Assembly: GCA_963920665.1 (NCBI GenBank)
Contig: OY987266.1
Location: forward strand, 17,675,001 to 17,739,000
Direction: 5' to 3'
Origin: Straminergon stramineum
Lineage: Eukaryota > Streptophyta > Bryopsida > Hypnales > Calliergonaceae
Length of the DNA: 64,000 nt
How positions within the stretch are numbered: the stretch's first letter is position 1; each line of letters starts with the position of its first letter. The notes beneath the pieces are model-generated. The model was not told where the DNA came from. It was given only the letters and a program-made list of their open reading frames with translations, and made no database searches. Positions 1 through 64,000 of this stretch are shown one piece after another. The translations under genes were made by a program, and so were the position numbers.

Positions 1-1404
1 AAGGTTTATTTCAATCCATTCCTAAAGTTTTGCCAACATCATGTCTGAATCAATAGACATTTAGACATTTAACACATAAGTATGAAACCTAGTTCTACCT
101 CATGTGCCTCTTTTCCAAGGTAGACTCTAAGTCATGGATTTGTGTTTAGCTAGTAGTCATGTTTTCATGAGTTTGGGGTTGGTCTTTCCAGGAGGGTTGC
201 TATTCATTAACTATAGTATGTTGTTTGATCACCCTATCTATTAAAGTGTGTGGTATTTGGATTTAAATCTTGAGCAATTTGCATGTTTATCTAAATTGTA
301 GAGTTGTTTTAATTTTGAGCTTGGGTTGTTTGTGTTATTGTGTACATTAGTTGTTGTGCATTTAGGTGGTGTGCTCATATGGTAATTTGTATTGAGGGTC
401 AAAAATATTATCATTATATGAGTTTATTTTAAATTCTATACTTTTTTACTTCTTGTCTACAATGATTCCACTTTGAATGGAGGAGTAATTTATTGTATTT
501 TGGGTTAGTTGGTTTGAATATTTTGTTAAGAGAACTTATAGATTTTGAGGTTTGGTCATTGTATAGTATTTTTTGGTATTGTGAGCACATAGCCCCTCTA
601 CCTCTAGTTTTGATTGTTATTAATGGAATGTTGTTCGATTTTTAATGATTTATATTTCTTATTAATGAATTGTATTTTGTTCCTTTAGGTATGATGATGA
701 TAATTGGTCATAGGAGTTTGTGAGTTTGATGGACTTTATAAAGGATTAGGGAGTAGTCATGTCATGGTTTAGAACTAACTGGTGGCCAAGGTTGGCATGC
801 CCTAGCAAATACTAAATTAAAGTTGGGAAATGTGATGCAACATATGCTTTAAAATAAAAAGATTTTTTTTTTCCATTAAATTCTTTATTTCTGAGAAAAT
901 ATTTTCTTAAAAATTTGGTATATAATTTTAGAAATATTTTTTGACCATGACCTCTGGGTATGGTATTGTGCAGCTTTGTGCAATAACATGTTAGTTTGTT
1001 CATCAAGTCATAATTGGTGTTTACATGCATTGCTCATGAATTGTCCACGTCTAAATTTAAGTGCTTGTGCTATTTATTTGTTTGTGATTTTAGAATTGTC
1101 CCAAAAGTTCGATTGAAGCATGAAAGTCTATGTCATGGTTGCTTATCTATTAGTCTTTATGTTTAAATTTGTTGTGATGGTTGGGTATGAGTAGTTCGTG
1201 GAAGTAGCGGTGCACGCAATGAGAAATTGTTTCAAACTTCACTGAAGTCCCGCTACTACCTGATTTTGACACTCAGAGGGGAGGTCCAGTTGCGCCCAAA
1301 GCACAACTTGAAGCGGCGTGGATGTCCAGAACCGATTGACACTCACTACTGACTAGGTATTTTTAAGGATGCGATAGGTGGCTAGTTCTTTTTGCATTGA
1401 AGCG
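1..1404. other. AT-rich 5' flank, no gene recognised
   Basis: No coding sequence is recognisable in this stretch. The last 200 bases are richer in GC and lead directly into the ERMP1-like start codon, so they probably hold its promoter and 5' leader. I could not pick out a convincing TATA box. Confidence 0.4.
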
Positions 1405-4400
1405 ATGGCGAAATCTGTGTCACGGCGATCCAAGACACATGGGCGGACGTCCCAGCAACCGTCATCATCGCAGCCTTTGCCAGATGACGATGTTTCCGAG
1501 GCCTCTGAAGTGATTTTGCGTGCTTCTAAAGCTGTGAATCCCATGAAGAAGAAGAAGACCAGCAGGGGTAGAGCTGCTGCGGAGTGGTTGTCGATGCTTG
1601 TGTCCGTTATGTTCGGGATGTGGTGGGTTTTTCTATATCAGACAGAGGTTTTACCTCCACCGATTTCTGAGAGAGCGGCGGGAATTAGGGGTTTTTCTGA
1701 AGAACGAGCTTACAGACATGTAAAAGCACTTGCTTCTTTGGGACCTCATCCGCTGGGCAGTGACGCCCTAAATCTTGCTATTCAGGTACACGAGGCCTTT
1801 TTGTTTTTGTTTTTGAATTTTTATTTTATTTTTATTTGGGGGGTTTGGAAGATTAGACTCTCATAGGATTCGATGGCGTGTGAGTACCTGAATTTCGCTT
1901 AGGGGGAACTCCGGGCATAAAATGGTGTTCCAACACGTCCTGTCATCACTCAACTGTGCTGCTTCTGAGAGAACGAAATTGTGGGAGACTAGTTTTCCAA
2001 AACGGATGGTGTGGATGGTAACCACCACTATTTCTACCTGGATTTAGAGTGCTTCTCATGCAACATGTTTTTGAACAGCACAACAGAGTCGATTTCTTGG
2101 CTAGTGTTTTTTTTCCTTCACTACGTACTAGATCAGGTAGCAAAGACATTAGCGGCTGTCGTCACGTTCTAATCTATGGAGTTTGGAAATATTTAACTAC
2201 AGAGTTTTTCTCGTTTTTTTTCTGCAGTACGTGCTTAACCAGGTCACAGAGGTACAAGAGACAGCGAATTTAGAGGCGGAAGTGGAGGTAGATTACTTTC
2301 ACCCAAGCGCAGGAGTAATCCAACTTAAAAAAGGACTTTTTGTAGGAAGGTCTTTAGTTTATTCTGGATTGAAGCATGTTGTTGTGCGTGTACACCCTAA
2401 ATACGAGGATAGTGCCCTGGAGAATGCAATTTTGGTGTCTTCGCATATCGACACAGTCATCACAGCCGAAGGAGCTGGGGATTGCAGCTCTTGTGTAGGT
2501 GTCATGCTTGAATTGGTGCGTGCATTGTCCCACTGGGCCCAAGGTTTCAAACATTCTGTTATATTTCTCTTTAACACAGGTAAAGTGAAATCTCCTCATT
2601 AGACTGTATTCTTTTCCTAGGGTAGCGTTGTTGAAACTTTTGGCTGGTGTGAGTTTCTAGATGACTTGTCACCTCGTCATATGGCTACAGGTGAGTTCCA
2701 CGATTACATATGTAAGCAATGGCAATGCCAGCTCACGTGTAATCTTGATGTAGGAGCTCTTGTTTGAGGATGTAGTTCTTGAGCCCCCGATCTCATGAGT
2801 AGCTATGTCTTGACGAAGCAAGGCTCCTATCGTGCAGGTGAAGAAGAAGGTTTAATTGGAGCGCATAGTTTTATGACCCAGCACCCATGGAGAGAATCGA
2901 TCCGTGGTGCTATAGATTTGGAGGCTATGGGTGTTGGTGGAAAGAGTTATCTGTTTCAAGGTGGTCCGGATAGGTGGCTCATTGACATCTTCGCCAAAGT
3001 GGCTAAGTGGCCTGCCACCATGATGCTTGCGCAGGATATATTCCATTCTGGTCTGGTGAAATCGGCTACGGACTTTCAGATTTTCAGAGAAATCGCAGGC
3101 CTGTCAGGACTTGATTTTACTTCCATGGAGAATGCGGGTGTGTACCATACTAAGAATGACAAGTTGGAGCTTTTGCGACCAGGATCATTACAACATTCTG
3201 GTGACAACATGCTTCCTTTCCTACGCGAAACGGCCACATCATCAGAGCTTGCATCTCGTAATATGTCATCTGCTCCGGAATTTTCGAACATGGACGTTGT
3301 TTACTGGGATATCTTGGGGCTTTACATGTTGACTTATACGCAGGACTTTGCGAAGCTACTCCACTATTCCGTTATATGTCAGCTTGCAGTGCTCCAAGTC
3401 AGTGCCATTTACCTCTCAGGAATTCCTTCCCTGATAGCCGCATGTTTAGCATTCTTGGCTATCTATCTCACTTGGTGTTTTTCCATCGGTTTCACTCTCC
3501 TCGTTGCAATCATTGTTCCAGCTTTAGGCAGTGCGGCCGTTCCGTTCTTTGCTTCCCCCTGGTTAGCAATCCCATTGTATTGTATTCCGGCTGCTATGGG
3601 TGCTTTGGTTGGCCATCATTTTGGCCATATGCTGCTGGTTGGGTATCTTTGGCACGTTGATGAAAAGCGACGAAACAGCACGGAATCGGGTCGGATCAGT
3701 TCACTGAAAGACCTAGTTAAACATGCTCCAGCCACAGTTCTATGGGAGGCAGAGAGATGGCTGTACAAAGCGGGGATCATGCAATGGTTACTTGTGCTTG
3801 GATTGGCTACATGGGCAAACGCCGGAGCTTCATACTTAGCACTTGCATGGGTGGTTGGCCCTACTGTAGCATACGGGTTGCTGGAAATTCGCCTCTCACC
3901 TCGACAGGAGTTGAGACAGCTGCGATATTTGACATTCTGGCTGGGTGTGCTTGCGCCAGCTGTGTTGACGGCTTTGCCAGCCTTCCATTTTCCTCGTATG
4001 CTCATCAACATGCTTGTGAACTTTGACAGGTAATTCAAAAAAATCCTGAGCTTCTAAGGATTCTATTTGCTTGACTTTAATTCATTTTTTTCTTCTAGCT
4101 ACCTGAGGCTGGTGTCATCTACTTCGTTGTGAGCAAGTGACAGCAGCTTTCGGTAGGTAGAAGAAAAATCACTATTTTTGACAATTTCAACATATTTAGG
4201 AATGTGAATTTTGGGAGATGTATGGATCTGTGAAGAGATCTTTGGTCACAAGAGCCAAATCTGTTGAGATCAAAATTTTATCACTTGCTTATGCAAATTC
4301 AAAGTGGGAGGTGGTAGATTATTATAAGTGACAGTAGATAAACCCATTTCCATTTAAATTCAATGGCCTCAGTCATTGAGCGAAGCTCTACTGACACCCA

Positions 4401-5490
4401 ACTTGCTAATTGAAGTCCAACCAAGCGTGCGATTTGATGAGTTTCTGTTGGCGACCTTTAACGGTTTTAGTATCCTCTACCGTATTTTAGATTGCGGTCA
4501 GTACCTGTTCCGATTTTGTTTCTGGACGAATACTTCTTTATGAAGCATCTTCTGATAGTCCACTAACAGAGAATCGACTTGCCATACAGGAATCCCGGAG
4601 GTTTGCCGGAATGGACGGGGAGCGTGATGTTAGCCTGTGTATGTGCAACAATGACGACCCTGATGCTTGTGTACCTGCTTCCATACGTTCACCGTTCAGG
4701 AGGGCTTCCTTATGTTCTTGGAGCACTTGGAGCTCTATTGCTGGTGTCTTTAGCAGCTACTGCCCTCAGTGTCTTCCCTGCCTTCACTCCTGACGCAGGT
4801 CGAGCCATTAACGTGGTTCATGTTATCAACACTGATGAAGGTGGAAGTGAGTCCAAGTCGTTTCTCTCACTGGCATCTTTAACTATGGGCAGCTTGAGCA
4901 AAGAATCAAAACACATGAACGACGCAGCCCTTGTGTGCTCTCGAAACGGCACTCTGGACTTCGCAACGTACAAGGTGAAATATGGATGTCAGAAACCCGT
5001 TCCACTTGATGACAGCTTGTGGAAGGACAGACCTTCGTTATTAGTGATCAATGATGACCGGGGTCCACCAAGAGTGACAACAGTGCGGTTGAATGCTGGG
5101 AAAGCTCACCGTTGGTGTCTTGCCATAAATTCAAACAAGATATCAAGGATGCAGCTTGAAGCTGTGACGGACTCTTCTTCTCCATTGATACCTGCCAGTG
5201 ATATTTATGGGGTGAATGGCTGGTATTATATCCAAAGCAACTTCGTCGGTGCTGGTGACCCAAGAAACTTTTTGCTCACTATACAGTGGTCCAAGAATAT
5301 AACCGACCTAGATGCAGCTAAGCTTCTGAAGCTGCGAACAGATGTTAACATTACAACACCTGAAGCTGCAAAGATGCTTGAGGATGTTCCTGAGTGGTGT
5401 CTCAGCTTTGGAAAGTCCACTTCACCTTACCCACTGGCCTATTTGGCAACCCTGCCAGTTGAATTAAGTAAGGAGGCTTATGAAGCTTAG
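1405..5490 (+). CDS. ERMP1: ER metallopeptidase 1-like M28 zinc peptidase, 4 exons
   Basis: Exons 1405-1785, 2228-2579, 2838-4029 and 4590-5490 join in frame with GT-AG introns to about 941 residues, the usual size for this family. ATG 1405 is the first ATG of the frame. A membrane segment near residues 50-75 anchors the N terminus. An M28 peptidase domain follows, then a long hydrophobic multi-pass region in exon 3 and a lumenal-type C-terminal domain in exon 4. The expected dinuclear zinc ligands are present: the HID motif near residue 200, GAGD near 212, GEEE near 246, DLEAMG and YHTKND. In animal proteins GAGD is followed by a second Asp; here the run is DCSSC, which as I recall is the plant form, so activity is probably kept. 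By family, the protein is an ER-membrane exopeptidase; its substrate is unknown. A TTAA element starts about 410 bp after the stop. Confidence 0.92.
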
Positions 5491-5902
5491 AGCAAAAGGG
5501 GGTGTCAAGACCTCGTGATTCCTGCTCTCTGTTGGTAACAAACTTGTTACCAACGTGTGCACAACACGATTCTTCTTTCTTCAATGTACCAGCCCTCTGG
5601 AAGACTTTTGGAAAGCGATGCTGAAATTTCCTTCTTCAGGAGACCAGATGTGACACCCCTGATGTGCACTCTTACCCTGAAAAGGGGTGATCATGACCTA
5701 TGGGCTGTGCAGTGCACGTCATGGCAGGATTGGCAGCCCTCTGAGTTTTTACGTTTTAACTCATCTCTTGGTTTGAAGTTTTGTAAAGATTTGTAAAGAT
5801 TTATCATAAACAGGAACGCAGAGGGATACTTTTGTGTTGATATGTAAAAAGTTCGATTCTGGAATTTTAATTTTAAATATTAATTACTTTTGTATGAATA
5901 TA
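5491..5902 (+). other. ERMP1-like 3' UTR and flank
   Basis: Base composition stays gene-like to about 5850 and then turns AT-rich, so this is likely 3' UTR. A short open frame at 5557-5796 has no recognisable product and is taken as UTR. Confidence 0.45.
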
Positions 5903-6891
5903 TTAATCCCTAAATGCCCCAGGGGACCAAAAGTGTCCTCACATAGTTTCAAGTCCAATTCAAAGTATTGTAACTTTTGAATCCAATGTCCGAATTCAAT
6001 AAAACTTGTTGGAAAAGTTGCGCTCTCTTTTCTAGTTTGTGTAGTAAAAGTTTCAGATCAATCCAAGATGAAATGATTTTTTGGAAGCCAATCGAAGTTC
6101 ACAGGTTCTATAAGAGTTCACCAAACTGCATTTGATGGCTGCAACTTCTGGGGCTTGTATCTCCTTCATCTAATGTTTGTTTTCAATAAAAATTTGTTGG
6201 GTTTTGTTCCCCTTGAAGTCTAGTTACTGTAGTAGAAATTTCATGTCAATCCAAGATATTTTGGATGTTTGGGAGCAATTCGAAGTTCAAAATCCCGACA
6301 TTTTTGGATTACAGTGAGCTTCAGTGGCTTGTTTCTTCTTCATATAGTGTCTACTCCCAATAATTTTTTTGGGTAAAGTTGCACATACTAGTCTAGTTTG
6401 TGTGACTAAAATTTCATTTCAATCCAAGAAGTTATGAGGAATTGAGAAGCACTTTAGTAGCAAGAGGTTCATGTTTTGATGTGATTTTTGCAACTTTTCT
6501 TGCTATTTTTTGACATTTAAAAGCCATTTTGTAGACACAATGAGTCAATTGAATGATATTTTTTTTCACCAATGTGTGTGTGCAATGGTTTTACATCACT
6601 TTATAATTTAAAGTTTTTTCATTTGAGTAGGTTTAGAAATCGAATTTCACCTCCAAATGTGTTACTAGGAAAATTTCAGCATCCTTTTTCAACACTAAAA
6701 CATTATAATCTTGCAATCTATGTGGCCAAATGACTCCAAATTTGATTCATGTCATCTACAACATGTACACTACAAGATTGTACAATTGAGATTTCTATAT
6801 CTAAGTGGCATTTTGATCTATAACACTTCAAAAGCAATGATGTCTTTAGACCCCAAAAAACCTTAGGCTTTTAGGGGGTAACTATTGCTAT
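5903..6891. mobile_element. TTAA-flanked non-autonomous element, family A copy 1
   Basis: The copy starts TTAATCCCTAAATGCCCC and ends TTTTAGGGGGTAA, i.e. inverted CCCCTAA/TTAGGGG ends inside a TTAA target, one side mutated. It is about 1 kb, has no coding capacity, and aligns along its length with 61321-62298. TTAA targets with CCC/GGG ends suggest a piggyBac-like origin; that is inference from the ends, as no transposase is present. Confidence 0.65.
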
Positions 6892-9800
6892 ACGTAATAA
6901 AAATATATCTCATAACACTGTTTACCAATCAGGCTCGGGTCCCTTTTGCATCCTTGAAAAGGGAACCCCTATAGTGAACAAAATTGTCTTATATAGCTCC
7001 TCAGTCAATCAAAATCCTTGAGTTAATTAATAAGTTCTTGTGAGGTGTTTAGCAAAGTATAATACCTTCTTAGCATGAGTAGGACCATTGTTGGTTATAC
7101 AATGTTATATCTAGTATGAAACTTAAAATTGCAAGATTCTTCCTAGTTGAATTTTATCTTAGATATGGTCACTTTTAGATTAAATTTTTGTTCCAAATAT
7201 TATATTTTAATCTTCTTGAGGACTATTAGGCACAAATTGGATTAGGCCTATTGTTCTTGCAATTTTGAAGAGTTTATATGGGTATTATTATTTATTCAAA
7301 TAAATCTTGTTTCCAACCAATACATACATTGTATGGATATGAAGATTCATAATATGAGCAATCAAAATGGTCCTTTGCAAATAATGAATCTTTTTTCCTT
7401 ACAAGGTTAAATATAGATATAAATTAGGGTTAAATTTTATACAACTATTTTTTAAGACATTAATATATTGTTTGATTTTAATACAATATGTATAAGATGT
7501 TATTTATATAATATTTATACAAACTAAATTTGGGATCTATATTGTTCAATTATAAGTCAAGGAGGTCATAATTAAGGAAATTTAGATGGATGAAAAAAAT
7601 ATTGTTTGATGATTAAAAGATTTTGTTCATTGATTAAATATTTAGACTATATGTTTGAAGCTTAGAATTTTAAACAACATTTCCACACCCAAGCAAAGCC
7701 TAAAGAATTGTCTCTAAAAATACTAGAGTTAAAAAACAAAAGTATGGTATTTAGTTTATCAAAATTATTTGGACCAATAGAGACCAATGACATTGAAGAT
7801 GCAAATACACTTTCAATCACATCACTTTACATTAGATAGTATGTGTCACTTGATCACAAAAAACTCTCACAAATCCTCCAAGGATTCTAATCCTCAAGTC
7901 TCATCAAAAGATTTCCAATTGAATTACAATGAATTAGTCATTGAAAAAAATAGAAAGAGATTTATCAAATTCTTGATGAACCTTTATAAAGTAATAACCT
8001 CTTTAAGGTAATATTGATTGCATAGTCCAAGCCCAGGCTACATACAAACGCTATTAATGCAAATGACCCTCCCTAATGTAATAACTCCTCTAATGTAATA
8101 TATTCAACCAATTTTATGCCTATTACTTTAGAGAGGTCCTACTACAATCATTTTTATAAGTTTGATTATCTAATAGCCAAGCCTAAGGAGCTAATTAATT
8201 AAATATTATACTTAAAAGAATGTCTTGATATGGTTTAAATGGTTTTTTCATCCATGTAAATTATCTTTAATTCTTCATGAATTGAATAGTATAGATTTCT
8301 AGATTATTATATCTTTTTGTTCAATAATCAATTCTTTAAGTATTCCAAAATTAGCTTCAAAAATTATGTATTGTGATTTTATTTTATTTAATTACAAATT
8401 TATGGAGATGATGAAATTGGCTTGATTTTTTGTATATTGATAGGTATAAGTTTAAAATATAAGATTATTACTTAAAATAATAATCAAATTTACAAATGAA
8501 TATTTTTTAATATTTAAATGATCCAAGCACCATATTTGGGAGTTCAAGTTCCAAGATGGTGACAAGACTAGGATTCTTGAAATTCATTTCCCAACGAGAA
8601 TATTCGCAATAAGGAAACTTGGCCCGTAGCCAAATTACAAGTCATCTTCTGAATTTCTAAATTGCTACTTTGGATAGAAGAAACTTGCTCTTTAGCCAAA
8701 TTACAAGTCTGTCTTCTTGAACTTATGAAATTTTGCTTAGAATCCAAGTGGATCCGGAATTCATGATTTGTAAATAGAAATTGGATTATGAGATATTGGG
8801 TTTCAACTACAGGGGATGTTGGCCATGGAAAAAAGCATCGAAGTTGTGGAGCGAAAATTTAGCTTAACTTACTATCATGTCTTGGCAAGTAAATCTTCAT
8901 AGTACCCAAGTGGGCACCGAAACCATAGTCAAGAATATTGTCCAAGGAAGCAGCAAATACAAAATATCTCATATAGGCAAGGCCAAGCTTGCTAGAAGAG
9001 GAACACTCCATAATCACTTAACTTGCCCCCATAAGGTCATTCAATACAACAAATGTTTACTCAATGGTCAAAATTAGTAAACAAAGTTTTTTAGTGGTAC
9101 ATAAACTATGTTTGATTTAGAAGCTTTTTGTGGGATAGAGAGAGTGATTTTTTTGTAGAGGTGCAAGAATGCATTAGTTCTATGAAGACGTATTTTTCTA
9201 CTTCAAGAGACATTCAAAATAATCATGTTGCCTTTTTAGACACTGACTTGATTTTAGTAAATTTTATCTTTTCTTTTGTTGAAATATTATAGATGGATTC
9301 TTGTGTACATTCTAAGAATATTATTGACTTGTATAAGTTGTTAGTCATATGTACTTTCCTAAACCATTTCTCAAAGATAAACTATAGATTTTCAAAAGCT
9401 CTTTCTATTGTTCAAGCATTGAGCTGTTCTAATAAGCATTGATTATTATATCAAAAGTTCGAAACTACATATTTCAAGGAATCATAGTTTGATAAAAATA
9501 AATAAAAACGATTTTAGTTGTCCCCTATCAATCATGCATTGCTTCATAAGGAATTAAATTAATTAGTTATATTAAATATAAATTAGTGTATTTGAAAAAA
9601 TGATAAAGGAAATATACATTTACAAAAGAAATAAAAAAGATGTCAATTTTTTGGTTTCTCAATAATGTACTTGAAGAATGCAAAAATTATTTTTATTTTT
9701 ATTTTTTTAGAGGTTAATGAGAATTTAAAGTAAAAGAAATCAAATTAAACTTCTAATTGTTGGATCTTCTATCTAATATGTGTGTCTAATCTACCAATAA

Positions 9801-11040
9801 GTTTAGAGCTAGTTGATTTAGAATTTAGAAGATCATTATAGTACAACAAAATTTTCCAAGAGTGAAGTTTCAAAAGTAAAATTCCAATCCTTTGAAGAAG
9901 TGAAGTTTCAAGTTTGAAACATTTATAGAAAAATGCAAGTATTTGAGGATCTAAGAAATGTGATATTATATTGAAGAATTGAGTCAAAAATCTATGAAAA
10001 ATAAGTCAAAAATAAAAAACATTCAATTTGGTTTTCATCTTTTAAGTAATGGTCATAGAAGAGACTAAATGGTAATTAAAAAAACTAAATAATTACTAAT
10101 AAATCTAACGTGGAATTGAAACATGCCAATTCTAAGAGTGAAAATCTTATACCAAACCACCTAAATCATGAACATTGTTATTTTCAAAAATTGTGGATAT
10201 TGAATTAAAAAGAATTCAATCTATGTATTATTTTTTTTCCTATGATTTTATAATACTTCTCCAAAAAATGTCCCGAGAATCTCTACCCTACTAATTAGAA
10301 TGGAGTAAAATATTCATACTACAGTAGCTACAAAAAATTTGACAAGAGATTTAGAATAACTTTTTTAGTTGCCCAAAAGTTAACCATTGAAGGACAAAAG
10401 GGTATTACAAAATTTTGAAATTGCCAAGAAGACATGTTGCAAAATACAACTTAGAATAATAATTTAATGATTATTTTTTTAAATAGCAAGATAAATGATC
10501 TATACATCATATCCAAATTGTTATATCAACAATTGTACTAATCAACATTTTTCATTAACATAAGAAACGAAAATTAGAAGTTCCTTTTGAAATTGATTTT
10601 AGATTGAGTATTCATATTTTCACAAAAAATATTTTTTCTTTAAGTTCAAAATGTTAAGTTCTATGTATTAGGATATCTAAGGATTTTTATTTTACTCATT
10701 CATTCAAGCAGATTTGGAAGGGTCATTAATTGAATAAGAATTAATTTGAGGTCCAACATTCTAGTATACATTGAACTATAGAATATTTGAAAAGAAAAGT
10801 TTTGAAAATCAATACTATATTAATGTAAGAAAACAAAACACAAGAACCTTCAAACACTATAGTTTCAAAAAAACCCATTCAATATAACATTTACAAAAGC
10901 TTGCACAAAATTCAACTTCAATTTTGATTCTACTGGTAAAATTTTACTACATTTAAAACACTTCATTTTCCAAAAAAAATTCTCATTTCAACAATCAATT
11001 AATTTTTTTAATAAAGTGTGAAGGATGTCTTTGGGAGCCA
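6892..11040. other. AT-rich intergenic, nothing recognised
   Basis: No coding region, RNA gene or clear repeat array is visible. A short direct repeat (AGCCAAATTACAAGTC) occurs twice near 8631 and 8694. The open frame at 8877-9077 shows no family similarity that I can see. Confidence 0.4.
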
Positions 11041-11118
11041 TTAAAACTTATAAATGTTTTTGCCTTTGACTAATTTGACAGCGACCATAAAGCGCCTTTC
11101 AATTTCGAACACTCCGAA

Positions 11119-11337
11119 TTCCCGCCAAAGGCATCCACGAAGTCTCGAGGAGAAGGGCGGGTGTTTCCCGCATTTTAAACAGCAGCTTCCCGCGAACAGG
11201 CCTCGAGGGGAGGGACAGCTCAAATCAAACACCACCGTCGGATTCCCCATCCCCAAGAACCGACGACTCAGATGCGCCCCTGGTCGATCCGCGTGATGGC
11301 TTCCTATTGGCCAGTCTCAGAGGAGGCAGTATATAAA
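11119..11337 (+). promoter_or_regulatory. H2A promoter: E2F-like sites, octamer, CCAAT, TATA
   Basis: Three E2F-like sites are visible: TTCCCGCC at 11119-11126, TTTCCCGC at 11164-11171 and TTCCCGCG at 11187-11194. GATCCGCG at 11286-11293 is the exact reverse complement of the plant histone octamer CGCGGATC. An inverted CCAAT box (ATTGG, 11306-11310) and a TATA box (TATATAAA, 11330-11337) follow. The order fits S-phase histone expression. The transcription start is probably near 11360, leaving a leader of about 110 bases. Confidence 0.82.
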
Positions 11338-11469
11338 GGTCGGCTTCATCATCTACACAATTCACGCCCTCATTCCAGAACTTCTGTCACCATCTCTGTT
11401 GCTTTTCGTGTTTACCTACTGTTGCTATTGCTTTCAGCTAGTTTGCTGCGTGTCCGTGTTTCGATCGCC

Positions 11470-12090
11470 ATGTCAGGAAGAGGAAAGAGCTCCGGTAAGA
11501 AGACTGTGTCTCGGTCGAGCAAGGCGGGTCTTCAGTTTCCCGTGGGTAGAATCGCTCGTTTCTTGAAGGCTGGGAAGTACGCGACCAGGGTTGGCGCAGG
11601 TGCTCCTGTTTACCTCGCGGCGGTTTTGGAGTATTTGGCTGCTGAGGTATGTTCCGCTACTTTTACCAGGGTTTGGATATGGAGTAACGTGAAATATTTT
11701 TTGAGAGTGGACAGGGGAGAGTTATGGCGGTGGGTTAGGGTTTGGTCCATTTGAGTAGGTTTTGTACTCGTGTTTTTTCGAAATCTCGTGTTTTGAGTGT
11801 TGGTTGGTCACTCGGAAGTATTGCTTTTCGGTTAAATGGATATTAACCTTGGATATATCATGCGGCAGGTGCTTGAGTTGGCTGGAAACGCATCTCGTGA
11901 CAATAAGAAGACGAGAATTGTGCCTCGCCATATTCAGCTTGCGGTTAGGAACGATGAGGAACTGAGCAGGTTGCTAGGACAGGTGACAATCGCGAACGGT
12001 GGCGTGCTGCCGAATATTCATACTGTCCTTCTGCCGAAGAAAACTGGCGTCACGGGTGGAAAGGCTGGCAAGGCAGGTTCTCCAGAGTGA
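11470..12090 (+). CDS. Histone H2A, core type, 2 exons
   Basis: Exons 11470-11646 and 11869-12090 join in phase 0 to a 132-residue H2A. The N-terminal SGRGK tail, AGLQFPVGR, the histone fold and the NDEEL acidic-patch stretch are all present. The intron falls between the AAE and VLELAGN codons, a place where plant H2A genes often carry one. The C terminus ends GSPE, with no SQEF tail, so this is not H2A.X, and the sequence lacks the features of H2A.Z. The product packs DNA as an H2A-H2B dimer in nucleosomes. The upstream promoter has plant histone and E2F elements, so expression is likely tied to S phase. ATG 11470 opens the conserved tail; the longer open frame upstream is leader. Confidence 0.96.
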
Positions 12091-13253
12091 TTCTTGAGTC
12101 CAAGAGTGTTCACTTACATCCAAATGGTGTTTTATAACACCACCATTTTAAAGATTTAATATCAATTTCCTCTGTGGTTTGGGTAGTTCTGGTTTCTTCC
12201 ACCTCCATCTCGCTTCTTCCTGGGTACTCGGGTAATTCTGGATGGATGGTTCTTTCCGAGACGTCCATCGTTTTGGCTTTTGAGTGTTACGATGCGGTTC
12301 TTCTTGAATACGAAGAGCGGGATAGAGCAAGTTCAGGTAGCAACTTATTAACTAAAGAGGATCTAAATTCAATGCAATTTCTGTTTTTTGGGCGGAGAGT
12401 TCGTCAGGTTGATTTGTATAATTTTTGAAATTCTCCTTCACTACTTTTCAACCCAAATCGTGTCTATAGTTAAAGTCCAGGTACCATGCCTCCAGTATTG
12501 TCGTTCTGGGAAATTGTACACCTTTATAATATGGGTGGAAGTGGTGAAGCGAAGTTCTGGATGGATGACTCTCCAATAGCCAATTCAGTTCATGGAGGCT
12601 AGTTCTTTAAAAGTAAACGGTCTGTTACCGAAAATTATGGTCCTCCAGGTTCCGACTTTTCACAACTGCCTGCCTTGGAGGGAATTGGGGAGTGTTCCTC
12701 TACGTATGAAGTTCTTTTACTCTATCTGCCTTGGTTTGAATCTTCTATCAACGTTACTTTCTTTACCTCGGATAGCGCACTATATTTTGGGTTCGTAATG
12801 AAGAATTTCTGCAATCCACTACTTTCAAGAAGGATCTGTGCAATGTAGGTAATCAGCTTGTAGGGCGTTTACTTATCGAGGCTTGGTTACATCTTGGTGA
12901 GGTCGTTCTGCTCGGAATACATGATTATCTTCCGCATCCGGTTAGCTTATCTTCAGGCAAGGAATTTACCAAGAATGATCGGTGCTGGCGATTTCTGGAG
13001 AGACGGGCTGAACAAAAATATACCCTCTTCCGTGCCAATGAGCAGCAGCAACACTTGATCAGCCTTGGGTTTTCGTTTAATATTTTCCGCTGGAATGACT
13101 TGCAAGACCTGTTTCTTTACATAGCATGGTAGGCTTTGCCAGGGGCCCTAAAAACTCTAGAGAATAAGAGGATGCTTATATTTTAGGGCCACTTCATGTT
13201 AGGGCCCTTGGCTGATTCAAAGTTCGACCCAATTCACAATCCATGGGGCCAAC
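12091..13253 (+). other. H2A 3' flank, gene-like composition but no gene recognised
   Basis: The GC content is higher here than in the surrounding spacer until about 13140. Several short open frames (12174-12428, 12388-12579, 12592-12798) resemble no family I know. The stretch could be 3' UTR, an unrecognised transcript or an old gene fragment. Confidence 0.35.
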
Positions 13254-13840
13254 TTAACCCCTAAACGTGCAGAGTCATCTCCAGAATTGATGATTTGAGA
13301 AAAATCAATATAAAGTACAATTTGGAAGCATATTTATGATTTGATATACAAAGAAAAGTTGTAGACTGTGAGTTGTAGATTCCATTTGTATGGTTAGATT
13401 CAACAATGCTATCACCAATATTTTTTATATAAATTTTGAAAGGAAAATTTTAAAATTTCTTCAAAATTCAATTACAAGCAAAATATTATCATTTTTTTAG
13501 TACAATTTTTTGGAATGGATTTGAAATAAGGCTCTCTTCACATGGTGATTTTTTGAAATTTTTGTGTCCTTAAAATCTAAACCTCACTTTAGCAAATCCT
13601 GTCTTCAACTTGAGTCAATATAATTTTGGCTTGGTCAACCACTTGACATAGTTCCACATTGGTAATTTTAGAAAAATATATATTCGAGTAGCACCAAATC
13701 CAACCCTCACATAGGACAACAACTTCACAAAATACCTCCTCAAATTAGAATAATTTTCATCCAAGCAATTAGGAAGATGAAACTTGAGTTTTAATGTGTT
13801 CATCATTCAAAAAATGGATGTCGAAGCACTTAGGGGTTAA
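13254..13840. mobile_element. TTAA-flanked MITE, family C
   Basis: The left end is TTAACCCCTAAACGTGC and the right end is CACTTAGGGGTTAA, which as its reverse complement reads TTAACCCCTAAGTG. The element is about 590 bp and non-coding. The interior differs from families A and B, but the termini and TTAA flanks are the same, so all three probably used the same transposase. Confidence 0.65.
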
Positions 13841-14284
13841 TTGAGTCCAAGTGGAAAAAGTGGGTCAAAGATACATGGTTACCCAATTATTAGTACTTGG
13901 ACCTAATTTTTTAGAGCCAAAACATTGCTACATATTCATTCATTGCATGGAAAAGAGAATAAACTTTATTCTCTATTATATAGATCGGACTTGATTTATG
14001 GCCCAAATTAATGATATAAGTACTTCTATAGGTTGATTTTAGTCACTTAGAAGTCAAGCCAACAATTGGACTTTAATATAAAGTGACTTTATGATTAGCA
14101 ATCAACATGAGGATATTGTAGTGAAGGGTTGATTTGAGAAAATATGCTAATTTAATTTTGACATCTAATAATTTTCGCATGTCATATTTAATGCCATTCC
14201 TTGAATTTCATCAATATTTAGTTGTAGTTTGTCTTTATGTGATTAAAAATTGAGAGTTCTTTAATCCCTCATGGATCAAGTAGT

Positions 14285-14800
14285 GTTTTTTTCAATATAG
14301 AAATTTTAGGCAACTCACTAAAAAACAAGTTTTCATTTTTTCCAGCTTTGAAATTTTCACACAACACGTGAACGAGGGGTAGCTTTAAGGTGCAACAATT
14401 TCATAACTTATTGTATGATATGTAGTTTGTTTTTTCTATACTAGGCAGTTTGGGCAATTTAAAAAAAATCACTTTTTTAGAAACAAAAATTTGAAATTGG
14501 TTTTCTAGATTTAGATGTATGTGGAAAACTTAGAATCATCTCATTTTGATTATTGAGATGAAAGTTATGAGGAGTTTGTATTTATAGGCGGTTATAGAAT
14601 CTCTACTTTCAAATAAACCTTTGAAGTCCTTTATTTAATTGAATTTTCAATATCTTTTGAAAAAAATAACATTATAGGATGTAGATTATTTATTACAACA
14701 TTACAACCATTGGGATTGGCCTTTTTCAATTTTGTAACTAAATCCTTAACAATTTAGTATTTTAAACCATTCTCTACTTCTTTCTACTTACTATTTTTTT
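14285..14800. mobile_element. Truncated family B TTAA element
   Basis: This stretch aligns with the 5' and central parts of the elements at 47246, 54334 and 62657, sharing for example TTTGAAATTTTCACACAACA and TCTCTACTTTCAAATAAAC-like blocks. It lacks the right terminus, so it is a fragment. Confidence 0.5.
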
Positions 14801-17800
14801 GAGCATAAAAATGAAATATTAAAAAAAATGAAAAACTTACATGAATTTCTCACTTATTTCTTCATAGTTGCAAGTTGTTGGATCTACACATTTTTGGGTA
14901 AAATGTTTGAAAATATAAATCTATCCATTTGGAAAGCCTTGAAAATACTTCCTTTTGAAATGCAAGTATCATAATCTGGCAATTGGTAAGTTTTTTTTAT
15001 TTTGTAATTTTAGAAAGGTGTACTCTAACAAGTTAACTAAAAGATCCTAGAGTTGAATTTGTTAAAAAATAAATATGGATGAAGATTTTAGCCTTGCTTG
15101 GGAGACTAGTATTTTGAAGTAGTTTTGGGCCTCTAAACATGAAAGAACTTTAAAGATTGATATGTAATAGTGGCTCAATACACTTGCTCGTCCTACATAA
15201 CAAAATTTGGATGAATTATAAAATGTGCATAAATAATTGCAATTTTCCCTTAGATTTCTAAGAAATGACACTAAGCCCAAAATATGTTATCCAAGCCAAA
15301 ATATGAAACCCCAAAAGAATGATTGTCCTTCCTTGATTTGATGAATTAAGACTATGGACCTTTCAAATAAAATATTAATACATTCGGGTACAATAATCTT
15401 ACAAATTGCTTCTTTCTAGCATTCAAAGATTTTTGTATAGAATAGGAAAAGAATTGGAATTTTTCATCTAGTATATTTAACACACAATTCTCAAGCAATC
15501 CCAACCAAGCATAGTAAATTTCATTTTCAAAAAAGCAAAATTCCATTTTGGGTGAATATTTAAAGTCAATCTTCATGGTTTTATATAATATTTTATTGAA
15601 AACAATTGGTGATGAATTTTTTAAATTTGATTGTATAGATGTGTAAGGAACATCCATAAGCACATTAAAAAACACCCTATCAAGTAACAAAAATATGATC
15701 TATGAAGAATTCAATGTGAGGTGTTGTATGACCAAACTTTGTAAAATAGATAATTCTATATCAATTAACTAGATTTTGGCAAAGTAATTGTACCATCATG
15801 CTTACATGTATAAAATTGGTTACCATATGAGGGCAAATAGAATAATCTAATTACAATAAAGAGATATTTATTTTACAAAATTTTGGCTCTGTCACCTCAA
15901 CATTGAAATCTTTGTAGAAGGTATTATGAAACTTTTTTGGAGATGCTTATCAAAGGGAAGATGTGTGTATGGATGTTTCCTACATGTCTCCACAATTGAA
16001 TTAAAAAAATTCATCACCAATGTTTTTTTAGTGACATATCATGTAAAACTATGAAAATTAAATAAAACAAATTCACCAAAAATGGATTTTCAATTTTTTG
16101 AAATTGAAATTTGGTATGCTTGATTGGAATTGTATAAGAATGCACTAATAATTATGCTTACCAAAATATATCAATTATAATCCATATTGTACAAAATTCT
16201 TTGAATGACTTTGATACCCATTTTGTAAGATTATATGTACCCAACTACACATTGAGATCAATGCTCCAAAATACCTCTTCTTTCAAAGTAAAACACATTA
16301 AATAGATTGGTATTCAATCACTTAAGGTTCACAAAGTCTTTTAATCCTACCCTCTTGAGTGTCCCATGGACACACATTACAAGAACAATTAGGCTTCATG
16401 GAGGCCCCCAAATCTAGACTAGCAATGATGTCATTGCTCCAAAAAACACCCAAGAAAGGACAATCCTAGCTAGTTGAATTTTGGCCATTAGGGATTGTGA
16501 GTATTAAATTTTTTTTGGAAAAGACAAAATGGGTTATCAAAATGTGGTTTTTGACGAACCAAGCAAACATTAAAAACTTCAATTCAAGGCGGAATGAAAT
16601 CTGAATCATTTCCCCCTTAATAAGAAACTTTTTATATTTCTTTGTAAATCTAAATCACATATCCATGTTTCTATCTACAAGAATTGGGGCATTATCATTA
16701 ATCCTTAAAAGATGGACTATTAACCGTGGAAATCATTCATTTTGATACTATGGTAATCATCGGTGTACAAAAATCCAAAAGCACTCATTGGGAATCAAAC
16801 CACTATAGAAGATCTCCCCTTTCCACACAAACTTCTGAGGATGAATAGTTGCACTTCTATACTACACAGAAAAATACTCTATCATCCATCGGACACTAAA
16901 CATCCATGTCGACATTTATGGGTTAAGCAACAACATTCATAAATCTGGCTCACCTAACCTACTTGACTTTCCTAATCCCAATTGAATCCTCTTAGTTCCT
17001 AGAAGGAAATCAAATCTTGATTGTGCAATTCTTTCATTTATGAGTTCAAAACTCCAATTCTTAAACTAATACGATTTCCAACCTACATCATCCACATGTC
17101 TATGAAGAATGACATAGACAAGTGTTTTCAAGCCAAAGATATCTCATACCAACTTTGTCAAAGATGGCTCATGTCAAGAGTTGTTTAGAGCTATAAAGTA
17201 AGCTTCAGGATGAAGAGAACTATACAAGCTTTCCCTTTCAACCACCATTTGCAATCAACAAAATCTTGGACAATCAAAGTTGGAAGTGCAAAAGGCAACA
17301 AATACAACACTAATGCTATGCACTACCCTAATGCAATGTTGAATACCGTATTCCCTAATCCATTCTCAAGAGCATTCTAGAGAAGGGAGAATGTTGTATG
17401 ATGAAGAGAACTACATAGGCAATCCCTTTCAACCGCCATTTGTAATGAACAAAATCTTGAACAATGAGTTAAAATTGGGTGGATTGACTATTAGTATGTG
17501 ACTTTTGGCAAATAGAACAAATAGACTTCTTTAGGTAGATGGGTGGATAGGGTGCAACTATTAGCAGACAAGGCGGATAGGGAAAAAATTTAGGCTAGTA
17601 GGTAGACATGCAACAATCCTATAATTCCTAACAAAATTGGTGCTTGTCGTAGGATGTCCAAGTGGCCATGCCCACATTCAATGTGGCTGACAATCAACCA
17701 TCAATAATTTGAAGATTAAGTTTTTATTAATGACAAAAATAGATAGCATCAAGAACCACCTAAGTAGTAAGGTGTAAGTTATAAGACCACTTGTAAAGAC

Positions 17801-19089
17801 AACTTTACATTTTAAATTTCAATTCATGTTGTATGAGTGTCTTTTAGATGGATGGTTAGAAATACCTTGTTAGAGATTGCTATCACTTCATGTTCCTTGT
17901 CGGCTAGTTGATCAATCAATCTTTCTACCTTAAGGTATGTCCACACTAGGACTTTGGGAAGACTATAGATGTAGTATTTGTGTGGTGTTCATACCACTAG
18001 CCTTTACTAAACGCTGAACGTACTTGGCTATCCAAGTGGTGCTTGTAAAAAATAACTTTTAGAACGTTAGGTAGAGATTTTAGATAAAACATTGGCAGGC
18101 AATCCCATGTTTCTCGTAACATGGAATCCTAAATAAATATAGATTTCACAGATGTTAGATTGGTTCTATGTAATCTTTTAGAATTGGAGCCATTACGTAA
18201 GATTGAGGAAGTCCTATGAATGGAATGGTGAATTTCAAGCGTTGTCAAAATCTAAACAACATAGTTGCAACAATCATGCTCATAACTCCTGTTAACAACT
18301 CTTTATGGCTTATAAATCAATATTGTAATTCTTAGAAGATTATCACTTTGATCCACACTTCAAGAACTTTTATGATTCACAAATTATGGTGTGTTCTCTC
18401 ATGCATAGTACTTGCCAATTTCCTCTCTTGCTATGATTGATTGCTTAATTTGTTGCCATTGCAACCATTGCAATTTGTAGGGGTTTTTTGGATTCAATTT
18501 CGATCTCATTTACAATTGAAATGCTTTTCCTTTGTCTAAAAATGCAAAAGCTAACAAACTCACTAGCTAGATGTACACTGATCATTAGCACTCGAAGTTA
18601 CAATTTCATGATCTGGTCAGGTTCCATCTAGTGCATGTAGTTTGATCTAATTCTATAAGTACAAGTATCAAGGTAGATTGAAGTGCTCCAATTAATAGTG
18701 GTTCCAATGATTGGAAAAGACAAGGGTTATCGATCCAAAGTTGCAATACCAATCCAAACCTTACTTGCTATCCAATGAGACGCTTCACTTTATTTCTCTT
18801 TTGCACTTCAGGATTAGTAATGGAAAATGAACTTCATGCTAACTCCTACGGAACTACATCTTGACTTGTAGTGGCATCTCCAGCTGCAATGGCATCTACA
18901 CCTGTAGCGGCACCCAAACTTGCACTTGCACCAATGCATAGTACGTTAAATCTTTGCATGCTTACATTTCTTGTTTGAGTTATTCTATGCTACATGCTAT
19001 ACGTTCAGAAAAAATGCCAAGGTGAATATACATAGCGGTTCAATTCTTCCAATCATACTCTCATGGCTCTTTTACTATTGTTAATTACC
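14801..19089. other. AT-rich intergenic with small dispersed repeats
   Basis: No intact gene is seen. A block near 16690-16935 matches 57340-57555 upstream of EMC10. A block of about 65 bp is duplicated at about 17205-17270 and 17398-17470 (GATGAAGAGAACTA... AACAAAATCTTG). The 112-codon minus frame at 15352-15690 is AT-driven and unlike any family I know. Confidence 0.4.
16690..16935. repeat. Dispersed repeat, copy also at 57340-57555
   Basis: Shared blocks include ATCTCCCCTTTCCA, GAATGAATAGTTGCA-like and TTTATGGGTTAAG, in the same order and orientation as upstream of EMC10. No coding content and no termini are resolved. Confidence 0.55.
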
Positions 19090-20520
19090 AGGGTTGATCA
19101 ACCTTATAGGCTCTCTATTGAGAGCACCTCCAAGGAAACAAGGAAGTCCATTGTTGTCTACAACTAGGGCAACATAGCCAAGGAAAGATCAACAACCTAA
19201 TTGGAACTTGCAAGAGATAAGTGCCTTGGTGGGAGCAAAGAGAGAGATGTTCCTAGAGGAACTTGAAGCTAATGATGCACGGGATTTGATGACTACAAAT
19301 ACTAGCAAATGGATGCAGATCTTTCAATATGTCATGAAGGTTGGATTATTTTTCTCCATGCATGTGCAACAAACCTGCTTGCAAGACTCTCGAGGGGGGG
19401 GGGTCAGTGTCTTAAAAAAAAATAAGGATATAGGCGTGAACAACCACTATTTTATAGGGGGGTATGAATTATTTTTTTTTTCACATGCTATCGTTATGTA
19501 ATTTTCTAATGGGACCTATTAGTCCATACCCTATAATACTTTAAAGACGCCCAATGCCATTTTCGATACCCTATATTACTCTAAATCCATTTCTAATTTT
19601 TAGCCCCCATGTTTTAAAAATACCCTATCATTTGTTGGCATGTATGTTGCTACTCCAACTGCTCACTACCCACCCACCCACCCCAAGGCAAGACTAAATG
19701 GTACCAAATAATGTTGACTAAAATGCATTGTTGATTTCCATGCAAGGACCAGGAGGAATGATTTAGAATACTGGGAGCACTCATCAGTAGAGCATGCACA
19801 GCTGAAGGCCTTCTAAAGACTTTCTTTCAAGATTTATATAGGTAGATAAATGAATAGTTTAGTTAGAGGCCCCAAATCCAACATCTATATGTAAGGGACT
19901 TGCTAAATCCCATTGACATTTGACAACAACTTTAAAGAAGATCCAAGCTAGACAGAAGAATGGCAATATAGATGAAAGCAATGGTGATAGTGAACCCAAG
20001 ATTCATGACTGCATCGAGATCAGTGAGTCCTAGACGGATACCTCTATCTCAAATGCTTTGAATTTGCTACAATCCCCAATAAATTGCCAACATGATGGAG
20101 TTGCCAACAAATCTCTTCCAATCAAACTTGTAATAGGTATTAAAGTTCAAAGCCCCTCATTGTACACTCCCAATTAGGCCAATATGTCTTTCTACATTTC
20201 CTCAACTAATGAAGAGGATAGCAACTACAAGTGCAAGGTTGGTACCATTGCTATGAAGAGAAAGATTTTGAGTGGCCATACAGTGATAGCTGAAGCTTCT
20301 ACGACAAGTGGTGAAGTAGTGGCTAGCCAGATGATGGAAATGGTAGACACTAGTTGTCAAACAAAGAAGAGTAAAATTGAAGTGTAGCCTAAATTCTTCA
20401 ATGAATAGGTGGCTTATCAACAAGAACAAGATCGACTACTACATGAAGTTGGGTCTTAGCCAATGAAAACGCAAGCCTATCTATTCTCAAATAAAGAGAG
20501 TTAGTCAATTGTTTCTCTCA
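19090..20520 (+). pseudogene. Trihelix/SANT-like DNA-binding protein pseudogene
   Basis: From about 19120 a frame reads through PNWNLQEISALVGAKREM and DARDLMTTNTSKW, the start of a plant trihelix/Myb-SANT-like domain. It is then broken by a G-rich run and an AT-rich insert. A second block at about 19738-19815 contains FHARTRRNDLEYW, the later part of the same domain. A third block at 20184-20450 gives MKRKILSGHTVIAEA and then a Q/E-rich tail. Several TAG codons in the third block stand where Gln is likely, fitting C-to-T decay. The function was probably DNA binding; nothing here could be translated whole. The identification rests on my memory of the family pattern. Confidence 0.6.
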
Positions 20521-20829
20521 ATTGTCACATATATTACTTCAAGGATTGAAGGTGTCCCCCGATCCTACTAGAAGTGGAATGACAAATTGGCCGATGGAAA
20601 AGTACAAGGCCATGAGCCTACAACTGATAGTCCTGGTAAGGATAATCTATCTTGATGTCAACTTGTCAAGTAATGTAACACCTACATAGCAATGAGAAGG
20701 ATGGAATATCAATAGGTTGTCCATGAACTAGACTATTGCACCCTACCTATAATTGCAAGCAACTTCTTTTCTTGAAATAAATATGAATTTTGACCAACTT
20801 GTTTTATGGTTTGATATGTCAACTAGCAT

Positions 20830-21380
20830 CTAGATGTGCGTTTAATGGTACCCTATGCCCACTCTACCGTTTCTTTTACCTATTGATGATCTAAAGATGT
20901 GCATTCATCCAACCATCCAAGTAATTGTTGAAGAATACATTGCACTTAAACAGAGCTACTACATTAGCTCCAACTGTATCAACTAAATCACATATCACTC
21001 CAATTGCAACCTTGGTTAGCATGCCAAGTTTGCTACATACAAATGAATGTTAGAAGCAATAAAACAAATTATCTTCCCATTGTGAGCAATTCCTTGTGGG
21101 TCAAGTTGACAAACTTATCCTTCTCAATAGTATAGTAATGAAAAGTTTGAATTTGACTGGCATTGAACAAAAGTACAAAAGCAAAAACTATGGTAGGAAG
21201 ATTGAAAAGCAACTACTAACACAATCAACCACACTAGCATGCAAAGATCATTATCGACAAGTTGTCTAGTTAACAATATTGTTGGCAAAACATACAAGAG
21301 GTAAATGGTAATCCATCATACCTATCTTTGTCCAAATATATATTCTCAATAAACTAAAGAATGTGTGTGGCATAAAGATC
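20830..21380 (-). pseudogene. Importin-beta pseudogene, 3' part (left of the transposon)
   Basis: On the minus strand, 21380 to about 21322 reads the block FIENIYLDKDR and ends at a possible GTATGA donor. A second block at about 21028-20830 contains TKVAIGVICDLVDTVGANV and ends with VKETVEWA, the last HEAT repeats of plant importin subunit beta-1. TAG codons stand at several expected Gln positions. The remaining intron-like gap shows that this is not a processed copy. The 5'-ward part continues at 37500 on the other side of the transposon. Importin-beta is the nuclear import receptor; this copy is dead. Confidence 0.8.
21372..21380. repeat. Left target-site duplication ATAAAGATC
   Basis: The 9-bp direct repeat ATAAAGATC is identical to 37500-37508. 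Nine base pairs is the usual duplication length for Mutator-like elements. It falls within the importin-beta reading frame. Confidence 0.88.
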
Positions 21381-21432
21381 AACGAAGCTAGTATACGAGC
21401 GTAGAGCATAGAGCGGGGGAAATAGAGCGTGG
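21381..21432 (+). repeat. Left terminal inverted repeat
   Basis: GCTAGTATACGAGCGTAGAGC and the following GAGCGGGGGAAA block match the reverse complement of 37438-37499 (GCTGGTACGCGAGCGTGGAGC, GAGCGGGGAAAA). The right copy has one extra seven-base GTGGAGC-like unit. The identity is imperfect, as expected for an old insertion. Confidence 0.85.
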
Positions 21433-21537
21433 AAGGAAAAATTATGTAAAGTTTCTTTTCAGGTTTAAGAAAAAAATGACAATTTTTTATGTTTGATTTG
21501 AAAATATTATGGAATTTTTAAGATACATAACTAGGGT

Positions 21538-21654
21538 CCTATAACCGTGGACTTGGACCTACAACCGTGGATTGAAAATTGTGGTGATTGGTCATAGAAT
21601 GACTAATGAGAGGCCTATGAGCGTGTAAATATACCTTGAACCTATAACCGTGGA
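21538..21654 (+). repeat. Left subterminal repeats CCTATAACCGTGGA
   Basis: There are four copies: 21538-21551 and 21641-21654 exact, 21558-21571 (one change) and 21614-21627 (degenerate). The same motif occurs in the opposite orientation near the right end. Such mirrored subterminal motifs are typical transposase-binding sites. Confidence 0.75.
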
Positions 21655-22161
21655 TGTTAAAACTTTGGAAAAGAAGGTAATTCATGAACCTGGACAAATG
21701 CACTCTGGAAACATTGAACTAGTCTCATGGTGTTGTATTCTACTCTATATTTTATAACTCATGAAGTTTATAGAAATGACATGACACACATTTTGGCAGA
21801 GATTCCCAAATCTTGATGTGGACTAGAATAACTTTAAACCTGGTAATCTTTAGAGTCTACAGAATACATAGGATTCTGCAGGTTTCAGTTTCTCAACATA
21901 AACTTTGACACAATGAATATGTACAACAGATCATTCTTGGGCACACATACATTATGGTCTATGAGGAAGTCAATCATCCAAGATTAAAGAACAAGTGTGT
22001 TGGAAGTTTAAGCTACAACGAGCATATAACCAATGATAGCTTGAACAAAGTAGTGGCCCTTGTAGTCTCACTACATATAAAAAAAGGAATCAAAATACAA
22101 GAAGTTCCTTCATGTGAACTTCTTCACTAAATTAGCACATAGAGTCGCTAACTAGTCTAAC

Positions 22162-25100
22162 CTACAAATTTGTTGCAAGCCTGAAGATGCCACTCTCTAG
22201 AATCCGTTTCACTTCATCAAAGCTGAAACTTGGAGCATGCATGAAAACATCTACTTGTGCATTCAAGTGGCATATGACGATGAAAAGGAAATACAAATGC
22301 TTGCAGTTGGCCCATTGCCCTCTCTTCCCTAATGCCTTTGTTGACATTTCTTTAAAATTAGGGCAACTGCATTCAGGATATGAACCTGTAGTAATTGTAT
22401 ATTGTTCAATGTTAGGCATTGTACTTGAGTCAATATGTAAGATGCACCCAAACCTAGGATGTGGTATCAAAGTCACTTGACGAATAAGTGCCTTCAGGGT
22501 AAGTGCTGAACCGCAATTGTTGGCTTGTTTAGTTGTTGGGGAGCTAGGATTCCTCTTGATTTTTTTTCCAGACCTTGTACTAGGGTGCTCTCCATGATTC
22601 AGTGGAACTTGCATTCCTGATACATCGACTGGTAGATCATGGTCACCAAACAGTCGACAGGGGGAGATTTCAAGACGCTGGGGAAGATGGAAATCGGCAT
22701 TCTGAAGATCTACTATCTCTTTAGAGGTGAGATGAGTTCCCAATTTCACGGGCCAAATGCTTGGCACATTAGGTCTGGATAAAACCCATTTCCTCTTCAA
22801 ACCTTTAACACAACGCTCAATGTCGTCGTTGCAAAAGGAGAACTGCATTGTTTCAATCCTATTTTTCCTATAATTATCCATTTTGCCTGTGTATGTGGGT
22901 GCTGCGGTTCCCTTGTTGTCCTGTACAATCCGTGCCACACATTTTTTCCGTGTAAGGGCTTGTAAGGCAAAGCAAGATTTGGCCGATGTCTTGGGCAATC
23001 GAGCAATATGCCATTGTGATTCATCACAAGCACTCTCTCCGACACTTGTCACTCGAGGGGCCTCTATGGTTGGATAGGTGTTCAATGGATTCATAGGCAT
23101 CTGCACCTCTGTTTCTTCATTGGGTGTAAAAGGTAATGGTTCTTCAAAAATCGAATCCAAATGAATAACAGATGCACTTGCTCGGGTTGTTCTTGTTCCT
23201 CTACGTGGTCTAGAAAAGTTCACTTTGTCGGGGCGGTGTGAATCTTCTTGAGACCCTGGAATCAAATTCGGCATTCGTAATTGAGATCCGAAAACTTCTT
23301 CACCTTCAAAATGTGGATCCCTAATGCAACATTCTCCAGCACCTGGGAGAGTTGCCATGGCATCATTAAGTCCTTTAGGGTTTCCTGTGCGCACTGCATA
23401 CCTTTGTGCTACTCAAAGCTGAAGTTCTTCTTTTCCTGGACCGGTACCAGGGTTTTCATCTTTCAAAAACTGATAGTATCAAACCATCTGCATGAATGCC
23501 CTAACATAGTCGTCAACAGTTGCCACGTATAAATCATTCCCTCTATTTTTGGACTGTTGTAACCATTTATTGTGTACCGTCTCCGCCAAGTTGCATGAAG
23601 GCATTTCTGCAAGTTTATTTGGCGACAAATCCTGAACAATCAAACAACACTTACAGAATGAGAAAATAAAAAATTCAAGGCTTATGATTAAGATGTGATG
23701 TAATCACCTCACACAAAAGAATGCAATAGATGTCAATTGGGGCAAAATCTCTACATGAGAATCAAGAATCTCAATGACATAGAAACAAAAACAACACTCC
23801 ATATAACTTATGAAGATTGGACGTAATAAATGAATGCAAGATGTTCTAAAACTCACCATTTGCATGAATCCTCCCCATTGTCTGTATCGAAAGTGCAAGA
23901 ATGCCAACCACAATTCCAACCTTCGGATCCCGTCTTTAGTTGTTGCACTAGCAGTATGCCACCATGCTCGAATGGCGTGAAATCGGATGTCGGACTCTGA
24001 CGACGATGTTGCATCTTTGTATTGCTTGCATAACTTTCGATGTTGATCTCGAAGGTCGGCGCGAATGTCTGCTACCATATGCTTTTCCATTGATTGAGTC
24101 CAATGGAAGAGACATGTGCGCTCTCGATCTACCATGGGCTTGTTCGGATCACCACTACCATAAACAATTCTTACTGCATTCCAGTTTGCTTGTGCACAGT
24201 CAGCCATGAAGCCCTTAAAATAGGGTAGGGGAATACCATGCCTTCCCATCACTGCATTCAAATTATTCCAAAACTGGCTTTGGGCAATCGAATCCTCAGA
24301 CTGCATGTCGCAAACTGCAATGGTCATTACACGACAGTAACTAGAGTCATAAACATGACAAGCAATTGTTGTCCAATGCTTCACTCGTTTGACATGATCA
24401 AACATGATCCAAGCATCTTCAAGGTCACCATCAGGTTGCATTCGTGTGACCAAATCAACACCACTACCTGGACCTATCTCGGACATCTTGAAGACAAAAA
24501 CTTTATCTGAATCCAATCCTTGACCAGGAAACTTGTTCTCTTGAACATAAGCCCAATTGCTGCATCCTCGAAGCTTCGTAATGTTGTCCATGACTCCAAA
24601 CCTTCGGAAATACTTGAAAGAAGTGACCTCATTCCTAATATTCGGTGAACTCATGAATTTGTACTTCTCAAGAACTGGCATGAGTTCGTCTACTCCGAGT
24701 TTGGCTGCAGAAGTCCCTTCAGGCCGAAGAAGTAGCTCCCCCCAAAACTCTTTGCTTGCTTCTAGGACAATAGAAGAATTGGTTCCAGTCGGATTCCTCT
24801 CGACTTGATCTGCAATTAGTGATTGAGTCCGCTCCTTGGAATCATGATAATTTCCAGCTTTCACAGGATGGTCGTGATTTCCAAAATGAGCACAAGCACG
24901 CCTCATGTCTTCTTTCCCAACAATATAGTATATTTTGGCTGAGCAACTTGCAATACATGAAGGAACAAAAGAGCAAATCTTGCATGTGATTGTTGATCCA
25001 GATGGAGGGTTAGGTCCAACCTCAAATACAACAGGAGAACAACCGTCCCATTCAGTCTCGTTCACTGGTGCTACACGATGCTTTCGTGTAACAAAGTCGC

Positions 25101-25944
25101 ACATAGTGTTGTCACAACGAAGATGACCCACACATGAAGATAGATGGAACGTCAATCCATCATCATTTTTTATGTTTGTTGTATGCGTGTTTGACCAAAC
25201 GTGTCCGTCATAGCGTTTTTCCATTCCACTCAAGAGCTTTGCCTGACCAAGGGAGGTAGAGCATCGTACTAGAGGCAACTCAAAAATAACATCACCATTA
25301 AACAAAGGTGGAATGAAATTAACCTAGTGAATTGGAATTGTAGAATAGTCAACCTTCTTGAATGGATTCCTCGAACCTTTCGTATGAACGAGCTTCCGTA
25401 AATAAGGAACAATGGATAGTCCATTCTGAAACTCCGATGTTGTTTCTAAGAATGGAACTCTCACAGACGACGTCCCTTCCCCCTTCAAAGGTGGATCGTG
25501 AGATTGCTTGAAGACCTTGTGTGGAGGTGATGATTCATCTGAATCGTCGTTGTCAAGTTCTACAACCTCTACTCCTGTCTCAAGCTTAACTGTGCTTGGC
25601 AAAGGCCTCTCGAGAGTGAAAGAAGTTGATGATCTGGGAGTGGTCTTAGTACAAGGAACCTCCGACACCGATACGGGTAAACCATATGCTAAATACGTTC
25701 CTGGTGTAAGATGCCATTCCTTACAAGGGCTTTCAAGAACAGGCTCTCGGCCAAGGGTATATGCCAATTCTCCACTCATACTATCAAATACTTCTTTATC
25801 AATATGAAGTGAACTCTCAGATAGATGAAATCGAATACTCAAACGAAACGCACTGACAACAACATATCCCTTGTCACCAATTGGAAAAGAGACGGGGATT
25901 GCCTCTCCAGCAACCCTCAAAACAACCATTAAATCGGAAGACAT
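22162..25944 (-). pseudogene. MULE-type transposase with SWIM finger, three in-frame stops
   Basis: One frame runs from ATG 25944 to 23857, a GT-AG intron (23856-23632) follows, and the same frame continues from 23631 to the TAG at 22162, about 1185 codons. It is broken by TAG at 25326-25324, TGA at 23481-23479 and TGA at 23415-23413. The N-terminal 200 residues are unrecognised. Next comes a Cys/His-rich region ending RRACAHFGNHDHPV, similar to the WRKY-GCM-type zinc fold of MULE transposases. The RNase-H-like core contains MFDHVKRVKHW, FMADCAQANWNAV and the CLFHW motif. MPSCNLAE opens exon 2, and a SWIM finger (CSCPNF to WANCKHLYF) lies near the end. It would have cut and joined the element ends. 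All three stops can arise from CAG or CGA by C-to-T change. Confidence 0.86.
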
Positions 25945-28342
25945 CGTTTAACTTGATTGCATTGCATGACCTAAAAACCTAATCCCTCCACAAATTGGTA
26001 GTACTAGTGAAGGAGGTGAAAAGAGAAATCGCTACATATTTGAAAGGCCGATGCCGGAAGTCTAACATGTGTGGATGAATACAAAATTTGCATTAAAGGA
26101 AAATGTTACAATCACTAGAGTGTACAGCAGTTATGCATAGTTAATGGCAGTACACTAAGCAATGACGGTTGAGGAAACAAAGACATTAATTGACGAGCGC
26201 GAACATCCAAAAATGGAATGAATTTTATGATCATTTGGACAGTCAAGTTCAAGGCCATGACAAGAAGGTTAGATTTGATGGTATTCATGTGATCTCTTTA
26301 ATATAATCAGATGTATAGTCTGGACTTCAATTTAATGAAATAAGGAATTGGCAACCAACAGTAGAAAATATTGTATTTAAATTCAGCAGATGTCTGAGAA
26401 TTGGTAAGCTCATTTTTTTTACATTTATTATTTCTTGATACGACGTAAGTATAGTGTTTGCATTCTTACTCTAGAGGTTATTGTAGTAAAATCAAAGAAT
26501 TTCGTAGACTCAAGAAAGAAATTAGGATTCCCTAAATTCTACCTGGAATGAGGCATGGAGGGTACAAATTTATCTGACTCCCATCCCCCATTTGATGATA
26601 GAATTATGCATTTTTCTGCCATTTTCGTTTTCGACATGGCCGTCTCCTAAATGTCATATGTGGATGTCGTCTATCATTTTGGTGGTGGAGTTTTATTCAC
26701 TCCCTAAATTTGTATGATTAATTAATACTGTCTTTTACTTCGAATAATTTCCATAGAGTATCCATGGGAAGAGTTCAAGTTGGTGATCACCATACCTCAG
26801 AAATGCAAGGATATAGGCTTTTATAAAAACGAGGATAAAAAACGGGTCTAAGTATATTGCAATATTAGGAGAGTACTCAAGGTCAAGTATAACAAACCTA
26901 GAATTTTAGATGATTTATCAAGTTCCAACGGCCGAAGAAAACTGCCTCAAAATTTTCAAATGTAATTTATTTACTTATTTGAGAATCCCATCTCCTAAAG
27001 GAAAATTACGAAAGATGCCTTTAGCAAATTATGCCCCAATGGGTAAACTAATAATGAAGTCACTATACATGTTAGAATAAGTTCCTGGGGAAAATTTCCA
27101 TACTATCTAACGACCCGAAAAAAGGCTTTTAAATTATTAATTCTCCTAAAAACTCTTTGGATTGACTCTAAAAAGTTTAGGAATATCCTTTCATGAGTTC
27201 AGAACAATTCGTTCATTGATCATCCTTACTTAAAAATCATCGATATGGACCAGCTAGCTCATGCCAAAATACTGATGCCCTGGACAAATTGGTTCCATTC
27301 ACCAAGTGAGAGTGTACCCATTGAACTCCTAAACGAGGAAGTGGAAGATCTAAGACCGACGGATGACAAATAATCCTTTAATGTTAGACAGATCTCTGAC
27401 TATTCATGCTCGGTTCAGGGTGAGAAACGGTCGATCTGCCATAGGTTAATGACAATGAATATTTAAGTAGTTGTTGTCCTACAGTACAAAAAGGGATGTC
27501 AAAGTAGATATTGTCACATAGTCCCAGAAGGGAGGATTTAAACAATTACCAGACTCTCAATTAATGGTTAAGGAGATAAGTATAAGGGTGATCCTGGCAT
27601 ATTCAAGACTTCCGTTAGAATGACAAATTCAAGGGACTGATATTAAAAATAAATATTTTGATCAATACTAACATCACAATATTTAAATCATTATAAGTAC
27701 ACAAGATCATATTCCTAAGTTCTTGAGGCTGTGATATACCTGATTATCAATGAACTATGAATTTCCTTGAGAGAAAATCAAAATATTGATATTTTATATT
27801 TCTAGGGGATGGCAAATCCAAAGGCCTGACAACGTTGTTAGACCAGAATAATAATTTAGCAGTGTCCCGGAATATCAAATCTACCAGAGAGAGCATAACT
27901 AAATTTCACTAACTCATTCTGCCGTTCGAAAGGCACATCAACAGGAGCCACAACCCATCAGTCCATAGACGAGAACCAAACGAGATTAGTTCATCCGGGA
28001 TATTTTCAATTTCTGTGTTCATAGATTAGGGCATCACCCGAAGACTTCATCTAAGCATCCAGTTCAGCAGGCACATGGACTTTATTAATAACTAAAAATT
28101 AATTAATTCAAGAACGGAATGAGCATCCCAGGTGCGTCCCACATGCCAGTTGAATGTTGGAGCAGTGAACCAGTGCCCCACCCTCGAGCTTCGGTAGTGA
28201 GCTGTTTCCTTTTGAATACCGATTTCAATGTGAGAGCTGAATGAACTTCAAGCGGTGTCTGTCTCTCATCGTGTAATTTATGCTTTACCAGTTCCTTAAT
28301 CTATTAGTAAGACCAATCATAACACTTGCAACGTCAAAAATT
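25945..28342. other. Spacer between the divergent genes, with decayed coding-like blocks
   Basis: No intact gene is seen. Plus-strand stretches at about 26755-26990 and 27060-27380 read as protein-like in short runs (for example WEEFKLVITIPQKC and HAKILMPWTNWFHSP), interrupted by stops and frame changes; I do not recognise the family. The transposase promoter should lie just above 25944, and the promoter of the rightward gene just before 28343. Confidence 0.4.
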
Positions 28343-31300
28343 ATGGAGCGCAACTTACGGTCAAGGCACGTATTGGGAGGGGAAGCGGCAGTGGAGCTTC
28401 CGAGTCAAGCGCCGACAAATCAAAATCCTCAGGTAGTCAATCACCTCGCACCGTTTGCTATACTATGATGGCTCCTAGAATACACATTCTAGGGGGCTGC
28501 AGTCAAGACTCACGCGAAATGCGGCCCTTCAAATTGTAATGAGAGCAGGTGGTACAACACCACTCTCGAACAGGGCCACAACGTCATATTTCAACAGATG
28601 GGATAATGTTTTCCAGAGATTGGCTCTGTTACTGAAACTCGAACTGTTCTCGGCTAAGGCCGCGAAGGACTCTTCAAGTTGCGCCACAGTCTCTTCTACT
28701 AGCAAAAATCCTCAAACCCAAAACCTTCGGTGCTTTTGGAAGAGCATCCATCCAACTCGGGGCAGAGAGGAGTCACTGTGAGACAACCATCTTTCGATTT
28801 TTTCATGTTATTCGTCTTCTGGTGTCCGAGGCTGTTGATCCAGGCACAATAGCTGTCACCACGCACAGCCCATCTCGGGGCCAAGAGGGACTCTGATTGG
28901 GTCACTAGCTTACGATATGGTCTTCTCGTTTGTTTTTTCTTGAGCCGGATGATAATCCAGGCATAAGAGTCGATATCAAGGAGACTCTGTCATGGCACCG
29001 AGAGGGTCCCCAGCGGGGGACCAGCTTACGATTTGATCTTATCATTTTTGTTTTTCTTAATCAGGCCCTTGATCCAGGCGTAAGAGCCGAATGAAAGGAG
29101 ACTCTGTCTCGGCACCGAGAGGGACCCGAGTTGGGGCTCTAGCTTACGATTTGATCGTGTCTTTTTTCTTCTCCTTGATCACGCAGCTGGTCCAGGCGTA
29201 AGAGCCGGAAGCATCCCTAGGCCGTCTCGGCACCAAGAGGGACCCCAGTTTGGGCTCCAGCTTAGGATTTGATCGTGTCTTTTTTCTTCTCCTTGATCAT
29301 GCAGCTAGTCCAGGCATAAGAGCCGTAAGCATCCCCAGGTTGTCTCGGCACCAAGAGGGACCCCAGTTGGGGAACCAGCTTACGATTTGATCGGGTTGTG
29401 TTTTGTTTATTTGAGCAGGCAGCTGCTCCACGCGCAAGAGTTGTGAACATGCCCAGGTTGTCTCGACACCGAGAGGGACCTCAGTTGGGGAACCATCTTA
29501 GGATTTGATCGTGTCTTTTTTCTTCTCCTTGATCACGCAGCAGGTCCAGGCGTAAGAGCCGGAAGCATCCCCAGATCGTCTCGGCACCGAGAGGGACTCC
29601 AACTAGGGAACCAGCTTACGATTTGATCGTGTTGTGTTTTTTTTATTTGAGCAGGAAGCTGGTCCAGGCGTAAGAGCCGTAAGCATGGCCAGGCTGTCTC
29701 GGCACCGAGAGGGACCCCAGTTGGGGCTCCAGCTTAGGATTTGATCGTGTCTTTTTTCTTCTCTTTGATCACGCAGCTGGTCCAAGCGTAAGAGCCGGAA
29801 GCATCCCCAGGCTATCTCGGCACCGAGAGGGACCCCATTTGGGGCTCTAGCTTAGGATTTGATCGTGTCTTTTTTCTTCTCCTTGATCACGCAATTGGTC
29901 CAGGCATAAGAGCCGTAAGCATCCCCAGGCCGTCTCGGCACCGAGAGGGACCCCAGTTGGGGCTCCAGCTTAGGATTTGATCGTGTCTTTTTTCTTCTCC
30001 TTGATCACGCAGCAGGTCCAGGCATAAGAGTCGGAAGCATCCCCAGGCTGTCTCGGCACCGAGAGGGACCCCAACTAGGGAACCAGCTTACGATTTGATC
30101 GTGTTGTGTTTTTTTTATTTGAGCAGGAAGCTGCTCCATGTGTAAGAGTTGTGAATACGCCCAGGCTGTCTCGGCACCGAGAGGGACCCCAGTTGGGGCT
30201 CCAGCTTACGATTGAATCGTTTTGTGTTTCTTTTATTTGAGCAGGCAGCTGGTCTAGGCGTAAGAGCCGTAAGCATGGCCAGGCTGTCTCGGCCTCGAGA
30301 GGGACCCTAGCTGGGGAACAAGCTTACAATTTGATCGTGTCGTTTTTTTTATTTGAGCAAGCACTTGATCCACGCATAAGAGCTGTGAACACGCCCAGGC
30401 TTTCTCGGCACCGAGAGGGACTCTATTGGGAGAACCAGCTTACGATTTGATATCGTTATCTTTCTTTCTTTACATAACGATGCTAATCCAGGCGTAAGAG
30501 TAAGGACCCCAAAGATTATCTCTCGGGGCCGAGACGGTTCCTCCTGGGAAGACCAGCTTACGATTTGTTCTCATTGCTTTTCTTTCTCATGAGCAGGCTG
30601 CTGATCCCTGCCTAAGAGCCCTGACCACGTACAGCCCGTCTCGGGGCCGAGAGGGACTCGGATAGGGTCACCAGCTTAGGATATATTTTCCTCGTTTTTC
30701 CTTTTGGTGAGCAGGATGCTCGTCCTGCCGTAAATGCTCGAACCACACACAGCCCGTCTCGTGGCTGAAAGGGTCCCCTCCGGGGCACCAGCTCAAGACA
30801 TAATCTCTGCTTTATTGTTTTACGTAGCCCAGGCTGTTTGTTCATTACATATATTTCTTCGAGGCTTTTTTCTATTGTATCTTTTTCAACTTCATGGATT
30901 TTTCTTTATTCCATCTCATCATTGGTTCCGCGTGCAGTTTCTTTCGTAATTTGAGCGTGTTTAAAGTTTCTGATTGGGAAACATTTAAGCTTGTGAAATT
31001 AATATGGGGGGTACTTTCTCTAGGTCCACAGTATCTTAGGATAGGAAAAGAACTCTGGAGTTAGGATAACTGTTGTATTCCTCTATTATATGTGTCTCGA
31101 AGAATCTTTAGATATAGTCTTGAAGCTAAGATCTTAATCCCATTTGTCTTTCTCCAAGTCCCGGGAGAGGGCCTTATGTATAAATGTTTATGAACATTCT
31201 ATTCTACATTTAGGATAATCGTAAGTTAATCTCCAACTATGTTGACCTAATATGTGAGATATACGATTTGCCAGGTTATCCAAGAGATGGCGGCGGCTGA

Positions 31301-34300
31301 TGATGTGATTCCAAGTCCGTCTGTAGAGGCTACTGGGCCACCAGATGCAATTAATCTCCCCATCGAGATTGATAGGGTAAGCCTGGATGCTTTTCAGAAA
31401 GAGCTTGACTTTGCTCTTAATAAGATTTACAGAGATCGGAAGATTGCACTAGGTTCCTCAAGTTGCACCTCTGTTGGAGAAAACGAACCTGGAGCCTCTA
31501 GTTTAGTGGGGTCCTGTGAATTTTGTACTTGTGGCCATGAAGACGTAGAGGTTACATCTAGACTGGAAGATGATGATGACATTCTTATACTATGTTGTGG
31601 CCAATACAGGGCGATCACTGTAGCCTGCAATCAAGGAATTCATTGACCTTCTTCATAATGATAATTGTTTTATTTTCTTCCAGTATTTTGGGTTTTGTCC
31701 TTATTCCTTACGCATTACATATTCATGGGGCCACTCTATTTTTTATCCAATGTATTGCAAGTCAATGTCCTTAATTAAAATATTAAATGCCTGATTTCCA
31801 TCTTGTAGATTGTCGATGATATGGAGCCTTTGGCCACTTTGGAAAAGTCCTTTGGGTCCACAATGGTTGATGTCTCCCCCCAACCACCGATAGATTCTTT
31901 TGGAGATGATTTGGAAGAAGAACCTCATTCCGGGGAAGAAAAGGATTTATTGGAGGATGACATTAGGAGGACACACAAGATGGACACCGTCTCTATCATC
32001 TCCAGTTTGAGATTAACGACATCAGATCTTTCGAGGATGCGGATTCCGCTCTGTCGGTTGGTTCCAATGCCGATGGTTCGTCCAACCCTCTCTTGTGACT
32101 TGATATTATTGGAGCAACAATTTGTCCATGGCTACGAGGAGGGAGCCCGTGTCTTTTATGTCTCTATTTCAGATGAGCAAGGACAAACTGGTGTTTTCAC
32201 TGCTGAAGAGAGGGAGAAATGGGGCCCGTTGTGGAACTCGGTGAATGATGACTTCAACATGCATCTGAGGTCACAAGCAACATTAAAGCATTTAGTGGAT
32301 TACAAGTTTTTCGTCTGTGATGGGAACCACCGCCGTATTGCGTGGATGAACCATATCGAGAGACTCCACAAGACGGAGAGAGAATGGCATATCTTAGTAG
32401 ACTCCATCATCTTAGACACGAGGAATCGTATTGGCTTAGCGATGCAGGCCATGCATGACATTAATAAGTAGGATCTTCTAACCTTTTTCTACAACTTCTA
32501 GTTTGTGATGAATGCATGTTAAGTTTGAACATTAAATTTATGGGAAGTAATTTTATATCTAACTTGGTGAATTTATTCTTGTACAGAAACACTGAGAACT
32601 CCCATGTCAAGAACAATTTAGTTCATACACTTTACCATGTCCAAAAGTACGGACTTATGGAACTAGAGAAGTTCAATGAGCTTCTAAGTCCTGAAGAGGT
32701 GAAGACTTGCCAACAAAGTGCACGAAAGACTTGGTATTCTATGCCCCTAGAGGTTTTTACCTCATTCATTTTCAAGGTATGATTGCCCTCATATTATGTT
32801 ATTGTTTTTTTTCCTATACATAATTTGTTCAATCTATTTGAATTACGTTCTTACAGCCTATTCCCTACCACTTGTTTTTGGTTGACTTCAGCACGAGATT
32901 GCAGCGTCAGCTGATACTGCAGTTCGAAGATACACTGAAGATACTCTGGTATTTGATTTCACTAAGGAGGGAGTAGCAGTGGCTATGCAAGCTTCCATCA
33001 AGGACTCCACTGAGAAGTTATACAAGAAGTTGTCGAAGATTGTTTCGGTGGCCAATCCCGGATTTGGGCGAGAGTGGCTGGAGGAGGTATTATCCTATTT
33101 CCATATAATTTGTGAGGGTGTTTGTTTTCATTGTTCCAATGTTCCTATTCTAATGTGTCTTATCTTTTACAGATTGAAAGGCATTGGAGCTTATTTCTCG
33201 TTCCAGAGTTAACCCTAGAGAAGCTACAATTGATTGCTACTACCAATGTGAGTCCAAATCACAAGGTGAAATGGCTAAAGTGGATTAACGCCTCAGCTCC
33301 ATCCCGAGAGGCTCGTAGATTTCCACCCCGCCCAGTCAATGAAGAGAAATTGATCCTTTTTCTCTCTAGAGCCAGTTGGTATGCTGGGGTAAGGATTTCT
33401 ACGTTCATTTGTTGATTCATTTGGTCATTCTCTATTCTAATCACTTTGTAGTCACAAGTTTTTACTTTTACAATTATTTAATTCATTTTTTTTTAATTCA
33501 TTTTTGGCCAGATGGAGGATGTAGCTATGGAAATGTTTGATTCTATTATCCGTTCCGACAATATCCCTATCAACTTCTCTGTCTCGACTGAACCCGAGAC
33601 ACTCATCGAATATTTGGAGGGTTGGAGAATGAGGCTCTGGGATCATGCTTACACTGGGGTTTTCAAGGGAAATGACGTCTTTAAGAAGTCGGACTCTTTC
33701 AAGGACTACAAAGGATCCATTCTTGCGGTAAAACGCTTGATATACAAGTTCGTTTCTATTTTTTTTTGGTCAATTTAATTGTTTGTCCTAGACATTATTT
33801 TTGTGTGACCTATTATGGTTTCGGTTCTATGGAAACTTCATATAGAATGTAATCTTTTTTTTTAATATACTGTTTTCGGAATTCTTATTTATGTATTTTA
33901 CTTCCCGAAAGTAAATTGGGATGGGACTTTTGTGAAGACCTATCACCGACATGTCACTACTTGACAGGTCCTTCATGGAAGAGGATTGTTTCTCTGTAGT
34001 ATGGTTTTAGAATATTGGGTTGCTACTTCTAGATCCTCCAGCTATTCCATAGAGAAAGTGATCTCTATAGTTTGAGTTTTACATCTTCTAATTCTGATTT
34101 ATATTCATAGGTTAGTTCAGATGCATTCTAATACCTATGGTTTTGGTCTAATTTGTTGAACTCGTATGTTCATGTTGTCATTCTATATGTTTACGAATAC
34201 CTCAAGAACTTTATAGCATTCCTATTTTTATTCTTATGGTTCTCTATTACCTCCTTTTTGTTGTGTTCAGGTATTTCAAGTTCGAATTATATTCCAAGAA

Positions 34301-36454
34301 AGCTATTCAGAAATCCGATTTACCACCATTTCTCACTACATGGTTAGACCGCTCCTCCCCAGATTGCATGTTCTCTCCGTGGCAGCTGAAGAACTGGACA
34401 ACTCCCCATCTCCAAGCTTGTCCTTGGTACCTCGAATGCAACCAAGGATTCATTCCACCTGATGAAATGCTTCTCTTTGAGACATTGAAGGATACTGCCG
34501 TCGTTGAGCCGGAATTCAATGAGTTTGCAGGATTGGATGATGATGCTAGAGCTAAAGCGATCAAGCGCCGGGAAATATCTGATAAGAAAAAGGTGGAGAG
34601 ATGGGAGGAGGCCAAGAAGAAGACTGAAGAGAACAAAAAGAAGAGGCTTGCTCCTAAGGCTGAAAAAGACCAAGAGAAGGCCAGAAAGAAGGGCACCAAG
34701 AGGAAGGCAGAGACACCGTTGCAAGAACCGGCAACAAGTGCAGGGGAGATGAAAGACACTTCATCCGGGTTTTCCCTAACTCAAGAGCGCCTGTTGCATG
34801 GGCTGAGTCCAAGAGTTCAGAACATGGAACCGGTTCCCGACATTGACGAATGCATTTTAAATTTATCTCTTGGGAATCTTCATGGTTCCGGAAAGGACTC
34901 CTCGCGCTCATCATACAACGATGTTCTTGCTTTTTTGGCCATGGTAAACCCATCATTGGACATTGCTAGTCGTTGAATTCTCAATTTCGTCTAGAATAGT
35001 ACAAGTGAGTAAGATTAACTTTAATTTAGTTCATTTCAAAACCCTTCGTTTCTCATACCTCTTATGTTACTATTCCATCTCTTCTAACTTCAACTTTTTA
35101 TTCCAGCATTCTAGCGACAAGGACCGATACTTTAACGGTGCTCGGAGTACTCAATCAGCAGTGGACTTGATTATTGTTGATGTCCCTGAGGGACTTCATG
35201 TTCCTACCATTTCTTCTCCCCCGAACCCTATTCCCCAATGGAATGAATTTAGTGAGGATTATTTGATGCCCGTTTTTGACTTTGCTCTTGAGTATCTTCA
35301 TGACCAAGGTGGTATTCTTATCATGTACCCTGCCAATCGGACCCACAAAAGCCACCTTCTTGGCTGCTGCAAAGAATACGGGTTCAAGATCGTCCAGACT
35401 TGGTTGGGAATGAATCGTTTACATCTTACATCGCCTGTGGATCCAAATATGACGGTAATTTTTTCTCTCTTCTTCCATATTTATCACAAATTTGCTTTTC
35501 AATCATGCTATGTTCTTACTCTAATTGTTTTGCAGACTATGAGGTTTACAATATCTCTTGTGCTGAAAGAGACTGCACCCCCATTTGCATTCCAAGTGGT
35601 TCCTTCTCATGGCGCGGTTGGTGTGAATGTCAGTAAAGACGACATTCTCCAAAACTTCTGTGGCAAAGATGATGTTGCCCTGAATAGCAACAAACCCTGG
35701 CGAGGTCCTCGTGAAAAGGCACGGCCTTTTATGCAGATGCTCATCAAGGCATGTTCTGCACCAGGCGATGTCATCATGGACTGCACTGCAGCTACTGGTT
35801 CATTTTTCATTTCTTATTGTTGGTCTCCACAACCCAAATTCTCATTAATTTAAATTTAATGTCGCATTCTAATCATTTTTGGGGGCTAATTCACAGGTTC
35901 CAACATTCACGCCTGTCGTGCTACTCAACGTCATATTCTAGCATTTGAGGAGGACAAAGCTATCTTTGATGCTCTCATTGCTCCGTTCATGCGCACTGCG
36001 ACTGTTACTCAGTTACAACCGCATCGGTCAGATGTTATTTCCCTCGATTTGGACGATGAGGAGGTAGCCCCCCAACGTGTCGTGAAGACCTCCCGATTCA
36101 GTAAGTAAGTTCCCCTTTAATCTCTTTGTATCGGAGTCTTTCTAACTTTCTTATCCTTTTCTGGTCTAATCTGTTGTATTCTTTTTTTGCAGGCAAGCTC
36201 CAGAAGTGAGGAACCGCAAACACGTGCCGTTTTTTGCATCACCACGTTTTTTTCCAAGCCCCCCCAAGCCATTTCAGCTTCCAGTCTATGCAGAGGCAAT
36301 TTCCAGGGATTTTGTAGCTTTTGATCCTAGGGCATCTTCTAGGGCCCATTCAATTGATCCTCGCGTTTTAGATTTTGTAGACGACTGTGCTATAGAGTTT
36401 GATTCGCAGACATCACATAGGGAGGGTAGTTCATCCTTATCTCACTCTAGCTAA
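28343..36454 (+). CDS. ParB-like domain fused to beta-class DNA N4/N6-methyltransferase domain
   Basis: The proposed exons are 28343-28432, 31275-31550, 31809-32467, 32587-32776, 32892-33086, 33173-33388, 33512-33747, 34271-34943, 35107-35454, 35536-35797, 35897-36104 and 36193-36454. All phases agree and give about 1204 residues with no internal stop. The first exon and the end of the second are the least certain (a donor at 31377 is also possible, and ATG 31287 could start translation). A ParB/sulfiredoxin-type domain lies near residues 195-320, with CDGNHRR near 293. A Lys/Glu-rich, probably nuclear and coiled segment lies near 690-760. The methyltransferase domain has the permuted order: VDLIIVDVPEG near 870 replaces DPPY, and PGDVIMDCTAATGS near 1040 replaces the SAM loop. 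The loss of PP and of the aromatic residue suggests weak or no catalysis. Its role is unknown; DNA or element-end binding is inferred. Confidence 0.76.
28474..28493. repeat. Perfect 8-bp inverted repeat
   Basis: CCTAGAAT and ATTCTAGG are separated by the four bases ACAC, just inside the predicted first intron of the ParB-methyltransferase gene. It may be a hairpin or a dimer-binding site; there is no second copy to support either. Confidence 0.5.
28795..30815. repeat. Palindrome-bearing tandem array, about 17 units of about 119 bp
   Basis: Seventeen centres of the motif TCTCGGcaCCGAGA or variants lie at regular steps of 115-120 bp (for example near 29109, 29224, 29343, 29699, 29816, 29935, 30053, 30171, 30405, 30524, 30643). 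Each unit also carries ACGATttgATCGT, CCCCAgtTGGGG and a GCGTAAGAGCC block, with a pyrimidine tract TTTTTTCTTCTCC in the central units. Outer units are more diverged. In units near 30524 and 30643 the two spacer bases change from CA to GG while both arms of the first dyad stay matched. The array lies in the predicted first intron of the ParB-methyltransferase gene, between the two element genes. There are no unique spacers, so it is not CRISPR-like. It may be a protein-binding platform. Confidence 0.9.
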
Positions 36455-37305
36455 GGTACTGATGTAGTACTCTAGTGTTTTTGGTGTATGATGGTGATGC
36501 AACATTTGGAGATTTCTGTGTTTCATTTCTATGCAATGTCATTGATTACCATTTGGATGTCATTATCTTTTAATTGGATTGTACCTAAACTACATTTTTC
36601 TAAGGGGATTAGTGTGATCCCAAGACTCCATGTTTGTGACAATCATCGTGTCGTTTTTTCACTCTCCCTTTTGAACTCCAAAATTCCTTGTCCTTTTCAT
36701 GATAATGTCACCAAACCATGAAGTGGTCGATGCCTAAACCCTAAACTAACCCCTTAAACACACCCTTGCATCATTGTGATAAAAAGGTAGGGGTTTCATT
36801 AGTTCATTGGTCATAAAAGATGAGTATGGCATGTGCTGCAAAAAAACCCACTGTGACTATGAAAACTATGGTGATCTTCCATATACATTATGATACGTCT
36901 TTTAGTAATTTTTTACCCTCCAAATACTTAGGATCTTCTAGGGCTTACCATTGAAAAATAACATTTGTATACACATTGACCCTAAAGCAATCTTGATTAT
37001 GAATAACTTTGTATTCTTCCAACTTGAGATCTTCTTTGTCTTCTACTCCTTTTCGAATATTATTCATTGTACATCTATACAATGCATTAGTCCTAGGCAT
37101 TTTTATGTATTCATTAAATCAAAGACATATGTTGTACACTTTTTATCTTTCATGAAAATCTTAGTTTTTTTCATGTATAAAGTGTGAATTTCTATCCTAT
37201 TATTATATTTGTAATTGTTAAGCCTCTCATGTGACTGATATGCTCACTTCATATCCATAATAGACCTTGTCACCTATTCACTTCACAGACGAAACCCTTT
37301 CCGCT
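36455..37305. other. 3' flank of the ParB-methyltransferase gene inside the transposon
   Basis: The first part is probable 3' UTR; the rest is AT-rich with no gene or repeat that I recognise before the subterminal repeats. Confidence 0.4.
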
Positions 37306-37408
37306 AGCACGGTTATAGGTCAACATCTGATACTTGAATTTGAACTCATGAAATTTTTGCCATAAATTGATTCCACGGTTTTAGGCACCCTAAATCCACG
37401 GTCATAGG
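37306..37408 (-). repeat. Right subterminal repeats, inverted CCTATAACCGTGGA
   Basis: The reverse-complement forms lie at 37306-37319, 37372-37385 and 37395-37408 (TCCACGGTTTTAGG, TCCACGGTCATAGG). They mirror the four copies near the left end and support a single element. Confidence 0.75.
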
Positions 37409-37437
37409 TTTAATTCATTTTCCCCAAAATCTTTAAT

Positions 37438-37499
37438 CCCCGCTCGCTTTTCCCCGCTCTACGCTCCACGCTCCACGCTCGCGTACCAGCATTCCCCGA
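37438..37499 (-). repeat. Right terminal inverted repeat
   Basis: This is the reverse complement of the left terminus with one extra short unit. It ends ACCAGCATTCCCCGA next to the right target duplication. Confidence 0.85.
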
Positions 37500-37508
37500 A
37501 TAAAGATC
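37500..37508. repeat. Right target-site duplication ATAAAGATC
   Basis: Identical to 21372-21380. Keeping one copy and removing the element restores a continuous importin-beta frame. Confidence 0.88.
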
Positions 37509-38010
37509 CATCAAGTTAGCTTTGTTCAACTTCATAACTTGGAAAATACCAGAATATGCCTCACACATGCTACTTCCAAGATGGTTATTGTAATCAATGA
37601 TTTCATCGTCACCTACTAATAGTTGTGCAAACAACTATGCAACACCTTTGAGCATGGGCATTGTATGAATCAAATCTCTCTCAAAGTGTTCTCCAATGGA
37701 GAGGGTTGTATCCCCAAAACATGAGAAAATGGGTGGCTTCACCGAGCGATGCAACTCATTGCTAGACAAATATTTTAGAAGCTAAGTCATAATACAATCA
37801 CAGCTAGGCAACACCTTCTCATCCTAAGCATTGAAAATATCACCAACTACTCCAATTGTCACTGCACATACCTAATCAATACCATACCAATTCCTTAAAA
37901 TTTTGTCAAAGACAATTAAATGTAGAACCATATATTGCAAATTCGAAAATTAATTGTCATAAGCCATTTAGCACCAATGGTAGGAAATCCTGAGGAATTT
38001 GTTGAATATA
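37500..38010 (-). pseudogene. Importin-beta pseudogene, upstream part (right of the transposon)
   Basis: On the minus strand, about 37890 to 37500 contains VCAVTIGVVGDIFNA, LSSNELHRSVKPPIFSCFGD, GDDEIIDYNN and EAYSGIFQVMKLNKANLM in one frame, matching the C-terminal HEAT repeats of plant importin subunit beta-1. TAG stops interrupt it, several at expected Gln positions. Similarity fades above about 37900; any earlier exons are not seen. The frame continues across the transposon into 21380-20830. Confidence 0.85.
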
Positions 38011-39239
38011 GTAGCTTCACTTATCCTCACAATAACATAACATAAGGTTCCAAACTAGGTAAATCCTATTTTCTAATGATTGTATCAAAATATTGCATCC
38101 TCCTTTTACACAAACTAACCATATGCAATAAATTACTAATGCATATATCTAGTAGCAAACAAGGCTAATAGTTTTCCTTTACAATTGAGATTTAAATCAA
38201 ATTTGGAAATTGATGATCACCCGAAGCTAGTACTACACACACAACTTAAAAACAATTTTTTTCATATACCACATTGCATATCTGATAATGCTATTAAATT
38301 TCATGAATCTCCATTTCAAGCGTAGGCCATTTAGGGTTTTAGGGTTTAAGCAATCATTGTTTTGAATGAATTGGAAAGTCCTCTCACTTGATCAAGTGAC
38401 TACACCTCTTTTACACATCATAGGTAGTAATGTGGATGATGAGCCAATTCTTCAAATCACAATAATGTAGGCTTTGCCTTCCCAATTCCAAAGAAATGGC
38501 TAAATCAATTTATGGTGCCAATGCAAAAATCACTAATGGAATTTTGTCTTCATTTAAATCCTCGGATGTAGATGACACAAAATTTTTAACATCCAATTCG
38601 TGAAATTGGCTATATTCCAATACTTCAAGGAAGTTTAGGGCAGATGGCTTCAATCCTTGGTTGTAGAACCCCAAATCTTTCATTGTCCTAGTTTGTGGCC
38701 TGAAATTACACCTTAGCAAAGATTTATGGCACAATTTTTGGTTGTATGAATATATATATTTCTAATGTAACAAAATAAAAGTATTATATGTGTGCTTTGT
38801 TCAACATACACACCTTTGAGTTCCATGCATCTACCTTTCACTATTAAGTTTGGTCAGGTCTTGTGATGAGGTCACTTGCAAAAGCCGCAATCCATGGTTT
38901 GAATGTATATAAGCTCTTTCTTGTGTTTGCAATTACATAATACTTGTCATCAAAATTGTGAGATACAAATTTGGCATTCTCAAACAATTCATTCTATAGT
39001 AACAATTGTATTAGTTTATTTTGGGAGTATGGAGTACAAACAAAGCTTGGATTGGAAGAATATGCAACTATATGCTATCACTATGAATTAACTTCTCAAT
39101 TATACTAAATAATATATCAAATTGAAAGAGGATGATTACTCTATTTTGCCAAATGTGACACTAACTTGGATGAAATTATTGCTTAACTATGAATTCTTCC
39201 AAGTATGATCTTCAAACCTAACTAACAGTTCCACCAAAT
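38011..39239. other. AT-rich intergenic, nothing recognised
   Basis: The minus frame at 38510-38734 is protein-like for about 70 codons but matches no family that I know, and it is flanked by stops. No RNA gene or clear repeat is seen. Confidence 0.35.
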
Positions 39240-42200
39240 TCATTATGTCTTCCTTGGCTTTTCATTTCTTTCTTAATTTCCCCACTTGTGAGTGTTTATT
39301 TACCCACTCATAATAAATAACTTATACAATAGGTTCTTTTTTGTCTTAATTTATTTCTTAACGGGTGTCTAAGCATTATCCATTGAGCCTTCCAAGCAAT
39401 GGACTCTTTCCTAAAATCCTAAGTTTAAAGAAATCATTGGAAACAAACATATTCACAAAGATTAGTCCTAAACAAAATAGAGTTTTTCTACTAAATTTGT
39501 ATTAATTGACCTACTTTGAAAATTAATATAATTTAGATTATTTAGTAATTTACCTCATTTTGGGGTTTATTTTTCTCGTTGTTGTATAGATCATTGAGTT
39601 CTCTTTCATTTGCCATTTTTTACTTATAGCTTGAAGAGTGGATTTTTAATACAAGTTGGCGGAATATGGCTACCGGAGATCTTTTTTTATCTCTTCTCAT
39701 TATTTAAACTTATTTATTCTATTCCACAAGTTGACTTGGAGGGATATGGTTTTTGATAAGATTTCCACTAATTCAAGGCAACTTTCTAATCTATCATATT
39801 TTCTATGTTTCTAATCGCAGAATCGCTTCTCTAAGATTTCTTTTATTTCTATCTAATTTCTATCTAAACTCAAACTTTTGTACTCCTTCATTCTATCATT
39901 CAACTTTGAATTTGTGACTTCTAATCTTCTTTGGTGCAATTGCTACAACTTCTAAGAGAAAAAGAATGGTGAGATTAGTATTTGTTGTTACTTCTTTCTA
40001 ATTTATGGTGATTTTTTCTCTAAACCTACTCCTATGGCTAACTATTCTAGTTCTATTCTAATTTTTTTTTCTTTGCACCTCCTTATTCTTTCTCTCTTCT
40101 ATTCTCCCTAGGTCTAGTCTAAATTTCCTCTCTACCCTAGTTTCTAAGAATTTAAAAAGAAAATTCAAATTTTCTTGAAAAAGGAGGTGATTAAATCCTT
40201 CCCTGACTCCTGTGCTGGGCTCCTCTGGTTGGGCAAGCACCCCTGCTGAGCAGGGATCTCCTAGCAGCTGGCCAGGGGGGCTCCTACCAGGGGCTTCCCT
40301 CCATAGCCAAGGGCCTTCAAGCGGTTGGGGCTCCTGGCCGAGGCTCTGGCGCTAATGGGGGCTCTCTAAGCATAGCTCCCCTTCTACTGTCACAGGGACT
40401 AATCTTTGGGCTAGTCCCTGTTTTTGTTTTTTGTTTGTTTTTAATTTTTGTTTTTTGTCCAACTTTTGAAGAAAAACTTCTATGAAAATTAGTCCTCCTA
40501 CCTTCCTATGGCACTAGAGAGTTTATGAAAAAGAGAATGTGATGAGATTTTTTTGATACTAATTGGGTGAAATTTCTAACAATTTTTTTTTTGAGGTATT
40601 TTTCTACAACTCTAAGGTTCAAAGCTTCGCCGTAGTTGGAAACTTTTGACAAACTAATATAGAATTTCTAAACTTGGAGGTCAAAGCTCTGCCGTATTCC
40701 CCCAAAGACCACTAAATTTCTATCCAATTCTAAAAATCAAAGTCAAAGCTTTGCTGTGTAATGCTAAGCACGAAAAATAACACACAAAGATTTTAACAAA
40801 AGAAAATTAATGGAGGATGAATCAAGAGTGTTAGTACAAAAATTAGTACAAAAATCATAAACATAACAAGCTAGAGGTTTTCCCTAAGCGGCATCGCCAA
40901 TCATAAGGGAAGATTCCTTCAGAGTTAGTGCACAATACTCAAGTCCTAAATAAGGACTTGAAGGAACAACAATTATATTAAAGTAAGAGTTAGTACAACA
41001 AAATATTACCAAATTTTTGTCAAGAACTTGAAAAACTAGTACAAGAACAACAAATAAGACTTGAAAGGACCCCAAAGTCGTTCAAGGCTTACAAAATAGA
41101 AACAAAAGGAGCTTGAAATGCTCCAAAAACACCACGATTACAACTTTGGTTCAAAAATGGCCAAAAGTCCACAATTAATGGACCAACGTGTTTACAAAGC
41201 CAAAATAATGGCTAGAAGGGGTGATTTGGGAGAAGAATGAGTGCCCTTACATATTGTTTTAAGGGCACCCACCTCCTCTCATTTCAACATGGTAATCTTA
41301 TCAATTACGATTTTCATCCTAATTTACCAATTTTGACTTTCTACGCTAGTCCATTTTATAACTTTTGGAAATTAACTCCAAATCACAAATGGAATGCACC
41401 ATTGGCTTCAGAAGGCCATTTTTAGTCTAGAAGAACCCTCTCCCCTTTTTCTAACTTCAAAATTTCAACGAAACTTAATGCCAACTTAACACCAAAAAGG
41501 ATTAAAAACCCAACTTTGGGAGTTTGATTTTTTTGAAAAAAGTAACTAGCCTAGGCTCTCAAGTAGATGTGGGGGAGTAAAAAAAGACCTATCTTTGACC
41601 CCATTCTGCTTCTGTTTGCTCCCGATCCACTGGTCAACTCCATCGTAATCTTTAAATTTTGTCAATTGTTGAGGAATCTTGCAAGTTCGGGTTCTTCTGA
41701 CTATCAGAATGTCTTGAAACTTGTTGGAGCGTCTTATCAATATAAAAGAAGCTATTCTAATTTTTAGTGAGATTTTACCACCACCTGGAAAATTTTTAGG
41801 AATTTCCTATCGTAGATTTGGGCAATTGACCGTCTGGAAAGGCATCTTTTGACTATCAAAAAATTTAAAAACTTTTTGTTGACCCCCCCATGGAATACCA
41901 CAACACATGTGTAGGCTCATATTTTTACTCTACACATCGGCCTAGGGGGAACAAAATCCACCCCCTTATTTAATTATCGATGGTCAGGGAATCTTCCACG
42001 CCGGAAGGAATCTTGGCAAACCGACTTTGCCATTGTTTCATGGGCATGTTTTTAACACTAAGTCACCTTCCTTGGACGAAAGATTCCTCCACGGTCCCAT
42101 CTTGGTATTTTTAACATCTGCAAGTCAATAATTGGGGTTTCGTCGATGAAATGGGGAAATTGAAACCTATCTCCGAGAACTGACCTATGTGCCTCACCAG

Positions 42201-42510
42201 GGTTCCCTCAACCAATATTATCCAAGCTATATCCTTTCTATGTGAGATTTTGAGCCTAGTTTGCTCATAACTCGTAATTACCATGATTGGTTAGGTTCTA
42301 ACCTATTTACAAGTGAACTTTGAATCTAATTAGTAAAAACTCTCAAAATATGACTAAATACTATATTGACATGTATCACACCTATTTTGGTTTTACACTC
42401 TTTTGGAGGGTTTTGTACTATTTTCCACACTTATTTTCGCAAAAAAATTAAACAAAGATAAGTGAGTCCCCGGTGATGAAATAGGGGCTCACTCTACATA
42501 CAATCTCAGT
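39240..42510. repeat. Long non-coding dispersed repeat D, copy 1
   Basis: Blocks occur in the same order as in 48250-53720: a GGGTGTCTAAG...CCATTGAGCCTTCCAA block, a pyrimidine-rich block, a GC-rich block near 40190-40400, GGCATCGCCAA, AAAAATGGCCAAAA, AAGGGCACCCACC, GTAATCTTATCAATTA, AGTAACTAGCCTAGGCTCT and GGGGCTCAC. There is no coding capacity. It may be a large non-autonomous retroelement, but I could not find LTRs or a primer-binding site. Confidence 0.55.
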
Positions 42511-42818
42511 AACAAGAGGATTATTTTCTATTGGACAACTACTTATCAATTACAATGGCAACTAAACTTAAATCTATTTCAAAGTTATCAAAAGAAGAAG
42601 ACCACATGTGCAACTCATTCTCATTATGGGTGATCAAAATGTACCACATCCAAGCCCCAAATAATCAAAAATTTAATGTATCCACTTCAAAAGAAAAAAT
42701 CTTTCTATTGGCACCATTTTACACCCTAAAGTCTTGACAGTGTAGGAAGCTTTAAAACTAGGACAATTATAGATTGGGGATGAATTCAAGGATATAGACC
42801 TATGTCATGAGGTGCCTA
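42511..42818. other. AT-rich spacer, nothing recognised
   Basis: A short unremarkable stretch between repeat D and the CACTA-type MITE. Confidence 0.35.
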
Positions 42819-42972
42819 CACTAGAAGAAATCTGCATTTGCCTCAACAAAATCTACATGACGTGTTTGTTGAGGCAAACGCAAAATCTGTGTTGAAAAAT
42901 GTAGATTTTGCATTTGCCTCAACAAACACGTCATGTACATTTCGTTGAGGCAAACGCAGATTTCTTCTAGTA
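42819..42972. mobile_element. 154-bp foldback MITE with CACTA ends
   Basis: It starts CACTAGAAGAAATCTGC and ends GCAGATTTCTTCTAGTA; the arms of about 72 bp pair almost throughout, with a loop of about 10 bases. The flanking CTA on both sides is a 3-bp target duplication, as in the CACTA superfamily. The termini match the 1.3-kb element at 51817. Confidence 0.78.
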
Positions 42973-43389
42973 CTATGTCATGAATATAATGGACATACAT
43001 GGATGTTTCAACAAGAACTTGGAATTTCAAATTAAATGTTGAAAGTGCACAATGTGAAGCATCATAACTAGTTGAAAGAGTTTGAACAATCACAATGAAA
43101 AGAAAACTATCAAAATAATCAATCTAGTAGAACTATGTACCATTTCAAACATTTCTACATCTAATACATGCGAGATATATTAATATTTTCTAATTCTACT
43201 ATTCATAAATACCTCATTTCTAGGCAAAAGAACCTATCACATTCCCCATTGGGCTCCTAAATATAGAGCAAGATCAATTTGAAGTTGTGTACCTTCTCCT
43301 ACAACCTCTGGAGTTTCAACATCAAGGTTGGCATCCATTGGCACCATATCATCATCAAATACCTCACCATACAATCCCTTGTCTTCTAG
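42973..43389. other. Spacer after the CACTA MITE, possible 3' end of the Harbinger pseudogene
   Basis: No gene is seen. From about 43200 the minus strand may still be the decayed C-terminal part or tail of the transposase pseudogene. Confidence 0.3.
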
Positions 43390-44560
43390 CATTTGCAACA
43401 ACTACAATTCATCGTGATTTTGCCCCATCAAAATATTATGTAGAATGGCACAATAGAGAATAACATTTGGGATAAAGATTACACATAATTCACACAAGTT
43501 TCATTAGCAAATCTTGGAAGCTCTATTTCAAAATACCCAAAGCGTTCTCTATGATACATCTTCCCTTCCAAAGCTATTTGTTGAATAGGCTTTCAAGCAC
43601 CCTACCAATGCAGAGTCCTTTGTGGGGAACTATGAGCCATGGCAACAAGAGATAAACAATATCTCTTATCTAGTAGGGACTAAATCCCTCCATGAAATAA
43701 TGGGCATCAAACAAGTTGTTGTACATTCCCAAACAATACAGAGACGACCTTCGCAATACAAAAGCATCATGCCTAGAACTTGGCATGCCTAGGTAGAGAT
43801 CCAAAAAGTGTTTCCTAGCATCAACCACAACTAGACAATTCATGATGTATCCTCCAGATTTAAAGTAAAAATAATCCTCTAGTCCATGAGAGGATTTTGC
43901 ACATGGGTGCCATCGCTAGCCCCAACCATAGCAGACAATCTACAAAGTTATTTAAACACTTCCTAGCTGTCCAAAAGCTTTTGCCTTTTTGGCCATATGA
44001 TCTCGTGTTGAAGCTGAGTATTAATGGAATGCACAATTTGTTGTAGAATAATGAAAATAATAAACTTTCCCATTGCAAATAACTCTAAGTACAAAAACAA
44101 ACGTGTACCATTTGCAAGCTTGAAAAGTGTGCACACTAGACGAACCAATATCAGCATTGCAAAATGATAATGAGTATCCTTTTTCTTGAATTCTGGACTC
44201 AAAAGATTAGCTAGAGCAAAGACAACAAGTTTGGTGAAATAGAAAAGTTGAACCCATCTTACATCATCATATTGTTCTATTAAAAATTGAGAAAACTAAG
44301 TTGTGGATCGAGGTTTGATTCAAAAACGCAAATCTTCTTCTAGCATGTTGAATATGTTAGAGAGTCCGAAATTGTGCAATACAACTTGCATCAACCTAGC
44401 CGAATTAAGAACATGTGGTTCAACTTCTTGCCAAATCAAGTGCAAGGAATCATCAGCCTCTTCTTCTACTCCAATTTGCAATACAACCTTGAGTGATCGT
44501 TGTAAGTTGAGTAGAAGTAGAAACATTGAAAAAAAAAGACATCATCTATAGGATCATCAA
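43390..44560 (-). pseudogene. PIF/Harbinger transposase pseudogene
   Basis: The minus strand reads, in order, DDVRW, LFKLANGTRLFLYLELFAMG, INTQLQHEIIWPKRQKLL, GASDGTHVQ, GGYIMNCLVVVDARKHF, LGMPSSRHDAFVLR, YLLLPWLIVP and IENALGILK. This is the order and spacing of a Harbinger DDE transposase, with the catalytic acids recognisable in GASDGTH, the VVDA/RHDA stretch and IENALG. TAG/TGA stops and at least one frame change break it into short frames. No matching terminal repeats were found. Confidence 0.78.
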
Positions 44561-47245
44561 AGATGGCCATTGGAATCAATATTGGGAAATGGACTCTAGG
44601 TAGGGAAACAAAATCATGTCACTAGTAGAAATCTAAAACTTAATCCCAATGCAATGGGTTATGAATCCTTCATCGTATAGACACAAGTTTCTTCAGAACC
44701 AAACTCACAGAATTGACAAACTCAAGAAACATTGACATTAACAAATTTGCAAGAGAGCATATTGGCATTAATAGGAACTAATTAGCTCTGAATATCTGAA
44801 ACCCTAATAAGGAAAAGCACACTGTGGTTGGAGCTGGAGACAACACTTTCTCTTCAATCGTCCCCTCTAACATGCAATTCTCCCCACTTCTGCTAAGCAT
44901 TGACAATGAAAAATAACCTAAGCCATTCAAAGTTGCTTTGTGAATGCAAGTGAAAACCATCTCCACTAAACTAAATCTTTGAAGCTAGAATAGAAACAAG
45001 AGACCTTCCATGCATTCCAAGAGCATCGCTATAACTTTCTACCAAAGATGGAAAAAAATGACCATTGTAAATAGTAAGCCAGCTTGACAATGCTCCTACT
45101 ATACAATCCCACCCTTGCAAGTGTGAACCCAAACTATGTAACTAGAAAAAAAAACAAGTCAAAATTGGCACCCTAAACTTCCAATTTATCAAAGCCTTGT
45201 GCTTGTCTAAACAATTGCTACATAATTTTTTGAGATAAGCAAAGTAAGAAGCTTTGACAATTGTGAGGTGTAATAGTGACCTATAAATTATTGGATTTGG
45301 GGGCTTTACAAAAACTGAACTTTCTTAGCAAAGTCCCAATGTGGCCATACTTTTAGCTTCAGGTTTCATATATTGAACATTAGCCTGAACAAATTTTATA
45401 TAATAAATTGTGTGTACTTTAGGCAAATATTATGAACACTACATTCCACTCATTACTACATATAAGTCGATCATATGATCATCAAATGTTTGGTGTCAAG
45501 GATGTGTGTCTACATCTTTTTCTTATCTCATTTGTTATAAGATGATACTTAAAGTCTTATTGTTGCTACCCAATCAAAGTGTATATACAATTACATGTCT
45601 AGGCAATTGAAGCATGTAAAACATTGTTACTTTAGTAGTAAGGATTATAACATGTAACTTAAGTTTTATAGATGGAGGACTCTTGCTCAATTCCTTCTTT
45701 CCTACATATAGAAAGATGTCCCTTTATAACTTCAACATGTGTAAGAAATATGATCTATGAAGCTTTGAGAAAGTTGAGATTATTCATGAGATCTTAGGAG
45801 TAAAGATTTAGGCCAAAATGAAAACCATGTACCTCTAAAGACTAGTTGAGAAAATCATTGCACTAGTCCAAGCTTATTGCTAAGTTATTCAACAATTTAC
45901 AAAGATTTTAAGGATTAGATTAAGACTCTACTCATGTACACATTATGAATGGGAGGGTACTATCAATGGCAAATTGTTTGTGATTAAAGCTTTCACCATT
46001 GTATTTAATTTGTAGTTGGTATCTAGTTTGTACTTTAGAGGGACTTGAAGGAAGAAATCCAACATACTAGAAGACTTTTTCCTCATGGTTTAATGCTTTT
46101 AAGACCCTAATAGATCAAAAAGACCCTCAAGTATGACTTTAGAATTGAAGCATTCAATCCATGGAGCTTAGGTCAATTAGGCATATTCAAATACAAACTA
46201 AACATCAAAAGAATCTTACAACTACTGCCCTTTAAGTTGAAACTATAAAATTAGGTATCATCTATATATAATGAATATACAAAATCTATCTTGCCATATT
46301 CTCCCAAAAGTGATTATAAAATGATGGAGTTCTGACATGGTGAATACAATCAAAACATTTGCCACCATACATGTTGCCAATACATCAAATATACTGGCAA
46401 AACTAATGGCAAAAGGAGTTTCCATGCATCTATTCTATGTTAACTAAATTGTGTTAACATGTGTTGGGTGAGAACTTAGTGTCTCTACACATACTTGTTG
46501 AACTCTATCAACACCTTCCAATACTCAATCACTATAGATTTTGTACTAACAACAATTTTGATAACTAAAATTACACTTGTCAAACCTCTACTTTGCATCA
46601 ACTAGAACAAAAATCTCATTTTGCAACTATAACATTGATTCAAACACTTACATTTTCATCACAAACAATGGACATGCATAGGCTCTGTAGTTTAAAGGCA
46701 TGGTTTGCGACTTTGCGTCTTTCTATCTTCTACCAAGATTTTCAAATTTGTTGCCTCCAAACCCCACATCTAGAAGCAATTTCAAAAACCCTCATGATAA
46801 AGTCACCCTCCCACTAGAGTTCACTAATGAATTTTAGATGCCTTTTAGCTAAAATCACCTTTTTGTTAGCCATCCTAATAAACCTTACTCTATGTCGAAG
46901 AAAAAAACAAAGGCTCCCAAAAATTTTAAGAAAAATTCATGTTAAAATCAACTACAAATGGCCCCATCCAATGCATTTCAACCAACTTCTTGCCCAAATT
47001 GTCCTTTTGAACCAACCTAAATTGAGAAACTCCATGTGCACAAAATACAAAAGCTTTTAAGCTTTGTCATGAAGACAATACATCCAAATTGACAATTTGG
47101 TTTTGACAAATTAATATATGAAACTTTCATTTTAAAAAGATTAGCTGTATGGAAACAATTAAGATCGAAATTGTGAACAACAAAAATCCCATCAAAGATG
47201 ACCATTGTGGGCAAAATAATTTATGAAAACCATCTTCATTACGAG
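44561..47245. other. AT-rich intergenic, nothing recognised
   Basis: Short open frames (44778-44966 minus, 46593-46817 plus, 46827-47060 plus) match no family that I know. No array, hairpin or RNA gene is seen. Confidence 0.35.
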
Positions 47246-48189
47246 TTAACCCCTAAACGCCCAAACTACGTTTTTTGGCAACATAGCAATTTTGGATTTT
47301 TGGGCAACTCACTACAAATAGAGTTTTTCTTTTTTTTTCTTTGAAATTTTCACACAACATGTGCTTGAGGAATAGCTTCAAGGCCCAACAATCTTCATAA
47401 CTTTTGACTAAATGGTTAAAAAGTTATTGCATGATATGTAATTTTCATTAATCTTCGGGCAATCCAAAAATTTCTTTAAAAAATACTTTTTTCAGAAATA
47501 AAAATTTGAAATTTTTTTTCTAGATTTATATGTACATAGAAAGCTTTGAATCATTCCATTTTGATTCATGAGATGAAAGTTATGAGGAGTTTTAGTTTTA
47601 GAGATTCTCTACTCTAAAATAAACTTTGAAGTCCTTCATTTAACTCATTTTTCAATATTTTTTGAAAAAAATAAAATCACATGATTTAGATTATTTATTA
47701 CAACATTACAACCATTGGTTTTGGCATTTTCCAATTCCATAACAAAATTATTCACAATTTAGTATTTTGAATCATTCTCTACTTCTTTATACTTACTTTC
47801 TTTTTCCTATCTATTGTACAATTTCAAATGATCTAAATTTTTTCAAGCATGTATTCAACTTGCCTTGAAGAATGAATCCAAAGAGTAACGACCATTTTGG
47901 AATTTTTTGCTTACAAATGTGGCCTTGTGAAGTGCAACTGCCTGTTTTTTCACAAGGCCAAAAAATGTTTTTTTGACAATTCAAACGTTAACATCTTACA
48001 ATGTGCACGGTGGAAATTTCTGAAATTTTTTCTACATCTTCTCAAATCAATTTAAGTTAGTACAAGAACTTACGGTGACAAGTGTGTAGAAATATTTTTT
48101 TCCTAAAATTTATTACTTATACTAGAAATGATAGTTTTGGAGTGTTTTTGGTGAAAATATAGTTCAAAATATAAACATTTAGGGGTTAA
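47246..48189. mobile_element. TTAA element, family B copy 1
   Basis: Starts TTAACCCCTAAACGCCC and ends ATTTAGGGGTTAA. About 0.94 kb, non-coding, aligned over its length with 54334-55257 and 62657-63589. Confidence 0.72.
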
Positions 48190-48249
48190 ACGTAAATTGA
48201 TCATGAAAAAAATAGTGATGATGTTTTACCTTGAAGTAACACCTTGCCA

Positions 48250-51200
48250 AAACATATCCTTTGATGTTGGTGAACTTGAGATGTCACCCCACCTTATTTA
48301 CCAATTCTAACAAATATCTTACCTTGGTGTGTAATGAATTGGCAAATTTTCCTCCAATGTATCTTACATTTTCCTATACATTTATTCCTCAATGTGAACA
48401 CTTTAATACCCACCCTTGGTATTTAAACAAGTACAATCAAGTTCTTGGTGTTTAAGTGGAAATTTCTCCTAATTGGGTGCCTAGATGTGATCCATTGTGC
48501 CTTTCAACAAAGGGATCTTTTCTAATTGCCTTTTGGATATGGATCTACAAAATAAACCAATGGAAATTGAAAAGACTCCAACTTTTTGCCAACTGATTGA
48601 ACTAAGCAAGGCAACTATGGTTTTTGAAGCAAAAGTTTACAACAATCAACTATCAATTTTAGGTTCAAGATCAAATCATTAAATTTCCAAAAACATAAAA
48701 CTCATTCAATTTCAATGTTCCTAGAGAACCTTATGACTAGATGAAGTGTAGCCCTTATAAGGGCGATTTAAACTTCATCCATCTTTTCTGTTGAATCCTA
48801 AATTCAATTTGACTTCAAATTTTAGGTCAACACCTACTCTCTAAATACTAAGTTTGGCTTGTATGGACAAAATATTGGTAAGTTTATCCATTCCTCACTC
48901 TAAACTTCATCCTTCATTATCTTATGTTTTTTAAGGTAATTTTCAAATTTTTTGAGTTAGTTTTGGACTTAACTAATCTTCTTCTATGAGATTCTAAGCT
49001 TCAATTTCTTCCTTGGTTATCTTCAAAAGATTTTAAATTGACATCTATATCTTTCTAATGGTGCTAAATTACTTCTTTCAAGTTACTATTTTAGACTTTT
49101 AAAACTTGTTCCTTACAGAGCTTGAATTCACCTATCCAAATTGCTAAGATAATTGAAGATTGAACTTTCCTAGAGAATGTTACAAATGGATGAAATTTGA
49201 CCACTAATCAATACTTCAAACTTCATCGGCTAATTACAATTAACCTAAAAGTTGAAATTCATTTCTAATTTCCCCTCTAAACTTTGGATTTTTACTATTC
49301 CATAAATTTCAATTCTTGTTCCTTTTGGATGAATTTGACTTATTTTCATCCAATCTAGCTCATAAACTTCATCCACTCATATCTTACTTGTTTTAAGTCT
49401 ATTGTCTAAGTGTCTTACATTTTTGGAAACCTCTAGACTTCTTATACAAGTTTCTAAAGCTAAACTTAAGATAAATTCCAATAATAATGTCCTGATTTTA
49501 GCTTGCACTTCGGCTATAGTTTATAGTTCCTAATTACAAGATTTAAAAGAAAGATAAGGTAATTAAACACTTACCTTAGATTGAACCTCATCTATGAGGT
49601 GGTTGAAAACTCTTTGAAAGCCTTCCTCATTTGCCATCTTGTCCTTCCTTAATTTTTGCTAACTACTTAATGTTCAAAGTTTTTTGGTACAAATGGTGGA
49701 AGCTAATTCCAAAGTTAATTCCTACTCCATTCTAAGTCTCCCTTCTTATTCCTTCTTTTTCCTTCTCCTTCTTTTTCTTCTCCTTCTATTCAATTCAATA
49801 ATTGAACTTCCCTATTTGACTTTGCAATAGAATACTTGTTCAAATTTCAAGACAATAATTGAATAATGAATATTCTTGTCCCCCCATCCAAAGTCAATTA
49901 CTAAGTTGCATCATTCTCATTCCACCTTCTCTCTAGCTTGAACTTTCATGCATTTTGTGGCATTGGATTTTGTATTAGACTTCTAGGTTGTATATCAATA
50001 CCTTAAACTCCCCTTCTATCCCTTGTAGTTTGGACTTGTCTTTTTGGATTTTGTTGTACTAAGACTAGACTAACTTGACTTCTTCCCCCCACTATTTAGA
50101 CCTTGGAGCCCTAAAATGAGTCCCTAGAGTCCTAAAATTGAACCCGGAGTTCCAAAATTGGTCCTTGAAGCCTTGGCCTTGGCTTGGTCTTGTTGCTTGG
50201 CTAGGTGACCCAACATTGGCCTCCTTGGTATGATGGGGGTATTGGAGGTTGGTTGGATCTGAGTACTGGGGGTGTTGGGGCCAAACTTCTAATTTTTTCT
50301 CATGATTGGGTTATTTGGTGTTGCGAACAACTTTGTGGTTGGCACTAAATTTTAACAATGACACGGATATTTGAACAATGGATTTTTGAACTAGAGAATT
50401 TACACTACTTGGATATATGGAAACTAAAGAAAATCCCACAAATGTGGATATTTGGAAACTATGCTTGGACTTAGAAACTAATGGCTTGGAAACCAACTTG
50501 AGACTTTGGATTTAAAGCTCAACTTTTGCACTTAGAGACTAATGGTTGAAGTTTTTGGAAGTTTCTTTAAGACATAGGTTCAAAGCTTCATTGTCCAAAA
50601 AAGATTTTTGAAATATAACAACAACGCTAGAACTTTGGGAAGTCAAAGCTTCCCCATCTAAAGAAAGACAAAGGAAATAAGCACAAAATTTGGACAAGGC
50701 ACAAGTAGCAAAAACAAAGTTAGTACAAAACACATTTATACAAAACAAGTTAGTACAACCAAACCACAATTCCTAGAGGATTTTTTACTTATGGAATTCC
50801 CACTTAGTAGTATACAACTGATAAACATATTCTAGAGGGCCCTATAAATGGCATCGCTAAGGTATGGAGGGGGCTAATTCTAGGATTAGAACATGGTAAA
50901 CAAAACAACCTAGAAACAACAAGTTAATGCAAACACCAACAATAACAAGTGCAAATAGAAACAAACTTTGAAGGGACCCCAACATCCTTCAAAGATTGCT
51001 CAGAAAAACATAAAAATAGAACAAAAAGGCTCAAAAAGAACCCCTCCAGTGAATTGGCTCAAAAATGGCCAAAATCCACTAAAAGTCTAAAATTAATCCA
51101 ACGGAGTGAAAGTTTCAGTAAAAGGTGTTTTTGAGAGGGGAATTGGTGCCCTTATATATTTTTCCAAGGGCACCCCACCCCCTCTCATTTTCCTAATGGT

Positions 51201-53720
51201 AATCTTATCAATTAGGATTTTCACTTTAATCTTTGGATTTTCTATGATGGCTTAATGAAAACTCTCATTTTTAGAGAAAGACTCCAAATCACAAACGGAT
51301 TACACCATTGACTTTCAAAGGCCATTTTTAGATTTCAAAACCCCTCTATCCATTTTTCATTGCAAAAAATTCATTGAAACTTAGCGCCAACTTTAAATTG
51401 AAAAGAGGTAAGAACCAAACTTTTGGAGTTTATCTTCTTTGAAAAAAGTAACTAGCCTAGGCTCTTCAAAAGGTAAAATGCAACAAAAATAGACCCGCTT
51501 AGGCCACATTAATTTTATATGTTTTCAGAATACCAATCAACTCCACCATCAATCTTCCATTTTGCCGGAATTGAAAAATCTTATTGGTTTAGGTCCCATT
51601 AGATATTGCAATGCCTTGAAACTTGTCGAAGCACATTATTAACATAAAAAAGCTATCTAATTTTTAATGAGTTTTTATCGCAACCTAAGTAATTTCTAGG
51701 AATTTTCCATCATAGGTTTTTGGCAATTGACCATCTAGAAGAAGATCTTTCAAGAATCATAAAATTTTGGAACTCTATATGGAACCTCTCATAGAATCTT
51801 TAAAAAGTTGTTCATGCACTAGAAGAAAATGAAGGGTTATGCAACTACGAAGAGAAATTAATTTTTGAATTGCATCGGACATTTGCAACTAGTGATAATT
51901 TGAAAACCCATAGTTGTTGTGGACAAGTCGCATGTCAAATTGTAGTTGTACAACAAAAATGAATTGTTTCTCATCCAACAACTTACTTGGAGTTCAGTTG
52001 ATGAACTCTTCTGACATGGTTGCGTACATGGTATTGCTTATGTGCAATTTGTTAGCGACTTATTTGTGACTAGTGTATGACTTGTTTGCAACTCATCTGT
52101 GACCTCATATGCCACTTGTTTGTAACTCATTTGTGACTTGTATGCAACTTGTTTGTAATTCATATACAACTTGTTTGTGACTCATATGCAACACATTTGT
52201 GATTCATTTGCGACTTGTTTGTGACTTGAAGAATTTGTAAATTTTGAAGTCTATAAAATTTAAAAATCTATAAATTGTAGATTTCTTAGAATTCTATTAA
52301 TGGAATTTATTACATAAGAATATAACAACTTACAAGTCTTATATACTAAACTAATGGTACTCTTGACAATTGATATGGAACTACTAATATGAGACAATGG
52401 AAAATGACTATAGGAACGACTAGGAAATGACTACAAAACAATTAGGAAACAACTATAGAACAACTAAAAAATGATTATAAAACAACTAGGAAACAACTTG
52501 CTTGCGACTACTAATATTTTGGAGTTGCATTCTAGTCATATTCTAGTGGTTTAATAGCCGATTCTAAGTCGTAGTATAGTCATAAAATAGTTGTCTGTAT
52601 TTCTAATAGTTTTCTAGTCATTTTCTGGTTGTCTTCTAGTCGTAGTATAGACATTTTCTAGTGACATTGTAATCTTTTCTAGTCTTCTCTTGGTTGCAGT
52701 CTAGTCGAATTTTACTCGTTTTGAAATTGTTTTCTAGTCATCTTCTAGTTCATTTCTAGTTGCATTGTAGTTGTTTTGTAGTTGAACTCTAGTTGTTTTC
52801 TAGTCAAATTGTAAACAAAATTAGATACTATGTGACTTGGGTGATGACGAAGTGGACCTCTCAAAATGTAGAGTTGTCCACATTAACAATTGTGATGAGT
52901 ACCAGATATAGAATACCTCATGTTTAACTCTAAATGACTACTTTGTTACAGTCCCATAATCCTACACTTCATTCTACGACTACTTCGAGACTACAACTAC
53001 ATACCCTTTCCATTTTGTGCAAATAGAGAGGATTATCATTGTAGGATAGTTGTATAGGACACTTAGTTTCATGTCAGTTGATTGTGGTGAACATGTTTTC
53101 CTTCTAGTGATGCTCATATTTTTACTCTATACATTCAAAGAAGAAGATCAAAAATCCCACTATCTCCTTTAATTACTAGTGAATAAAAAATCTTTCACAC
53201 AAAAAAGAATCTTGGCAAATCCATTTTGCCACTAAATTCCTAGAGTGATTTTATCCCTAGAACACTATACTTTAGTTGTAGATGCCCTTCACCAATCCAT
53301 CTTGAGCTTATATTACCTATGGACCAACAATTGGGATTTCTACTACTTCTCATAATCAACTAGGAAATTGAAACCTATCATTGAGAATTGACTTGGGGAT
53401 CTCAATGGGTTCCCTTAGACCATTTAAGCTTGCTTGAGTCACATGCACGATAGGTTTAGTAGTTTAGGCATTGTTTACTCAATATTCACAATTTTCATAA
53501 TTTTTGGATTTCTACCCTATTCACGTACAGAACCTAGGATTATTTTACATATAACATTTTAATTTAGACCAATAACCATATTGGTATTTAAGATAAGTAT
53601 TTGGGCTCAATACTTTTCTTTGGAATTTTTGCATAATAATTTTGACTTAAACTGAAAAAATAGAAAAAAAAATAATGAGTCATAAGTGACAAATTTGGGG
53701 CTCACACTCAAGCCTCAAGG
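48250..53720. repeat. Long non-coding dispersed repeat D, copy 2
   Basis: It has the same block order as 39240-42510, including GGGCACCCCACC, GTAATCTTATCAATTA, AGTAACTAGCCTAGGCTCT and GGGGCTCAC. It is longer because a CACTA-type element is inserted at 51817-53109; the interrupted phrase GCTCATATTTTTACTCTA resumes right after that insert. No coding sequence is seen. Confidence 0.55.
51817..53109. mobile_element. 1.29-kb non-autonomous CACTA element
   Basis: Starts CACTAGAAGAAAA and ends TTTTCCTTCTAGTG, perfect inverted ends but for one base, with the 3-bp duplication ATG (51814-51816 and 53110-53112). The interior is non-coding and built of short imperfect repeats: TTTGTGACTCAT/ACTTGTTTG units at about 52030-52230, AACAACTAGGAAA units at about 52400-52500 and TTCTAGTCGT units at about 52510-52815. 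The empty site agrees with repeat D copy 1. Confidence 0.82.
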
Positions 53721-54333
53721 ATGTCAATCTTTAGCTTCAATTTGCCCAAACAATTTTTGTTGCTCCCCTCTTTGCTTTAATCCCACCTTGTACCATTGCT
53801 ACTCCATCCCTTGTAACATTCATTAGAGGAGATTTGAGGCCCATGGAAGGCCGTTTCAAGCTTCTTCCTAATGCAATGAAGGAACAGCTGGCCATTGTCA
53901 GAATTTTTTAAATTAAAATAAAATAAAAAATAAAAAACTGTTTTGAAATTGAAAAAAAAATTGAAGAAGTTTTTTTTAATTTTAAAATAAAAAATAACAT
54001 GGCCAAACTTTTGCCATGTCAAACCGATGCTACAGTGCAATTCCCACATTCCCCATGGTATGAGAACTTGCAACCCTCCACGGGCCTGAAATCTCCTCTA
54101 ATGTGTAAGATTGGAGATTTTCAATAAACTTTGGAACCAAACCAATTGGTTGAATGAGATTGGTTGGTCATGGGAACTTGCTAATTGGATTTGAGCATGT
54201 ATATTGAACCATATCGTTGAAGTACCAAACTTTAAGGTCCATGTACATGGGTGTTTTGCAAAACAATCAACAACCATAGATTGTAATACCTATATATTTT
54301 CTTTTTTTTAGGTTTTGTTGTGGTTCATATACT
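53721..54333. other. Spacer, nothing recognised
   Basis: AT-rich; the 98-codon minus frame at 53777-54073 includes a poly-Phe run and is not gene-like. Confidence 0.35.
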
Positions 54334-55257
54334 TTAACCACTAAAGGATCAGTATGTGTTTTTTGTCTATATAGCAATTTTGGGTAGGTACGTATAACTA
54401 GAGATTTCTATATTTTTGGCCCAAATTTTAATAGAAGGTGAGGACAAGGACTATCTTTCATGTGGATTAAATTTCATGACAATTGAAAATATGAGTCAAA
54501 AGTTATGGCCTAATATGTTACTTTCATAAATGGACAGTCTGGTTAGATTAGAAAAAATCACTTTTTTCTAAAATAAAAATTTGAAATTCGTTTTACAGAT
54601 TTAAATATAAGTGAAAAGTTTTGAATCATTATGTTTTAATCAATGAGTCAACAATTATGAGGATTTTTTGTTTGTTGGCAGTTATGAATTTTCTACTCTA
54701 AAATAAACTTTATAGTCCTTTACCTTATTCAATTTTCAATATTTTTGAAAATAAATAAAATCATAGGATGTAGATTATTTATTACAACATTTCAATAATT
54801 GGGATTGGCATTTTTCAATGCAATAATTAAATTCTTAACAATTTAGTATTTTGAATCATTCTCTACAATTGTCTAATTGTTATTTTCCTATATGTTGTAC
54901 ATTTCCAAATGATCTGAAATTTTTCAAGCATGTGACCAACTTTCTAGGAAAAAGAATCCAAAGAAGCACCACCATTTTGGACTTTTTTCATAGAAAAGTG
55001 ATCTTTTGAAGTGCAGTTGCCTTGATTTTTGCAAAGCCAAAAAAATGATTTTAGTGAATTTGAATGCTTATATCTTGCAATCCATGTGGTGAAAATTTCT
55101 GAAATTTTTACCCCATGTTCTCAAGTCACCATAATACAAGATCCTACGGTTACATGTGTCAAAAGAAGATCTTTTTCAAAAATTTGGTACTTGTATTAGA
55201 AATGGCAGTTTTGGAGCATTTTCAATGAAAACATAGTTATGGAACTTTAGGGGTTAA
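54334..55257. mobile_element. TTAA element, family B copy 2
   Basis: Starts TTAACCACTAAAGGATC and ends CTTTAGGGGTTAA. Very similar to the copy at 62657-63589 (shared AACTAGAGATTTC, CCCAAATTTTAATAGAAGG). Non-coding. Confidence 0.72.
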
Positions 55258-56084
55258 TAGAATTTAGAGTTACTGATGTACAAAATGCAAGGCACAATCA
55301 AGTGCAAAACTTGTTGAAGTGCAATTAAAAAAACTTGATTTTAGAAGATTCTTCCTTATATTGAAGGTTATTTCAAAGTTGTTAATTAGATTCAAGATTT
55401 GATGTACTAAATGTGTGATGATGCATTAACAACAATATAAACAAACCAAAAACAATAATGAACACTCCCAAGAAAACCCTCTCAAAGCAAAAAGTTCATA
55501 GTGTCGCACAATTTTATGTAATGAGACATAGCAAGCCTCTTTAAAGATTTATCAATCTCAAGCCATAACCAAAAACATATTTTAACTTTGAAATAGTAGA
55601 AGAGATAGACTCACCTAATAGACTCCAAGGATGGATGTTGGAGGTTGAGACCTTAGAAGACAAAGGAGAGATGAAATTGATCACTGAAAGTTGGGATAGA
55701 CAAAGCAATAGGGTTTGGCGCCATAGCTAGTGCCACAATTGTTAATTTGTAATCACAATCACCACCCTTCTAATGGCATGGCTTAAACCAATCTATTGTA
55801 GAATTTTGAACTCTTGTACTAACATTTACACATACAAATTTTAGGAACAATTGCTGTAATTGTATGAAATGGAAGTATATACTATAAAAGAGGAGGAAAC
55901 CAACTCATGACAATATAGCAAACACTAAGATAGTCACACAACCAATTGCACAATTTTTCACATACTACCATCTACCTTGGGACTACTTACATCACATAAG
56001 GTAGGAGGTCCTAAAATAAAATGGGTTCTAAAAGCATCTTCTAACTCGGAGGTACATTTTGCTCTCTTCAATGTACCATTTATA

Positions 56085-56119
<35 letters not shown>

Positions 56120-56574
56120 TACATTTCAGGAGATGTGTGCTTTTACTAACCATTGCATTCCAACTTAAAAAATGTGTAACTATAATTCTGTAAAAGTACA
56201 AAAAATATAAAATGACTTGAGTGAGATGTGAATTCCATTTTCTTTCCATGAAAATTTATTGAAACTATTTGAAAGAGTTTCACTTCGCTCCAAATGTCAT
56301 TACCTCTTTAAGGCACACTTACTGGACCTCTTATAGTTGCACCACCCATTCTTGACTAGGGAGCCATACCCAACTTGTAGGGTGCAATTAGATTTCTAAC
56401 CAAGGTTAGAACAAATTTCCAACCGAAACTTGAAATGGGTTTCTTTTCTCTTTTTCAAGGTAGGGATTAATAAGGTCATGACACATGTCCTAGAGTGTCA
56501 TAAAGTGTACAAGAAGTACTAAGGAGGAAAGTAGTTTCTTGACTTATCGAAATTTAAAGGCTCTAGAAATTGAC
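55258..56574. other. AT-rich intergenic with a trinucleotide microsatellite
   Basis: No gene is seen. A (TAG)n run of about 35 bases lies at 56085-56119. Confidence 0.45.
56085..56119. repeat. (TAG)n microsatellite
   Basis: Near-perfect TAG repeat, eleven to twelve units. Confidence 0.95.
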
Positions 56575-56804
56575 TACATCACAAAGTTTAGAACTTGTGG
56601 TTTGTCAATAGTTATCATGTGGTTATTGTTGTTTCATGGGTTTGCACGTTAATATACAATTTAGTGCATCTTAATAGTGCAATAAATTGTAAAGTAATGC
56701 ATTGTAATGATGCAATAAATTGTATATTAATGTACGAACCCATGAAACAACAATAACCACATGATAACTATTGACAAACCCCAAGTTCTAAACTTTGTGA
56801 TGTA
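56575..56804. mobile_element. 230-bp foldback MITE with TA flanks
   Basis: Two arms of about 100 bases are inverted copies at about 95 percent identity by eye, from TACATCACAAAGTTTAGAAC to its complement ending CTTTGTGATGTA. The loop is about 25 bases. The outermost TA on each side could be a TA target duplication as in Tc1/mariner-type MITEs. Transcription would give a long hairpin RNA. Confidence 0.8.
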
Positions 56805-57811
56805 TAGATTCAAAACACTTTATAGCTCCCAAAATTCATAAGAATTTTAATTTTGGGAATAAAAATACGAAAAATTCAAAGTCCCAATATTTCAAATCTC
56901 TCTAAGGTAGAAGCACCTAAAACTGTCAATATAAGCAATTCAATTGAGTTGGAGGCACCTTTTGCTAGAAAAAGTATTTTTGTAGTATTAGCAATTGAAA
57001 ATCTTGAATTTCCAAAAAAACTATAATTTTCAAATATGGCATGTATTTTCTATCAATTTTCAAAGATGCATCTCCCTAGACCATTGAATGTGTCACATAG
57101 GTGGACCTAAAATTGAAACCTAACAATTTCAAAAGTCAACCAATCAACAATTTTTAAGGGGACAATTTAATGACATTTTACAGGGACACTTCAGAAAGCC
57201 TAGGGACATTTCTAGACAATTCTACTATATATTAATGAGAATTGGGGCGCTTTTGGGTGTTTCTACCTTACGCAATAAAAATTTCCATTGCCTCACATTG
57301 CTCCTCATTTGTCCTAAAATCGCTTAACCATTAAATGTCGAGCTAGTGACTATGGAAATCAGCCCTTTTGGAACCATGTGACATCATCTACGTTAAAAAC
57401 ACCAAAAATATTCATTGTGACTCAAACTACTATAGAAAATCTCCCCTTTCCATCCCTAATTCTGAGAATGAATAGTTGCATTTCTGTCCTACACGGGAGA
57501 ATTCCTTGTCATTCATTGGACAAAAAAAGTCCGCCACGTCATTTATGGGTTAAGAGATCGGGTATGGGTGGTTCTACCTTACCTCATTCTCATTCCCACA
57601 CAGGGGAGGAGCGTCAAGGCAGAAGAAGAATGAATCGACCCTCCGTCCACGCTCCGTCCTCTCTCCGTCCAGAGTCCGTTCGTCCACAAGCTCCTAACGC
57701 TTTCGAACCTGCCCTGTTTTTTGTACTCCTCCGTGCTGCTCAACGATTTTGCAGCGCTCCTGGTGTATGGAATCGCCATAGCCAAACCACCCAACCTCTC
57801 TCGCCCTCATC
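56805..57811. other. EMC10 upstream region
   Basis: AT-rich to about 57560, including a dispersed repeat copy, then more GC-rich for the last 250 bases, which probably hold the EMC10 promoter and leader. No TATA box stands out. Confidence 0.4.
57340..57555. repeat. Dispersed repeat, copy also at 16690-16935
   Basis: It shares ATCTCCCCTTTCCA, GAATGAATAGTTGCA and TTTATGGGTTAAG in the same order with the earlier copy. It ends about 250 bp before the EMC10 ATG and so may border or form part of its promoter. Confidence 0.55.
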
Positions 57812-60800
57812 ATGAATCGTCTCCTCTTCCCTCTGCTGTTACTATCCGCGATCGTCATTTCCGGCGTTTCCTCCTTCCAATCGGACGAGCTTCCCGAAGA
57901 CGCCGACGAATGGGGCTTCGTAGGCGAGGTGCCCCCGATCATCAAGACCAAGGTCGCGGACAACAACAAGGTAGAGTCCGAGTACGCAGAGAGCGCAATA
58001 AAGAAGCCATCTCGAGCTCCTGCTGCTGCTGGTGCCGCTGCCGGAGCGAGAAAGATTTCGTTCGTGCTGGAGCATTCGCTGGGCGATGATGGAAAATTTG
58101 AACAGATTGGGACGTTCTCGGGTATTCTCAGGACGTCGACTCACGACTCGGCTCAAGAGAGACAGGTATAATGACTTCTCATTGTGTCAGTAGTTTCGTG
58201 ATGCTGTCGTGAAATTATATTGAAGAAGTGACTCCATGGAGATTCTCGGGTTGCGCAGCCTGCTGGGAATATAAGTAGGGTGGAGCGCTGTGTTGGATGG
58301 TTGCATCGGTATAGGAATCGCTAAGTGATAGCGAAAGAGGTGGAGGTTTGGGGTTTCGAGAGGTCCGAGATCATTTTCGTGATCTGCTCGTGAAATTATT
58401 ATTTTTAAGTGATTGGATCCCTGGAGATACTCTGTTGCACCGCCTGCCGGGAAAGTAAGAAGTTGGAGCGCTGTTTTGGATGATGGCATTCGAATGGGAA
58501 GCCCTAAGGAATTTGGGAAAATGCTTGGAGATTTTGGCGTGTGGGATTTAGGGTTTCGTGAAGTCCGTCCCGATTCTCGGCTGAAACCATTTTTCGAGTG
58601 AGTAGTTTGCTGGAGGTGCTCTTTTGCACAACCTGCAAGGGAACGCTGTGTTGGATGATTTCACCTGTTCGAAGCGGAATGGGAAGCCCTAAATGATAGG
58701 GAAAACGCCAGAGATTTAGACGTTGTCAGATTAGGTCCGTCCTGATGCTCAATTTTGTCTTGGAAGGCGAGTTCGTTTGGTATCGCGAATAGAGTTACGT
58801 GTGCAGGGAACGATTGTAATTTATAATAGCATCTCTTTGATTTTGTGCCACTTTTACGTGATCGGCTCGTGAGTTCGTGAAATCATTTCCAAGTGAGAGT
58901 GGCCTTCTGGAAAAGAAGCAGATAGACGATTGCATCTGTGCAAAGCACGCATGGGAAAACTCTAAGTAATAGGGGATATGTGGAGATTTTTGCGTTGTGA
59001 AATTTAGGGTTTCATAAGGTCCACCCGATGCTCGGATTTGCCTCGGAAGACTAGCTTGTTTGGTATTAGGACCAGATACCGATTGGTTTAGTGAACACTT
59101 TCAGTTTGTAATTGCATTCCTTTGACGTGCTGGATAGGGCGAGATGTTCCGAATCACGCCAGGAGAAGCAGTGACATTCTGAGGGACCTGAACGTCAACC
59201 GCGGTTGAAAGTGCCGAATGTACAATGTATTCTGCTTTATCTGATCCTTTATTTGTCGTTGTCCTTTCCAGGTCATTACCAAGTTGCGCCTCTCAAGAAA
59301 TCCAATGTCTAAAGCAGAGAAGCAGGCATTTGAGGTAATTTCTAAAGCTATTGCATCTTATTTGATACTCGAATAAAAAAAGGGAGAAACAGAGAATTAT
59401 TAGTTATCAGTGTCATTTTATAGTAGACATTCTTGATATATTTCAAGCATTGATTAGGATGCTGGTAGACGATTTTGTCAAGGTTTTGCCATAATATTGA
59501 CTGGGTGTGAATTAATATGCTCAGGAGTTGGTGAAAAATGATGGGTTTTATACAGTCCGGATACCCGCAAATATGATCCAGCCCAGGAAAAAGCAAGTAA
59601 TGGCGTCAGTCAAGGCTGTAAGTATACATCAACCTCTCTAATTTGTGGTGAAAATGAAACATGGTCCTGAATAACCGCTGTAATATGTAAGTTCAGTGAA
59701 TATACACCAGTACTGAACTTGCATGGTGTCACTCCCAAACTTGGAATAATATGCCTGTTTAAATTAGATCAATTGTTTGCAACTGGGTGGAACGCCTTTC
59801 TAATGTTTCCAGTCTATATCACTGCAGCGGTGTTTGGCTGCTGCAAATTTCAAGGAGCGGTTTGACCTATTCATGGTAAGTTTTTTTGTTCCTTAGCCTT
59901 TATAATGTAAGCAGTATCGACTGTATCTTTGATGGATAGCTCTCTTACTAGTTTTCTCCTCTTGGGACTTGAATCCTCACGTTTGTGTGTAGAGGCGGGA
60001 GAAAGTAGTCACGTAATCAGTTGCGCATTTGACCGTAGTATTGATGATTTAATTGGTCCTTTACAGGATCAAGGCAACCTGATTGGTGTTGGCTACTCTC
60101 CAATTGGCGATTGCAGTTTCCCTCGTCCTCAGATTATTGTAAGTTCATTTTTTAAGGAGAATTTTGACGACCTTCGGCTGCAATTTGCGCTAATGTATCA
60201 AATGCTGTAATTTTAAATAGAGGTTTGACATTCTGTTTTGGGCCTGGCAGCCGACAGACTGGACGTTTGAAACGCTGATTGTTGCGAAGGGCAACGAGCA
60301 AGCCCCAAGGTTCTCAATGTGTTCTGTTCAGTGCTTTTCTGCTGCTCATACTTACCGTTAAATTTTATGGGGTATTAGAAAGATTGTGAGGGTATGATTT
60401 CATTTTATATGATTTTGGGTAAATTTAGTGACGACCTTGAAAATTCTTCGTGGTTTCAGGCTTGGATCCAGGTTTAACTTTGAAGAGGTAGTCCCACTGC
60501 GAGTTGGTGAAAAGCTCGTTGAGGGTGAGGAAGGTATGAAGGTGGTCGTGGAGAAGACTTTCTGGCAGAAATATGTAAGTTTTCGTCTTTGCCGGTATCC
60601 TGTGTACTTGGAAGTCACATTTATGACTGTTTATCCACACGTGACCGTGTTTTCTATTACCTTCCTGATACCGATATTGCTAGTACATTTTAGCATTTCT
60701 AGCTCTGTTTACCTCTTCGATTCGACAGTGTTGCGTTCTTGTGAGGCACAGATCTGTAGTTCCAAGGTGATTTCTCTGGCCATGCTTAGGGGTTGGTTGC

Positions 60801-61010
60801 CTTACAATTTATGGTGTATTTTGAAACCTTTTGATGTTTGATTCATGTGTGCAGTGGATGTACATTGTTCCCTTTGCATTTATTGCAATCAATGCCCTCA
60901 GTCAATTTGCTGCCATGCCTGAAGACGCACCACCTGGTCAAGGAGGACCTGCTATTGCTGCACCCGCACAAAGAACCGGGGGGGCAGGGGGAGGTAGAAC
61001 TAGGCGGTAG
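57812..61010 (+). CDS. EMC10: ER membrane protein complex subunit 10-like protein, 8 exons
   Basis: Exons 57812-58165, 59272-59334, 59525-59617, 59828-59875, 60067-60138, 60251-60309, 60460-60574 and 60855-61010 join in frame to about 319 residues. A hydrophobic signal peptide opens the protein (LLFPLLLLSAIVISG). The lumenal beta-rich domain includes ISFVLEHSLGDDG, YTVRIPANM and VMASVKARC. A single membrane segment lies near 269-289 (WMYIVPFAFIAINALSQF), followed by a Gly/Ala-rich tail ending RTRR. EMC inserts tail-anchored and multi-pass proteins into the ER membrane; EMC10 is a peripheral lumenal subunit. Exon 4 could start 15 bases earlier (59813); I chose 59828 because it gives the conserved VKARC junction. 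Intron 1 carries degenerate repeats. Confidence 0.9.
58194..59050 (+). repeat. Degenerate tandem repeats in EMC10 intron 1
   Basis: About four units of 180-280 bases start near 58194, 58376, 58577 and 58856. Shared blocks are CGTGATCTGCTCGTGAAAT, GCACCGCCTGC, GAGCGCTGTGTTGGATG, GAATGGGAAGCCCTAA, GGAGATTTTGGCGT and TTTAGGGTTTCGTGAAGTCC. There is no coding frame through them. Confidence 0.65.
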
Positions 61011-61320
61011 TATGTACAAGTAGGTTTCGTCGCTATTAATGGTGATACCAAACATGCTCAATTTTACGTACAAATGAAGTTACCCAGATTCCAGCCAGTT
61101 AATGTTTGTAACATCCTTCATGCTTTAGTCAAAGATTATATTGTCACTAGAGCTGATGGACATATTATTCAGTGGTAGGTAAGACATGCAGTAAACATGC
61201 CATTGACTGCAGTACTGCACACCCCAAGTTCTTAACGTGACGTAGCTAATTTTAAATGGTGCCAAGTGATTTGAAACTTCTCACAACCACTGTTGCGACA
61301 AACTTATTGACGATTGAGTC
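61011..61320 (+). other. EMC10 3' UTR and flank
   Basis: Moderate GC and probably transcribed 3' UTR; a TTAA element begins at its end. Confidence 0.45.
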
Positions 61321-62298
61321 TTAACCCCTAAGCGCCCCTGGGGACCAAAAGTGTCCTCACATAGTTTGGAAGTTCAATTCAAAGTGATGTAACTTTTGCA
61401 TGTGATGTCCAAATTTAACAAAATTTGTTGGGAAATTTGTGCTCTTTTCAAGTTTGTGGTAAAATTTTCTTATACATTGAAGATATATTTATCTTTTGAA
61501 AGCCATTTGAAGTTCATAAGGTCCATTTGTGTTCATCATACTACATTTTGATAGTTGGAACTTCTGGGGCTTGTATCTTCTTCATCCAATGTTTGTTTTC
61601 AACTAATTTTGTTGGGTTATGTTCCTCTTGAAGTTTAGTTATCGTGGTAAAATTTTTATGTCAATTCAAATTATTTGGAATGTTTGGAAGCAACCTAAAG
61701 TTCAAAATCTAGACATTCTTGGATTACATTAAACTTTGGTGACTAGTTTCTTCTTCTTGTAGTGTCCATTTTCAATTTTTTTCAATTGAAAAAGTTGTAA
61801 AAGTTGCACATATTAGACTAGTTTGTCTAGTTAAAATTTCATATCAATCCAAGAAGTTATGAGTGAATGAGAAGCATTTTAGTAAAAGGAGGTTTAGCCT
61901 TAGATGTGTTTTGGGTTATTTTTTTGACATTTCAAAAGCCATTTGTAGGCACAATGAGTCAATCAAATGATATTTTCTTTCACCAATGTGTTTGTATGTT
62001 GGTTTTGAAGCACTCTATAGTTTAAAGTTTTTGCATTTGAGTAGGTTTAGAAATCAAATTTCACCTCCTAATGTGTTTCTAGAAAAATTTGAGCATCCCA
62101 TTTTAGCACTAAACATTATAATCTTGCAATCTATGTGACCAAATGACTCAAAATTTGATTCTTGTCAATCATCTACAATATGCACACTACAAGATTCTAC
62201 GGTTGAGATTTCTATACCTCAATGACATTTAGACCTAGAACACTCCAAAAGCAACAATGTTTTTAAACCCAAAAAAGTCCTAGGCCTTTAGGGATTAA
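61321..62298. mobile_element. TTAA element, family A copy 2
   Basis: Starts TTAACCCCTAAGCGCCCC and ends CTTTAGGGATTAA. Aligns with 5903-6891 over its whole length (shared GGGACCAAAAGTGTCCTCAC). Non-coding. Confidence 0.72.
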
Positions 62299-62656
62299 AG
62301 GAAAGTGGTTTGAGAATCATATGTCTCTTGTGATTTATAATTTTCATGATATTTTTGGAGATTTCTGGAGTGAATTATAATAAACACAACTATTCTAAAT
62401 AAAGAACAAATTCGGAAAAAAATTAAGTCATTTCTATATTTTAAAAAGTGTCATGTATCTTCTTGTGAATGGTATGAGGTGACATGGACCCTTGAGAATT
62501 TGATGTGAAAATTCAATATTTAGACTTGAGTACTAAATCAAATCTTCAAGTATGGCATTTGGGGTCATATTTCAGTCAAAAATAATTCATTGAATAAAAT
62601 TTTAGAATTCATAAAACTATTACTGTAAAATTCCTTAAATTATTTTCATGCACTTC
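62299..62656. other. AT-rich spacer, nothing recognised
   Basis: A short stretch between two TTAA elements with no gene or repeat that I can see. Confidence 0.4.
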
Positions 62657-63589
62657 TTAACCCCTAAAGGACCAAGGTGTGTTTTTTGGCAACATAACTT
62701 TTGGGGGCAAGTACATGTGACTAGAGATTTCCATGTTTTTGGCCCAAACTTTAATAGAAGGTGTGGATGAGGAAGATCTTTCATGTGCACTAAATTTCAG
62801 GGCATTTGGAAATATGAGTCAAAAGTTATGACCTAATATGTAGTTTGTTTCTCAACTCGGGCAATTCAGACAAATCTGAAAAAATCATTTTTATCAAAAA
62901 TAAAAATTTGAAATTGGTTTTCTAGATTTATATGTACACAGAAAGCTTTGAATCATTCCATTTTGATCAATGAGTCAAAAGTTATGAGATGTTTTAGTTT
63001 GAGGGCAAGTATGGAATCTCTACTCTAAAATAAACTTTGAAGTCCTTTATTTTAACTCAATTTTCAATATTTTTTGAAAAAAATAAATACATTAGATGTA
63101 GATTGTTTATCACAAAATTATGTCCATTGGGATTGGGAATTTTCAATTCCATTAATAAATTGTTAACAATTTAGTATTTTGAATCATTCTCTACATTTGT
63201 CTACTTACTATTTTTTTCCTATATGTTGCACAATTCCAAATGATTTGAAAATTTTCAAGCTTGTAGCCAACTTGCATTGAAGAATGAATCTAAGAAGAAC
63301 CACCATGTTGGACATTTTTTCATACAAATGTGACCTTGTGAAGTGCAACTGCCCGTTTTTTCACAAGGCCCGAAAAAGGATTTTTGTCACTTCAAATGCT
63401 AATATCTTGCAATCTACATGGTGTAATTTTCTGAATTTTTTTCCACATCTTCTCAATCTAGTGTACTACAAGATCATATGGTTACATGTGTCCAAAAATG
63501 ATATTTTTCAAAAATGTGGTACTTGTATTAGAAATGGCAGTTTTTGAGGTTTTTTGGTGATAACATAGTCAAGGAACTTTAGGGGTTAA
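62657..63589. mobile_element. TTAA element, family B copy 3
   Basis: Starts TTAACCCCTAAAGGACC and ends CTTTAGGGGTTAA, with intact TTAA on both sides. Non-coding; the open frame at 63284-63547 lies inside it and has no family similarity. Confidence 0.74.
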
Positions 63590-64000
63590 AGAATCTTGGA
63601 AGATTTTATATTTGAGTTAAAAAAGGTCTTGTCACCAATATATTTGATAAAAATGTCTAAATTTTATTATAACATTATGAAAAAAATAATTTTATACAAG
63701 TGTGTTACTTGTATCTCAAAATATTCAAAATTTATTGAAAAAAAATTTAATTTCTCAATTAGTTATAGCAATTTTTATAAGTGTACAAAACTTTTTAAGG
63801 GACATTGTATGTTGTTGGTATACAATTAGTGTCAATAGTGTATTGTTGATCACCTATATCCATAATCTATAGATTTTTTGGAGAAGTAATATGTAACTTT
63901 TGGTAGTATATTTTTACATGAATGTTATTGCAAATGAAGTTGCAATTTTCATGCTTTGATGTTTATTTGAAGCAAATATAGGAACCAATGCAATCATAAT
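63590..64000. other. AT-rich end of the window, nothing recognised
   Basis: Low-complexity AT-rich sequence; the 77-codon frame at 63596-63829 is composition-driven. Confidence 0.4.

Follow-up and report, generated by a model that had tools for sequence, protein, structure and literature searches.

The element and its borders

The window, a stretch of 64,000 nucleotides from Straminergon stramineum, contains a member of a large family of DNA transposons that carry two divergent genes (Table 1). One of these is a transposase gene, broken in this copy. The other, here called gene 2, encodes a protein with a ParB-like part and a methyltransferase-like part. A first-pass annotation of this DNA had described inverted termini, mirrored subterminal motifs and two head-to-head genes, and all three are borne out. 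The termini are 84% complementary between 21397-21433 and 37437-37473.

Table 1. Features of the transposon copy in the window
Feature	Position	Strand	Remarks
Whole transposon	21380..37497	.	ends CAACGAAG ... CATTCCCC; register set by relatives with 10-bp duplications
Left target-site duplication, GCATAAAGAT	21370..21379		9/10 identical to right copy
Right target-site duplication, GAATAAAGAT	37498..37507		9/10 identical to left copy
Left terminal inverted repeat	21380..21436	+	imperfect; inner edge approximate
Right terminal inverted repeat	37437..37497	-	imperfect; inner edge approximate
Three left subterminal motifs, CCTATAACCGTGGA	21538..21654	+	starts 21538, 21558, 21641
Three right subterminal motifs, inverted	37306..37408	-	starts 37306, 37372, 37395
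Transposase gene	22162..25944	-	three in-frame stops disrupt it; single intron, 23632-23856
In-frame TAG, transposase gene	25324..25326	-
Two in-frame TGA codons, transposase gene	23479-23481 and 23413-23415	-
C-x-C...C-x-H motif	22297..22371	-	SWIM-like by eye only; no Pfam match
Palindrome array	28755..30652	.	17 sites with <=2 mismatches to TCTCGG-NN-CCGAGA, 10 of them exact; most are spaced 118 bp apart
Gene 2, ParB-like/methyltransferase-like	31287..36454	+	1170 aa, 11 exons, open frame
Gene 2, exons 1-4	31287-31550, 31809-32467, 32587-32776, 32892-33086	+
Gene 2, exons 5-8	33173-33388, 33512-33747, 34271-34943, 35107-35454	+
Gene 2, exons 9-11	35536-35797, 35897-36104, 36193-36454	+
DGNHRR motif of ParB-like region	32319..32336	+	residues 259-264, exon 2
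Methyltransferase-like region	35107..36104	+	about residues 812-1083
Motif IV position	35179..35193	+	DVPEG vs family norm DPPY
Motif I (GDVIMDCTAATG)	35764..35797	+	runs on into next exon

A target duplication of 9 bp had been reported as well. A perfect 9-bp repeat, ATAAAGATC, is indeed present at the borders first given; in the register of the family, however, the duplication is 10 bp, and the present copy matches at nine of the ten positions. Read in that fixed register, the ten copies with both ends (window included) match at 10, 10, 10, 10, 10, 9, 9, 8, 6 and 1 of 10 positions, against an average of 2.57 and a maximum of 6 for a control of 90 mismatched pairings. The copy matching at 6 of 10 does not, of course, stand above the control in this register, because mismatched pairings also reach 6. 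The 10-bp duplications and the element ends are common also to two diverged copies; in C8b, a close relative, the target duplication is absent.

At no more than two mismatches, the subterminal motif CCTATAACCGTGGA occurs three times forward at the left end and three times in reverse at the right end, and nowhere in the window outside the element. All ten close relatives carry 3-5 such motifs at the left end, and nine of the ten carry 2-3 at the right (the right end of the tenth fell outside the sequence piece used for the count). The two diverged copies have 1 and 0 at the left, and 2 and 1 at the right.

The transposase gene

An intact transposase in the window copy is ruled out by the TAG and the two TGA codons in frame. 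With these stops, the copy lacks the means to produce a full transposase and would rely on other copies; some other family members do have a stop-free aligned transposase core.

The first-pass annotation had assigned the product to the MULE transposases and given it a SWIM finger. Neither assignment found support in Pfam. The three transposase ORFs of the window copy match no family at E<=1, and its N- and C-terminal ORFs match none at E<=10. When the transposase cores of four family members were scanned at E<=10, the sole match, in one of the four, was to an unrelated family. The MULE profile PF10551 is found at 26 places in the source genome (326 Mb), none of them at this element. Comparison by hhalign of the transposase profile with eight of the host's PF10551 places was negative, but both profiles were too shallow for this to count, and the best structure profile (E 0.37) belonged to an unrelated protein. 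A single-sequence fold of the core (mean pLDDT 33.9) gave a model too poor for use. SWIM or other zinc fingers are common but not universal in MULEs; here, the C-x-C...C-x-H motif is seen by eye, and no Pfam family matches at E<=10.

MULEs have terminal inverted repeats around a DDE transposase. Here, inverted repeats are present, and the residues D, D, C-x-x-H and E are invariant across four aligned transposase members, the putative triad being assigned by eye. The 10-bp duplication falls inside the range of 8-11 bp given for MULEs (PMC6446971). By profile, the MULE label for this element is not supported.

Gene 2

The first-pass annotation had presented gene 2 as a complete gene for a ParB-like/methyltransferase fusion. 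The open frame and its exons stood up to analysis; the splice sites were picked by eye, and the exon parts are conserved in relatives. The two domain assignments fared less well, the ParB likeness being weak and the methyltransferase match borderline.

The suggestion of ParB likeness, which we regard as weak, comes from the DGNHRR motif and from profile matches. DGNH is present in 11 of 13 gene-2 copies and exact DGNHRR in six of the 13; its arginines we take to be as in the ParB/sulfiredoxin type. The ParB-like profile phrog_1033 weakly matches two of six gene-2 members (best E 0.04), and no Pfam ParB family matches any of the six. A DndB match in one of the six (E 0.075) is no better than a match to the unrelated Imm63 (E 0.05), also in one of the six. 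Structure profiles returned no ParB structure for this region, the best (E 1.6) belonging to an unrelated protein, and a single-sequence fold of the ParB exon (mean pLDDT 34.2) was again too poor for use.

Pfam scans of gene 2 gave only N6_N4_Mtase and a chance-level DUF7523, and scans of both element genes found no ParA. N6_N4_Mtase (PF01555) matches five of six gene-2 members at E<=1; the best match (E=7.6e-6) scores 26.5 bits, against a cut-off of 26.7. The NCBIfam model CcrM gives E=0.011. Motif IV precedes motif I, the order of the Beta-class N4/N6 DNA methyltransferases. The catalytic motif of that class is (D/N/S)PP(Y/F/W). Here, motif IV reads DVPEG in eight of 13 copies and a one-residue variant of DVPEG in the other five; DPPY occurs in none, and its aromatic residue is missing. 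Catalysis of methylation by the gene-2 protein is doubtful, because motif IV is DVPEG and DPPY is absent from all 13 copies.

Among viral contigs, eight stretches matched a pattern, and none encodes a relative. In the 20 phage records listed, of 63, the matches were to the methyltransferase end only (best E 2e-4).

The family and the pairing of its genes

Capture of gene pieces is frequent in plant MULEs. Gene 2 might, therefore, be a captured passenger without a role for the transposon. The family, sought throughout the 326-Mb source genome, makes this very improbable. At least 27 of the 35 gene-2 places among the matches listed are paired with a scored transposase copy no more than 16 kb away, and all 27 pairs are head-to-head, as the first-pass annotation had proposed to check; ends and duplications are shared. 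Across copies, gene 2 and the transposase rise and fall together in identity (Spearman 0.90). Gene 2 of the window, compared with 12 copies, gives dN/dS of 0.07-0.35 in the ten with a finite estimate, and the transposase gives 0.07-0.72 in 29 of 29 comparisons; both genes have been under purifying selection over deep divergence. Pairing, tracking identities and purifying selection together rule out chance capture.

A fixed host locus is ruled out by the many places that share ends, duplications and transposase pairing. Neither of the refuting outcomes named in the first-pass annotation occurred: other copies of the family do contain gene 2, and the gene does not sit at a conserved, non-mobile locus. 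Eight of the 35 listed gene-2 places, and many transposase places, are unpaired; this is not decisive, because most candidates were unscored.

Palindrome clusters upstream of gene 2

In seven of the eight copies examined, the palindrome TCTCGG-NN-CCGAGA forms clusters within the 3.0-3.5 kb that precede gene 2. For the array in the window, 100 shuffles gave a mean of 0.17 sites and a maximum of 1. Among perfect 6-k-6 inverted repeats (k=0-10), this one alone is present in all six of the upstream regions first examined, which hold 24 exact sites. With two mismatches allowed, there are 6-20 sites per upstream region, against shuffle means of 0.04-0.22. Two further regions were taken after the motif was fixed, one of which has two exact sites. 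Upstream of gene 2 in C6e, the most decayed copy, there are no exact sites and one at two mismatches. In about 315 kb of other DNA, scanned as six sets, there is no exact site. In most copies, palindromes were scored only in the part upstream of gene 2.

The palindrome is kept although the DNA around it differs from copy to copy. The repeat units that bear them are 117, 118, 140, 213 or 288 bp long, or there is no array, and the upstream regions align only in short stretches, except that of the window with that of C7a. Within arrays, the conservation of the palindrome is mixed, other stretches being in some cases just as well kept or better. Windows at least as conserved number 1 of 78 in the window copy, 16 of 160 in C8e, 22 of 95 in C11e, 39 of 76 in C7a and 43 of 240 in C2d.

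The clusters sit between the two divergent genes.

A candidate self-recognition system

On balance, the element probably carries a self-recognition system, in which the gene-2 protein would recognize the palindromes upstream of its own gene, in a parS-like or VANC-like manner. In the manner of ParB on parS, a dimer of the protein would bind the candidate palindromes by means of the ParB-like part and would load onto the element from the array. By loading there, it would tell its own family from the remaining genome. More speculatively, the bound protein might shield the array and the divergent promoters from host silencing, as VANC does for VANDAL, or it might instead coordinate the transposase. 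For the methyltransferase-like part, binding of S-adenosylmethionine is conceivable, as is methylation with an altered motif; an active enzyme is not required. Of the earlier suggestion that the second protein binds or marks the DNA of its element, binding thus gains a candidate site; active marking is not supported, since motif IV is DPPY in none of the 13 copies.

The palindrome could, of course, have a different user, either the transposase or some host factor. Here, the clusters would be promoter or enhancer elements bound by the transposase or by a host transcription factor, with gene 2 acting elsewhere, for example at the ends of the element. Their position between divergent genes suits this, and tandem repeats can also hold regulatory sites. 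The subterminal motif CCTATAACCGTGGA, however, is distinct from the palindrome and more typical of the sites that transposases use, and a 14-bp site with two-fold symmetry, lying next to a ParB-like gene, is a better fit to the gene-2 protein. The clusters lie, moreover, upstream of gene 2 in nearly every copy examined, with the caveat that scoring was mostly confined to that part. Such a regulatory role is possible but unlikely.

Somewhat less likely again is that gene 2 encodes an active N4-cytosine or N6-adenine methyltransferase that acts on the element and for which the palindrome would be a site of recognition or docking. The PF01555 and CcrM matches and the motif order argue for this, as do the frequent ParB-N6_N4 methyltransferase fusions of phages (PMC12704722) and the 4mC or 6mA activity predicted for a protein of the alga Ectocarpus (PMC12477816). 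Against it stand a best Pfam score just under the cut-off and a motif IV that is never DPPY.

The self-recognition reading can be carried further, to a form that we consider plausible, yet somewhat short of probable. In this form, a DNA transposon would house a eukaryotic counterpart of ParB-parS. A protein derived from ParB, its methyltransferase domain non-catalytic or re-purposed, would recognize a palindrome kept by selection in ever-rebuilt repeats, and each element could thereby find, clamp and de-silence its own family in a sequence-specific way. If so, a bacterial-type pair of DNA clamp and site would be at work in a eukaryotic nucleus on behalf of a selfish element. The proposal made for algal transposons, that accessory proteins bind and mark their own element, would become concrete and testable, as the pairing of a single protein with a single 14-bp palindrome. 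Besides VANC and VANDAL, there would then be a second, independent case in which tandem repeats evolve under the influence of a protein for self-recognition.

Relation to known systems

The first-pass annotation knew of no described MULE with a ParB/methyltransferase partner. Such a partner is not new in kind. Among the literature matches listed, judged by title and abstract opening, none describes a ParB/methyltransferase element from a plant MULE, a moss or another land plant, the exception being a paper on Ectocarpus (PMC12477816). The Sola1-1 transposon of that alga is reported to carry a ParB-like/DNA-methyltransferase protein of 1104 aa (1170 aa here) on the strand opposite the transposase, and the paper cites similar proteins for transposons of green algae and of red algae (PMC12477816). 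As here, ParB-like and N4/N6 methyltransferase-like parts are joined in one protein; gene 2 shares the layout, with both domain calls weak. Those authors also suggest binding and modification of the element's own DNA, and the available text describes no palindrome array (PMC12477816). The likeness is one of layout, and the Ectocarpus element is filed as Sola1. Sola1 transposons have 4-bp target duplications, as against 10 bp here.

The VANDAL elements of Arabidopsis are Mutator-type elements that likewise have a gene for an accessory protein, VANC, which acts against silencing (PMC5735166; PMC10398659). VANC21 motifs accumulate in VANDAL21 through tandem repeats, so that there, too, a short motif is amassed as fast-changing repeats in noncoding DNA of the element (PMC5735166). 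The Pfam matches of gene 2, limited to those given above, set it apart from VANC. VANC motifs vary between families and subfamilies (PMC5735166; PMC10398659), whereas the 14-bp palindrome is kept across deep divergence.

Retrotransposons bearing DNMT genes, known from dinoflagellates and charophytes, also pair a transposon with a DNA methyltransferase gene; they differ in being retrotransposons with a C5-type enzyme, and the abstract names no ParB part (PMC5890265).

The ParB proteins of bacteria and phages resemble the gene-2 protein in the DGNHRR motif. Another likeness is the fusion to an N6_N4 methyltransferase, which is frequent in phages (PMC12704722). The sequence similarity is weak, however, ParA is absent from the Pfam scans, the host is a eukaryote and gene 2 has introns. 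Clusters of palindromic parS sites lie beside the ParB gene. The palindromic clusters here similarly adjoin gene 2, and it is these clusters, rather than the kind of partner already reported in algal transposons, that are the new observation.

Co-inheritance of the two genes

The source assembly comprises 326 Mb in 59 contigs, and the window lies at C4:17675001-17739000. Here, the starting point is a two-gene element, in which a transposase gene stands head to head with a ParB-like/methyltransferase-like gene, called gene 2. The transposase core had 1164 first-look candidates in the genome, and the 80 that were scored gave 81 matches at 57-100% identity. Gene 2 had 2682 exon-level candidates; from the 40 scored, at least 190 matches were obtained. 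With one row for each place, 35 gene 2 places stand among the matches listed. At 27 of these, a scored transposase lies within 16 kb, and all 27 pairs are head to head, the recurrence that the first-pass annotation had asked about. Chance would deliver such a neighbor at about 0.8% per place. Further, the identities of the paired genes are correlated (Spearman 0.90, 27 pairs). The other eight places have no scored transposase within 16 kb (two have one at 18.8 and 24.6 kb); because 1084 candidates are unscored, this does not show that the transposase is absent.

Genes of the element in the window
Feature	Window positions	Strand	Structure
Transposase gene	22162-25944	-	one intron; three in-frame stops
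Gene 2	31287-36454	+	11 exons, 1170 residues, no stop; splicing by eye

The exon parts of gene 2 are conserved among relatives, and 11 of 12 other copies align over most of its length (941-1166 residues). Each of those 11 carries at least one stop (one in C8b, thirteen in C6e); C11d, when realigned, has 2 stops over 1065 of the 1170 residues. These alignments used the exon borders of the window, which may account for a few of the stops. Among the 13 copies read, that in the window is the sole fully open gene 2.

Decay of dead copies should raise dN/dS, not lower it. With stop codons excluded, comparison of the window with 12 copies of gene 2 gives values of 0.07-0.35 in ten (Nei-Gojobori); in two (C4e and C2e), dS is beyond the method. 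The small values are rough, because synonymous divergence is saturated in distant pairs; nonsynonymous change stays at 0.04-0.21. For the transposase core, dN/dS is 0.07-0.72 against 29 copies.

Ends and superfamily of the element

The 16.1-kb element had been annotated as a MULE with inverted termini, mirrored subterminal motifs, and a 9-bp target duplication. The inverted termini are present. So is the mirrored 14-bp motif, which in the window stands three times in forward orientation at the left end and three times in reverse at the right; it is retained in close copies, with fewer in two diverged copies, C2d (1 left, 2 right) and C11d (0 left, 1 right). The flanking repeats also exist, but relatives, which set the ends as CAACGAAG... 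at one side and ...CATTCCCC at the other, make the duplication 10 bp.

This was compared in a fixed register in the ten copies having both ends found, the window included (the right end of an eleventh, C3b, is outside the fetched piece). The two flanks of a copy match at 10, 10, 10, 10, 10, 9, 9, 8, 6, and 1 of 10 positions, while flanks of different copies, paired as a control, match at a mean of 2.57 of 10 and a maximum of 6 (90 pairings). The copy with six matches, C4b, has a C run at the border; once the register is shifted, its match is exact. By eye, the flanks of the two diverged copies are TTGCAAATAG/TTGCAAACAG in one and ATCTGTTTTG on both sides in the other. C8b, with one match, has no duplication, and is perhaps a recombinant between two elements. 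It is a close copy at C8:19986100-20005100 (ends L053 and L054), with one stop in gene 2.

Target duplications of MULEs are described as 8-11 bp (PMC6446971). Thus, the duplication length, the termini, and a finger-like motif fit the MULE label, but the profile does not: the transposase matches neither a MULE family nor any other meaningful family in Pfam, and its matches to structures are at chance level. The element is therefore called MULE-like. The same genome holds separate MULE loci (L001-L008), matched by PF10551 (26 places); comparison using shallow profiles found no relation between these and the transposase of the element.

Domains of the gene 2 protein

At E<=1, five of six members match Pfam N6_N4_Mtase, the best at 7.6e-6 with 26.5 bits where the cut-off is 26.7; NCBIfam CcrM matches the methyltransferase part at E 0.011. 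The nearest real relative among solved structures is DpnA (E 0.012 by single sequence, 0.25 by profile). Motif IV of the N4/N6 methyltransferase family is usually DPPY. In gene 2, DPPY is found there in none of 13 copies; eight have DVPEG, and five a one-residue variant (DVLEG twice, DVPKG, NVPEG, DVPES). Motif I is DCTAATG. Thus, a methyltransferase fold is likely, whereas catalysis is doubtful.

The ParB region of the window aligns with that of five other members at 74-84%. Eleven of 13 copies retain DGNH and six the full DGNHRR; in the others, changes lie mostly at the arginine codons. Matches are weak: phrog_1033 ("ParB-like partition protein") in two of six members (best E 0.04), and DndB in one of six (0.075), no better than the unrelated Imm63 at 0.05. 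Profile search with this region found no ParB structure. According to a 2025 survey, fusions of ParB folds to N6_N4 methyltransferases are common in phages, and a change of the conserved P-motif arginine abolishes nucleotide binding (PMC12704722).

A palindrome upstream of gene 2

Between the two genes of the window lies an array of 118-bp units, most of which contain the palindrome TCTCGG-NN-CCGAGA, exact or approximate. In the window and five other copies, sites were counted over the 3.5 kb preceding gene 2. In shuffled versions of these regions (100 each), the mean is 0.04-0.22 sites, never more than 2.

Palindrome sites in the 3.5 kb upstream of gene 2
Copy	Sites at <=2 mismatches	Exact sites
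Window	17	10
C7a	20	3
C2d	6	2
C8e	9	5
C11e	9	1
C5e	7	3

The surroundings of these sites are largely not shared. Array units are 118, 117, 288, 213, and 140 bp long among copies, and no array was found in the C5e region. The window and C7a are 68% alike over 1.4 kb; other pairs share nothing, or pieces of 21-36 bases, several on palindrome sites (at most two listed matches per pair). A motif-blind scan for perfect 6-k-6 inverted repeats (k 0-10) found the palindrome alone common to all six regions, with 24 exact occurrences; the next-best repeats overlap it and are present in three. Inside the arrays, the best-conserved stretch is not in every case the palindrome. With within-array conservation thus mixed, the main argument is its recurrence in unrelated repeats.

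Exact sites are absent from the other fetched DNA: the window outside the element (47.9 kb), the element without its center (12.6 kb), host MULE loci (26.3 kb), transposase loci (133.4 kb), element ends (32.9 kb), and gene-2 loci (62.4 kb). At <=2 mismatches these hold five sites (two in transposase loci, three in gene-2 loci), and at <=1 mismatch two, both in the C5e gene-2 locus (L068 2921 and 3082), inside it and not upstream.

Two further 3-kb upstream regions were examined as a prediction. That of C4e has two exact sites; that of C6e, the most decayed copy, has no exact site and one at 2 mismatches. C4e and C2d are 83% alike over 1.8 kb, their arrays sharing only 47-82 bp pieces among the first six matches listed.

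The 68 sites in six copies hold 62 deviations; 46 of these occupy one of the four CpG positions, and 52 are changes of C to T or G to A. This excess is expected if host CpG methylation eroded silenced copies, and is a sign of past cytosine methylation in the arrays.

Proposed function and known systems

In bacterial ParB-parS systems, two-fold symmetric sites are clustered beside the ParB gene, much as the symmetric palindrome of the element is clustered by a ParB-like gene. In the VANC/VANDAL system of Arabidopsis, as here, one motif is repeated in a fast-changing tandem array within the element that carries the accessory gene; VANC21 is reported to bind YAGTATTAY and remove silencing (PMC5735166; PMC10398659). 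By these two likenesses, the gene 2 protein is proposed to bind the palindrome and to protect or license its own element, in a putative anti-silencing role.

The first-pass annotation knew of no MULE with such a partner. Partners of this kind are not unheard of, however: Sola1-1 of Ectocarpus has a 1104-aa protein with the same two parts, likewise on the strand opposite the transposase (PMC12477816). Retrotransposons carrying C5 methyltransferases are also known (PMC5890265). As far as the papers listed by literature searches show, a MULE-like element with a ParB/methyltransferase partner is new, as are the palindrome clusters and the measured co-inheritance and selection of the partner genes.

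Elsewhere in the window

Positions 2783-5490 hold a host-gene candidate, with a Peptidase_M28 ORF (E 2.1e-21) followed by a second long ORF that has no Pfam match. This resembles an endoplasmic reticulum metallopeptidase gene. Positions 52043-52804 hold dense low-copy tandem repeats, with units of 11, 22, 33, and 44 bp.
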